The notes under the pieces are model-generated. The model saw nothing but the letters and a program-made list of their open reading frames with translations, did not search any database and was not told the origin of the DNA. Position numbers and translations under genes: made by a program. Below, in pieces: positions 1 through 64,000 of a DNA stretch of 64,000 nucleotides (position 1 is the first letter of the stretch; each line of letters opens with the position of its first letter). The stretch is from NCBI RefSeq assembly GCF_036669915.1, contig NC_089318.1, forward strand, positions 11,619,071 through 11,683,070. The letters run 5' to 3'. Source of the stretch: Pocillopora verrucosa. Taxonomy: Eukaryota; Cnidaria; Anthozoa; Scleractinia; Pocilloporidae.

Positions 1-218
1 GATAAAAAATGCAGTCTATTGCTTTTATGAAATAAACTGTGTGTTTACCAGTATCATAAATGTAGGTTTTTTAACCAATCAGGGTGCTTATTTCTTCAAG
101 TGGAATACATCTAAGTGTAGGGAGTGCTTTGTGGTGAAGCAAATAACAGTTTGTTTGCTTTTAGCAACAGAAACCAATATAGTTGTGATCAATAACATTT
201 TAATTTGTCTCTAATTAG

Positions 219-3200
219 GAAGGAGTATGGTTTTCCCTTGGTTGTGCTGCAATGGCTGCAGAAAATTTAGAACTCGCTTCCAAAGCATTCCATCGTTGTG
301 TGTCACTTGATGGTGGGGTATGTTTGAGATTACCAATAGAAAGTCATTTATCATTTTTCAAATAGCTTTATGTTGCAGTTGAATTGTGCTTCTAAGTATA
401 TCTACTAAGGAAATTATCTACACAGAATGGGGAGGCATGGAATAATCTTGCCAATGTTTACATCAAAAGAGGCCAGAAGTAAGTTAAGAAATTTTGTTTG
501 CTTTGTGATATTGAAAGTGATGTGAACACTTGATAAGAATCATGAAACATCAAAAACAACATGAGATGTAGAGCCTTAAAAATGCAGGTTAAGCCACATG
601 TCAGCCTGTGGTCTCCATAATCCCTTTATAATGCAGCGCAGACTGGGGTCAGTACGATTAAGCCACTCCATGGAGGCCACATCAATTCTTGTTTCCAACC
701 AATGACTATAAGTTAACAAACAACCGAAAAATAACAATAATTAGGTATAATTAAGTGAGAGAAAGGTTTGATGGATTGAGACTTTGGAAGGCCATTTCAC
801 ATGTTACAATTATTAAGAACAATATAACAGTTGATAGCGAATCTATCATGTCATGATTGAATTTTTTTTTGTAATTGTAGACCACCAGCACATCTTGCTC
901 TCAAGGAAGGTCTGAAAGTGAATTATGAGAGCTGGCACATGTGGGAAAATTTCTTAGTGGTAAATTAATTGAACATTTCTGTCCCTCTATTTTTCTTTTC
1001 TTTTCTTTTCCTTTTCTTTTTTTTATTTTGTTGTTTTCTTTGTCCTTCCTTTGCTAAATGCATTTAAAACAACAACAAAACTACAGTACTCTTTGATACA
1101 TTAAAAAACCTGTGATGACAGTACATGTACTTTAAGTGAGCAAAGATGTACTCTTCCTAATGCTTCACCATTTGAAGGTTTATTTCACTCTATCTTAGTC
1201 TGTCTCATTTGCTCAGTTTGTCATAGTTACAATGTTTTGTTCTTTTTTTTTAGTTTTACATTTTTGCTCAAAGAACTATCATACTTAACTTTTGATGCAT
1301 GCAAAAATGCTTAGTGATGAACATGCAAAAAACTCATTTTTAAAAGAGAAGTAATGTGTAAGTCCCTCTAGAGTAAATGAACAAGAGAAGCAAAAGTTAC
1401 ACAAGGTTATGTACTTCTGTTTTAGGTTAGTGTTGACATTGGTGCATTTAATGATGCAATTTCAGCATATCATCGTATGATGGATCTGCGGGATAAGTAC
1501 TGTGATACAGAGGTTAGTGTGGAATTTCCTCTAAGTAGGCCTAAAAATTTCAGTTTTTGGTAAATTAATGTGTTCAGCAATACTATACAATCAAACTTCC
1601 ATGAACAGCCAGCTGCATTTTGTCCAGCAGATGGTCCACACATCCTTCATTTCAATTTCTCACATAAAATTGGCCTATAGATTTTCCCAAAATGACCTCA
1701 GTCTCTACAATGGCCTGCTAAGAATTTTAAAAATGTTTTAGTGTTTGAAAAAATGTGTTAAATTAGACCTCTCTGTCCAAATAAAGGTTACATTTAGGAC
1801 TCTGTCCCCAAGGTAGATGCTAAAGTGAGGTTTTAACTTTAGTTTTGTCTTTGTTTTAGATATTGGGCATTCTGGTGAATGCTGTGAACCAGGGAACTTT
1901 GGACAATCATGAAAAACCAGGTAATAATCTTTACTTTCTGGACTTTTTCCTTGCAGATGTAATTGTTGTGTTCACTATGATGTCTCATATTACAATCAAA
2001 CACAGGTAAACTATGGTAGTAACTATAACTCTCTTTGCTTCATCTCCTCGGTAAAGAAGTCCCATCAATGAGAACCTCCAGGATAACCAGACTAGGCTCA
2101 AGACAGGACCTTGTGATGCTTGCCCTCTTTTCCACTAAGAACATCCTCCAGCCATTGCAGTGGGTAAAGACCCTCTGTGAAACCCTTATTTCCAATTAAA
2201 AAAAACATTTGGACCCTTTGTCAATAGCACATCTTCTGGTTGAACCTCTACTCCAAGGTTTCTAATTGCAAAACACTACCAAAATACCTTGCCATCTAAT
2301 TAGTGATGCACATGAATGAATGAATGTGATTCAATCCCACTGTCTCTTTCTACTATCTAGCATGCAGGTTTTGGTTAAGCTACTTTGTGTGGTGCACTTA
2401 GAAATCCAAAGAATCCAAACTTTCAACTGTGTCACTCCTTTTCAATTGTATGTGATTCTAGATGTTCTGCCCCTAATTCCTTACTGTAGATAAAAAAGAG
2501 GAAAGTAACAAAGAACACATGATAAGCTATGATTGTTTCACTTTCAGCATCTTGTCTTAAACTGAAGCTGCTCGAACTAATGGGAAGACAAACATCTCAG
2601 GTAGCAAGAGTATTTGTCTCGATTTGATAATCAGGTCAAAAACTGTTCTTAAGGTGATCTTTAAGGGTTTGTTGATCTAATAGATCACTGGTTTGTTCTG
2701 CCCAAGGTAACCAACAATTCTGAATTGTGGAAGCTCTACTCTGACCTCTACTGGAATGGCGAGTCTCAGGAAGAGAAAGAAAAGGTCTGTGAAAACTCTA
2801 CAATGTAAAATTGATTGAGGGCATCTTGCAATTGAACTTGTTCCTGTACAGTTTGCTTTAGAAATAGTTTTCACCTTTGGGGAAACATCTTTTGAGAATT
2901 AAAAGAAGGAGGAGGGTAAAACATGAGTAGACCATGAGATCACCAAGTCACTCAAAGGGTCAAACAGCAGTGAACAAACTGAATGGTGAATTCATTCTTG
3001 ATGAATTACTGTGGCACCACGTGAAAGAAGCTGGGAGCAGAAGCTAAATCCAGGCAGCAAAATTGGAATAAAAAAGGGATCAGTAAAAGCAAACATTATT
3101 AAGATGTCTCTTCTGCCCTCTAATGTTGTAATAATTGCTTCAAAGCTCCAGAGGTTAATAATATATTTAAATTTATTTTCTCAGGCACTAAACTTCCTTG

Positions 3201-4790
3201 TGAAGGCTCATCGTACCAGAACCCAGGCTTCAGGCTGGGAGATTGACGTAAGTCAGTTTAAAGCAGTAGCAGAACTCACTCTTAAGCTCAGTCAAGGTGA
3301 GCCAAATTTTTAAACTCTTCTATTGATGTGATAGCTAAGGTGTCACCTAACCAACCAAGAGAGAATGTAGGTCAGTGTAGGATAATGACCCTAGCATAAA
3401 GAACACATGGAGGTTCACTTTTGGACACACTTTTGAGTGCTCTGTCATTCTTTCTTTTCAGTTGCTCTCAGTTTCCAGGGTGAATCTGTCCTCAAATTTT
3501 ATGTTTTGGCTGAAGCTAGCCACAAACAATTCACCTAATAACAGAAAACCATCTCCGCACTTCCAGTTGCAACTAACTGTTTGAAGTGGAAACTCGACTC
3601 AATACCTTTGTGTTTCAACTAATTTTTTTGGTGGTAATTTTTTTGCAGTTTACATTCAAGTAACTCATTGCAAGGAGAATAAAGCTGAAGCAGTACAGCT
3701 TTTATCGTCAGCTAAACTTACTCTCAAGCAGCTTATCACAAAGGCCAAAGTAAGTGAATTGGAGTTTCATATGACTAAGAAAAGTTTTCTCTCAAGCAAT
3801 GAGCAACCATCCTGTGCTCTAGTGATGGATAGAAAGATAAAAGATAACGTTTTCAAAATAATTGAACCCCTTCCTATTGACACCTCTCCTACTCTCCTCA
3901 ATTATGGACAGTTCTCTGCCTGGCCCTTTTTTCATTTACCAGTTATATCTATTTTCACAAAATTTCAATTATTCAGATGCTACTTCACAGGGGAAACCAC
4001 TACAGCAGTAGTTGATTCAGTTGACTGTTAATTGTCATTTTTAATCACTGACAGTGAAAAGGATACCAAATAAGAGCCATGACAGTTTTTGTCATCCTTA
4101 AAAAGAGTAATTATCATTTATTTTTCATCAATTAAGAATTGTAAAAGCTGCCTGAACAACACTACAGACTTTGTTTTGAAGGCAGAAAAATCCATTGAAT
4201 TTTACTTTAACTAATGTTCACTGTATTTATAAGATATTAAACCTTTACATCCTAACATCAACATTCATCTTCTCCATTTCCCTTGGTACTGACAAGGAGA
4301 ATTTGTTTTACATTAAACCTTCTTAGGTTGGCAATCATTTCCTTCATTCTCATACAATCTTAATAATCATTCAGCAGTATTACTGTAGGGAGAAATTAGA
4401 TGTGGGCTCTCTTAGGGTTTAAAGGATTTAAAATCATTTACAGAAACTTAAAAATTACTTTTTTAGATGTGGCATTTCACTGTAGTTAGTTTTTGTAACT
4501 ATGGCATCTTAAAAGTTATGTCATGGTAGTGACCTTTATAACACTGAAACCTCCCCAATACAAACACTTTGCTCTGTCCTTCAGTTCAGTATCTACAGTA
4601 GAAAGGTTTGACTGTGATCCCCTTGAGAATTAATCAAGATAATCATTATGGTGTATTTTTTTGTCTCTTACAGAAAAACCACACAGATTTACTTACTGGT
4701 AATTGTCCAAGTGAACTCTCACAAATCATGGTTGACTTGGAGGCCAGCCTTCAGGAAATTGTTGACTTAATTTTCAGTTTCAAAAGTTAA
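219..4790 (+). CDS. TTC27: TTC27 (tetratricopeptide repeat protein 27), C-terminal part
   Basis: Ten exons give a continuous 279-residue C-terminus: 219-317, 426-478, 881-959, 1426-1512, 1860-1920, 2548-2600, 2707-2784, 3185-3296, 3649-3749 and 4674-4790 (stop TAA 4788-4790). All junctions are GT-AG and keep phase. The first exons read as TPR helices ([17 protein letters not shown], then [16 protein letters not shown]), followed by the family's helical C-terminal region ([28 protein letters not shown]). TTC27 is a conserved eukaryotic TPR protein of about 840 residues in human, so roughly two thirds of the gene lies left of the window. Its molecular role is poorly defined; Emw1, the proposed yeast relative, links it to cell-wall or essential functions. 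The family assignment rests on recalled similarity and is strong; the upstream exons are unseen. Confidence 0.88.
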
Positions 4791-4882
4791 TGGTGTACTG
4801 TTAACTAAATGAATGAAGCTAGGGAATATTTGTGGAAATTTAATCTGGTATTATGGTGTCAATTGTGTGTGAAGCAATCAAC

Positions 4883-4888
4883 AATAAA
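4883..4888 (+). terminator. Candidate polyadenylation signal of TTC27
   Basis: A canonical AATAAA lies about 93 bases after the TTC27 stop codon in AT-rich sequence, a usual distance for a short 3' UTR. It is a motif match only; no transcript evidence can be seen. Confidence 0.5.
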
Positions 4889-6657
4889 TGAAGATGCCCA
4901 AAGCAGAAACAAACCTCTCATTTATATGCATTTACAATAATTTCTTGCTAAATGTTATGGACTTAAATAGACATAAATAGACACCTCTCTGTATAACACT
5001 TATAAAGCATATTAAATTTAAATGTTAGAATACTATGAATAGACTTCACCACTCTCTAAAGGGTGTAAAATAACTCACTTCACTGTTGTGACTACATCCC
5101 TCATGGTAGGAAGTAATATTTTGCTTCCAACCTGATAAAGAAAAGGAAAATGTTGGACACTCTATTTTTCTGTTTGAACAAAATGTAACTCATCAAACAG
5201 TCCCAGTAAAGCCAATATCCAAAGAGTCAACTGTTCTCAAAAATGACCCCAGTGTCTCAGTGTTCAAACTCACTAATACAGAGCAAAAAGTATCATATTA
5301 AACAACTGTAGACCCCACCCCTACTTAACAAAAACTACTCTAGGTGCCCAAAATTTCATTTCGTGTACATTTGTTAAGTGCCTAAGCATAGTTTATAATT
5401 TTAATATTATTTAGATTACTAATCGCCAAATTTGGTACTTGTGAATAAATTATTTGTGGCTGGTATGTGCAGTGTTTTTCTTGGCCAAAAGACTCGTAAG
5501 ATACATTTCCAAATTAATAAGCACCCTCATTGAGCATCACACTTAAAGCAGTCAGTGTAAAACAGACTGCACACTGCACACTGCAGACCGCAGACCGGGG
5601 GTAAAATGCAGACTGAGGGTAAAATGCAGACTAAGGGTAAAATGCAGACTGAGAGTGAAATGCAGACCGAAGACCGCAGGGCAGGAGTAAAAGGTAGACT
5701 AAGTTCTTTGGTTGAAATTTTTGAAAATTTCTGGTTTCTCTAAATGACTAAACTTAAAAGGAACTTGAGACTTCTACTTGCTCTTAATTTGTTTCAATTT
5801 AAGGAAGACTCCGCCATTTTTCCAGTGAACAACAATACGTCACAGCAAATTAGATTTCCTAAGCATCCCTTGTCAGCCAACAACAAGCCCAACATAGGCT
5901 AAGTTAACCATGAAAGTCGCAGATTTACCTCAGGTTGATACTGAAGTGAAACCCCGAGCAGAATAAGGAAAGGAAACACCTGGGGATATTGTTTGGAGGT
6001 TTTTAATTAGAAGCTTATCTTGCACCCACAAATTTGCATTAAATTGAAAAAATTTGCGCGCCTAACTTCGCAGCACAAAACAGGTATAAGAAACAGGTTT
6101 TATTGTCCAAGTAATCGAAATTGCCGATGTGTGATTAAAGACTATCGCTATTGCTTTCAAGGTCTGCAACTCTTACCACATTTTGACGTCCTCTGTGATC
6201 TATTACTGAACAGACGCACGGCAACTTGGAATCTATTTGTTAAACATATAGAACACAAATCAATAAACTTAATGTCCAATTTAAAATAAGAAATACTTAT
6301 TATGCGTTGATGACTCTGGGGGCTAGGGGGGTATACACAAGAGAGATTTGACATAATGCCTACGTAGTTTGTATATCTACTAATTAATGAAACCGAGAAA
6401 TAAATCTTGGCATTTAAATGAGCTCCAGTGCAGGTCTCTTACGTTTATTTTCCAATCCACGGCCTACATTTGTAAAAATAACTTACTTCTCGGAAGCACA
6501 ATCATTAGTCTTCTTATGCAATTTGGTCGATGATTTTTCAATTGTTCATTTAAGTGAAAAAAGAAATTTCAATCTTAAATTAATCATGCGGAATCACTTA
6601 AGCCAAAATTATGCTAGTAGGCGGGAAACACAATTTGGCCTGGTTACTAAAACCAAT
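4889..6657. other. Intergenic TTC27-POLK region
   Basis: No convincing exon is seen here. The stretch holds the 18-bp minisatellite at 5598-5673, a CGCCATTTTT motif (YY1-like) near 5810-5820, and the presumed POLK promoter and 5' leader. The POLK reading frame stays open back to an ATG at 6418, but 6418-6657 does not resemble the known N-terminus of the enzyme. Confidence 0.5.
5598..5673. repeat. Minisatellite, 18-bp unit, about four copies
   Basis: The unit GGTAAAATGCAGACTGAG is repeated head to tail, with the last copy diverged (AGTGAAATGCAGACCGAA). It is preceded by shorter direct repeats of GCAGACC/GCACACT type at about 5570-5597. It lies upstream of POLK, outside any exon. Confidence 0.85.
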
Positions 6658-8925
6658 ATGGCGGATGGCAAGTGGAACCTCTATAATGGGGACAATTTCG
6701 ATGATTTGGAGGACGAAGATGAATCCAACGATTGGGCTGAAACGTTTATTGGGGGAGAAAATCATTTGATAAATTATGACAACGATCCTTCAGAGAAAAA
6801 TACACAAACGGAGAAGAATTTGAGGAATGAAAATCTCCAGCGAGGTAAAGAAGATGTTTACGAGAACGACAACAAAGAAAAAAGCCTCTCCAGGATGGAG
6901 CTTAATGATCATAAGGCAGGCATGGTAGGTTTAGATAAACAAAAAATTAACCAGATCATATTTGAAGCGAGTAGAGGCTCCAAGTTCTATGAAAATGAAT
7001 TAAAGAAAGAAAAGCAAGTGGCTGAACGGATCGCTAAACAGAGCACGTCCCTTGGGAAACTCACCCAGCCGCAAAGAAAAGAGGCTTTACAGGCCATCAA
7101 CCTTATTGTGGAAGAGTTGGAGAAGAAGCGTGATTTAAGCCGTACCTTTGTTCATATCGATATGGACGCTTTTTATGCTGCAGTGGAAATCTTGGACAAT
7201 CCTGAATTGCGTGACAAACCTATGGCTGTGGGTGGTAACTCGATGTTGTCTACGTCAAACTATCCAGCTAGACGTTATGGCGTAAGGGCAGCCATGCCAG
7301 GGTTTATCGCCAAGAAATTGTGTCCTGAACTTATCATCGTTCCACCACACTATGAAACATACAAGGAATACAGCCGCCAGGTGCAAGATATTTTAGCGGA
7401 GTATGACCCTAATTTTGTGATGGCAAGTTTAGATGAAGCATACTTGGATCTCACAGAGCATCTCAGTGAGAGACACAAATGTCAAGAAAAGAGGAGGTTC
7501 TTGACATCTAAATACCAGACTATTGGAAAGGTAAAGAACGAAGTGCATCCAGACCCTAAACAGATGGAGGGAGAAATTGTTGAGTTTGGTACTGATGCGG
7601 AAGAAGCTGTCAGGGAGCTGCGTTTTCGAATTGAGCAGAAGACAAGACTAACAGCTAGCGCAGGAATAGCACCAAATGCCATGCTAGCAAAGATCTGCTC
7701 AGATCGTAACAAGCCCAACGGACAGTTTTATTTAAAACCAAGTCGTGGTGATATCATGGAATTTATGCGCAGCCTTCCAATCAGAAAAGTGAGTGGAATT
7801 GGGCGAGTCAGTGAACAGATGTTGAAAGCTCTTGGAATTGAGACATGCAAAGATTTATACACTAAACGAGACTTGCTCTATCTTCTACATTCACCAATCA
7901 GCTTCAAATTCTTGATAGAAGTTTCTCTTGGTTTGGGACCTACCTCACTTGCGACAGAATCGAAAAGGAAAAGTATAGGAACAGAAGAAACCTTTTCAGA
8001 GATAAGCAAACCCACTGAGCTACTGGATATGTGTGACAAGCTTTGTCAATCAGTGGCACAAGATATAAAAAAGCAAAAACTTAAAGGAAAGACTGTCACG
8101 ATAAAGCTTAAAACAGTGACCTTTGAAATAAAATCTCGGTCTTCATCCACTGTTTATCCCGTTTCGACGTACGAGGAAATTTCATTAGTTGCAAAAGAGC
8201 TTCTGAAACATGAAATGAGTGCGTGTTTTCCTGATCATCTGAAGCTGCGCCTCATGGGAGTCCGTTTATCAAATCTTGAGGATACAAGCGCAAACTCGTC
8301 AAAAGAAGCAAAGCAGAACACAATAACAGGTTTTTTGAAACAAAAGCAAAATGTAAGGTCCCTGGGAATGCCAGTTTCTTTTCCAACCGCCCAACAATTG
8401 AACTCAGGAGAACATTCTGGCCTTACTTCACCGAATCAATGCTGTCCAAAAGAAGGTGACGTCATGACAGGAGCGTGCGCTTGTCAGATGACTGACCAGC
8501 TTGGTTCCTGCCCTATTTCTTTCTCATCTGAAGGTATTGCTTTAAATTCAATTTCAGAGGAATCATCGTCACTATCTGGTTCTGCCTCAACTTCAGGTTC
8601 CATTTTCTTGAGTGAATATTCTGATAATACAAATCATTCTACTGTGTTTTGTCCTGTATGCCAACAAGAACAAAAGTTTAAGAGTGGTGAAGACGTTATC
8701 ACTGAACTTAACAGACACATAGACTTGTGCCTTAATAAGGCCACTATAAAGGAAATAGCGTCAGAGAAAAATCCAGGACGATCATTAAAAGATGATAACG
8801 TTGTGTGTAGTTCTAGAAGTGGCTCTGGTGTGGATAGGGGAACCTCCAGAGGAAAAAGAAAAAGACAGCAGTCAGCAGCAACCTCCCAGAAAGCTACGTT
8901 GCTTTCTTTTTGGTCAAAATCATGA
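6658..8925 (+). CDS. POLK: DNA polymerase kappa (Y-family translesion polymerase)
   Basis: A 755-residue product from one exon. DNA polymerase kappa bypasses bulky minor-groove lesions in the nucleus. The catalytic core is complete: HIDMDAFYAAVE near residue 166 and SLDEAYLD near 257 supply the metal-binding carboxylates, SAGIAPNAMLAK near 333 follows, then a helix-hairpin-helix (VSGIGRVSEQML) and the little-finger domain. A PIP-like QNTITGFL lies near 552, one UBZ4 zinc finger (CPVC ... HIDLC) near 664-690, and a terminal PCNA-binding-type KATLLSFW near 744. Human POLK is about 870 residues with two UBZ fingers; this one shows one. I chose the ATG at 6658 because it has A at -3 and G at +4 and begins an acidic leader (MADGKWNLYNGDNFDD). 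The frame is open to an ATG at 6418, which would add 80 residues without family character. The absence of introns is unusual beside its neighbours. Confidence 0.96.
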   Translation: MADGKWNLYNGDNFDDLEDEDESNDWAETFIGGENHLINYDNDPSEKNTQTEKNLRNENLQRGKEDVYENDNKEKSLSRMELNDHKAGMVGLDKQKINQIIFEASRGSKFYENELKKEKQVAERIAKQSTSLGKLTQPQRKEALQAINLIVEELEKKRDLSRTFVHIDMDAFYAAVEILDNPELRDKPMAVGGNSMLSTSNYPARRYGVRAAMPGFIAKKLCPELIIVPPHYETYKEYSRQVQDILAEYDPNFVMASLDEAYLDLTEHLSERHKCQEKRRFLTSKYQTIGKVKNEVHPDPKQMEGEIVEFGTDAEEAVRELRFRIEQKTRLTASAGIAPNAMLAKICSDRNKPNGQFYLKPSRGDIMEFMRSLPIRKVSGIGRVSEQMLKALGIETCKDLYTKRDLLYLLHSPISFKFLIEVSLGLGPTSLATESKRKSIGTEETFSEISKPTELLDMCDKLCQSVAQDIKKQKLKGKTVTIKLKTVTFEIKSRSSSTVYPVSTYEEISLVAKELLKHEMSACFPDHLKLRLMGVRLSNLEDTSANSSKEAKQNTITGFLKQKQNVRSLGMPVSFPTAQQLNSGEHSGLTSPNQCCPKEGDVMTGACACQMTDQLGSCPISFSSEGIALNSISEESSSLSGSASTSGSIFLSEYSDNTNHSTVFCPVCQQEQKFKSGEDVITELNRHIDLCLNKATIKEIASEKNPGRSLKDDNVVCSSRSGSGVDRGTSRGKRKRQQSAATSQKATLLSFWSKS

Positions 8926-10692
8926 AAAATTCCAAAATATGGCTAATTTACCAAAGAAATAGACTTATGAATAACCCTTGTACTTGATATGCATTTAGGT
9001 AGTTCCCCCTTTGGATGGGAAATAAGTTAAAATTTATATTACGGCATTTTGTGGTCACAAGTCGGTTTTTTAACAAATATTTAGCATTATAAGTAAAACT
9101 TGAATGGCAAATACAAGGATAAAGTTGATTTAGTAAGAAGGGGCTCAATTCAGAATATCGAATACCTCAGTCACCGTAAAGTCTCGATTCTATTGAAGAT
9201 CATGTGGCGCTGAACAAAATTTCAAATCTCTCGGACGATTAAATTAAAGCCCAATTTTAGTTGCGTGCGCAAAATAGGAATTGAGTTAGGCGCCGATCGA
9301 TTCGAAGCTTTAACATCCCCCTTTCCGGGCAATCTACAGGAATTTTACCGTTGTCTGTGCCTGGGGTGTAGGGAATTTTGACCTTGCCTGGCTAGGGTGG
9401 GAGTGATTAGCCCAAAAGAAGAGGTCTTCATGGTCTAGGTTCTTAGGAAGGGGGAACAATTTCAACAAACCAATTTTCAAAAGTTCAAATATCCGGGGGG
9501 TTGTCCAAGGGGATGCAGAGGCTGAGAATTGACCGACTCATATCTGATATCCGGTGAGAAAAAATGAATATCAGCCAATTCGCCGATCCTTTGGCGTCAG
9601 TTGTCAAGATTGGACGCGTATGAACTGTGTCATTGCTGCACTTAACAAGTACTTAGAAGAGTAACCCTAGGTGTGAAAGTGTAGATTGTGTCGAACAGAT
9701 AAAGGATGTGATAGGCAACTGAGTTGCCACATATTACACTCTTGATTTTGTTGTCTATTGATATTAAATTTCCGGTTGGAACTTATTTCTATGACTTCAA
9801 GGAAAAATTTTCCAATTGGTAGAGCACTTTTTACGGACTAATTGCTGCGAAGTATCGCACCGTGAATACTTTGAAACCAGAGGAGCTCAGAAAAATGATT
9901 ATTTCGAACCTGACAATTTAGTTTACTGTCGCAACTTTAGACTAACAACGACAACAACGTTTTATTGACTTATAATATGTCAATTAAATCATTATTCTCT
10001 GATTTTATAATATTGTAGATTGATTAAAATTATTAACTAGTATCAAAGGTGTATTATTACATAAGAAGCTAAGTTAACCAAAGGTTTTCCTGTTAGCTCC
10101 CTCTTAAGAGGATGTTCAGTCAAAATTGCACCCCCATTTCTTCTTCAATGTTTGGCTTGAGAGTGGTCAGTTTGCGAGTGACGTGTTCATATCATCGAAG
10201 CACTTCTGATTAGTATTATGCAAATGATGATGGTAATATTTGTATAGACGTATCAACTCATTATTTCCATGTTTCACCGCTTCAAACTGGGATGAATGCG
10301 ACTTGATTTTTTGCAGTGATTTTTATTTCACCCTATTTTTAGTGCTTCTACAAGGAATAAGAGGGCAACGAATGCAAATATATTCCTAGTTTAAGTAGTT
10401 GATTTTGTGTGAACTCGCAATATTCGCTTTCTCTAAGACTATTGTTATGTTAATGTATGAGCTGATTATGACATTTAGAATCTTTCAAAAGTGAAAAAAT
10501 CTCCACAACGATCAATTGAACGCAAGGAAGTGATAAGCGGGTTTCGTGTTGACTCTCAGGCTGGTAACAGCCTAAATATAGATGTGATCGGATAACATAA
10601 AACCCTGTTCGGGGCGACCACATTTCGAGGAATCGACAGTTAAGAAATCGTGTTGCTTCTTGCATCTGATCATTTGAAAAGAGATTTCGTTC
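8926..10692. other. Intergenic POLK-potassium channel region
   Basis: I see no supportable exon, RNA gene or clear repeat. It should contain the POLK 3' UTR at the left and the channel promoter and 5' UTR at the right. The short open frames here have no family character and are read as chance. Confidence 0.5.
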
Positions 10693-13600
10693 ATGGAACG
10701 TGCCAACATTCGTCTGATAGCCCTAGTGATCGTGTATATATTCTACCTGTCTGTGGGAGCTGCCATTTTCTCGTCGATCGAGGGACCTTACGAGCAACGC
10801 ATTCTGTCAGATCTGAGACGAAAAAGAGATGATTTTCTTGCGAAACATCCTTGTGTTACTGACAAAGAACTTGAAAACTTTGTGAAGCATGTTGTGGCGG
10901 CTCAAGACATGGGAATACCGCCACTCGGTAACGCAAGCGATAAAAGGAGTTGGGGATTTGGTAGTTCGTTCTTCTTTGCCGGTACTGTCGTAACCACAAT
11001 TGGTAAGTAAATGAAAATTGCTAAAAGCAGGTGACCGAGTGGCAGGTCTAATAGAACCCGTATTTACCCGTTACTGAAATAAAATAGCTTTATTCCCACC
11101 TAAGTGAGGTTAAACTGCTAATTAATGTACAAGATTATTCCGGCTTAGGCTTTCGATTGCGTGCACTTTTACTTGTCAGTTATGCGTTTCTTTCGACCGG
11201 CAGGGCCCTTCATATACACAGGCAAAGTCTACCATATTATTCGTGAAAAATTGTTCCCTAGGAATTTAGTCTTCACAAGTAATACGTTGCAAGGACTAAT
11301 AAACAGTCCGTGAGAGCTGGTAACTATGAAGCATAGTGATAACATCTCTTTGAAAATACCGTGGGCCGACAAAACTTTTCATCTTACAAGGTATCTTTGA
11401 TGGAATTGGACCATTTATTTCATTCAGAAGTTACGTGCGTGCGCTGTGTTGGATAACATTTACGTTTGAAGTCATGGTTTCGTTTTTTCATGTGAAACAT
11501 CTTGCATCTGATTAGTCACAAAACAATTGCAATAACCACAGCTCTTGGGCATGATTGACCTTTGAAAGTTGCCAAAGGAACAGAAGGATTAAAAATATTT
11601 CGATGAAAACGATTGTTACAGTTGAAAGGAAAACAACTTTTCAACTTGGATTTCTTGAAATTTCTCAATTTCTCTGCGAGGTGGTGTCCCTTTTTATCAG
11701 CAAATACGGGATCTCTAAGAAAGAACTACAAGGTCAAATTTCTACATCTTTCTGTGTTTCTTGTCGCTGCGAAAATACTGATCGTTCTCTTTTCAGATAT
11801 TTTTCAATATTTATTTTTCGAAATGTCATCAATGATTCTTCCACCAGCGTATTGAAAAAAATTATAAAGATTTTAATAAAGCAAAGCCAAACACTGAAAG
11901 GTAACTCGCAAGATTACAATTACTCGAGGATCTTTAAGGAATTCATTCAAAAAAAGAAAGGGAAAAAAAAGAAAACTTTGCAAAAATATTGTCGACTATG
12001 TTTTATGTAAAGAATGTGTTTTAATCTGCGTTATTACTCTTACGGATTTAAGTTTTTTGTAACAAACGGTGCTTAATCGATTTTTCCTCAAAGTCAGTAC
12101 ATTGCATGATAAATAAATAAGCACGAAGATGACTGACTTCGGCAGATGCTTGATTGCACACGTTTCAACTAAGCGTAACCTCTAATCTCATCAAAATGGG
12201 AGTTCATAACTTATGAAAAGAGTTTATAATCTCTTGCTTTTGAAAACCCTTATCGAATGAACAAGCGTTTTCATTTGGCTTGCACAGAAAACACTTCATC
12301 GAAACTGAAATCTGCAACTTGTGTCCTAACTACACCCAACGATGGAAAAACGTGCGCGTGAAGCGGTCTATAGAATAGCCCTGGCAGCCGCTTTGTGGAG
12401 CACGCAGTTTTTCGGTTTTCTACAAGTTTATGCAGCAGTACCAATCAAAAACAGTAGTATGAATGGTTTTCGGGGTACTCGCAGAATTAGTATGTACCTG
12501 TTGACTGAGTGGGAGGGCCAGACGGGAAAATATTTGGCTCGAGGTCATGACGTTCCTACCAAGCGCAGTGAGGTTCGCGTATCATGAACTAGAGCTAAAT
12601 ATTTTCCCGTCCGGTCCGACCCTACTCAGTCAATAACCATTTTATCACATGTCCACCTACAATATTTTGAAAATTCGAAAGGTTTTATTTAATTTTAATA
12701 GGACGCGATAGACTGGCGCGCGCGGGAAAGCCATAAAAAAGATTCAGCAATTAAAACTTCTTTGTTTTTCGGAGTGAGAACAAGAAACTCACAATTCATC
12801 AAAACGTGACTTATTTTGTCACTTCTGTTCACTGCTCTCGCTTAACTTTGCAATAACAGAGAACAGTGTTCTTTCTTCTTTTTTTTCTTTTTTTTTTTTT
12901 TCTTAACAAAGCCGTACAAGTGCACTAGGGCAGGACGGCTTTTTCCGGACCGGCTCACGTTAACCCGTCCTGCCCTACACACGTCAGCTTTTACGATGGT
13001 TTTCTATGGCACTACACAAGCTGGGCCGGACGAGTCATATGATCATTTGCCTTAATGCCTATTGTAATGTTATTCCCTTCTTAACTAACCACAGCTTCTT
13101 CCGCAAGAGAAAATTAATCAGTTTTACTAACAGATAACAACTATGAACAAAGGATGACAAATATGAACAACTATCCACCGAAGTGGAGGTGGCCAGCGTT
13201 AGACATTTCTCCGCAAGCCACCGATGAAGTGAATAGTCGCTTTAATATATATAAAAACAGAACGATTTTAACTTGTTTATTTCTGCAACGAGTACAATTA
13301 TTTCGGGCGCAAATCCTGCGCAAGTAGCTCGGAGGTGAATAGCAAGGGATATTCGGATTCTGAGTAGCCAATCAAAGCGCGCCTTCATTCCTACTTAGTA
13401 TATACTGCGATGATATATGCAAAAATCTTGTTATCAGATATTGACTGATATTTACTGGTTTTGTTTTTACAATACGCCCGGGATCTGATATGCAACTTTG
13501 TTTTTCAGGATACGGGAACATTGCCCCTTTGTCGGATGGTGGAAAGGTATTTTGTATGGTGTTCGCAGTGTTTGGTATTCCCATGACAGCTATCATGTTG

Positions 13601-14179
13601 ACAGCCATAGTAGAACGACTCCTTCAGTTAACCGAAGTATTGGAAAAGTTTCTGTGCAGTACTTGTACCGTACGTGGTGTTCCAACCGCTTATTTGCGCT
13701 TCCTTCATTTATCACTGATCATGTGCGGCGCTATCACACTAGTCATGATAATTCCAGCCTTCTTTTTCATGTTCCTCGAAGACTGGAGCTACTTTGAAGC
13801 GTTGTATTTCTGTTTTATTTCCTTAACTACCATAGGACTTGGAGACTTTGTTCCTGGTGATGACCCGAAGTGGCGGAGGAGTGAATACCGCTCACTTTAT
13901 AAAGTCTGCTGTGTGTTTTTCTTCATCACTGGACTCACATTCTTGCTCCTCATATTAGAGCTTTGCGCCAAAATTCCGGACGACCATCCCGGTATGCTTT
14001 TCTCTTGTCACAAACCATTCCTCCAGGAGGACGAGGAGGACATTTCGGCTTCAGCAATCAAATTGCGTCCGCGATATTCGATATCGAGTAGCGGAAGTTC
14101 ACCGTCATCGCCTGACAGGCAAAGACTATCCAGAAACTCTTATGAGAGAATATCCGGCCGAGACAAGGAATCTAGATGA
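10693..14179 (+). CDS. Two-pore-domain potassium channel, TWIK (KCNK1/KCNK6)-like
   Basis: Two exons (10693-11002 and 13509-14179) encode 326 residues. K2P channels are dimeric background K+ channels of the plasma membrane. Order seen: M1 (LIALVIVYIFYLSVGAAIF), extracellular cap with HPCV cysteine and GNAS glycosylation site, pore 1 TTIGYGNIAPLSDGGK, M2 (VFCMVFAVFGIPMTAIML), M3 (LIMCGAITLVMIIPAFFFMF), pore 2 TTIGLGDFVPG, M4, then a short Ser/Arg-rich cytoplasmic tail. The single intron splits the first filter's GYG glycine codon, a position known as conserved in K2P genes. The cap cysteine, NAS site, PLSDGGK after pore 1 and IGLGD in pore 2 point to the TWIK branch. Unlike vertebrate TWIK-1, which has Thr-Thr-Gly-Tyr-Gly, pore 1 has the canonical Thr-Ile-Gly-Tyr-Gly. 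The start ATG precedes MERANIRL. Subfamily assignment is less sure than the family. Confidence 0.94.
12501..12636. mobile_element. Foldback (MITE-like) element, family A, in the channel intron
   Basis: The left arm begins TTGACTGAGTGGGAGGGCC and continues through GACGGGAAAATATTTGGCTC. The right arm is its inverted, slightly diverged copy, ending in TACTCAGTCAATAA. Arms of about 50-60 bases leave a short loop, so the element could fold into one hairpin. A related copy lies at 57641-57764. It encodes no protein and is presumably a non-autonomous DNA element. Confidence 0.7.
12927..12976. repeat. Perfect inverted repeat in the channel intron
   Basis: AGGGCAGGACGG (12927-12938) pairs with CCGTCCTGCCCT (12965-12976) across a loop containing TTTTTCCGGACCGG. 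The GC-rich hairpin stands out in an AT-rich intron and resembles the foldback families nearby, but no second copy of this exact arm was found. Confidence 0.65.
13166..13192. repeat. Dispersed short repeat, copy 1
   Basis: ACAACTATCCACCGAAGTGG, followed by AGGTGG, is closely matched by ACAACTATTCACTGAAGTGG, followed by AGGATA, near 59185-59211. Presence in two unrelated non-coding places suggests a dispersed element; its ends are not defined. Confidence 0.5.
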
Positions 14180-14659
14180 CGTAAAAAAAGCTAATGAAAT
14201 ACTAATGGCACATATTTTTGGCTAAGCCGGCCCAAAATGGAAGCTCTTAAAATTCAATGCGGTGAAACTTCACTAAATAGGTTCCTCTTACATATCTAAC
14301 CTGTACAAAATAATAGTTAGTTTCCCAGAGAATTCTCTAAATCAGTTGGAAAAGCTTGATTTCAAGCCAGCTAATTAAATTTTTAAGCTGTCCCATTTCG
14401 CTTCACTACGTCACGAAATTAAATTCCGAGGGTTATTTGTAATTACAAAAATTGTTCAGTCAAAAACTATTTATAAACATGCAAGAGTCTGCATTTTTAC
14501 AGGGTGGAGGGCTGCAGGTGGGATCTCTTTTGGGGGGGGAAGAGAGAGAAAGCGAAAAATGGCTTCAAAGGGGGGGTCATACCAAGAAAAATAGAGGGAA
14601 GCGGTGGTCAACCGAAATATTTCAGCATTTGTAGAGTTGAAATGATGATTCATTATTTA

Positions 14660-14665
14660 AATAAA
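14660..14665 (+). terminator. Candidate polyadenylation signal of the K2P channel gene
   Basis: AATAAA lies about 480 bases after the channel stop codon. Between them are a purine-rich, G-run-containing stretch (about 14500-14610) and no further coding sequence. Motif-only call. Confidence 0.35.
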
Positions 14666-14835
14666 ACTACACACACAAAACATACAAAAGGTATATAAAT
14701 GTAACAGAAACTTTTCTTCTGCCTTAACAACCACTTTACTCCTGCGTTTATATGATAGTGTTTCCACGATAACTATTTTCCAAGGCCGAGATATTCTTAT
14801 GGAAAGACATTTTATCAGGTTAGTCCTGTACAACC

Positions 14836-15660
14836 TCTCTCTGCTCATCTTCTTCTTCGTCATCATTGTCAAGCTCTTCCTCATCGCCCGTGTGGACTAC
14901 GATCAATCCCTGAGTTACATGCGGCGCGATAACATCAACTTTATTTTTGTCAACTTTTTTCTCTTTCACTGAGCAGACTTTTCGCCGCTCTATTCTTCGT
15001 TACCTTTCACACCTTATTCCCTTGGCCTCGTCACTATAGATCTACTCTACATGACGATAGACGTGAGCAAATTCTTCTCGCTCTAAGGTTAGCCCATCAG
15101 ACTGGAAAAGCTTAGAATCATGTTCTTTCAAGGCTTTTACTACACTGTTTATCTTCCCAAGCATACTTTTGATCTTCCCAAGCATACTTTTGTGCTCTTT
15201 GATCGAAGAGTTCAATCTCCCGCCATCACTGGGCTGTATCCTGGCTCCAAAACTCCGCTCCCTCTATTCGAGCACAAGTCTGCATTTTAGTACGCAGTCT
15301 CTTTCGATTGCAAAAGTTCGAAAGAAAGGGGTAAATTACACTGTCCTGTGTAGAAAAGGTGAGGGGCAATTGCTATTTTTCTAATGAATGGACTGGACCA
15401 CCAAGAAGTGGATTCCGAAGCCTTTACGTAATCATTCCTATCTCTTGATCACCACTTCCTGCCATACGACGAACCTCGTAGGGAAGGCCGTGATCCTGAA
15501 AGCCCAGGGTTCAGGTAAAGAAGGAACATAGCAGCGGTCGGCTGGTTTGGTCAGATCCCCAAAGTGTCGCTGCATTGTCAGACAAATTCATCGTGAAGGC
15601 AACATTTGAGGTTGATGACCTTCTGCACCTTGATAGAGCATTTTCACGTGCATAACCCTT
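14836..15660 (-). pseudogene. Decayed coding-like segment, unidentified
   Basis: Read on the minus strand, pieces of this stretch look protein-like but are broken by stops and frame changes. Fragments include LTMQRHFGDLTKPADRC (about 15550), SSIKEHKSMLGKI (about 15190), DGLTLEREEFAHVYRHVE before a TAG (about 15060), and finally VDVIAPHVTQGLIVVHTGDE leading into a Glu/Asp-rich end and a TAG at about 14834-14836. A 21-bp tandem duplication (KSMLGKI twice) sits at about 15145-15190. I do not recognise the family. It could be a processed pseudogene or a relic of a mobile element; chance similarity to coding sequence cannot be excluded. Confidence 0.35.
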
Positions 15661-17341
15661 CGTTAATGTTGTTCATTCATTCACAGAAAGTATAGCATAA
15701 AAAAATCAGTTCCAAAGGAATGGTCTGGTTCACCAATATCGCCCAGGACGAATGGGAAAAGGAAATCTTTCCAGTCGAAAAAACACTTATTTAACAATAT
15801 CAACCAAAAACCAACAAATAACGCCAAATAAATTTATTTCATCCACAATATATCAACTTCGTTCCATCAGTTTAATAAACTAAATAAGATATTGAATAGT
15901 GTCTTACTAATAAATAACTACTTATATACCTTTATCTCATTAAAATGACGACTTTCAAATTTATTTCAAAATAAATAATCTGTTTATTTCTTCCATCACG
16001 GGTTTGTTCTCAAGTAAGGTGTTTGCCCAGAATTTGTACTTTGTATGTCGATACCTACAGCATCAAAAAGGGAAATTCTTCATTCCCTATAACGTATTTT
16101 CTACCCACCTCAAGTACTAAGAGAAGAGGGGCTTTTATCAGAAGCGTGTAAAATTTAGAACGTAATCATTGAATAGAACACTTGGCCTACATCTCATACG
16201 AGCAAGACAGTTATACCAGATATGTTTAAGAGCACCCAATAACTCCTTCATACACCAATTTCGCAGGTCTAGCGTCGAGAGGAGCAATTTTTTTCATAAA
16301 TCCTTTAATGTTCAACTGGGTAAATCACATGAAAGTGTAACTTGGAGTTTGCACATTTTAAAACGGATAAAATCGTCTTGGGGCGACTAAACACTAAATT
16401 CCGTCCTCTCGAGGTCTTAGGTAACAAGATGAGAGAGATGTATTTCTTGTTTGTTTAAAGTATCGAACAGTTATGAGGAATGCTTCTCTCTAATATAAAG
16501 CATGATAGTTCAGAGACATTTTCACAAAAGATCGATGTTTAAACTAGCAAACTTCTGAACAAACTGAAATGTAAGGCCGTGTAGTCACCCAGAAGTCATT
16601 AAAAATACCGAATAATACCTCTGACTTTATCAAAGTAACTATTCAACAATAGCTGCAGAGTGTTAGAAGAGTAATTAAAACTGTTAATCTAAAAGAACCT
16701 ACTATTAAGTATGACACCAAAAATTAAGTGAGGTAAAGGAATCTAATTCATTAGAGGAGAGTTCTCACTGGTTTTTAAAGGGCAAGTGACGTATTGCTTG
16801 ATATTTTTCCATAGTTCTCATAGGACAAAGAGATATAAACTAGAACCCCTCCAAGTAAATGCAACGTAGTACTCAACACTGCGGTTATTTTGAGACAACA
16901 CTAGGGTATGCTGATCAAGAATTGAAGTATAGATCTGGTTGAAAACGACTCAATTGTTATCACAAGAACAACAATTTGGTTCAGTTAACAACATTTAAGA
17001 CATAATGGGAGAAATGAAGAATATAACAAATAATGCACAGATTACCACAACACATTATCCTGTATGGTTATTTGAAGCGTGGACAATATCCATTTGCACA
17101 ACATAAATCACTAACTTGTGAAAAGCTAAGTTTTTCATGTTGGCATTTATCCACTAGATAATAATATCCATCTATCCTGAAAGCCTCCAGTGTCTTAGAC
17201 TTAATAATAAAGTATTTATACTTTAAGTGCCATTCCGTTACATTACTGAATAAGTTATGAGCTACAGTATTGTGGGAATCTGTGTCTTCAATGTAACTCT
17301 TGATAATTTATACCAACATTTTTACACAGATTGCAGATGAA
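15661..17341. other. Intergenic stretch before the synaptotagmin-like 3' end
   Basis: AT-rich sequence with no exon or RNA gene that I can support. It should contain the 3' UTR of the minus-strand synaptotagmin-like gene next to 17342. Nothing else was seen. Confidence 0.45.
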
Positions 17342-20300
17342 CTATTCATGTATCATATGCCACTGGTCAATAGGGCAGTGTGGATTACAAATCACCTGAC
17401 TCCAGTGATCAAACTCTGGCCCATCACCTGCTGCTGTGCTCAACACCACTTGGCCAATCCGTTCATGGCATCCACTTGAATCCTGAACTAGTACAGTAAA
17501 CATCATGGTCATGTGATCAAGTGCCATCTTTCCTCCCAGGTCAAATGTAAAGGTCTGAGCAAACTTTGGGTTTACTGTTTTCTTTTTCACACGCGTTTTC
17601 TTCTTAGCAACACGGCGGTTTGAAGAGAACAATTCTACCTTGACATATGGATCTAGACATAAATTTATAGACAATTACCATTTTTAGGGGTGCACATTGC
17701 TATCAATGAAATATTTCTCTCTCAACCAGACACTCAAAATATCAACTTTGGGAGTTTTAACCCTCCCACAAAATTTGAATTTTAAAATTGTGGAGATTTC
17801 AAAATTTTTCCTGTTTTTTAAAATGCAAACTGAACCAATCCTGTGCACATCCTACCTCCTATGTTGAGACTGCTAATTTTTGGCAGGTTTTTTGCTTCTA
17901 ACACAGTTACGGACAGTTTACTTGACAGTGGTTGATGACAAACAGACACATGCAAATCACCAAGAATCTGTTTAAAAGGCAAAATAATGTGTAATAAGTA
18001 TTACTAAGAGAATAAAAAACCAAATTATGGTAGAAAACACGAGAAACTCCTCACTTATTATCATGGATTACTTGGTAATTAGAGCGATATTCATTTGGAT
18101 TTAAAAAAAATCAATATCAAACAAATAGTAACAGACAATTGGAGCTGGTTAGTTTTGAATCTAATTGATTGAGAATAGGGTATTTTGGACTAATTACGGA
18201 GTGAAGTTCAGCAAAACTGAAGAAATCATGGAGTATTTTTGACACACTTAATTGGAAAAGTCTCTAATCCCTAAGACAAAACGGTAAAACAGAATTTCTA
18301 CAAAGGTTAAATTACTTCAAGACAGCAAGTTTGTTACACTGTTTCTCTGAGATTTTAGGATTGCTTTTTTCTCTGTAAACTACAATTTTCTACAAAGTTG
18401 CTCTTTTTCTTGATGATAATCATCACTCTGAATTTTGGAAAATCAACTTGATCAAACTTGAGGGAAATGAGTTCATATATACTGTGGATTACAGCAGTGG
18501 TTATTTATTAAATTTCTTTCAATCAAACCTAGCTAATAGTCTTACATTTTGAAACTGATGAGGTCTGATTTCTCTCCAAACATTCACTTCTCCTCCAGTT
18601 AGGTCCAACCCACCTAATGTCATCATCACCTCTCCAATAACAACATTGCGTGACACTGGCTGGTGATGTATGACTAGAAAATGTAATGCAAGTTGTCGAA
18701 TTTCAGATAGAGTGAGTCCACTGATAATAAACAATTCATTCCATACTGGATGCAGGTTCTTTTCAATAACTGTTGTTCTGTGGTTATGTCTCCGTGTTGG
18801 GAGTGCATAGACCCTAACATATGGGGAAGATGTGTTGTTACGTAGGTCTTTAGCAGGAAGTTCTCTTGCTTGGAGGATCTATGAGCAAAGTATAAATAAA
18901 CAGAGTACAAAGACTGAAGGACTTTATTAATAATAATTACTGTCATAACAACACCCAACTTCTACATAAAAAATATACACAAAACATTATGTTTGGTAAA
19001 CATAACTAGCTATAAGGAGAGGACTGATAAAGTACACCTTTGATGAATAAGTTATTGTGTTCCAAAAAAATAGTTGTTCAGCATCAGAAGGCACAAGCAT
19101 TTCACACTTGCACCAATACTATGTCTTAGGGAAACAACTCCTTCTATGGGCATTCTTAATTGGAAACCTAAAATCTGTCAATCTCTAGCATTACAGCATA
19201 TAGCATACCCCCATCTCCATTCCAATTTGTGCCACAATGTTTAAGTACCTCAATGAAACAATGAGGGCACTGTATCACTTGCTATCATGACCAAGCCACC
19301 TAAGAGATCTGCCTGAGCAGGAATTTAACATGTTTTCAGCCAGAAAACCCTCAACACTTTGATTTGATTCTGACAGGTCAATTATATACCAACCAGTCAC
19401 AATTAAGTTCAGCTCACATGAGAAACCCTCAAAACCACAAAGCAAACATGTTGCTGTTTGTGGTCTAGTAACACAAAGAGTAAGGATTACCTTTATAAAT
19501 AGGTCACAGGTGGTCTGTTTGTATTGTAATGACACATTTAATCTTCCTAGACTACTGTGTGAGCTCCTTCTTCTCGTCTCTTTATGTGAATGAATGACTT
19601 GGGATGGAATGTTCACAGGAATCTTGGCAAGAGTTCCTTGTTTAACTTTTACTTCCCCTTCAGTGTCGCCACTTGCTTTTCTCCCTTCTGCCAAATTCCT
19701 ATCAGTACTTCCCTTCCTCTCTTTGCTTGCCCTTGATGGAACAGAGACATTATCCAAACTACGAGAAGGTTTAGGTGGCTTCCTAACAGGCAGGACTTGT
19801 GAGTCTGAATGACTCTGGCCATTTGGATCTACATCACCTACAAGCACTTTAGTGCTCATGTCATCCTTAGATTCTACTCTGGTAATTGTTATGAGTGGTT
19901 TAACTGGAATTGGCCTCACAAATTCAAAAGACTTGCTGCTGCTTTTAGGGAAACTCTTAGGAGATTTGACATCTGAGCTCTTTCTTTGCTCATAAATGCT
20001 TTCTGAACTGTCTCCACTTGAGGTAGTAAGTTGAAGAAGGGATGATCGTCTAATTGTGGGCACATTAAGTGCCTCAAAACTACCCAAACTATGTCTCTTT
20101 TCTGGAATTCCAGCATCATCAGGTGCTGTTCGATATGAGCCAGAATCCTCACTGAAAAATGATTTGTCTTCTAAAGGTGAAGTCTGAGCAGACGTTGCAC
20201 TACTACTATTACGAGTTCCTTGATGAGAATGTTGGACAAATTTCTGTACAATTCTTGGTACAAAAGGTGGAATATATGGATCATGGGAAGTATCTTTGAT

Positions 20301-23300
20301 CCTCCACAAACGAGGTTCTTGCAGATCTTGCTGCTTCCGCCGACAGCAGCAATACACCATGTAAATTGACACAAGAACAACTACAGGGATCCCTGTTGCT
20401 AAGCCAGCCACCAAGGCCACTAAATGCAAAAGAAATACATAATAGGTACAAAGTAGGCTCAGAATAAATTTTTTTTCAACAGTATTACATGTGACAAAAA
20501 ACATTTTAGCACATGTCAAATATCCTGGTTAATTAAGGCTTGGCAAAAAAACTATCATGAGGTGGTGTTGAAAGATATGAACTAGTCTGCAGTAAGATCG
20601 TAAATCAAAGACTAATTCTAAGCCCTAATATTATCCTTATTTCAAGTTGCCCTTTGAGCATGAAGAAATGTACAGCTTATTTTATTGTATCCTAATGAGA
20701 GGGCAAAAACTGTGCTCAGTAACAAAACAGTTCTAGACACAGCTTTTCTTCCTCTGTGGTAGTTTATCTATCATTATCAAATTAAAAGCTCATATTTATC
20801 TGGTAAGTGTTTTATTACAGACAATCAAATATCCTTCACACACCTAGGAAAAGAAATATACCCTTCATTAGCGCTACATGTAATTGTTTCATGGTTGATT
20901 GACCTTTGCTATCATAAATCATAGAATCTTACCTGAGTTATTCATGATCATTATTCAAGGGCAACATTAGCAGTGTAGTTCAGTTTTACAAACTTGCTAT
21001 TGAACACTATAAGACAAAGAAAAAACAATTCAAATTGATATGTCAGGGAAGTGAAGTTGGCAGTGTTCTATGCTCCTTAATAAGAAACACAACTAAAATG
21101 AAATTTGCCTACATCATCTCGCAGATCTCACCAAAAAACATGTATACTGCTTCAGAGGATTAAAAAGATTACAGGTCAGAGTTGTGATTGGAGAATTTCA
21201 ATCAATTTTGTCTGTTTCTGCTTTCAGATATCTGTTGCAATTGAGAGTAGCACAACAAAATCTGAAGTTTGGCCTTGAACCTTAAAGGTCACATTATTGA
21301 TAGGCAATAAAGTAAGACATCAGGCACCCATGCTGACAAACTATTTCCATTTGAAAACACTATTAGTAATGAACAACAAAAGATAGTCGTTGACTAGTTC
21401 ATGCTAACATGATTATAAATCTTATTAGTATCTTTTTGGGAATAAAATTCCCAATATTTAATTTGTAGTTAAGTTAACAACTGAATGGCACTAACGCAAC
21501 ATACTCATCTACTAATTTTTTTGTCTTTATACAGGAAGTGTTGAAACAAAAGGAATACTAGAGAAACATAACAATCATGAACAAAATTGCTATGTTCTCT
21601 TTTAAATTTCATAATTCCCACACTTTCTTTTTAGTAAGGTCACTTTCCTTTTAATTGGCCAGATTACTCCAATATTTCTTTACAATTTCTTTCAGTCTTG
21701 AAATGGGCCCTCATTTCAAGCCCAAAAATGGTGATTTATGAAGAATTCAAGGCTGTTAGCCAGTTCCAAAATGCCTCGCTCTATGGGCTTTCTGTCTCAC
21801 TAAAGCTTTGATCTGGCCTTGTGTTTGATGAAGAAACAAAGTGTCTAAAAGAGTGTCTAACAGGTTGATAGGCATGTGCATGTGCATGTGCACATTGGCA
21901 TAATTTATGAACTCAAAATTTCTCCTCTACTGTAATGTTCAATTCCTTTTCAGTTTTCTTTTATTATTCTGGTACATATGTAAATCATGATTGTAACATT
22001 TACTATGCATGCCTTATCTGAAAGTGTGATTTTGGCCATCATGATCAGTTGCTGCTAGATGATTGGAAAAAACTTGACTAAATTTTGGAATGTTACCTTA
22101 ATTAGTTTACAGTCATTTTAACCTAGTATGTACAAAACACATCCAGATAAAGGGAATTGGCACAAATTTTCTCAGACAGACACTACTGGCAAAGAGGAAA
22201 AAATTGTCTCAACACCATAGAAAAATTACCCAGTGCTAGAAAATTAATTTTTGAAACTTGCACTTGTCTGTGACAAGTGACACTTAGAATACACTCGCCC
22301 AGATTATTTTCTACAAACCTTGCAGATATTCATCCAATCCTTTCACAACCCTTTGACACTTCAATAGAATCACTAAGTCCGACAATTAGTAGAGATTTAA
22401 GGCCTGACATCAGGATTATTTATCAAGATTGACTACTAATATGCATGCATAATGACTAAAAAAGTTAAGCATTAAGTGGCTGAGATAAAACATTGTCATA
22501 ATCATTTATTCTTTCAAATACAAAACCTCTTCACAGGGGTGCAATTCACCACCTGAATTTTCTTTGTGTTAGTTTTCTCTTAGATTGTTCTGCTATTCTC
22601 TCAACCAAGTCTCGCATTCATTTTCAAATTTTTTTCTACTTCATTCAAGAAGAAACACTGCACCACATGAATGATTTTCTACTTCCATTCAATTTAACAT
22701 ATTAACAATGTCTTGATTCTTTGTAAAATAGGTTCAGAAGAAATCAACAATTGCCACTGAAAGTAATGATTTTCCAAAAAAAAAAGCACCTCTAAAACAT
22801 TCACAAAAAATAAGATTCTTTACTGCATACTGTTACTTTAATGCTCAGAAAAATATACACCACAACCAGTCAGCTTGGACAAATGACAAAACAGGAAAAT
22901 AAAGTTGTGGAATTCAACAGCTTATAGTTCTAAATTTCCTTTAAAAATGGGGTTTTAAGTCATGATAAATTAAGGGGTTTTTTTAGTCATACTAACATGT
23001 TGTGTGACTCAGTTTTTGATTTTCCACAATAATCTATAGCCAACTAGGAAGAAAGGGATAATTAACCCTCCACCTGCTATTTTTGCTATTATGCAAAATT
23101 AGGACTATTCCTAATATATATTTGAAGAAGAAGGAAAAGCTAAAAGATTTGTCAATTTCTGAGAAACACAAATCTGTACATCAAACATTCAGATGGAAGA
23201 AATGAAATACACTGATTGTTACAAGTTTAATTTAGTTAAGTAATAACCCATTCGAAATAAATTAAGAAATTATCTATCTGCAGTGAATAGAAACTTTGGT

Positions 23301-24776
23301 GATTCATGGCACACTTACCAGAGAATTTTCAAATGATCAGAAGGTAAATGAAACATTCATCGATGTTCAATGACTGTACATTTAGTGGCTGCTCCTAAAT
23401 CAAACATATGACAAGTCTCAGACAAGATTGCAAGAAAGAGGTCAAACTGGCTTAGCCTTCTTCCACTATTTTTGAATTTTCAAATATACACCTCAGCGTT
23501 ATTTTACAAAATAATTCAGCTGACTTCCAACAACGATTTAAGTATTGCTTATTCTTTTTTCATTATTTTTAGCAATGATTCTAATCTGCAAGGGATTTCT
23601 GCAGCTGGGAACTAAAAATGTGACTTGTGGTCTTCATATTACACCTGCTCAACACAGTGACATTTCTAAAGTAAAGAATCTCTCTATCATTTTTCATTGA
23701 TAGCAAGAAAAAAATGAAGTTTTTTTAACGCTTCTTCAAAAGATAACTGGCTTTCAAAATGTCTCTTTTCGCCTCTTTCAACTTTAGGTAACCTATGTGT
23801 ATTATTGAAAAAAAAAGTTGGAATTAACAAGAGGATCTCATGATTTTGACATAGCTTCTTACCAAAAAGGAGATAGTAAATACGTTAAAAGAAACTTCAT
23901 TCGAAAAAAAAAAAAGAGACAATGACCTGGCTTCTTGAATACCGCCTCGAAAGAAAAGCACATGCACATTTGTATAAGGCATAAAACACATCCACATATG
24001 CGATACAGTACAAGATAGGATAAATAATTCATTGTTGACATTTGTACGTACCTGATGGGTCGTAAAACTAATCCAAAAACAGTGTTAGCGAAAGCAAGAT
24101 CAGTATTTTAAAACCTTTTGCTGATTTCAAGCGCTCCTAAAAGCCCCCTCTTTACGCTCTGATGGCACCAATGTTAAACTTAATGAAAATAACACATTTA
24201 TCACAAAAAGAGACTCACTAAAGAATCTTCAACGAATCGACAATTCTCCTCTTCAGTGCTGTTCGCCTGTATTCTATAGTTTTATCAATAAACACGGCTT
24301 CGAAAAGCCCTCAATTTTAAGGAAAAGTAAGCGACCTTCCCATGACAAAAGCATATTACTTTAACGCCGAACAGGGAGAAAATGACAAGCCCATTTGATG
24401 CACAATCTTAATTCGATTTCTTTCTTGAACACTTCACGACAACGTGGGGCCTTGTGAGTAAAATTAAAAATTTATACCATTTTTCAAACTTTTCTTTTCA
24501 TTCAAAAGTTTCAAGATATTTTACCATCACTGTGGTATTCACTAAACTTATCACCAGCTAAAATTCCTCTCTAAGGCAATGTAACCTTAAAACAATAACT
24601 GACTAACATTACTCTATTAAACCCACATTCTGAACAATTTGAGTTAAAAATTTATCCGATCTCTCTGTACAGAAGAAGTTCCATTTTTCTTACAAAAAAA
24701 TCAACAACGTGATCGTACCTCCCATGGAGAGTAGTCCGTTCGGATCGGCGAACAACGATATGAGTGCGGCAGCCAT
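17342..24776 (-). CDS. Synaptotagmin-like protein with one membrane helix and two C2 domains
   Basis: Five coding exons on the minus strand: 24776-24719, 20419-19491, 18878-18546, 17967-17856 and 17652-17342, giving 580 residues in continuous frame. The first exon reads MAAALISLFADPNGLLSMG with ATG in strong context (A at -3, G at +4). Then a helix (LVAGLATGIPVVVLVSIYMVY) ends in CCCRRK, typical of the palmitoylated border in synaptotagmins. A ~270-residue Ser-rich linker precedes C2A (RLNVSLQYKQ ... SSPYVRVYALP) and C2B (LHVSVCHQPLSSKLSVTVLE ... DPYVKVEL), ending DQWHMIHE, like the WHxL end of synaptotagmins. Most loop aspartates are missing: SPY for DPY and HHQPVSRN in C2A loop 3, and VQDSSGCHER in C2B loop 3. 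It probably traffics membranes without calcium sensing, like SYT14/16-type proteins; the exact orthologue is unclear. A second possible first exon lies at 20951-20933. Confidence 0.85.
20933..20951 (-). CDS. Possible alternative first coding exon of the synaptotagmin-like gene
   Basis: On the minus strand ATG ATC ATG AAT AAC TCA G is followed by GTAAGA, an excellent donor. It joins in phase to the acceptor at 20419, giving MIMNNS directly before the membrane helix, with NNS as a possible glycosylation site on a very short outside segment. It has the same phase as the exon at 24776-24719, so either could serve. An internal promoter would be needed. This rests on splice consensus and phase only. 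Confidence 0.4.
20952..24718 (-). other. Long first intron of the synaptotagmin-like gene
   Basis: Apart from the candidate alternative exon just downstream, no coding exon is seen. The stretch is AT-rich. A possible non-coding exon border (CATCAG before GTACGT on the minus strand) lies near 24050. Confidence 0.45.
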
Positions 24777-25759
24777 TTTCATCTTCTTCGCGCCCGGATA
24801 GACTTGTGCGTCCCATTATTGGCATGAAACAGTGGAACAAGAATACACAAAATTCATTCGACCAACAGACATGTTCATATAGCAACAACGAGCTGTATGA
24901 ACGGGGGCGATTACTCAACAACACGATGATCACCAGAATCTGTTTTCAAGCGACGACTTTAAAACAGGCGGTTGACGGAATTTACCAAAGCGGTGATGCT
25001 AGATCTGCCAAATGAAAGTTTTCCACCCGAATCAAACGTTCATTATTCAGTCCAAACACCCCGTATCCGCTTTTAGTTCCGGAATAAATATGCTCCACGA
25101 ATACATAATTAGTTGCAAGAACCAATGGACTTACAGTGCATAATGGTAAATCCTCACAGACCTATTTAAAATTTAAAAGCATTGGCTCCGGTGATTGTGG
25201 GAAGAAATAACGTAAAAGAAGGGGAATCATTTGTTGATTGGCTGGCTGTCACTCCTGTATGCCTATTCAAATGCAAATCGCTCGGTATCTTGAAAAGTCA
25301 CCGTTTGCGTCCATTGATAAAGAAAATAGATCATGAAGGATAGTGCTAAAATATATCTGCGTACAAAAGAAAGGACGAATTTCAGTCTGACATCTGTGGT
25401 TTCTTCATCAACAATTCACAGTACGCAATCTGAGGGTGTGATTCGGTTAAGATTTGAACGCCATTTCAACCACCTACACGCTGTCATCCAACTCCCATAA
25501 CGCAGACGTCAAGTTTTAAATCCGGTAAACAAGGATCGTAGATAAACATCAAAGGCGTGGAGAATCGCGCACTTGGAATTTACAGTGAAAGCCTGAAAAA
25601 AATACTAGTCATGTATTCTTACATGACACCTTGAGCTTGACGTCAGCGGTAGCACTCGCTCCCCTATGGCGGGGAAATTGATCTGATAAACTATCACGGA
25701 CGTTCGTGTCCTTCATTCATCCGCTTAAAAAAATAAGTCAGAACGACTGACTTCGTACC
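24777..25759. promoter_or_regulatory. Shared upstream region between the synaptotagmin-like gene and MUS81
   Basis: The two start codons face away from each other, 983 bases apart. The region must hold both promoters and 5' UTRs, so a partly shared promoter is possible. No TATA box or other decisive motif was identified. A short palindromic GGACGTTCGTGTCC-like sequence lies near 25700. Confidence 0.4.
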
Positions 25760-28700
25760 ATGCATCGTAAAAAGCAACGGAAATGCCCCAACCCCCTTTT
25801 CTTGAAGTGTCTGGAGGATTGGCGGGATGAAGCGAAACAGAGGAACTCCAAGCTGCAGCACACGTACGCCAAGGTTAGACCACAAACATAACGCAAAAGA
25901 TAACAGCAAAACACGTCGATCTCCAGCGTAGAAAGCGGAAACATACATGGAACGGGAACCACGGGACCTCGTTTTGTTTTACAGATTGGTTTTATTTTTT
26001 TGAATTTCCTACCTTTTATAACATCTCTTTCTCAATTAATTGAAGGCGGAGGTACAGTTTCTTTTTATTCCATAGACCAACATAATTATATGAATCTTCC
26101 AACTGCACTGGTGTACTCAATAACATTGGCATAACCTCTTTCAATACAGCTTATCCCTGATTTACGTAACAATCATAATAACTATAAGGGTGTAACCAGC
26201 ATGTACTAGCACGAAAGTCATTTCAACTTGTCCAAATGAAATTTCCCAAGCAGTTTATAATAAGTTAGTTAAATAATTATTTGCCTTATTATGTATTATT
26301 ATGAGCTATAACTTCGATGAAACCGTTAATTTATGTTGGTAGTCGAATTGAATGGAGTGCAGTTTGGTTCAATACCCCTTCATTACATACGTTTTGGAAT
26401 AGTAAAAACAATTGTTGATATTTCTTTATTTTTTTTGGAAAAAGAGAGAAGTTTTGGGGAAAAATGTTGTTAAGTTCTTTTATGGATTCTTTGTCTTTCT
26501 CTCTTTTTTTAGCAGTTTGGTTGGTTGTTTAGAAAAAGCCTTAAAATTTTATTGGCTGTTTTGTTTTAGTGTTGCTTTCTTATTGGCTAGGAAAAATATA
26601 TGACTTAGAGAAAACTGGCATGATCCATGATTAAATCAAACTTCTGAGAGCCTATGAGATCACAAAGATCTTCAGTTATTTCAAAATGTATGACATAAGT
26701 AATAAAACATGAAATATCAACCTGCCTGGCTATATACTTAACACATTGGTACAACAAGTCAGTGTTCTTCTTATGATAAAAAAAAGTCCTTTGTCATTAT
26801 TTCATGATTTAAAAAAATTTGCCTCACACATACCAGCAATATTTCCTCCAATAAATGTAAATAGATAATTGTGTGTTTTAGACTTGAGGTAATTCTGTAA
26901 TTTAACGGGTTTGTTGAGCAAGTGACAGTTAAAATCCAACAGCCCCATCACAAAATCAGTTTCAAAGCAAGTGTTTTTTTTATATAGCTGTTTAGTAACA
27001 AGCAGGCCCTAGAATAAACCCCTGCCAAACACTAAATCTAACAGGTTTTTTATGAAAGCAGTCTGAGACTTAGCTTGTCAATCAAGAGAGTTTTAGCTCC
27101 CATCAAACTTCAATGTCATAAAGTTCTGTCAATGAACAAGTAAATGGTTCTGATTTAGTGGTCTTATACACAAGGCCATGATGTTGTAAGTGATTACTTG
27201 TTAGAAGCCAAATTATGGGTTTATGGTTGTTTTTATTTAACTTTTTTGTATCTGACTGTTATCAGCATGCAAACTTTCTGGGTACTTTATTTAATAACAA
27301 AGTATTGGGTGTAAGTGTTCCTCAAGGAAATGGCTTATGGGTTGATGATACTACCTTCAGTACAACTTTGGCTAATGTTCAGATTTAATGCTATGGTAAT
27401 AATCCACTATTACAGCAAAATGAATTTAAGATCACATCACAGTTGGCTATAAAGAAAAATTCATTTACATGACTTTTGGCGCGTGGATTAACTCTGCAGT
27501 TAATCAATCAAGAGGATTAATATCTTTGTTGAAGAACTTTGTTTTTTTCTCAAGGCTGCTGCTGCTATGAAGAAGTATCCATTACCTCTTAGTTGTGGAA
27601 AGGAGGCAATGATTCTTGATAACATAGGCAAGTTTTTTTTTATTTATTTGACATTAAATAACATTGCTTCAAGTCATTTAATAGAATAGAAAAACTTGTG
27701 CTAAGAAGGAGCAGCCCTTGCGAACAGTGCTTTCCACAACTTGGGGAGGGAAAGGAGTAACTTCAACTATATGTTACATGCATGGGCAGTCAGCTGTCCA
27801 GCACACTTTCTCAATTGATGCATCTTTGGAAACAGTTTGAGTTTACTGTCTCTGAGAACAAGCTTTAGAATGGGAAACTTTTTATGAATTGCTACCTTTA
27901 GATGCCTACGTAGAACAATTTTATGAAGATCTAAATCATGTAACTTTCATGAAATGCTTTTAAAAATATACCTTATTACAATCTAGTTATTATTAACTTT
28001 TGGGAATCTATTTCAGCAATAAAAACTTTAAACTACTCTTTCTCTGGGTATCATGGTGGGTGAATTTTGTAGAAAAACACTGTTATAATGGAGACAACTT
28101 AGAAGTACTCTGCTGAAGATCAGGAATAAACTTCTTTTGAATACAACAAGCTATTTACTGCTATAAGTTCTTGTCATGAATACATTTAAATGGAAACTTG
28201 CTGCAAGTTATCACATAATACACATTACAGAGTTATATTTCATTAGAACAAGACACTTACAAAAAAACTCCTGAGTGGGGGCTATCACAAATTAGCTTTC
28301 ATTCTTGATGAATTTTCTTTTTAATGCTGGGGGAAAAAAACTGCACTAGGAAACCTCCTGCAAGTATGTGTCTTCCAGTTACATGTAAGTCAATAGGTGA
28401 AAATATGTTGAAACCAAGCCATTCAGCATTGATTGAGTGAGTTCCTTGACTCTGACTGACCATGGGTTGTACATTACAATGAAAAAAAAAAGGGGCCAGA
28501 GGAGCCTCAGAATAGTACTGAAAAAAAAAAGACAAAGTGCAAGTCAAACAAATTAACTGGATTGTGGACTCCACTCAGAAACTTCCAGCAAGAGAATAGA
28601 CCTTGTATTTATATGCATATCTGTTTTCATAATTTTACTATTAGATGTCAATCTGACATATTAATAGATATAGGACAGCCAGATTTCTTAGCCATCATGC

Positions 28701-31700
28701 TTGGCAGTAGGACTTGAAGGACTTTTTTGGGGAATACTGAAAGTGCAAAGTCACTTTGGTGAAATTAGAATTGGGGCGATCACTTGAAAGTTTTACTCAA
28801 ACTTCCTAAAAAGGATTTTTTTTTCATTGCAACCAGGTGCTATGATTGCAAGAAGGCTTGACAAAGCCATGGTAAAGCATTCTGTCAATAATCACCAAGG
28901 TTTGTAATAATTGAAACAGGTAGGTTATATTATTCAAGTTAAATTGCCTGAGAGATTTAAGAAATGTCAATGCTGTGATTGGTCCAGAATTATAAAAATC
29001 AGAGTTGCCACCTCACCATCAATTGTGATACTCATAATTTGGAAACTAAAACAAGTGAAATACAAATTTCCAGTGACATTACATAATGCATGAAGTTATC
29101 ATGGTATGCATTGTATTTTTACCAAATTAATTTTAATTTCAGAGGTGTTTGCAAATCATGATTTGGAAGATGAATACACAACAGATCCGGTGCTAGACTC
29201 ACTCAGTGTACATACTCCACCATCAGTTGAGTTAAATGATGATATTCTTGAAGAAGGACTTAAAAAGGTATCATTTATTTCAAATGTGTGATGAATGATA
29301 CACATTTAATACATACTTGCTTCTAGAGTCCTATTCAGTCTGTAATCATAAAAATGATTCATGAAATCAGACAACTGGAAACTGGGACCCTGATTTGTTA
29401 ATCATGAGTATAATTTTGAGACAATTGGACAACACAAAATCTTGTTACTAATTATTAAAAACTATGACAAAATTTGAGAAACAAACTAGCCATTGTTTAT
29501 ACATTTTCATAAGATGTACTGTCCTATTACATATGCATGACATGTAAACTGTTCAGTTACACCATCCAATTACAGGCATGATGCTTATGCTGTCCAATTT
29601 AACTGTTCAATTACAAGCATGATGCGTACATGTATGCCTTTCTATTAGTGCTCAAATTAGACTGGTGATAGCCAATCACATTCTGGAATTTTCTTATAGG
29701 TTTGATTTTACCCAAAACTAGTTACATGTCTGATGTGTTTGGTCCCAGTAAAGAGGTGTAGATTCAATACCTAGTCATTGTTAGGATTATTGATATGGAA
29801 AATTTGTGTGACCTCTCTACTGCCTAACATTGTAACTCACAATATTTTCCTTAATGTTAATGTAAATGCTAAGTAGCAAATTATTCATTGCTACGTCCTT
29901 TTATGCCAATCTGTTCCAGAGAAAAGAACCTAAGAGAAAAGTCACTAATGAATATGTACCAGCCTTCAGATCAGGACCTTATGCTTTGATTGTGACATTA
30001 TATCAACATAATCAGGTGATAATATTCTTGTAATGACTGTGTATAAAGGGCTATCATGTAAAGAATGACACTAATCCAAAAAAGGAATGTTGTTTTTAAG
30101 CACACTTTTATGAGAATGTCACAAATGAACAGCAACATACTTAATGTTGCCACTTATCAAACAATCAATTTTCGATTGTGAAAACCAAACAAGGGCTTAA
30201 GTGTGGGTTTAAGGTAAGGTCAATAGACAAACTGAGCATGTCTACATATGGAAGTTATCTTTAAGTAATCAACTCGCGGCAATGGAAAATATAAACCACT
30301 TTGAGATTAAAACTGTTTGTGTGGCTCTGAGGGCTCTCCTGCACAAGGACAAACAATGACCAAGTAAACCTAAATAGTTCCAGAAAATTCAAAATAGCTA
30401 TGCAGCCAGTTAGAACGTTTTCCTCAGTTAGTCTACTTCAAGGTAGAATGAACTGTAATAGAAACTTTCCATATGAGATAAGTTTGAATTTCCCATAGTG
30501 GTGTCAAATTTCCTGGAATGATGTTCTAAATATGTAAGAAGAAGCAGTTTGTACACTACTTAAATGGTTACTCTCTCTGTGACTGGTTAGCCTCATTTAG
30601 GTGCAATATGTTTGGATTGATCGACAGTCAAAAGACAAAGGCTGTTTTTGCATTTATTCAAGCTGATTCTTGCTCCATTTTATGTTTAGAGACTTAACAA
30701 TCCAGGATACATGACAAGAGCTGAGCTTCAGAGGGAAGCACAGTCACTCTGTGATGCTTCCTTTACAAAGGTAAAATACTTTTTCCTAGTGCACCAAAAG
30801 CTCTGTTTTTTGTAGCATAACCAAGAGTTTGTTTTGGGATAGTCAAAGTGATGTGTAAATTCTTTTTGTAAAACTTTGCGTTTTTTTCTACAACTTTGTA
30901 TGTTCTCAACAGATGACAAACATCTTTTACAACAAAATATTATTTTGTTATAAAAGATGTACATTGAAAGTGCTACAATTCAATTTGTTAGCACAAAGTC
31001 AAACATATTGAGGATTGTCAGCAACCGACTTGCAACAAAAATCAGATCAGAGAACTCTGTAAATGGAGAGTCCATCTATGGAAAGGAAAATAAAATAAGT
31101 GTGGATGACTCTTTTTTGATCTGCAGAAGCTCAACCTCCATCCCAATTATAATAAAAGATGTATCTGGTCATAAACAAAAGCAAAGACTCCAACACAAGG
31201 CTGTTATTTGGAAAATATCTACAGGCTAAGAGCTCAGGAAACTTTAAATGATTTACTCTTGGTATTTAATATTCCCAAAGAATGTGTTTTCTGCAAATAA
31301 TGCTTTAAATATGAATCATGTTTTGGAGAACAAGCTGGCAAAGCAACACAACAGACAGAGGCTTGTTTTGGGATCAGACAGTTTATTCAATGTACATACC
31401 CTACGTAAATAAAAGACTAGATTATTACATCAAAGGTGTGTGATGGATACACTAAAACAACTGTCCAGTGATCAAGAAAAATGACAATAACTAATGAAAA
31501 ATGAATTTGAAAGCAATCTTCTTAGAAATGAACACTGCTTAAACAGTTGTGAAAATAAGACCTGAAAAAAATTCAGCCTGTTCACATATATGATTTTCAT
31601 ATATTTACAGTCACAAATGAAATATAGAAAATATTACAAATGTCTATGGTGTGGGTGGGAGGGAAACTAAATCTACCTCAGAAGCAGAAATAAACTGGTT

Positions 31701-34700
31701 ACATGCTTGCTTAATTGCAAGTTACATGTGTGAAGATGCCTGAGCAGTAATATACTTAAGTAATTTGGCAATTAACAAGCATCAATGTGGTGCATATCCA
31801 AGCTATATCCAAGTCTTGTGACTTGTATGCTGAACAAATTGCTCAATCTTAAGGAAAGGGCTAATATGTAAACTGTTTGTACCCAGTCTAGACCTCTCAG
31901 TTACTGATTTCTAGATTCATGTTAATAGAGATTGATATTCACAAAAATAAAAGGATAGGTCCTTTACCAAGACTGTAAGATTTACCTTTTGTCAGTTGTA
32001 TTTAAAGGTGCTAAAACTTTGACTATAGACACCTTCATTTTAAAACAAAAACTCCATAACTCAGCAGCACACAAAACCACAATGCACAGATCATAAATAG
32101 TATCTCCTCTGGTTATCTAAAAAAAAATGTGGTAAGATTATAAATCTGAAGTGTGTAAAATGAATTTACTCTAGCCTGACCCGGGCAGTCATTACACAGC
32201 ATGGTCTTCTATGTCAACACTGATCAAAAAAGGTTTTATTACCAAGACAAGCAATCCGGCCAGGTAAGAACCTAATGTGTCATGCTATACACAACCTTGT
32301 GAAAAACTTTTGAGAAATGTTTTTGTCCTGCTAAGAGTTGTATGTATTTTCATGTTCAACATCTATTGAAATAGTCTTGGGCATAACAGAATACTGTGAA
32401 CCACACATGTGCTTCAATTACTTGGAAAAATCCAAACTTTGGTGCTTTTGATAAGCATGACACTAAAATCTGACTTTCATTACATACTCTGTAATGATAA
32501 TGATAGAGGAGAGGCATGCTTTCTTTTCTGGTACATTTGTAGATATTCCATCACTGATCAGGGCTGCATTCTAGCCCAGAAGTTGGAGAGGGTGAACGGT
32601 GACAGGTTGTCAATGGTGTCATCGCACTTTACTGCAAGTATTACTTCTAAATTAGCCTCTTCTGCTTTAGTTGACACAAAATCTGGCAATAAACTAAGTG
32701 CATCCATCAGAAGTGTTGTATCAACATCAAAGCCAAATGTTGAGTGCAAACAAATAGACCTCTGTGCTGCTTCTGCAAGGGGCCTTGAAGGATTTACAAG
32801 CATAGTTGAAAAAAAGGAATTAAATCCCAAGAGGTATGTCAATTCAGCAAGGCTTACCTTGGAACCATAAATTATTATATTACTTACAATTACTCAATCA
32901 GCATACAGTGTTACTGTGAATTTTTGCTGGCATTGCATTAAGGACTGTTATGCAATTTGTTTTGTTGACTAGAGAATCAGTAAAATCCATTTGATTTACT
33001 TTGCATAATATCTTCCTCACTGATGCAGAAATAGGTAATAATAGACTTCTCTTGTATTTGCATGGTGAACATTTTCATTCTGTAAAAAACATAGGCATGC
33101 AGAACACTTTTTCCTTTGATAAATTTCTTTTGGATTATTCATCAAGAATAATCAATATGATAAATAGCAAAAATAATGACAATGGAAACATTACAGAGTA
33201 AGAATAATGTGAAAAAAGCTGTCAGTATAGATTTTGGATATGATATATATATTTAGAGTATCAATTAGGTAACTTGATACAAGTTTGTAAATGGAATAAG
33301 GGAGATGGTAAGTTTTGAGCTCGGTAAAGAAATAGAGAAAGATGTTTTTCGTCTTGTGACAAGCATGGGACAAAGAAAAATTTCTGAGTCCCCATAAGGA
33401 CTCACACTCACGACAAGATGAAAAACATATTTCTCTTGATACAGGTTGTATTTGATGTACCTTGACATAAGTGGGATGAGTTTAAAAAAAAAAAAACTAA
33501 AAGCTTTCAATGTAACTGGTCCCTTTCATCCCTGGTCTCTTTCACAGACTTGTTAAGGCTGACTTCGACCTTGATCCAGGTTTTGTGCTAAGACCAGGTT
33601 TGTTTCACAAGAAATGTTTGTCAAAGTACAACAAGTGATGTGCTGCTTAAATAATAGAAGAGATCAAAGAAATGGTATTGACTCTTTGACGCCTGAGAAT
33701 GACTAGCATCTTATTTCTCCTCACAATATCAACCCTGAATCACTCATTAAGGTGACGAGAATAAAGGAAATGATTACCAACTGAAGTTTTAAACAAAGTT
33801 TCCTCGTCTGCACCTTAGGAAATGTATAGAGATCAGTATGGAGAATATGCATATTGATGATTGGGTCTAAAGGGTTAAGGCAATTAGTTATTTTAAGGCG
33901 ACATGCTGTATAATTAATAATTAGCACCAAGCAAGAAAACTACAAACTCCAGACCATATTACATTTCCACTGATTTACCAAATTTACAAGGAAAGTTGTT
34001 AATAAAGAAATGAAGCAACTAAAACGTTGAAATGAGTAACGAATTAAAATTTATTTTTTAATTGATTTTGTTTTCGTAGGAACGTTCGATGTTATATTGT
34101 GTGTAGATGTGAATGAGACAACGTCAGGAGAAGCCAAGTCGAGAAAAGATGCTCTTATTCCGGAACTTAAGAACAATGGTACTTGATCCTATTTTATCTT
34201 GCGGTGTATCACTCTTTTAAGGTTGGCTCGCATGAAGTGATTCGCAGAAAAAGAGAGAGAGAGAGAGATGAATAATAATTGGTTAAAAAGGTGTAATACA
34301 GTCTACAGAAACCTTGACGAGTATAAGTCAGGGACACGCAGCGCCCAAAAGCTGTCGAAGACATGTTCATATCTCAACGGCTTAAGAGCATGTTTAGCAT
34401 CTTCAGCATACTTGTTAAATTGCTTGAACGAGTTTCTTTGAAACAACTCGCCACTCTATTTCTAACAGTGAGTATTTAACGATAGAAATTTGAATTTTTT
34501 TCTCAGGAGTACAGTTTGATGTGCGCAAACTGCAGCTCGGAGACTTCCTCTGGGTGGCTCGTGAAAGAACTGTTCCAACACCAGGTATGTGTAAAACAGC
34601 TTTTCTTAATGTTCCTCGACAATGGATGAATACATCTCTTATATTTGCGTTTTGCTGTGAAATTCAAGGTTGTTTGTCAGTACCTGTGGCTCGAGAACTT

Positions 34701-37700
34701 ATCCTGGATTACATTGTGGAAAGGAAAAGAATGGATGATCTCTGTGGAAGTATCATCGACGGTCGTTTCCACGAGCAAAAGGTAATTAAGCTTAAACGTA
34801 ATCTTCACCTCTAAGGTATCGTGAAAAATGAATTTTTCTCTCTTGACTGTTTTAGTTTCGACTTCGCCATTGTGGTCTCAGACACCCAATTTACCTGGTG
34901 GAGGATTTTGGCTCAATTCAGCACATGAGTCTACCGGAGAGTACATTGCTTCAAGCTATTGTTAACACGCAGGTTTGTAACAAAATCACTTGTTTGAACC
35001 CAAAGATAACAGTGACCGATGTACCCTACAAGTGTCAGTGACTGTTGTTGTGACAACCTGAGTTATCATAGTCTAGTGAGGAATTACAAGCTGTCAAGTG
35101 TTATGAACTAGCTATAAACTTGGTTTGTGAACGTTGCTGTGATTATCATCGTCATCATAACTGTAATAATGATAATGATTATACACTTAATTATTTATCT
35201 TAAAAAGTATCTAGGTATTATTTATGAGGATACTATCTCTCTTTAGGTGGTAGATGGCTTTTTTGTGAAGCGGACACGTGATTTGAAAGAGAGTGTTGCA
35301 TATTTAACAGTCATGACTCGCTATCTGCAAAAATTTTGCACAGTAAGTACCAACTTTACCTCGCTCCCTCGGCCAGTTTAGCATCAGAAACACAACTGCA
35401 GTGTGTATCATTTTTGAAACGGCTAAAACTGATCTTCAAAACTACTTCACAGAGAATTTAAAACAAAAAAAACAAAAAAAATTCCTCTAGTAGACTCTTT
35501 CAGTAGACTTGATCTACTCTAAAATTTAATTTCTCTGTTGAATCAAAGATTAGAGGTTTTCAGCACAAGTTATTAAATGATGCGATTTTCGCAGCTGAGA
35601 AGTTACTCTGTTTTAAAATGATTGTGTCGCCTATATGCACCTTTAGTTAGAAGGAGGTTGGATCCCTGGAGCATTTAATTTTTTCACTAGGACATATCAA
35701 GAGGTTTGGCGAGCTCTCTCTTCTTTACAAATAAATAAAAAATATGCAAGGAAACTTCAACACATTCATATTTGATAACAGTGAAGATTTCTTAATTTTG
35801 AACCGTTTGGTAATTATGGGTAAGTTTTTTTTTACCTATAATTGTAAATTTGATAAAAATAATCCATCAGTAGAAATTTTTTAGTGAAGATTAAAAGTGC
35901 GTGTGAGAAAAAAATTGCAACCAAGAGTGATAAACTTTATAAGCACTACAAAAAAAATGGGAAAAACTATTACCTTATGTGCATAGAACATGGGAGATGT
36001 GTTGTTAGAAAAAAGATGTGTTAGCATATTGAACTGTGTTATTTGAATGTTAAAGAAAGTAAAAAATTACGAAAAAATCAGAAACACAACGACAAGGATT
36101 GATCTTAGAAGGTGATTCCTCAGTACCGCACTGCGCATCCTGTACAGCATGTAATGAGGCTAATGAGCGAGAACATGGTATTGTTTTGTTTTGTTTTGTT
36201 TGTTTGGACGAGGGAAACAAGCACGATGGGTTTTTTTGCTCTTGAACGAGCACTATGACCTTTTTTTTTTCGCGTAATCTTGGTGTGCAAATTATCCCCT
36301 TTAAATTAAAAAAAAATTTTAATATGGTTATCGGAAGGAAAAGAGATATGGCTAAAAGCGTGCACGAGGCTCTTACATGAGGATGTAAATCACAATCCTA
36401 AAAGCAACGACTCAAAGAAAATTTTGAGTGATTTTTCTACAAGTTATAAATCAACTTGTATTATTAGCTCAAGACTTTCTATCTATCAAAATATTTTAAA
36501 AGCCCCTGCTTGTAGTTACCGCAGAATGTACAATGATGATATAAGGTGCGTGATCAGTACCACAACAGTTACAAATTTTAGTAAGATTAGCCCATATCTT
36601 TTCAGCAAGCACGGTGACTTATCTTTTTTATTGTAGTTTGTGCAACAGAGATTGGTCGAGAACATTTAAGGAAAGTTTCCAAAAAATCGTTTGACAACTT
36701 TTTTCTGAGGAATCACCTAATAAACAGAACTGCTATATTGATATTGGTATGATTAAGTTTTTTTTAGAAGGAATGTTCGTTTGAAGGTTGTTAACTATGG
36801 AAAGAAAAAACAGGAAACAGTTTTTTTCTGTTCGCCACGTGTCACCCGTTAGCGCTTGTAGATGCATCCAACGAGAACAAACAATTTATTTCAATATATT
36901 TTATGCAACAGTAGAAACTGTTTTCACGCTTTGTAGTGATAGTGCAGTCAGAGTTATGCAATTTTATTTTTCTCCATTAGCCTATGTCGTTCATTTTCTC
37001 CTCAGAATAAAACTCTTGTCAGCTGTCATCAAGCAGGCCTGGAGGAAGCGCGTTTAAACAACGATAAGGAAGGAACTAAAATGTACCTCATGAATTTCCC
37101 CGTGTTCAATGATTCAACTGTCAAAAATAAGGTAACAAGAATCATCTTCATCTTCATTAGACTAACCTCTTTAGACAATATTCGGTCTTTATAAAGAGAT
37201 AAAAGCAAACAAAAAATATAATAGAGAAGGTTACTGCCAGTCTTACTGCAGAAAGCGAGTATGGTCGTGGGTGTAATGATAAAGGGACAAAATTTTGCGT
37301 TTCTAATATCGTCATTTACATACAAATAGATGTTATATGTAGGTGAGTTGGCTTTCCCCGTGCTTACTTCAGGTGATGACAGTGAGTGAAGTGTTTGCCA
37401 AGCAGCTTATGCAGCTGAGTGGAGTGTCTCCTGACAAGGCTGCTGCAATACTGGACAAGTATCCCACGCCTAGAAGGTGATGCATGTGGAATGACTTGGC
37501 ACTCTCTAAAACTCTTAAATTGTGCTCAAGCCCTCTATCAGTAAGCAAGAGGTTTCATTTTGAAAGATCCTTTTTACAGAAATGCGTGTAAGAAATAAGC
37601 CTTGATGGATAAAATAATGGAGTTCTCGAGTATTATGGAACAAAGTTTTCCCAAGTGTGGCATTGAAAAGAAGCTACAAAAAATGTAACGCAACATCGTA

Positions 37701-38510
37701 TTCCGATTTTTAGTTTGTTAAATGCATACAAGGTACAGAAGAGTGTGGAAGACAAGGAATTGCTCCTCTCTGTGCTGAAATGCGGTGAAAATCAAAGGTA
37801 AATGATAAATCATCTGACAAAACATGGGACGGACGTTCTTACACAACAATCAGAATGAACATGTTAGTAGTATTGTAGGGTGGAGGTATGAAATATAAAA
37901 ATGTAAAATCATTGTGAATACTACAAATATCGAAACTGCAGGTATAGATACATCTTCGCAAGATTTGCTTTTGTTACTGAACCATCAGAATTCCTTTTTC
38001 TAATTTTTACGGCACACAAGACATTAAATAGTGCGGTTCAGTGTGATACATCAGTGGTTCTTTGGTATACTCGGCTTTTTATCCCTTTCAATTAATTACA
38101 CTTTCTTATTTTGTTTTTTTGTTTGTTTGTTTGTTTGTTTTTGTTTTTGTTTTTGTTTTTTCTAAGCTCTCCACCTTGCTACTCACAAGATTTGCTCTCA
38201 ATTGCCCCGAGTTCAACGCCTTGGCTGCACCTTGTATATAGCCAATTAGTCTGTCCCCGGCCAGTTGGGATTTTTAAACACTGGGTTTATTTACAATGTT
38301 TTCTTCAATTTGTTTGTAGTGGTCAATTTGTTTATATTTTTACTACTATTATTAATGTTTGTCTTTCATGACCTTTATTTCTTAGGCCTATGAAGATCTT
38401 ATAGCAATGTACCAGTCTAATAATTTCGAATGTCACCTAATTGCAGGACGTTAGGACCGTCTCTGAGTAGACTGATTTATCAGCTGTTCTGTTTGCCTTC
38501 CCTGTGTTAA
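25760..38510 (+). CDS. MUS81: Crossover junction endonuclease MUS81
   Basis: Eighteen exons give 620 residues in frame: 25760-25873, 27555-27627, 28837-28899, 29143-29267, 29920-30015, 30690-30770, 32175-32263, 32543-32833, 33548-33597, 34080-34178, 34507-34584, 34669-34781, 34856-34972, 35247-35342, 37006-37131, 37373-37476, 37714-37797, 38447-38510. MUS81 with EME1/EME2 cuts branched DNA at stalled forks and junctions. The N-terminal hairpin region ([37 protein letters not shown]), winged helix ([22 protein letters not shown]), ERCC4-type nuclease with VDVNET (Asp337, Glu340), [10 protein letters not shown] and the ERKRMDD metal motif (404-410), and the C-terminal HhH pair are all present. 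Human MUS81 is 551 residues; the excess lies in the linker after the winged helix. Intron 2 uses a GC donor (27628-27629); the rest are GT-AG. The first exon was found by homology and phase. Confidence 0.96.
38120..38160. repeat. GTTT/GTTTTT microsatellite in the last MUS81 intron
   Basis: Five or more GTTT units followed by three GTTTTT units. It lies between the penultimate and last MUS81 exons and does not touch splice sites. Confidence 0.85.
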
Positions 38511-38765
38511 CAATTGAGGTGGAATATCAGATGTTAGGGAGCTGGTTTCTCCTTTTTCTTTCTCTATGTGTAACTAGAACAGACAAGTTGTGCAGATTGG
38601 GCATCCGCGGATGGAAATTGTTACTGATATTACAGTTAGATAAACCTCAATTCTGCTCCATATCATCTTTGCGCTAATTTACATTGTATGGCAGCTTAAA
38701 TCCTTACATGTTAGAAATGTTAGAATATTATAGGGTCAAGAACATACTCTGTGTTCTTTGGTCTT

Positions 38766-38771
38766 AATAAA
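38766..38771 (+). terminator. Candidate polyadenylation signal of MUS81
   Basis: AATAAA about 256 bases after the MUS81 stop, in an AT-rich 3' UTR. Motif-only call. Confidence 0.5.
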
Positions 38772-40262
38772 AAAATCTGTTTAGGTTAACCTGGTGTTTA
38801 TGCACGCTCTTCGTAGAAATCTTAATTTTTTTTACCGTTGGAGGGAAGGGAAGGGGGGTTAGATAGAATGTCTGATTAAAAACTATCATTACCCCACCCC
38901 TTCAGCGTCGAATCACCACGATCCATTTCATTGTTTATTAAAACTCATTCTGGGTACGTATTTGTTTGTTTTTACATTTACACCAGAGAACACGGAAAAG
39001 TAAACATCCTACGCAAAAAACTGTAAGCTGTTCGTAAGCATTTTTCCCGCATATTGCAAAAATCTTTGAAGGATAATAAACATAATAGCCTCCATTCGGT
39101 GAAAAAAAATACACGGATATTTCTTGGACATTATCTGTTCCCCGAAGCTCAGCTTTGCTTTCGGAAAATTGTTCGCCTCTCCGAACAGATAATGTCAGCG
39201 GACAAATAACCTTGCATATTTGCGCGCAAAATGGAGGCTATTGTTTATATGTGAAACCTTATGGGGTATCGAATACGAAGTTATCTCAGGAGTCCACTAC
39301 TAATGAATAATGGGCTCCTGGTTATGTGAATGTTGTGGGTTACATTATTTCTCGCGAAAACTGATATGGTTTTTAACGAGGTTTATGAAATAACTGAGAT
39401 ACAACGTGCGCTCTGATTGGTCAACATTCCGGGTGTGATATTACGTCGGTAAACCGATAGGAAGTGCGGTCTATAGCTCAAATGAATGTACGCAGAAAGT
39501 TTGGTGAACACAGGAGTAACCTAACAGTTGCACGAGGTGCAGCCAATACTAGCCCCAAATTCTTCATGGAATCTTTTACATAACAAGAAGCAAAAAGCCG
39601 ACTGTGTCACTCAGCTGACTGTGTCACTCATGATTTGTAAAAGTTTAAATATGGAGTCCGTAGTAGAGGCGAAAGCAGGTTGACTAATGTGACTGAACAT
39701 TTATTTACAAATAATTCCATTGAATAATTGTAATGATAATATTTTAAAGGTCTCAGCTTTGTAAAATTATAATTCTTGCTTAATGATAATGTTATTTTTG
39801 GTAATAAGATGAATTAAAATTATTGGAAAACTTAGTGAGAAGAAGGCTTAACTTTTAAGCCTTTTTGACAGCGTAATTTCTGTTTCTTGGATTCTCTTCT
39901 TCGAGCGATTCCTTTCCATTTCTTAAAGATCAGCGTAAAAGCAACAGAATCTATCTTATGTGAAAAATGCTTAAAAATCTTCCTCTGACACTAGAGATAA
40001 TGTATTTTTATCTTTCGCCCGGCACATTCTCCATACATTAGCGCCTAAGCAGTGTCAATTGCTATTAGTATATAACAATAACTGACTTTTTCTAACGACA
40101 CTTTCTCGATGTAAGCGTGCATGTAACGCTATTTAAGCTGAGTGAAGGGGTCTAACTCATTGCCCATTTTTCTTTTTTGTAAATCAGTCGGGAAAGAGTA
40201 GTAACTAATGTACATTTCGTTTGTATTAAGAGATGTAAAGCCACGATAAGGTGGACTTCAAT
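38772..40262. other. Spacer between the converging 3' ends of MUS81 and the PDZ giant
   Basis: No exon is supportable. It holds the foldback element at 39076-39251, a short direct repeat of GACTGTGTCACTCA near 39598-39632, and presumably the minus-strand 3' UTR of the PDZ gene. A TTTATT (AATAAA on the minus strand) at 39700-39705 is one possible polyadenylation signal. Confidence 0.45.
39076..39251. mobile_element. Foldback (MITE-like) element, family B, about 175 bp
   Basis: The left end ATAAACATAATAGCCTCCAT is mirrored by ATGGAGGCTATTGTTTAT at the right end, with a 2-base indel. A second inner inverted pair, ACATTATCTGTTC (39128-39140) and GAACAGATAATGT (39184-39196), flanks a small central stem (CGAAGCTCAGCTTTGCTTTCG). 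Nested pairing across nearly the whole length and lack of coding capacity fit a non-autonomous hairpin transposon. Confidence 0.75.
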
Positions 40263-43200
40263 TCATTTATCCCAAAAGGAACGCAAACTTTGTACGGAAG
40301 GGCCACTTGTGGACGTTCCTGTTGACGGGTCTCCTCCAGCACTCTCAGGTTGGCTCTTTTGCGATTGCTCTCTGTCATCTCGGCTAGAAAAGAGACTCTC
40401 GGGTGTTCGCACTCTGGGAACTGCTTCCAATCCTCGAAGCATAGATTTACCATCTGTACTTACTTGGTAGGACGCTGATTGGATGCTAGTTCGGCCCTCG
40501 ATGGAATACCTCTGTCTTTCACGTTCTTTTTCGCCTGACGTCTTGACACCTTTAACATGAGGTACTTTGGACAAACTTACGCCACGTCTTTCACCAAGAT
40601 ATGGGTCTCTCTCTGGTGATTTTGCATACAGTGGCTGGTAAAGGGTGCCTTGTTGTAATCCTCTGGAATAATGCCTCATCCAGGGATCGTCATTCTTGTC
40701 ATCCACATCGACAGGAACAGAAACTTCCTTTTTCCATGAAGTAGTTTGGTATTTGGAAACAGGTTTTATGGCACCAATATCCACTTGTAGAGAAATGGGT
40801 TCAATTTGAGACGAATGTGATGTGACCGTTACCTCCTGAACACTGCTTTTAACGTCTGTAACTGATGTATGGTGTTCATCTTTCGCCGTGTCTAATCGAT
40901 CAACCGCGCCTAATTCAGAATCCGTCTCGGTCATTACGGGTGTCAAGTTAACATAGGCAAAACTGCTTTCCACCTTTGTTATTGATGTGCTGTAGCTTGT
41001 GGTAGCAGGACTGTCTTCGACAGGTTTCGCATCAAAAGAAACGAGATCAGGTTTGGAAGCCTTTAGCGCTGTGTCTCTATCTTCTAAATCACCACTTCTT
41101 TCTTTAGGATGTTCGTGGTCGTCGATGTGGATTTGGTAGGTCACCACATTAAGGGATTGTTGAGTTTTTTCCGAAATGCTGCTGTCTATAATTTCTATGG
41201 GCTTGGTTTCGTAAAAAACCTGTTCTCCCTCTTCGTTGTGTTCTTCCGTGTTCTTTGATCTTGATTCCGAATTTGTGTCATTATCGTTGAGTATAGGCTG
41301 CTCAATTAGATAACCTTGCATTAAATCCCAAAGACGAGAGTTGGAACCTCGCCTCGAAGTTTCTTTAGGGCTTTTCTCCCTTGGCGATTTGACATTGTCT
41401 TCAGCTTTTGTGGGTGAATCGCTTTTTAATCGAGGTTCATCTTCAGTATAATTTAATGCGGCTAGCTGCGCTGAAATGTCTGGTATTTCTCTTTCCTTTG
41501 TGTGCTGTGAGATTTGTTCTTCATCTGTCAGATGGCCATTCTGTTCATCGAGTACGAATACTTTATTATTTTGCGGATATTCAAGGTAGAAGTCATGGCT
41601 AGGTTCAGTAGCTTGAATCTCCATAGTGTTAGAGAAATTTGGAGATTTTTCCTCCCTGATGTCATCTGCGTCTTCAGTGACAGGTGACGTCCTCTTAAGA
41701 GAGCGTGTCACTATAATAAGCGATTGTTCACGGATCTCATGGTTTTCATCCCCCGTTGGCGGGTCATCTTGAATTGTTACATGAGATACATCCTCAAAAG
41801 TATGGGCTTGTACGTCCCATGTAGGAGACACGCGGTCCCTTTGGTTAGGTGATAACAAATTTGGTGCATCACTTTCCTCAGAAGGCTTCGATAGAACCGA
41901 CACATCTGGGACATCGTAGTCCAATGACCGAAACTTAAACAATGGGACAACGCCTTCTTCTTGCACGAATGCACCATCGTCCTCTTCAACCTGAGCGACT
42001 CGGCAAGGATAGTCCAGATGATTGGAAACCTCTCCTGGTGGCTCGTTAAATTGAAGTTCTATAGAACTTACTTTCAATTCATCCTCGTGTTCAGTGTCTT
42101 GATATGGTCTTTTAAGGGAGCGAGATACAACTACAAAAGGATCCTCTTCTACACCTGAGGGATTTGTTTCCTGTGTTTCGGATGCGTAATTATGGGTTAC
42201 AACATAGTCCACTGCTTTGTACTGATGGAGTGATAGGTCCAATGAAGAAGGAAGGTCATCTTCCTCCCGTTTCGTTTCTGTGGTTGCTTGATCTTTTGGC
42301 TTGGGTAGATCATTCAACTCGCTGACGTTGTAACTTGAGATCTCTTCATCCGACGAAGACGAGGAACTCGTAGGTTTCTGCTCTTTTGATGATATTTTGC
42401 CGCTTAGCATCAACGAGTCATGAGTTACTTCTTCTTGAATATCAAAGGTTATCGATCCTGACTTTCCTGGTTCCTTTATTTCATCAGCCACTGAGGTAAA
42501 TGTTCTGTCGTCCACTTTGTAGGTCTGCTTTTTCTTGTCATTTTCTTTCGCTTCATCAGATGATGATGAACTCCTTGATTTCTTTCGTTTAAGTAAGTCT
42601 TGATGATTTAGGCCAAAGGAACCTTCATCGGAGGACGAAGAAGATGAGCTTGTTTTCGGTTTTTGCTTTTTCAAATTCAATCCTGAAACAAAATCAGCTG
42701 TGGGACGGTTTTGATCTTCGTTATCATCATCTGATGAAGAAGAACTTGTTGAGGATTTCCGTTCGCTCGCTTTCTTTTTGGACGAGGAACCACTCTCCTT
42801 GGACGATGCTGAGCTGTTTGAACTCTTTCGGAACACCTGTGGTAGTTTGGACTTCTTTTTTCGTTTTGACTTCTTTTCCTTGTCATCCTCGGCATCAGAA
42901 GAGGATGAGGAGGATGATGAAGATGAAGTACTTTTTCTCTTTAATGAAGATGGTGTATCTTTACCTTCATGGCCCGGGAGTTCAAGTTCAATTCTTTGCT
43001 TAATTTCACGATCTAGAGTTAATATTCTGCTTGGAGAAGAAGGCTCCTGGACTGATGCTGAACAAACTGTTACGTTTTCTTCGACTTTTACCAGGTTCAT
43101 TTCACCTGGCTTCCAATTATCCACATGAAGGTTTGCATCTGAGATGTCTGCATCGAAGTTTAGATCAGATTCGTTGGGTTGATTTGGTGACAATAGTCTC

Positions 43201-46200
43201 AGTTCCATTTCTGGTCGTATTTCATCGTAACGTTGAAGACTGTGTGGTTCTTCATACGCTACCGAGGGGAGAGACTCTGGTTTACTGTGGAGTTCGATGT
43301 TATCGTAGGTACTTGCGAATTCTACATCGCCTTCGACTGGATTTGCGTCAAAGTCTATGCCCCCAGAATCTTTGGGTGTTGAGGTACTGATACCCCAATC
43401 AACATCACCTTCAAAACTCTTCCCTCTAAGACCTTTCATGTCAACTGGTTCTAACGATGCTCGTTTTTTATTTGGTGATGATACAGTGAAATCTAATTCC
43501 GGTGCATCAACATCTAATCCCTTCATGTCAGCCTCTAATTGTTGCCGTAGGTCTACAGCTGGAGCATGAACACTTATTCCGCCTGCTGATGGCATGAAGA
43601 TATCTGGTTTAGTTCTGTGCATTTCTTTGCCTCTAGGTTTAGGTACGTCAAATGCAGTCAATTCTGAGTCAGTGCTTGGTTCGTCTGCTACTCCGAGGTT
43701 AATATCACCAGCTGTGGTGTCAAACGAGGGCCCAGATATATCTGGCCTCTCAACAGAGACTCTTGACGAATTCATGCTTGGGTCGAACCCATCAATTCCA
43801 ATATCGTTCTCTACTCTGCCCATTGATGGTCCAGATAAGTTATGCTTTTCATGTGAGAAGTCTGGTCCTTTTATATCTTGTATTCCTGCACCTATACTGG
43901 GTGGTTCCGATTCAAAGTCTGGTTTTTCAATATTTGAAGCATCCAGGTCAAACTTGGACCTTTGTATATCAGTGTTATCAAAAATTCTCCGTAGCGAGGA
44001 CCCCGAAATCGTTGACGTCTCATATGAATTTTTAGGTGCATCAAATCCTGAACCTCCGATGCTTGGATCATATAATACAGGGAAATCCAAGCAAATCTTT
44101 GATTTTTCAGCAGATGGATCTGTATCTGTTAAGTTGTCTGAGATGTCGGGAGGCTCCAAAGATATTCCTTTCTTCGGCCCTTGAGAGTCAACGTCTGGTA
44201 CAATTGTACTGAGTTCCAGCCCTTCAGTCGTTTTACGTCCATCAAAATCAAACCCAGAAGTACTTATGTCCACTTTGCTAGGTTTTTCCATCTCCAGTGA
44301 TCCATCAGGGCCACTGATGTTGTAGCCGACACTCCCCTTAGTCTTTCTATAAGGGTCCTCTTCGTCCCCATCTCCTGCACAAGCCAAACAATTAACGCGC
44401 TTTTTCTTTGAAGATGGCAAATTCAATTCTCCTGAAGGTGCGTTAACTGTTGTTCTATGGCCTTGTAGTTTACCATCTGATACATCAACATCCGGGCCTG
44501 AAATACCTCTTTCAAATCTTCCCTCTGGTCCATCAATGTCTGGGGAATTGCCTTGTACTTCAACGCTTGGTCTTTCAGACGAAAAGTTTCCTGTTCTAGA
44601 AAGGTTGAAACCTGTGCCTCCCGATGGAATAGATACATCAGGGGTATTTATACTTGGATCCTTTCCATGAAGTGAAATCTCCGGCGTTCCTGTGGAGATT
44701 CCCTTGTTTTGTCCATGGAAATCAAGGTCTGGTTCAGCTGTTCTGAGTTCGAGTTCTTTTGTTGCTGCAGGTCTATCGACATCAGGCGTAAAAGCAGTTG
44801 TGTCAATTTTACTGGGTTGCACCATCTCTAGTGATCCATCAGGGCCGCCGAAGTTATAGCCAACATTTCCCCTAGTCTTCCTGTATGGGTCAGCTTTATC
44901 CCCATCTCCCGCGCACGAGAGACAATTAACGCCCTTTCTTTTTGTAGAAGGCACATTCAACTCTCCGGAAGGAGCGTCAACTTGTGCTCTAGGGTCTCTC
45001 AGTCTACCCTGTGATATATCAGCATTTGGGGCTGATATGTCTGTATCGAATCTTCCTCTTGGACCATCGATGTCTGGGGAATTAGCTTGTGCTTGAACTC
45101 TGGGTCGTTTTGAAGTAATGTCTCCTGTCCCAGAAAGGCCGATATCAGTACTTCCTGGTGGAATAGATACATCTGGGGTATTTATACTTGGATCTTTTGT
45201 ATGAAGTGAAATTTCTGGCGAGCCCGTAGAAATGCCTTTGTTTGGTCCTTCGATGTCAAAATCTGGTGCAGTTGTTTTGAAGCTCAAGTCTTTCGTTTCT
45301 TCCTGTCCTTGGAAGTCTGGTGCAGAGGCACTTATGTCCATTTTGCTAGGTGTTTCCATCTCTAGTGATCCATCAGGACCGCTAAGGTTATAGCCGACAC
45401 TTCCTTGAGTTTGAGTCTTTCTGTACGGGTCGTCTTTATCCGCGTCTCCTGCACACGACAAACAAGTACCTCGCTTTCTCTTTGAAGATGGCAAATTCAA
45501 CTGTCCAGAAGGTGCGGTAACTTTTGCCTTAGGGCCTCCCAGTTTATCATGTGATATATCAGCATGTGGGGCCGAAATTTCTGTATCGAATCTTCCTTTT
45601 GGACCATCGATTTCTGGGGAATTAGCATCTATTTCAACTTTAGGTCGTTCTGAAGAAATGTTCCCCGATCCAGAGAGGCCGATAGTAGTGCTTCCTGATG
45701 GAAGCGATACATCCGGGGTATTTGTTCTTGGGTCTTTTGCTTGGAGGGAAACCTCTGGCGGTCTCGTTGAGATTCCTTTGTTTGGTCCCTCGATATGAAA
45801 GTCTGGTCCAGTTGTTCTGAGGTCCAGGTCGTTGGTTTCTCCACGTTCATGAAATTCAGGTGCAGAAGCGGTTATGTCCATTTTTCTGGGTTCCACCATT
45901 TCTGGTGATCCATCAGGGCCACTCAGGTCGAAGCCAACATTTCCCTTAGTCTTTCTGTATGGGTCTTCTTTATTTCCGTCTCCTGCACACGAGAAACAAT
46001 TACCACGGTTTTTCTTTGAGGAAGGCAAATTCAACCCACCAGCGGCAGGAACGTCAACATTTTCCTTTGAGCCCTTGAGCACCCCAGATGAAGCATCGAT
46101 GTCTATGGGATTGGTATCTATTTTAGCTTTCGGTCGTTTTGAAGAAATGTCTCCTGTTCTAGAGAGACCAATATTAGTGCTTCCTGGTGGAAAAGTTTCA

Positions 46201-49200
46201 TCTGGGGTATTTATACTTGGATCTTCTGCGTGGAGGCAAATTTCTGGCGGTCCCGTTGAGATTCGTTTGTTTTCTCCTTCGATATCAAAGTCTGAAGGTG
46301 CTGAAATGTCTGTATTGAATCTTCCTTTTCGACCATCGATATCTGGAGAACTGGCTTGCATTTCAACTTTAGGTTGTTTTGAAGAAATGTCTTCCGTTCC
46401 AGGGAGGCCGATATTAGTGCTGCCTGATGGAATACGTTTTTTCATCTCCAATGATTCATCAGGGCCCCTCAGGTCGAAACCAACATTTCCCTTACTCTTT
46501 TTGTACGGGTCGTCCTTGTCCCCATCTCCTGCACAAGACAAACAATTTACGCCCTTTCTCTTAGTAGAATGCAAATTTAGCTCTCCAGAAGGAGCATTAC
46601 CTTGTACTGTAGGGCGTCTCAGTTTACCGTGTGATACGTCAGCATCTGGGGCTGAAATGTCTGTACCGAGTCTTCCTTCTGGACCATCGATGTCTGGGTA
46701 ATTGGCGTCTTTTTCAGCGCTTGATCGTTTTGTAGAAATGTCCCCTTCTCCAGAAAGACCGATATCAGTGCTTCCGTATGGAATAGACACATCTGCGGCA
46801 TTTTTACTTGGATCTGTTGCGTGGACGGAAACTTCTGGCAGCCCTGTTAAGATTCTTTTGTTTGGTCTTTCCATATCAATGTCTGGTCGAGTTGTTTTGA
46901 ATCCCAAGTCAGTTGTTTCTTCATGGCCTTGAAAATCAGGTGCAGAAGCACTTATGTCCACTTTTCTAGGCTTTTCCGTCACTAGTGATCCATCAGGGCC
47001 GTTCAGATCGAAGCCAACATTTCCCTTACTCTTTTTGTAAGGATCGTCTTTATCCCCATCTCCCGCACACGATAAACAATTTACACCCTTTCTTTTGGTA
47101 GAAGGCAAATTCAGCTCTCCAGAAGGTGCGTTACCTTGTGCTTTAGGGCCCCTCATTTTACCATGTGATATATCAGCGCCTGGGGCTGATATGTCTGTAT
47201 CGAATCCTCCTTTCGGGCCATTAATATCTGGGGAATTTGCTTCTATTTCAAATCTAGGTCGTTCTGTGGAGATTTCCCCTTCTCCAGAAAGGCCAATACG
47301 AGTGTTTCCCGACGGAAAAGATACATCTGGGGCATTAATACTCGGATCTTTTGCGTGAAGGGAAATTTCTGGCGGTCCCGTTGAGATTTGCTTGTTTGGT
47401 CCTTCGATATCAAAGTCTGGTCCACTTGTTTTGAGGCCTATGTCTTTCGTTATTGCATGTCCTTGAAAATCAGGCCTGGAAGTATTTAGGGCCACTTTGC
47501 TACGTTTTTCCATCTCCATCGATCCATCGGGGCCGCTGAAGTCATAGCCAACATTTCCTCTTGTCTTTCCGTAAGGGTCGTCTTTGTCATCATCTCCCGC
47601 ACAAGACAAACAGTTAACGCGCTTTTTCTTGATAGAAGGCACATTCAACTCTCCGGAAGGAGCGTCAACTTGTGCTCTAGGCCCTCTCAGTTTACCCTGT
47701 GATATATCAGCATTTGGGGCTGATATGTCTGTATCGAATCTTCCTCTAGGACCATCGATGTCTGGGGAATTGGCTTCTGCTTGAACTCTGGGTCGTTTTG
47801 AAGTAATGTCTCCTGTCCCAGAAAGGCCGATATCAGTACTTCCTGGTGGAATAGATACATCTGGGGTATTTATACTTGGATCTTTTGTATGAAGTGAAAT
47901 TTCTGGCGAGCCCGTAGAAATGCCTTTGTTTGGTCCTTCGATGTCAAAATCTGGTGCAGTTGTTTTGAAGCTCAAGTCTTTCGTTTCTTCCTGTCCTTGG
48001 AAGTCTGGTGCAGAGGCACTTATGTCCATTTTGCTAGGTGTTTCCATCTCTAGTGATCCATCAGGACCGCTAAGGTTATAGCCGACACTTCCTTGAGTTT
48101 GAGTCTTTCTGTACGGGTCGTCTTTATCCGCGTCTCCTGCACACGACAAACAAGTACCTCGCTTTCTCTTTGAAGATGGCAAATTCAACTGTCCAGAAGG
48201 TGCGGTAACTTTTGCCTTAGGGCCTCCCAGTTTACCATGTGATATATCAGCATGTGGGGCCGAAATTTCTGTATCGAATCTTCCTTTTGGACCATCGATT
48301 TCTGGGGAATTAGCATCTATTTCAACTTTAGGTCGTTCTGAAGAAATGTTCCCCGATCCAGAGAGGCCGATAGTAGTGCTTCCTGATGGAAGCGATACAT
48401 CCGGGGTATTTGTTCTTGGGTCTTTTGCTTGGAGGGAAACCTCTGGCGGTCTCGTTGAGATTCCTTTGTTTGGTCCCTCGATATGAAAGTCTGGTCCAGT
48501 TGTTCTGAGGTCCAGGTCGTTGGTTTCTCCACGTTCATGAAATTCAGGTGCAGAAGCGGTTATGTCCATTTTTCTGGGTTCCACCATTTCTGGTGATCCA
48601 TCAGGGCCACTCAGGTCGAAGCCAACATTTCCCTTAGTCTTTCTGTATGGGTCTTCTTTATTTCCGTCTCCTGCACACGAGAAACAATTACCACGGTTTT
48701 TCTTTGAGGAAGGCAAATTCAACCCACCAGCGGCAGGAACGTCAACATTTTCCTTTGAGCCCTTGAGCTTCTCAGGTGAAGTATCGACACTTGGCCCAGA
48801 AAGCTGTGTTTTTAGTCTACCTTGCGACGTTTTGATATTTGGCGAATAGCTATTTAGCTGTACATTGGATCCTAAATCCCTTTGCTCTTCGTCGAGCGAT
48901 GGTCCCGTAATTTCTCCCGTGACATTTTTGGCCGGAATAGAAATGCCAGGTTCTCTGACGCTCAAATTATCTGTAAATTTACCACCCTCATTAATATCAA
49001 CAGAACAATCATCACTCGGTCTGTCCCAATCCATTCTATTACTTGTCTTCCCTCTGGTGTAAGGCTCCCCTTTGTCTCCTTTGGATACACAGGAGAAACA
49101 TTTCGCACGCTTAGTCTTAGGTGAAGGCAAGCTCAGGTTTGAAGGTGAACCTTGAAGATTGTGTGGTTTCATATTCGGCCCAGCAATACGCGCCTGTGGT

Positions 49201-52200
49201 ATATCCCCCTCGAATTCTGGTTTACTCAGTGAAGTCTCCGTCTCTCCTAAATCTGCACTGCCTTGCAATCCTTCGACATCAAGGGAGGGGCTCCCTGCCT
49301 CTAGTCCCGGTTCCAAGTCAATTGCACAGGATTCGTCAATCGTTTTGGATAGATCCCGCGATCTCTCCGATAAGTCCAGTGAACCTATCGGTGAGAAGAG
49401 ATATAATGGCATTATGGTGCATTCTATTTTATGGAATCGTGTCAGTTCTTTATAATACAAACTTTATCATTTCGCTTTATCATTTCAATTCATTCTCAAT
49501 CCTCAAATACAAATAATATGCCAACTTCTAGCACAGAGTCAACGTGAAAATGTTAACACGCATAATTTGGTTTTCGACGCCTATTTCTCGCGAATTCCTG
49601 TCGTAGAATAACGTAAATACCATGAGGCTAAACAGACTACCTACCATTTTGTCCTGGCGAGAGGTTTTTCAACAGTGTCAGTCTTAGCCTTGGTTTGTCA
49701 TCATTGCGAAGAAGGTGCATTGCTTTGTCATGAGCTAGGCCCTCGATCGGAGTTCCATTAATACCAATGATCTTATCACCTTGGAGATAACAAATTAGAA
49801 GGATGTCCTTTTCTGGAAGAATATTGATGACTTTTGGTCTGCTTTCTAGTTAGTTTTCATTAAGTACTACGTGTCTTGCGAATAAAATCTTCAATATAGA
49901 GTACCTGGAATTATGACAATTTATCATATCAAACAAATTTGAAAAAAAGAACATCTTTTCAAATTGCAGCGAGGTCTCTGAAGATGTTTCAGGTTTTTTA
50001 TTTTGGCGAGAAATTGCCATGTTCACCATGAATTAAAATTCGTCAATTATGGTGTCGCTCTGTTACCGCGTAAAATTTCTGAGGTGAAATGTTTACGATC
50101 ATCCTTGTGTAACATACGTAAATATAACGTACAGTGTCGTTACCTTTATCCAGGAGACCTGTTCTCGCAGCAACACCACCGGGTGTTACTTCTCTTACGA
50201 ATAAAGCGGGAGGTGGCAAAGTCTTGTCCCTCGCAATCAAGAGTCCAAAGCCACCATTTTCAGGTCGGTCGAGATCAACATCAATGGTTTCCTGTCGAAA
50301 ACGACGGATAAGCAAGAGATATATATAAAAAAGTCTTTTTGGGGGTGAAGATTAAAGCTGATGTGTGTTTCTCAGGAAAGAGAGTCATTTATACCGGTAA
50401 TGCTTATAACATTAATAATGATAATGACAACGGCAATAAAAATTATAATGATGTTGACAAATGTTGATAATAGCAATTAGCAAGTACATTATTCAACTAT
50501 TATATAAGAGCGACAGCATTTGGCTCTTATAAGGGTGAGAGATCTATCTTGGATAATGCAGGTCATTTTTATGCTCACAATAGACTAGACTTGAAGTATT
50601 TATTGAATAAGCAAAAGCGCTCTGATCAATTTTATTCCTATCTATTTTTTTCTAGTTTTTTCGGTAACTGAAAATACGGGCTAAGATGTTCGAAAGGCGG
50701 AAAGCGCTAAATATTGGATGAAAGAGTGAGACTGCTTATATTTACTTTTTTTCAAAACTCCTATGCTACAGACGTTTTGTGTGGTTTTATTTAACCATAA
50801 GGAAAAAAGAAAGTAAAACATTTTAGGCGATAATTTTTCTCTGCAAAGTGACTTATAACTATAGCCCCGAGTTAAGTTAACTTTGCTGTGGACATACCGC
50901 CTTCGTATTGCAAGTATAGCTATGGCTCTACATTAACGAAACAGAAGAATTGAATCTTGAGGAGTGCGGTCAAATACGTAGAAACTGATATTGACTTAAT
51001 TCAAAACTTAAAGAACATCGCTAACCATATTCCTTGGTGCGTCCACGTTAAAGGTTGGTTCGGAGGAGCCCTCAAAGGCAATATCAACGTCTGAACCAGG
51101 AATATTCCCGCCCGGAAAACCTGTTCCTGATGGTTTGTTATGTTGGAACTCAACATCCGAGAGCTGAGCATCTCTTGGAGACATTTTGAGGCTGCTTCCA
51201 TTTGCCACATTCATGCCAAGATCGGTGTCCATGTCAAGATTTACAGTAGGAGTTTCCTTGTCTGGATCTCCGCCCATATCAATTTTTACCTCCCCTTCGT
51301 TACAAGAAGGAAGTTTGAATTTACCATCTCCATCCATGTCAATTTTGACTTCGCCATCGTCTCTAGATGGCATTTCAATCAGTACTTCTCGCTGCCCACC
51401 AAATGCTGGATTAACAACTCCCCTTGTGTTGTACGCTGTTCGAAACAAACAAGCAAACAAACAAACAAAATCACAATCGTAGGTTATTTAGCCATTAGCC
51501 AAAATTTAAAGGATCGTTGCCGAATGTAGACGAGCGAAGTAGTTGTCAAATAAAAAAGGAACATCAACGTTCAGAAAGAAACTACGTCACACAAATTGAG
51601 ACAAATCTGAAGCATATTTAAATAAGATTAAACATTATAAACCTTCCTAATGCAATCAATCTATTATTCACACAAGATGCATTACTTTCCAAGCAAAACA
51701 CTACTACCGAAAAAAAACCAGTCTTATTTGTTTAAATAGTATATCTAATAACGTAGGGCACAAACCAATAATTACAGTTCCACTTATTACATGGTCATGC
51801 GGCTATTTCATTTTACACAAATAACGCAGATAATCGTCGGAGAGAAGCTTCAATTTCACTACAGATCTCTCCGACCTGGGTGCTAAATAGACACTTATAA
51901 AGAAATGTTCAATTTGAATCCTGACCACAAAAACAGCGAGTGTCAACAAAATTAAAAGACTCTAATTTCAAAAGAAACAAAGCATCGAACAATAGAAAAA
52001 ATTTTCCATTGAAACAGACGGGAGATGGTGTTGCAGCGATTTTATTAAGTTATAGTATTGTTCTAAATATGTCGTGGCTTAGGCTGTTGTGTATTTTTGC
52101 CGATGGGTGTTCTGTTTGCGTCTGGATTATTCAGGAGATACTTTTCATTCCTTTTGACCTCTTTCTTTTGGATGACTTTGTGTGTTAGGTTAGGTAATTT

Positions 52201-53079
52201 AAAGTTTTGTAAGCTCCACATTAAGAAGGTCTCATCCCTGAAATCTCCAGATCAATCCGTATCTATGCATTTTAAACTGACGCAATGCGCAAAGAATGAC
52301 TGTCATGCGGTGTGCAAGACGTTTTCGATGTATCTGTAAACTTCTGTCACCTTCTATGAAACTCTGGGCAACCAACAATATACAAATATCCACCGCCAAG
52401 CGATGTAATGACTATTCTTTCCTCAAAAAGTCGAAAATCATGAGCAAATATGTACAAAACTCTTATAACTTAGTATTTTTTTTAAATAGCGTTCTCCAAG
52501 CGTTTGTTATATACGTGACATGATCAATCAGTGTAATAACAAGTCATAGAGCGAGGGCTTTCTAGATTCTTCAAACTTTCAGTGCTCGAGTAATCTCGAA
52601 AAAGATAATGACATTTATGGAAATGAGCTAAAGGACAATGAACACTTCGGTGACAACGTAGGTGAGGGTTTGTTGTTGAAACAAGGAAAGACATTTTAAC
52701 ACAAAGACATCCTAGTTGCAGAGTGCCAAGGTTGCAATTGAACGGTTGGTAACTTATAAGTTCTGAAATAGAACGAACTGAGTTAAAGCACAGCTCCAAT
52801 TTCGACATGCTTCAGTGCTGCACAGAGAAAATATTCTTCGCTGTCATACTCTCATCGAGCATCTGAAATATTCAGTCACCGTCTTTTGTAACATTGTCAA
52901 CTTCTTACTGAAGGAACTTCACTCAGTTGAAAAACGTGATTGTGAACGTAGTTGATGCAGTGATTAAAAAATGATCATTTTATCGTTTGAAAAGTGCTGT
53001 AGACAATCACCTCAGTGAATTCACGAGTATGGAAGCCAATACAAGGCATACTTATGCCTAAATCACGACAAAAATGATG

Positions 53080-53115
<36 letters not shown>

Positions 53116-53762
53116 TTAATGATAATAGTAATAATGATAAAATAGCTTCGAAATACACGACTGTTGCAAGCAGTTAAAACTCGAGCTTAACCTTAAGAGG
53201 CCGCACTCTTAAACTAGAAAGAGAAAACTGACAAGTTTGGACGCGTACCATAGCAATTTTAAGTATGCAGATGATTCGATATAAACTGAAATGGCACAGA
53301 CAGGATTGTATCCACTATTCCCATTTTTCTTACCAGCAGATGGTGCTTCTTCTTTGTAGTGATGTGAAAAAGTTACCGGAGTTCCATGACCATTTAAACC
53401 AATCTGACCACCTTTGGCTTTTGTGCCGAGAGAAATTTCTGGTTCACTGGCGGTTTCTATTGAAGACCTTGACGAGAGTTTTCCTGCAGCAAGAGAACTC
53501 AAATGTGAGCAGCGCCCTTTGAAATAGAAATTCAGTAGAATAAACTGAAACAAGTTAACATCTAGGCAAATAAACTATCATTACCTGATCTTTTTTGGCG
53601 ACAACACCAAACCAGTATCGCAATACCTGCGATAAGAAGAATCACACCTATTGTACCAAACACTGAAGCGACTATAGCGCCCGTACACTCTGACGCAGCT
53701 CTAACATGACTACTTTGGCAACAGATGATCAAGCACACTAACAGAGTGCTTTTAATAACCAT
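40263..53762 (-). CDS. Giant single-pass membrane protein with PDZ domain and AHNAK/periaxin-like repeats
   Basis: Six exons on the minus strand (53762-53585, 53516-53334, 51435-51026, 50291-50144, 49779-49645, 49384-40263) join in phase into about 3391 residues. Residues 1-22 look like a signal peptide (STLLVCLIICCQSSHVRA). A few outside residues follow, then a helix at about 28-54 (VFGTIGVILLIAGIAILVW) and CCRQKR. A Ser- and acid-rich segment leads to a PDZ domain at about 258-345, split by one intron: GGFGLLIARD carboxylate loop, VAARTGLLDKGDKIIGINGT. The last exon encodes a ~180-residue repeat array (about 440-2020), a region of Ser runs mixed with Lys clusters (about 2500-2710), and an acidic tail ending SLRSFWDK. 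PDZ followed by long IPDVSIP/GPDFDIEG-type repeats recalls AHNAK, AHNAK2 and periaxin, cytoskeletal or membrane scaffolds; those lack a signal peptide and membrane helix. A scaffold role is inference. I recognise no exact orthologue. Confidence 0.82.
44945..46080 (-). repeat. Internal duplication block, downstream copy
   Basis: This about 1.1-kb block recurs at 47633-48768, offset by exactly 2688 bp. I count about seven differences, most of them in the first 150 bases at the low-coordinate end. The high-coordinate border is sharp: both copies share CCTTTGAGCCCTTGAGC, then diverge. Confidence 0.9.
47633..48768 (-). repeat. Internal duplication block, upstream copy
   Basis: Partner of 44945-46080. 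It covers two repeat units with the markers RGNCFSCAGDGNKEDPYRK and RGTCLSCAGDADKDDPYRK. The rest of the array is much more diverged between units, so this pair is recent relative to its surroundings. Confidence 0.9.
53081..53114. repeat. AAT trinucleotide microsatellite
   Basis: About eleven AAT units lie in the intron between the second and third exons of the PDZ giant. It is far from either splice site and probably neutral. Confidence 0.9.
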
Positions 53763-56179
53763 GCTGTTTTTTTTTTTTGAAAGATTAACAAACTTGCGCC
53801 ATTAAATTTGCGATCTCTGTTTCAAGTTTGTCCACCATCGGAGCGTACGCCAAAATAATCGTTTGAAGTCCCTTGAGATGCAAACTATTTATGAGTAGAA
53901 AAGCCGATTCAAATGAGTTGATTGAAGATGTCAATTAAAGAGCTACACTGACAGTTCATTGGTTGATGGGTGTTACTGCTTCGCTGACTTTTTCTTACAA
54001 TAAAATTAATTGTTGAATGTTTGGAATATTTCCCGATGTTACACGCTTACGAGACTAATCTGAAGCGTAAGTAGGTTTTCTTAATATTAGAATCCGAGGT
54101 AAACAACCACCAATTGCGCAATAATTCGTTATGAAAAAGAGGAAAGCTAGAAATTTCAAACTAAATATCCAAAAAAAAAGTGCACGTTGATAGTATATTG
54201 TAAACGTGATTAAGCGTTGGAATTGTTTATAAACCACCTGCAGGGACTTTTTGCACTGAAAACATTCAGAAACCCCAATCACCTCTCAAAGATAACATCA
54301 AAATGTTTTTTACGAGTGGCATGAAAATATGTAACGAAGGAAACCTTTGGATTTGTTTTGGCAAGATTTTCATTCTCATTAGAAGCAAGTAATTTTTTAG
54401 ACAGTTGACTCTTCCAAACAATAACAAAATTGTAAACAATCACTCTGCTGTGTAGTAGTGTTAAATTTTACTGCATGACCATAATGGTAGTGCTTTTAAA
54501 CACCTCTCAGCAGCTCGAGCGCTTATTCTGCTATGGATGTACGAAATTCACCATTGGATTATTGAATATCAAAATGTGGTTTACTGTTGGACGGATCAAT
54601 ACAGAATTCATTGCCGCCACATAACCACAACAAAAACTAAAAATGGAAAACATCCAACGACTTTGTCCTGCTCAGTTAGGCGAAATTCCACAAGATACAG
54701 TATAACATGTTACCTTGAAAAGGCTTGGAAAACTCTCGAAATTTTGACTTGATTTTATTGTTTTTAAAGGCGAATAAATAAAAAGACTACAACGGCACCC
54801 ATCTTGGAAACCAACCAGAAGAGAAAACGACCCCTTTATTTATCATACTCCACGAAATTCGTGCTCACTCCTTCTAACTTATCAGTAGGTTATTTTCGAC
54901 TCTGTTCACACATTCCGTTCAGCATAAGCTATAAGACTTCTAGACGAAAATAAATCTTAATTATTCACAAAGAGTTGGCATTCCTAAGATTTTTCTATGC
55001 TGACATCGAATAAAACGCAAAATAATTTTTTTTGAAGCCACATATGTCCACATTGGTAGAAGCCACCCCAAAGATGAAGTTCCCTCCCATTCAACGTTAC
55101 ATTTGGTATAGCGTTAATTTTTCAAGGTCTGGAGATAGTGGTATCGTGAGCGAAATCTGTTTTGAACACTTTGGCGAAGAACAAAGCAAATATAGTGTTG
55201 ACAGTCTATTTTAAGCATGACTCTTTAAACAAATATTAGTAAATGTTAGATACCTCAAGGGCACGAATTTGCTCCTTTGTTAATCGTTTTTTGTGTGTAA
55301 GACTTAAGCGCATTCTGACACCTTAGATGCCTGACTACAAATTGAATTCATATGAAATAGCCCTTATGAGATAAATTTTATTTTCCTTTTTCCATGTACT
55401 TTCCAAACCTTGGTTAAGGGATTAGCCAAGAAGATGCTAATTATACAGCTCCTGAAGATAAATAATTCAAATATGGCAAAATGACCCCAAACATTAGCTT
55501 AACTCAATGATTATTGTTGTCATCGACAAGTTAACAAAGAAATTACAATATATACAATTCAACAATGATAAAACTAATTACCAAGGTTAAAAAATTAAGG
55601 ATTTTAAGAGCTCTCAAGGCCCCTAATTACATGATCTTTCGCCCGTTCAAAGTAAGAATTCGCGTGCTTGTCGAGGGAAGTCCACCGCTAAGAAACATTA
55701 CAGCGCATGACGATTCCATGCACCACTTATCAACCTGCTCCATCGATTATCAAAATGGACGGGATACTTCAGAGAGTAATCGATGCCAACACAGAGATGC
55801 GAACGATGCAATGCAAACGGTCAAATATCACCATTATCAATATACAGAGCGCGCATAATTCAGTCAACAACATAGTTCAGGAATTTTGTACATCATGCCG
55901 AACTTTTTCCGCTCAGTTCTTTTGAAATGAGAAAGCTTTGTCATGTAGCATACTAAAACTTTGAAGACTTCTGATTCAGTTCAGTAAGTCAAAGCTAAGA
56001 AAATGATGCCACAATCAAAGAATAGAAAATCAAATAAAAACAATTCGATCTGCTTTGATGAATTGCAAAACCGGAAATATTTCACTTAAGTGATCTATGC
56101 TATCATCCCTGTGATATGGATTCCACGTATTGAGCTCTAGAGCAAAGGTCGTTGACGAGATAACAATGTACAAGCTAGA
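53763..56179. other. Upstream region of the PDZ giant; no gene seen
   Basis: The first few hundred bases should hold the promoter and 5' UTR of the minus-strand PDZ gene. Beyond that the sequence is AT-rich with short open frames of no family character. One frame at 55707-55925 is somewhat protein-like but isolated, with no recognisable motif. Confidence 0.4.
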
Positions 56180-57560
56180 GATGAAGAATCACGATGTTGA
56201 GATAAAATTGCCTCCATTAATAAGATATATCGAGACAGCTTTTACAATGACATCTTAACCAAATCAGACAACATAAAAAAAAAGATGTGGACAATATTAA
56301 TTTATTGATAAATAATAAGCGGCCAAGTTCTCATATAGAAAAGCTACAAGTAGAAAATAAACTGAATGCGAACAACCTTTTACCATCTCCAACTGCCTCA
56401 ATAAATTTTTCTGTAATGTCCCTCTTACATTAACTGATAGGAGTGCAACATCTTATCTTTCCCAGAAACAAAAAACATTTTGCTTCTCACAAGTGTCTGC
56501 AATACAGGTATTTCTATTGCTACAAAGTCTTGATACGAAGAAATCATTTGGGATTGACAAGACTCGTCCACTTTTATTAAAAACCGCAGCACCGCAAATA
56601 TGCCGTCCTTTAACTTATATTTTTAATCTTTCTAACAACCAAGGTATTTTTCCAGGTAGTATGAAACTGGCAAAAGTTGTTCCAGTTTTCAAAGAAGGCT
56701 CTCGTTATACATGTAACAAGTATCTTCCTTTTTCAGTTCTCTCTTCCACAAGTAAAAATATTTGAGAGATGTATTTTTAATCAGCTTATGTCCTATCTTA
56801 CGAATGAAAACATTATTTCCTCAAAACAATATGGATTTAGATCAGGTTATACAACCTCTGACTGTCTAATTAATATTATTGAAGAAATGACTTCTCCTCT
56901 TGATCAAGGACACTAAGTGCTTTCTTTATTCTTAGACCTAGGTAAAGCCTTCGACACAGTAAATCATCAAATATTATTAAATAAATTTGAGTATTACGGC
57001 CGAATTACAACAAAGCGAAAATAATAAGCTCCAATCTTACTTAAATAACAGGAAGCAGCAGGTGCTTTCCTACTGGATTATATGCGGACGTTACATCTTT
57101 AACAGCTTCTGGAAGTGATCTTGACAATTTGTTGTGTGAAATTAACAATCATTTGCCAGCTGTCTACGGTCATACCCTCATTTCGAACTTATCTCAAGAG
57201 ATTCTGCCCGAGCGTTATCGGAAGATTCTTTTGGAATAGTATTCCACAATTAATCAGAGACAAACCATTTAAAAAGATGATTAGAAAAGCAATTTTACAC
57301 TGGTACCTTACCGGGTGATATAGTGGAAGCTGATAGCTTTCAGCATTTTAAATCTAAACTTAAATTGTATCTCAATATTTAACTGTATAGATCTTGATTT
57401 TTATTTTATTTTTATTTACTTATTTATCTTATTTTAAGGGAGTTTTTACATAGGGTTAACCTCCAAACTTCCTTTTCTAGAAGTACCTTTTTTCCTTAGT
57501 TTTTAATTAGTATATATAGTTTGCTTCTAGAATAAATAAAGTATGTATGTAAATAAAGTA
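56180..57560 (+). mobile_element. Dead non-LTR retrotransposon fragment (CR1/L2-type reverse transcriptase)
   Basis: Broken reverse-transcriptase pieces follow in order: HIEKLQVENKLNANNLLPSP (about 56335), KKSFGIDKTRPLLLKTAAP (about 56540), then a frame change, SKQYGFRSGYTTSDCL (about 56825), a stop, and [19 protein letters not shown] (about 56930). After a deletion comes YADVTSLTASGSDLDNLL (about 57080), where the catalytic YADD has become YADV, and finally a C-terminal SVIGRFFWNSIPQLIRDKP (about 57210) in another frame. The 3' end has AATAAATAAAGTATGTATG, a tail like that of related elements. No intact open frame remains; 5' parts with the endonuclease were not found. Confidence 0.82.
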
Positions 57561-57640
57561 AAGTATGTATTTTATTGAATCAAAGGACCCTTTTAAGGGC
57601 TTTACGCAATGGCACTAAAAGGGGCGGAATAATTACTTAT

Positions 57641-57764
57641 AGACTGAGTGGGAGGGCCGGATGACAAAATGTTCGGCTTACGGTCATGTATGGATTGAAG
57701 GCAGCGCGGTTCCTGCCTATTGACGGCGAGGCCAAATATTTTCACGTTTGGCCCGACTAGGCCC
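57641..57764. mobile_element. Foldback element, family A, second copy
   Basis: AGACTGAGTGGGAGGGCCGG opens the left arm and GGCCAAATATTTTCACG with TTGGCCCGACTAGGCCC forms the right arm. It matches the intron copy at 12501-12636 in order and arms but is more diverged. It lies just after the retrotransposon tail. Confidence 0.6.
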
Positions 57765-60038
57765 TTTTAGATTGTGCTGGCATAATTTTTAGCATAATTT
57801 GGAAAAACGAGCTCAATTTTTGCACTTTAAATAAAAGTATCACTGCAAGCATAATGAGCATATTTTCAGTTTTAGAAGGGACCATTATTAGAGGTATGAC
57901 TTGCTTTGTCCCTAAGATTGATTTTATTTCAAGTCTCTTTTCAATTCTGCAATGTCAAACTATGTTACTTTTAATAACACGATCTATGATGGCCAAAGCC
58001 TGACCAAATTCAGTCAGTTTATTATCTAGCACGTATTACTTTCAGCTTTAAAAAAAGTGGGTTCCTAATCACCTCGTACTAAGCCAGGGCACGAGCATCA
58101 CTGCCACTCACAGCTCTTCCAACATCACGCATGTAAGATCCTTAGTACTTGCGGTTTGTCAATTATCTCGTGTCTAATATATAGAAACCAAGGGAAATAA
58201 GCAAAAAAGGCAAAAGAAGGGATTATTGAACCCAAGGTTCATGGAAGAAATTCTGTCAAAAATGGAATGTCAGTCAACTTATATGTTACACTCAAGAACT
58301 AGAAATTAAAACTTATGGTGTCAGACAGACTTGGGCTCATGTTAAACCATTGTGAAGAAATAGTCTTTAAGTTAATATGAGAAGAGAAGGAACACTTTAC
58401 TATTTGAAATAAACAACGCTTTATCTTTTCTCTTCTTGTGACAAACAGTTTACCTTTCCATACTTGGGTTGATGAACGTCATAATTAAACTTCCAGTCGG
58501 ACAGTCTTTAATTCATTCCCGTAGTCTGCAAAAGGGAGAAAGGGCGGAACGCGCCAAAAGATCAACAGCCATCTTAGCCATTAGTATAAGGGGTGGGCGG
58601 ACGATTTCAATATTGCATTGGCGTGCATCCATGTGGTTCTAGGTGATGGTTGTCGTCATCAAATTCAATAAAAACTGAACAATTACTGAAAATACTGAAA
58701 TAGTGTCCTGGGTAAATTCATAATGACAAAGGCACATTGCACAGAAGCTTTCCTGTACACAAAGCAATTTTGTATGTTCTTTGAAGCGTTGAATGGGAAA
58801 TCGAGAAAAAATGAACCAAGCTGTGAGAGGAAAGCTAACAAAATTGGGGAATATATTTGACACTCTCCTGATCATTTTTATGGGCTATTTTTTTTTCATC
58901 AAGGGCCTAAAATGAACCCAGTTGGCCTGTCTAAGTACACTGGAGCAGCACCTCTTACAGTATATGCATCCTTTGTAATTAGCCTATGTACTGCTGCCCC
59001 CATCCTCCAAAATAAAAAAATTGTGAAGGAGAGTAGGAGGTGGCTGTACAAAGGCTATTTGCAATGCACTTTTAAGGAGATAAAACCTTTGAATAACTTT
59101 CTGAATATCACATATAATGACTATATTTATTATTCAACTTCACCAAGTAGAAATAAATAACCCGCATATAGAGTACAATGATACACAACTATTCACTGAA
59201 GTGGAGGATATTTACCAAAGTGGTGGACATTTTGCATACCATTTTGCAGCTAGATAAATCTCCACCACTTTTGACAACAACGAGGTGAAAAATTATTTTA
59301 TTACATACCACTTTAGTTTCTTTCTTTCAATATACCAAAAAAAATGGTAATTAAACTCTTGACTCATGATTTTGTCTCATCAGCAATTCAAAGGTAAATA
59401 GTAATTAACATGCACAATCAGTGTACATGAAAGGCACTATTCACCTGTGTGGTATAAACTAAGACGTGATATTTGAACGTTGTTGGTTATTATGGCACAG
59501 CTCATAAAAATACTCAGCAATACTACACACCAAAACATCTAATAAGGTAAATATAATAGCTACGAACACAAACTGAATTTAAACTAATATATGCACAAAA
59601 ATTTGGTCTTAAAGTGTTAAATAAGTCTTAAATACACATTTCATTTCAGAATACATTTATATCAATATGCAATAAATTATTTAATTTTTTATTTCAATAA
59701 TACAAATGGTAAACTGCATCTCCGACTCATTTTGAGGTTTTTATGCTGTCAGCTTTATGTCATAAATTTGTCAATGGCCAATATGCATTATCATAGTATA
59801 ACATTCTCATAAGTCTTACCTAGTAGTTACTGTAAACTTGAAGGAATGAATTATTACCTTAACAGAGGTTCTTCTTCTTCTTAAGTGTTTCAAACTAAAT
59901 TTCCTACTGATTATTGTCACTATCACCATTTGGAGGATTCATTGCTTTGGCAAGATAGTTAAGTCCACAATCAATCTGATCTCTCTGTATTATTGGCTTG
60001 TGATGATTTACTGATTGCTCTCAACAATGTGTGTTAGC
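57765..60038. other. Gene-poor stretch before the nischarin-like 3' end
   Basis: No exon is supportable. It includes a second copy of the dispersed short repeat (about 59185-59270) and, at the right, the presumed 3' UTR of the minus-strand nischarin-like gene. A possible minus-strand polyadenylation signal (TTTATT) lies at 59688-59693. Confidence 0.45.
59185..59270. repeat. Dispersed short repeat, copy 2
   Basis: ACAACTATTCACTGAAGTGG, then AGGATATTTACCAAAGTGGTGG, carries the same core as 13166-13192. An internal variant of the core (CCAAAGTGGTGGACA) suggests the unit is itself duplicated. It is non-coding. Confidence 0.45.
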
Positions 60039-62135
60039 CTAGGAGGGTTGAGTTTTTCCTTCAGTCTGTGAACTTTCCTCTCCTGCTGACAAAGACTTGT
60101 TGTTTAACTCTTCCTGTAACAAACAAAAGTCATTCCCATCAGGAACTTTTAATGAATTTTGGAAAAGTTCCTCTTTGTATTCAAATTGCTCATCTGAATA
60201 ATCAGCTTCTTGGGAAGGAAAGGAAGTAGAATTCTTTACTGTGGTTTTCTCTGATACTTGAGACACTGCTGGTTTGTTAGAATCATGATCATTTGGCAAA
60301 ACTTCAATGTCATGCCAGTTAACATTTTCTGTCTTCTTTGGATCAGTGTAGCAATGATTAGAAGGACCTGTTTCCACTTGCTCTGCTTCAGAGGGCTTGC
60401 ATGAAAGCTGTTGGATTTTGCTGCTCAGATATCTATCTTCCCCACTGTAGTATTCCCAATTAAAAAGAAGGTCTCTGCCAGTAAACTCACTTTCATCTGG
60501 ATCAAAAATCACACTGTTGCTCCTGAGGCTTGGGGCTCCTTCTATACCAGAATCGTCATCACTTTCAGGAAGGCAAAACACATTGAAGCTGTGGGATCGC
60601 CCATAAGGCACATCTTGGCTCAGGTTAGTATCACCCTGGAGATTTTCAGGACTGCTACTTGCACGTGACTTGATAGGGTATGAGTTGAGTTTGGCAGTTT
60701 CCTTCTGTGTGATGGGTCTCTTATCGAGGATCAGCTTCTTACCTTTAAAGTAAGACAGGACAACAATCCTGTAGGGCTTCACTCTCGTAAAAGGGTTTCC
60801 AGCAACTGTCAGGTACTTCAGATGGGAAATCAAACATAACTTAGAAATTTCCCTCACAACATGGATTTGATTGTGACTCAGATTCAATTCAATGAGTCCA
60901 ATGAGACAGTCTAATCCATTGACTGTCTCAAGATTGTTGTAGCTGACATCAAGTGACTTGAGGTTTGACAGTTCTCTTGGCATTCCTGTGATGAAGTGGA
61001 TGTTGTTGTGAGACATATTCAGATATACGAGACTTGGGCAACATAACTGTTGTACATCCAAATGAACAAATTCGTTATAGCTGACATCTAGATTTTGTAA
61101 GACAGGCAAGAGTTTAAGAGAGGCATCCAATGCTGCCAGTTTGTTGTGTGTTACAGTGAGAGTCGTAAGCTGACACCATGGTTGAACAACTATTCGGTTT
61201 TGCATCAACCTTGCTGTTGTAACACTTCTCCATGACTCTGCAGGACCTTTTATTTTGGGTGCTAGACGCTTCTCAGTGGCACAGTCTACAAGGAGCTCTT
61301 TTAAGGTGGTCAAACAGTATCTGGTTGTCAGATTTGTAATCTGTGCTTGAACTTTTGACATATTGTTTATAAGTGTCAATGGGCAGCCATCAATTATCAG
61401 ACTGCTTAGAGACCTAAACAAGGAAATATCAAATTCCAGATGACTAGAAAGCTCTTGTGAACTTGTAGCCTTGTTCAAAATACTACTAACACACAGTGAT
61501 TTCAGCTGATATATAAAATCATATAGATTTCCTAGATCTCCAGAATCTGCCTCGTCTACTGCATTAGTCGGTTTCGGTAACTTTAGCTGCCGCGTTAAAC
61601 AGTAAAGCTGAGTAGGTACAAAAGTGAAACTTTCTCCCTTGGCCAACACTTCCTCACCCCTTTGAGACAAATCCTTCGCTAGGGCATTTGTCACAGCCAT
61701 GACATCGTGCCTTTGGACCTCTAAGAACTCAACAATTTCAGGAGAACTCGACACGTAGGTACTACTGTTCACTAGTCGCTGCAGGTAATGTTCTAATGCT
61801 GCTTTCCTCTTCTCAAGAACCGACAATGCCATATTTGATATAAGCTTTTTCGGTGGTAACATATCCTTAGGGATGCCGTAAAGTTTTACCAGTTTTTTGT
61901 GGAGTTCATCAAATTCTCTGTACCTCCGAAACACGAACCAGTGATTGGACTTAGTCATTACATCGATTTTGTACAGTGCATGAGGTGAGGGATGTGTTCT
62001 TTGCCATACTTCCCTAATGACGACATGTTTGATTGAAGGAGACGAGTCACTTTCGCTATCAGACCTCAGTCGTCCACGATCCTTTCTCCATAAAGCACTC
62101 CCGGCTGGAGGAAGGAAACCTTTCAATGAAGTCAT
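60039..62135 (-). CDS. NISCH: Nischarin-like protein (PX domain plus leucine-rich repeats)
   Basis: A 698-residue frame in one exon. The first ATG (62135) gives MTSLKGFLPP; the frame extends two codons further upstream without another ATG. A PX domain spans about 35-150 with FRRYREFDELH and LPPKKL, which in this family bind phosphoinositides on endosomes. A linker (about 150-310) precedes five or so leucine-rich repeats at about 325-455 (LQNLDVSYNEF, LVYLNMSHNNI, LKSLDVSYNNL, LIELNLSHNQI, LKYLTVAGNPF). The Ser/acid-rich C-terminal 200 residues lack a clear domain. Human nischarin is about 1500 residues and binds integrin alpha5, PAK and Rab14; the long vertebrate C-terminus is absent here. 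PX followed by LRRs makes the assignment firm. The lack of introns is unusual and should be weighed against a retrocopy. Confidence 0.92.
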   Translation of the reverse strand: MTSLKGFLPPAGSALWRKDRGRLRSDSESDSSPSIKHVVIREVWQRTHPSPHALYKIDVMTKSNHWFVFRRYREFDELHKKLVKLYGIPKDMLPPKKLISNMALSVLEKRKAALEHYLQRLVNSSTYVSSSPEIVEFLEVQRHDVMAVTNALAKDLSQRGEEVLAKGESFTFVPTQLYCLTRQLKLPKPTNAVDEADSGDLGNLYDFIYQLKSLCVSSILNKATSSQELSSHLEFDISLFRSLSSLIIDGCPLTLINNMSKVQAQITNLTTRYCLTTLKELLVDCATEKRLAPKIKGPAESWRSVTTARLMQNRIVVQPWCQLTTLTVTHNKLAALDASLKLLPVLQNLDVSYNEFVHLDVQQLCCPSLVYLNMSHNNIHFITGMPRELSNLKSLDVSYNNLETVNGLDCLIGLIELNLSHNQIHVVREISKLCLISHLKYLTVAGNPFTRVKPYRIVVLSYFKGKKLILDKRPITQKETAKLNSYPIKSRASSSPENLQGDTNLSQDVPYGRSHSFNVFCLPESDDDSGIEGAPSLRSNSVIFDPDESEFTGRDLLFNWEYYSGEDRYLSSKIQQLSCKPSEAEQVETGPSNHCYTDPKKTENVNWHDIEVLPNDHDSNKPAVSQVSEKTTVKNSTSFPSQEADYSDEQFEYKEELFQNSLKVPDGNDFCLLQEELNNKSLSAGEESSQTEGKTQPS

Positions 62136-62351
62136 TCCCACTAATTAAAACGAACTATGTATTCTTGCCTAGATTTTTGTAAAACAAATTCGCCCAAGTG
62201 ATGTTTATATGATTTCTGTTTGAGAACAAAATGATTCCCATGACTCTCACAAAGCTTCAGTTCTTTTTCACTCAGGCCCAGACTTTCTCGTCAGTAACCC
62301 AAGTAGTCTTACATAAAGTATCATTCTCTTCATCTCTTCTCGGGTTTACGA
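62136..62351. promoter_or_regulatory. Compact bidirectional promoter region, nischarin-like gene and PYROXD1
   Basis: Only 216 bases separate the two start codons, which face away from each other. Both 5' UTRs and core promoters must fit here or overlap, unless an upstream non-coding exon exists. No clear TATA box was seen. Confidence 0.6.
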
Positions 62352-62628
62352 ATGGCCTCCTGCCACACTAGGAAAGAGTTTACCTTTGTGATTATTGGAG
62401 GAGGCATCTCTGGAGTGTCATGTGTAGAATACTTGTCATCGTTATGTTCAGAAGAAACAATCGCTCTTATAACAGCTACAGATATAGTCAAAGCGACTTG
62501 CAACCTTAAGAAGTTCGGCAGAACACTAGAGGAATTCGATGTAGAGGAGAGATCAGCTTCTTTACTGTTTGAACAGAGTCCTAATGTTGTAAGCATACAG
62601 TCAGTTGTCGTTGGTGTTCATCCTCAAG
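62352..62628 (+). CDS. PYROXD1: PYROXD1 first coding exon (partial)
   Basis: The exon encodes MASCHTRKEFTFVIIGGGIS and on: a Rossmann FAD-binding start with GGGISG, a helix, then EETIALITATDIVKAT and the family-typical EEFDVEERSASLL. PYROXD1 is a nuclear and cytoplasmic pyridine nucleotide-disulfide reductase that lacks the usual redox cysteines; it protects the tRNA ligase RTCB by NAD(P)H oxidation. About 92 of roughly 500 residues are here. The exon end is uncertain: possible donors lie at 62629 (GTGCGT), 62633 (GTATGT) and 62637 (GTAAGG). No second exon was recognised before 64000, so the first intron exceeds 1.3 kb. It stands head to head with the nischarin-like gene. Confidence 0.84.
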
Positions 62629-62859
62629 GTGCGTATGTAAGGTGATATTAGAAAATATATCTACCATCTATGTGCATTACAGTAAAACGTGTACTTAATT
62701 TAACGTTTCAGTCCCAGCCACATGTAATTTTTAAACAGCTCTATTTCTATCCTTAACATTAATTAAGGAAGACCAAGTAATCGAACAAGTTTGCTGTTCG
62801 TTTACACGTGGGTTTCCCTGTTAGTTTGAATTTTGAGGTGATAGGATAAAACGCGGTTT

Positions 62860-63763
62860 TCAGTTACTAAAACAAGGAATGACCCTAAATGACCTAAAAC
62901 GACTAAAAATGACCTTTAGGGACCTCTAAAATGTCCCAAAACGACCTAAAATGACCTTGACTTTGCGGTGCTGACAAAATCTGGATCGGACTGGATTGGA
63001 CGGGATTGGATCATGGATCAAATCTCAGACTAGATCACGAATCAGATCACGGACCAGATCACAGATCTGATCTTGGATCATGGATTAGATCATGTAAAAT
63101 AAAATTAGAATTTTTGCGTGACAAGTCAAAATAAATTCTGTGTGACAAAATAGAGTGTAGGTCCCTCTGGGAGTTTTTTTTCACCCAAAACCCCCATTTA
63201 GTCACTTTCACAGCTGTGTCAAGGAGTGTTGTGTAGTGCCACCATGGATGAAGGCAAGCAAGAGGTATGTATCATTTTATCATTAAGGTAAGAAAAACGT
63301 GATACAATCCACAGTTGCTTCTTGAAGTCCTCGGGCTTCCTCTATTGCTGGCGCATGAGGCACATTTGAAGCTGTAGTTGGCAAATTGGTTGACCTTAGT
63401 ACTCCACATTGCAAACTCAAGTCTTGGGTGCTATTTGAGATGCGTGACCTCCTAATTGCTGCTCAGATCAAAGACAAACTAGAAAAAATTTTGAAAAACC
63501 GTCTGAATTTTTGACAAAACCCAAAAACCAAATGCTAAACCAGGTAAAATCTGCAACTGGAAATGAACAATTAAATCCAATCCTGTCTGGTCCAATCTAG
63601 ATTTTGTCGACACTGCATTGTCCACATAACTCAGGGTCGTATTAGGTTATTTTGTGTCATTTTAGAAATCACTCAAGGTCATTTTATGTCATTTTATGTC
63701 ATTTTAGATCATTTTAAGTCATTTTAGGTCATTTTAGGTCAATCCTTGTTTAATTGACTACCA
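62860..63763. mobile_element. Foldback element with long decamer-rich inverted arms, in PYROXD1 intron 1
   Basis: The left arm starts about AAACAAGGAATGACC (62869) and runs through repeats of AAAATGACCT to GACAAAATCTGGATCGGAC and GGGATTGGAT (about 63010). The right arm is the inverse: ATCCAATCCTGTCTGG, ATTTTGTCGACACTGC, then GGTCATTTTAGGTCATTTTAGG and CCTTGTTT (ending about 63752). Arms are about 150-190 bases with different numbers of the decamer. The ~550-base centre has no protein of note. A non-autonomous foldback transposon is the best reading. Confidence 0.75.
63007..63094. repeat. GATC-rich degenerate tandem repeat
   Basis: About nine GATC/GATT-centred units in 88 bases, such as GGATCATGGATC, AGATCACGAATC, AGATCACGGACC and AGATCACAGATC, spaced by roughly 10-12 bases. 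It lies at the inner edge of the left arm of the foldback element and is not mirrored on the right. Confidence 0.7.
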
Positions 63764-64000
63764 ATAAAATGCACACTCTATCAAATCCCTTCATTTATGA
63801 CTTGCATGTTAATGTGTCAGGTTGAATGAACTCCGTTGTTTAATGATCTAACAGTGTTTACTCAATGAAAATACGCTCAGTTAACATAGCCTAAAACTAA
63901 CAAGATTGACTTTACCCTCATAGGGATCTGTGATAGAGAGTTTGTCAAAAAAGAGAAAGATTCCCTTTTTTTGTCCTTTTGAAATGAGACTTTTTGTAGG

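Follow-up and report, generated by a model that had tools for sequence, protein, structure and literature searches.

Gene structure

Six exons on the minus strand of the window (the whole 64,000-nucleotide stretch of Pocillopora verrucosa DNA analysed here) join, from 53762 to 40263, into a single open frame of 3380 amino acids when splicing is reconstructed from the DNA (Table 1). The predicted gene starts with an ATG at 53762 and stops with a TGA at 40265-40263, no other stop interrupts the joined frame, and all five introns are GT-AG with the exons joined in phase. The sequence-only reading had drawn the same gene, and its coordinates proved exact; the roughly 3000 residues that it placed mostly in one 9.1-kb exon correspond to exon 6. 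The signal-like start, single hydrophobic helix, CCRQKR motif and PDZ domain that it described are likewise borne out by the hydropathy, frame counts and profile match given below.

Table 1. Predicted features of the gene, with positions in the window
Feature	Position	Strand	Content	Basis or remark
Exon 1	53585..53762	-	signal-like and TM-like frame	KD19 hydropathy; codon use not supportive
Exon 2	53334..53483	-	juxtamembrane linker	splice model and codon use
Exon 3	51026..51435	-	linker; NPAF and acidic DG/DP-rich stretches (by eye)	splice model and codon use
Exon 4	50144..50291	-	PDZ first half, GFGL carboxylate-binding loop	splice model and PF00595
Exon 5	49645..49779	-	PDZ second half, alpha-B1 histidine (LAHDKAM)	splice model and PF00595
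Exon 6 (giant, 9122 bp)	40263..49384	-	aa 341-3380 and stop	open frame and splice model
Ten repeat units	43902..49145	-	CxxC at aa 436, 574, 752, 932, 1110, 1288, 1470, 1648, 1828, 2006
Recent in-frame duplication, copy 1 (1136 bp)	47633..48768	-		7 mismatches to copy 2
Recent duplication, copy 2	44945..46080	-		7 mismatches to copy 1
Ser/Lys/acid-rich stretch	42336..42965	-	aa 2481-2690	SSSSSS-D/E clusters, KKSKRKKKSK
Acidic C-terminal region	40266..42335	-	aa 2691-3380	ends SFWDK
First AATAAA polyadenylation-like signal past the stop	39700..39705	-		DNA motif

The donors of the five introns agree with the consensus at 6-7 of nine positions, levels reached by 15.4% (6) and 3.9% (7) of the 3473 GTs on the minus strand; that of exon 3 is weak (ATG/GTTAGC, 6/9). 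An alternative in-frame acceptor for exon 2, at 53516, would add 11 residues (GRCSHLSSLAA). Codon log-odds, for which three neighbouring frames served as the training set, are positive in the proposed frame of exons 2-6 (0.17 to 0.34 per codon); all five introns score below zero. In exon 5 another frame, with six stops, outscores the proposed one (0.23 vs 0.17). We rejected a chance open frame because the frame runs for 3066 codons and dN/dS between repeat units is below 1. As a prediction the gene holds, and its architecture of a signal/TM start, a PDZ domain and a giant repeat exon is supported by the sequence.

In the P. verrucosa genome (353.4 Mb, 52 contigs), exons 1-3, the repeats and the C-terminus each match this gene alone. 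A genome search with PF00595 gave 74 matches and missed the PDZ of this gene, whose two halves lie in separate short exons. Because such searches let split domains escape, a periaxin PDZ query, with six matches in the genome and none in this gene, is weak evidence. No relative of the repeats was confirmed among 52 pattern matches in prokaryote genome contigs and 56 in viral contigs. Frames next to the gene have matches to an ion channel, to C2 domains and to PX plus LRR, and we took them as animal-like.

The PDZ domain

The PDZ domain occupies residues 251-331 (PF00595, E 1.2e-14, 54.9 bits against a gathering score of 23.2). Its profile alignment covers positions 2-80 of 81 (58.4 bits), a complete canonical domain, and Pfam finds a single PDZ within the first 382 residues of the spliced protein and none in the giant exon. 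The intron that splits its coding sequence is in phase 1, ahead of G-D-K-I. The PDZs of PRX and AHNAK2 match positions 2-51, with 29.1 and 31.1 bits respectively. By rule, class-I PDZ domains carry a His at the alpha-B1 place; the window PDZ has His there, as do DLG4 PDZ1-3, and PRX and AHNAK2 have Tyr. The domain is predicted to be class I, a ligand class that rests on this single residue, and it shows neither mark of the divergent family type, namely a PF00595 match ending near position 51 and an alpha-B1 Tyr.

Among the PDZs compared, PATJ- and DLG-type domains are the best matches (best 60 of 439 PDB matches), and PRX and AHNAK2 are absent from those best 60. PATJ, MPDZ and DLG are multi-PDZ cytosolic scaffolds that are not known to have a signal, a TM segment or a giant tail. 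They resemble the window protein in the PDZ itself, with His at the same place, but the window protein has a single PDZ and a signal/TM-like start, and so departs from their multi-PDZ soluble plan.

The repeat tail

All ten repeat units carry a basic-CxxC-PY motif, five of the nine spacings are 178 aa, and the ten residues before CxxC have a net charge of +3 to +4 in every unit; the first and last units are divergent and the sixth is irregular. In 21 pairs from seven of the ten units, a set that leaves out U1 and the two recent copies, dN/dS is 0.16 for the CxxC block vs 0.56 for the rest of the unit; for U1 against the seven units the values are 0.26 and 0.41, at a dS near 2. Judged from these ratios, the CxxC block is under stronger purifying selection than the remainder of the unit. 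The module has no Pfam match (best E in the giant exon, 0.18), and Tandem Repeats Finder missed the long units.

By the charge-hydropathy plot, the six tail and linker segments tested all count as disordered, most of them narrowly (-0.01 to -0.09), and exons 2-3 taken together do so marginally. For one repeat unit, AlphaFold2 with a 9-row alignment gave no confident fold; a folded repeat was rejected on the mean pLDDT of 39.5, a value that is weak evidence of disorder with nine closely related rows. Self-comparison of aa 2481-3380 reveals no internal repeat, and the terminal SFWDK is no obvious PDZ-binding end.

Comparison with AHNAK and periaxin

AHNAK has one PDZ, within its N-terminal 251 residues, a giant exon of tandem repeats with units of ~128 aa and a long C-terminal region, and no TM segment is described in the sections of PMC10682155 drawn on here. 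AHNAK2 combines a PDZ with 24 repeats of 165 aa in one exon of ~17.6 kb (PMC10682155, PMC8833689, in part), and its PDZ forms a domain-swapped dimer (PMC8833689). For periaxin, PMC6465933, in the part considered, describes PDZ-like dimerisation, links to DRP2/dystroglycan and beta4-integrin, and a disordered L-PRX acting as a ruler.

The window gene shares with AHNAK and AHNAK2 a PDZ upstream of a giant tandem-repeat exon; AHNAK, AHNAK2 and periaxin are not known to have a signal peptide or TM helix, whereas hydropathy points to both here. I-x-G-P-type motifs occur in the window tail as in AHNAK, but the usual unit is 178 aa rather than ~128 and contains the CxxC module; AHNAK units are not known to have such a module. 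AHNAK2 is alike in its PDZ and its long repeat array in one large exon, and differs in a PDZ that matches PF00595 over only 2-51 of 81 and, within the same sections, in having no TM segment described. L-PRX likewise joins a PDZ-like domain to a long disordered repeat tail and links membrane complexes, but its PDZ-like domain is swapped, has Tyr where the window PDZ has the class-I His, and no TM segment is described for the protein in the account consulted (PMC6465933).

Is the gene, then, a true AHNAK relative? This alternative supposes an ancient gene with a PDZ and AHNAK-type repeats that is membrane-integrated here, the anchor having been gained in this lineage or lost in vertebrates; we regard it as possible but, on balance, doubtful. 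A non-database version of a human AHNAK repeat (256 aa) gave seven matches at E<=10 in the whole genome (15 candidates scored), six of them in exon 6 (best 8.3e-6), although an EPPKPAE simple repeat elsewhere (L020) reaches 3.3e-5. Its local alignment score of 208 exceeds those of 100 six-column block shuffles that kept the repeats (at most 180) and of 60 dipeptide shuffles (at most 160). With tblastn on the window it scored 62.0 bits, the reversed query finding no match; no block-shuffled control reached the real score at blocks of 6 or 12 (0/30 each), but 5/30 did at 24. Profile comparison was not robust, the real score being reached by 3/40 six-residue and 13/40 twelve-residue block shuffles. 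Periaxin repeats, likewise non-database versions, showed no likeness by alignment or profile comparison, and a periaxin-like tail was rejected on that ground.

The giant exon following directly on the PDZ, as in AHNAK and AHNAK2 (PMC10682155, in part), also favours kinship, and the AHNAK PDZ, in a non-database version, is the closest of the three family PDZs (82, against 57 and 48), aligning over the first half only. Against this, the window PDZ scores higher with PATJ and DLG4 than with those of AHNAK, AHNAK2 or PRX, and it lies outside the AHNAK/AHNAK2/PRX clade (93/89) in a tree of 19 short rows in which its own branch is long. That tree comprises 10 of the 74 genome PF00595 matches (as local alignments), 5 PDB-derived pieces, PRX, AHNAK2, one non-database row and the PDZ of this gene; the DLG4 PDZ2 and PDZ3 fragments used in the pairwise comparison are not in it. 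An AU test that held the window PDZ with the three did not reject a common clade (p-AU 0.18).

The AHNAK/periaxin-like tail proposed in the sequence-only reading thus survives in part: the tail appears to resemble this AHNAK repeat at the motif level, with one control method, profile comparison, against it, and the periaxin half falls away. The proposed kinship fares similarly for the PDZ, which groups outside the clade while joining it is not rejected. These sequence comparisons do not establish membership in the AHNAK/periaxin family, and the gene may be a relative or a convergent scaffold, the two possibilities that the sequence-only reading had put side by side. Among the open-licence papers listed, most subscription papers lying outside this scope, none deals with a cnidarian AHNAK relative or a signal-TM-PDZ-giant-tail architecture.

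The signal-like start and hydrophobic helix

Exon 1, whose start codon context is AACAGCATGG, encodes a signal-peptide-like segment (aa 1-22; 53762-53697), about six residues including Cys26, a hydrophobic helix (aa ~29-52; 53678-53607) and CCRQKR (aa 53-58) as a candidate stop-transfer. KD19 reaches at least 1.6 at just two stretches of the 3380 residues, aa 2-20 and aa 24-57; the exon 1 maximum is 2.64, and past aa 60 the best hydropathy value is 0.82. By hydropathy rules, the signal-like start, one helix and basic residues are those of a type-I single-pass protein.

An uncleaved N-terminus, serving as a signal anchor or as half of a hairpin, would instead give a two-helix or reentrant protein with both ends inside. 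We consider this quite unlikely: aa 2-20 do reach a KD19 of 1.65 and the main helix begins only some six residues after the presumed cut, but the first hydrophobic core is short (~12 residues) and the segment ends in V-R-A at the -3/-1 positions. A short core and a small-residue -3/-1 pattern are typical of cleaved signals.

Exon 1 is supported by its content: of the window's 163 ATG frames with 59 or more open codons, it alone shows the signal+TM-like pattern, and none of 618 frames from ten dinucleotide shuffles carries the pattern, under thresholds chosen after exon 1 had been seen. It is very unlikely that the protein is a cytosolic PDZ and giant-exon product to which exon 1, perhaps with exon 2, belongs as an alternative, mis-joined or foreign-transcript piece, since, although codon use in exon 1 is intron-like (log-odds -0.09, the lowest among its three frames) and intron 2 is 1.9 kb long, that one frame in 163 joins signal, helix and basic stop-transfer to an in-phase donor, and exon 2 is coding-like by codon use with no Met in its stop-to-stop frame.

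Proposed function

We favour, with a probability of roughly 0.6, a type-I single-pass membrane scaffold whose class-I PDZ and disordered tail, lying close along the membrane, would work in the manner of periaxin and AHNAK. We infer the topology, cleavage, ligands, acylation or zinc binding and cellular role of this protein from its sequence. The signal peptide (aa 1-22) would route the protein into the secretory pathway and be cut after HVRA, leaving an ectodomain of about six residues whose one Cys might allow a disulphide-linked dimer, by analogy with CD3-zeta. Adaptors of the CD3-zeta/FcR-gamma type have a signal peptide, a few-residue ectodomain with one Cys, one helix and a signalling part inside. 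The start of the present protein shares the signal-like segment, the tiny Cys-bearing ectodomain and the single helix, by analogy only; it differs in a helix without a charged residue and in the PDZ and giant tail.

The helix (aa ~29-52) and CCRQKR would anchor the protein with its tail in the cytosol. About 195 residues below the membrane, the canonical class-I PDZ may bind channels, receptors or adhesion proteins whose C-termini end in S/T-x-hydrophobic. The ~3000-residue disordered tail would spread sideways, its ten conserved polybasic-CxxC modules contacting the membrane through S-acylation or pairing via zinc, and could recruit additional partners, in part by way of its Ser/acidic clusters. 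The net effect would be a long tether, parallel to the membrane, that gathers membrane proteins into clusters and connects them to the cell cortex, for which periaxin and AHNAK, both lacking a transmembrane segment, offer a working analogy.

What would such a protein mean? Most PDZ scaffolds are soluble and reach membranes through their partners. A scaffold that combined a class-I PDZ and a tether of 3000 residues with a transmembrane anchor of its own would, if the scaffold reading is true, be unusual in organising membrane domains unaided, and its CxxC module, having no Pfam match, is a directly testable candidate for a membrane- or zinc-binding motif. We think it rather unlikely that the gene represents a non-vertebrate AHNAK homologue integrated in the membrane. 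The scaffold would then predate vertebrates and would once (or here) have had its own signal, TM anchor and working class-I PDZ, the soluble AHNAK and periaxin with their domain-swapped PDZ being derived; the ten polybasic-CxxC modules would, if that were true, be a repeat of a new kind that binds membrane or zinc. If the likeness of the tail to AHNAK is ancestral, it may help to trace the origin of the giant AHNAK and periaxin proteins of vertebrates.

Results

Do a membrane anchor, a PDZ domain and a giant repeat tail belong to one gene? Six minus-strand exons, joined by GT-AG introns of consistent phase, form a single frame of 3380 aa, and the in-phase joining of the signal/transmembrane (TM) exon, the PDZ exons and the ~9.1-kb exon, as proposed in the sequence-only reading, is thus borne out as a gene prediction. 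The last exon comprises 9122 bp, with 3066 codons without a stop in its frame. When codon log-odds were trained on three neighbouring reading frames, exons 2-6 were positive and the five introns negative; exon 1 (-0.09) was not distinct with the same training, and exon 5 scored higher in another frame, one with 6 stops, than in the proposed frame. A short upstream open frame, which ends just 5′ of the start codon, could regulate translation of the gene.

The signal-peptide-like start and single helix also noted in that reading are supported at the sequence level. Exon 1 is the sole frame with a signal-like and TM-like pattern among the 163 ATG frames of at least 59 open codons in the window, and the pattern was found in none of 618 comparable frames from ten shuffled windows, with thresholds set after exon 1 had been seen. 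The whole protein contains two hydrophobic stretches, aa 2-20 and aa 24-57.

Positions and strands of the features in the window
Feature	Position	Strand	Description
Exon 1	53762-53585	-	signal/TM-like start
Exon 2	53483-53334	-	
Exon 3	51435-51026	-	
Exon 4	50291-50144	-	PDZ
Exon 5	49779-49645	-	PDZ
Exon 6	49384-40263	-	repeat tail
Duplicated pair of units	47633-48768 and 44945-46080		in the giant exon
AHNAK repeat match (tblastn)	47966-47094		
Upstream open frame	53838-53785	-	18 codons (17 aa + stop), by eye
Y-family DNA polymerase frame	6418-8925	+	834 codons, IMS domains, single open stretch
Group of three frames	17342-20528	-	two with C2 domains; third with hydrophobic helix, CCCRRKQQ and long polar linker
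Fragments resembling LINE-type reverse transcriptase	56361-56916	+	by eye
PX plus leucine-rich-repeat (LRR) protein	60039-62144	-	single 701-codon frame

The window was placed at C7:11619071-11683070 in the 353.4-Mb assembly of 52 contigs. When the protein of exons 1-3, the repeat part and the C-terminal part were used as genome queries, each matched this gene alone (3, 2 and 10 candidates scored, respectively). A genome search with PF00595 gave 74 matches, among which the PDZ of this gene was absent. Its division between two short exons presumably accounts for this; domains split in this way are overlooked by genome-wide searches of this type. Neighbouring frames in the window match a Y-family polymerase, an ion channel, C2 domains, and PX plus LRR, the last an architecture that we take to be nischarin-like; another has a weak oxidoreductase match under the family cut-off. 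The group of three frames together looks like a synaptotagmin-like gene, its third frame being without a Pfam match, and the one LINE-like piece scanned had no Pfam match at 0.001.

The PDZ domain (residues 251-331, E 1.2e-14) is encoded by exons 4 and 5, with a phase-1 intron separating its two parts. It covers positions 2-80 of the 81 in PF00595 with 58.4 bits; the periaxin (PRX) and AHNAK2 PDZs cover positions 2-51 only (29.1 and 31.1 bits), and DLG4 PDZ1 scores 84.7 bits. Its top PDB matches were DLG4 and InaD-like protein (PATJ), and neither periaxin 4cmz nor AHNAK2 4cn0 was among the best 60 of 439; these two rank first for non-database AHNAK and periaxin PDZ queries. Pair scores were 108 for PATJ, 96 for DLG4 PDZ1, 82 for AHNAK (non-database sequence, first half alone), 57 for PRX and 48 for AHNAK2. 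In a 19-row tree, AHNAK, AHNAK2 and PRX formed a clade (93/89) with the window PDZ outside; holding all four together nevertheless cost just 2.4 log units and was not rejected (p-AU 0.18). None of the six places in the genome that matched the PRX PDZ lies in this gene, in a type of search that split domains escape. At alpha-B1 the window PDZ has His, as do DLG4 PDZ1-3, and PRX and AHNAK2 have Tyr. By the standard rule, His at this position selects class-I ligands, and therefore such ligands are predicted here.

The tail carries ten CxxC motifs spaced 138 to 182 residues apart (178 in five of nine spacings). Of the 29 columns invariant across nine aligned units, 21 cluster around C-x-x-C-A-G-D and D-P-Y in positions 1-46. 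With the first unit and the two recent copies excluded, the 21 pairs among the seven remaining units gave dN/dS of 0.16 in the 48-column CxxC block versus 0.56 in the rest. The first unit, at most 34% identical to every other, gave 0.26 and 0.41 against the seven, with dS near 2. Two adjacent units were recently duplicated in frame (1136 bp, 7 mismatches), and repeat number may be polymorphic in this exon. A charge-hydropathy plot places the six non-PDZ segments from aa 60 onward in the disordered region, the majority near the dividing line; one unit was predicted with a mean pLDDT of 39.5 from a nine-row alignment, and the giant exon had no significant Pfam match (best E 0.18).

Discussion

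Is the tail of the AHNAK/periaxin kind? Nine units (the first excluded) scored 208 against two AHNAK units of non-database sequence, versus control maxima of 82 for column shuffles, 96 for reverse-rotations, and 101, 125 and 180 for blocks of 2, 3 and 6 columns (n=100 for each shuffle type and for reverse-rotations, all retaining the repeat structure). In tblastn on the window, the non-database AHNAK repeat reached 62.0 bits and its reverse gave no match; block-shuffled queries reached that score in 0/30 (blocks of 6), 0/30 (12) and 5/30 (24) cases. On the whole genome, six of its seven matches at E<=10 lay within this exon (best 8.3e-6), and the seventh, at 3.3e-5, was a long EPPKPAE simple-repeat array (L020, C14:4004502-4005023), which measures how far low complexity alone reaches and calls for caution with such matches. 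Profile comparison with AHNAK gave 46.6% probability versus 0.4% for a reversed unit, but the real comparison was equalled by block shuffles in 3 of 40 trials with blocks of six residues and in 13 of 40 with blocks of twelve. Non-database periaxin repeats gave zero signal. Of the AHNAK/periaxin-like tail first suggested, the AHNAK part finds some support at the motif level and the periaxin part is not supported; we read the likeness as apparently real in motifs, with descent unproven.

The proposal of a membrane-integrated relative or convergent scaffold is partly supported. The PDZ ahead of a giant repeat exon is a feature of the AHNAK/periaxin family; the PDZ type and the anchor-free state are not shared, this protein having a predicted membrane anchor. 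The PDZ tree and the repeat sequence give evidence in both directions. Among the papers listed from an open-licence library, where subscription papers are mostly absent, titles and abstract openings describe neither such a protein nor a cnidarian AHNAK relative. The architecture is real as a gene prediction, unusual, and single copy as far as searched.

How might such a protein act? We infer a scaffold like AHNAK or periaxin. It would be a type-I membrane protein with a short ectodomain, presenting a class-I PDZ near the membrane and extending into the cytoplasm as a disordered tail of great length. Conservation within this tail is highest in its ten regularly placed K/R-rich CxxC modules, and S-acylation or zinc pairing at them might hold the tail along the membrane or bundle several tails. 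A periaxin paper (PMC6465933) describes PDZ-like dimerisation at one end and partner sites on a disordered chain, forming a ruler across the membrane. By analogy, periaxin may serve as a functional model for this coral protein, which, unlike periaxin, would have its anchor built in.
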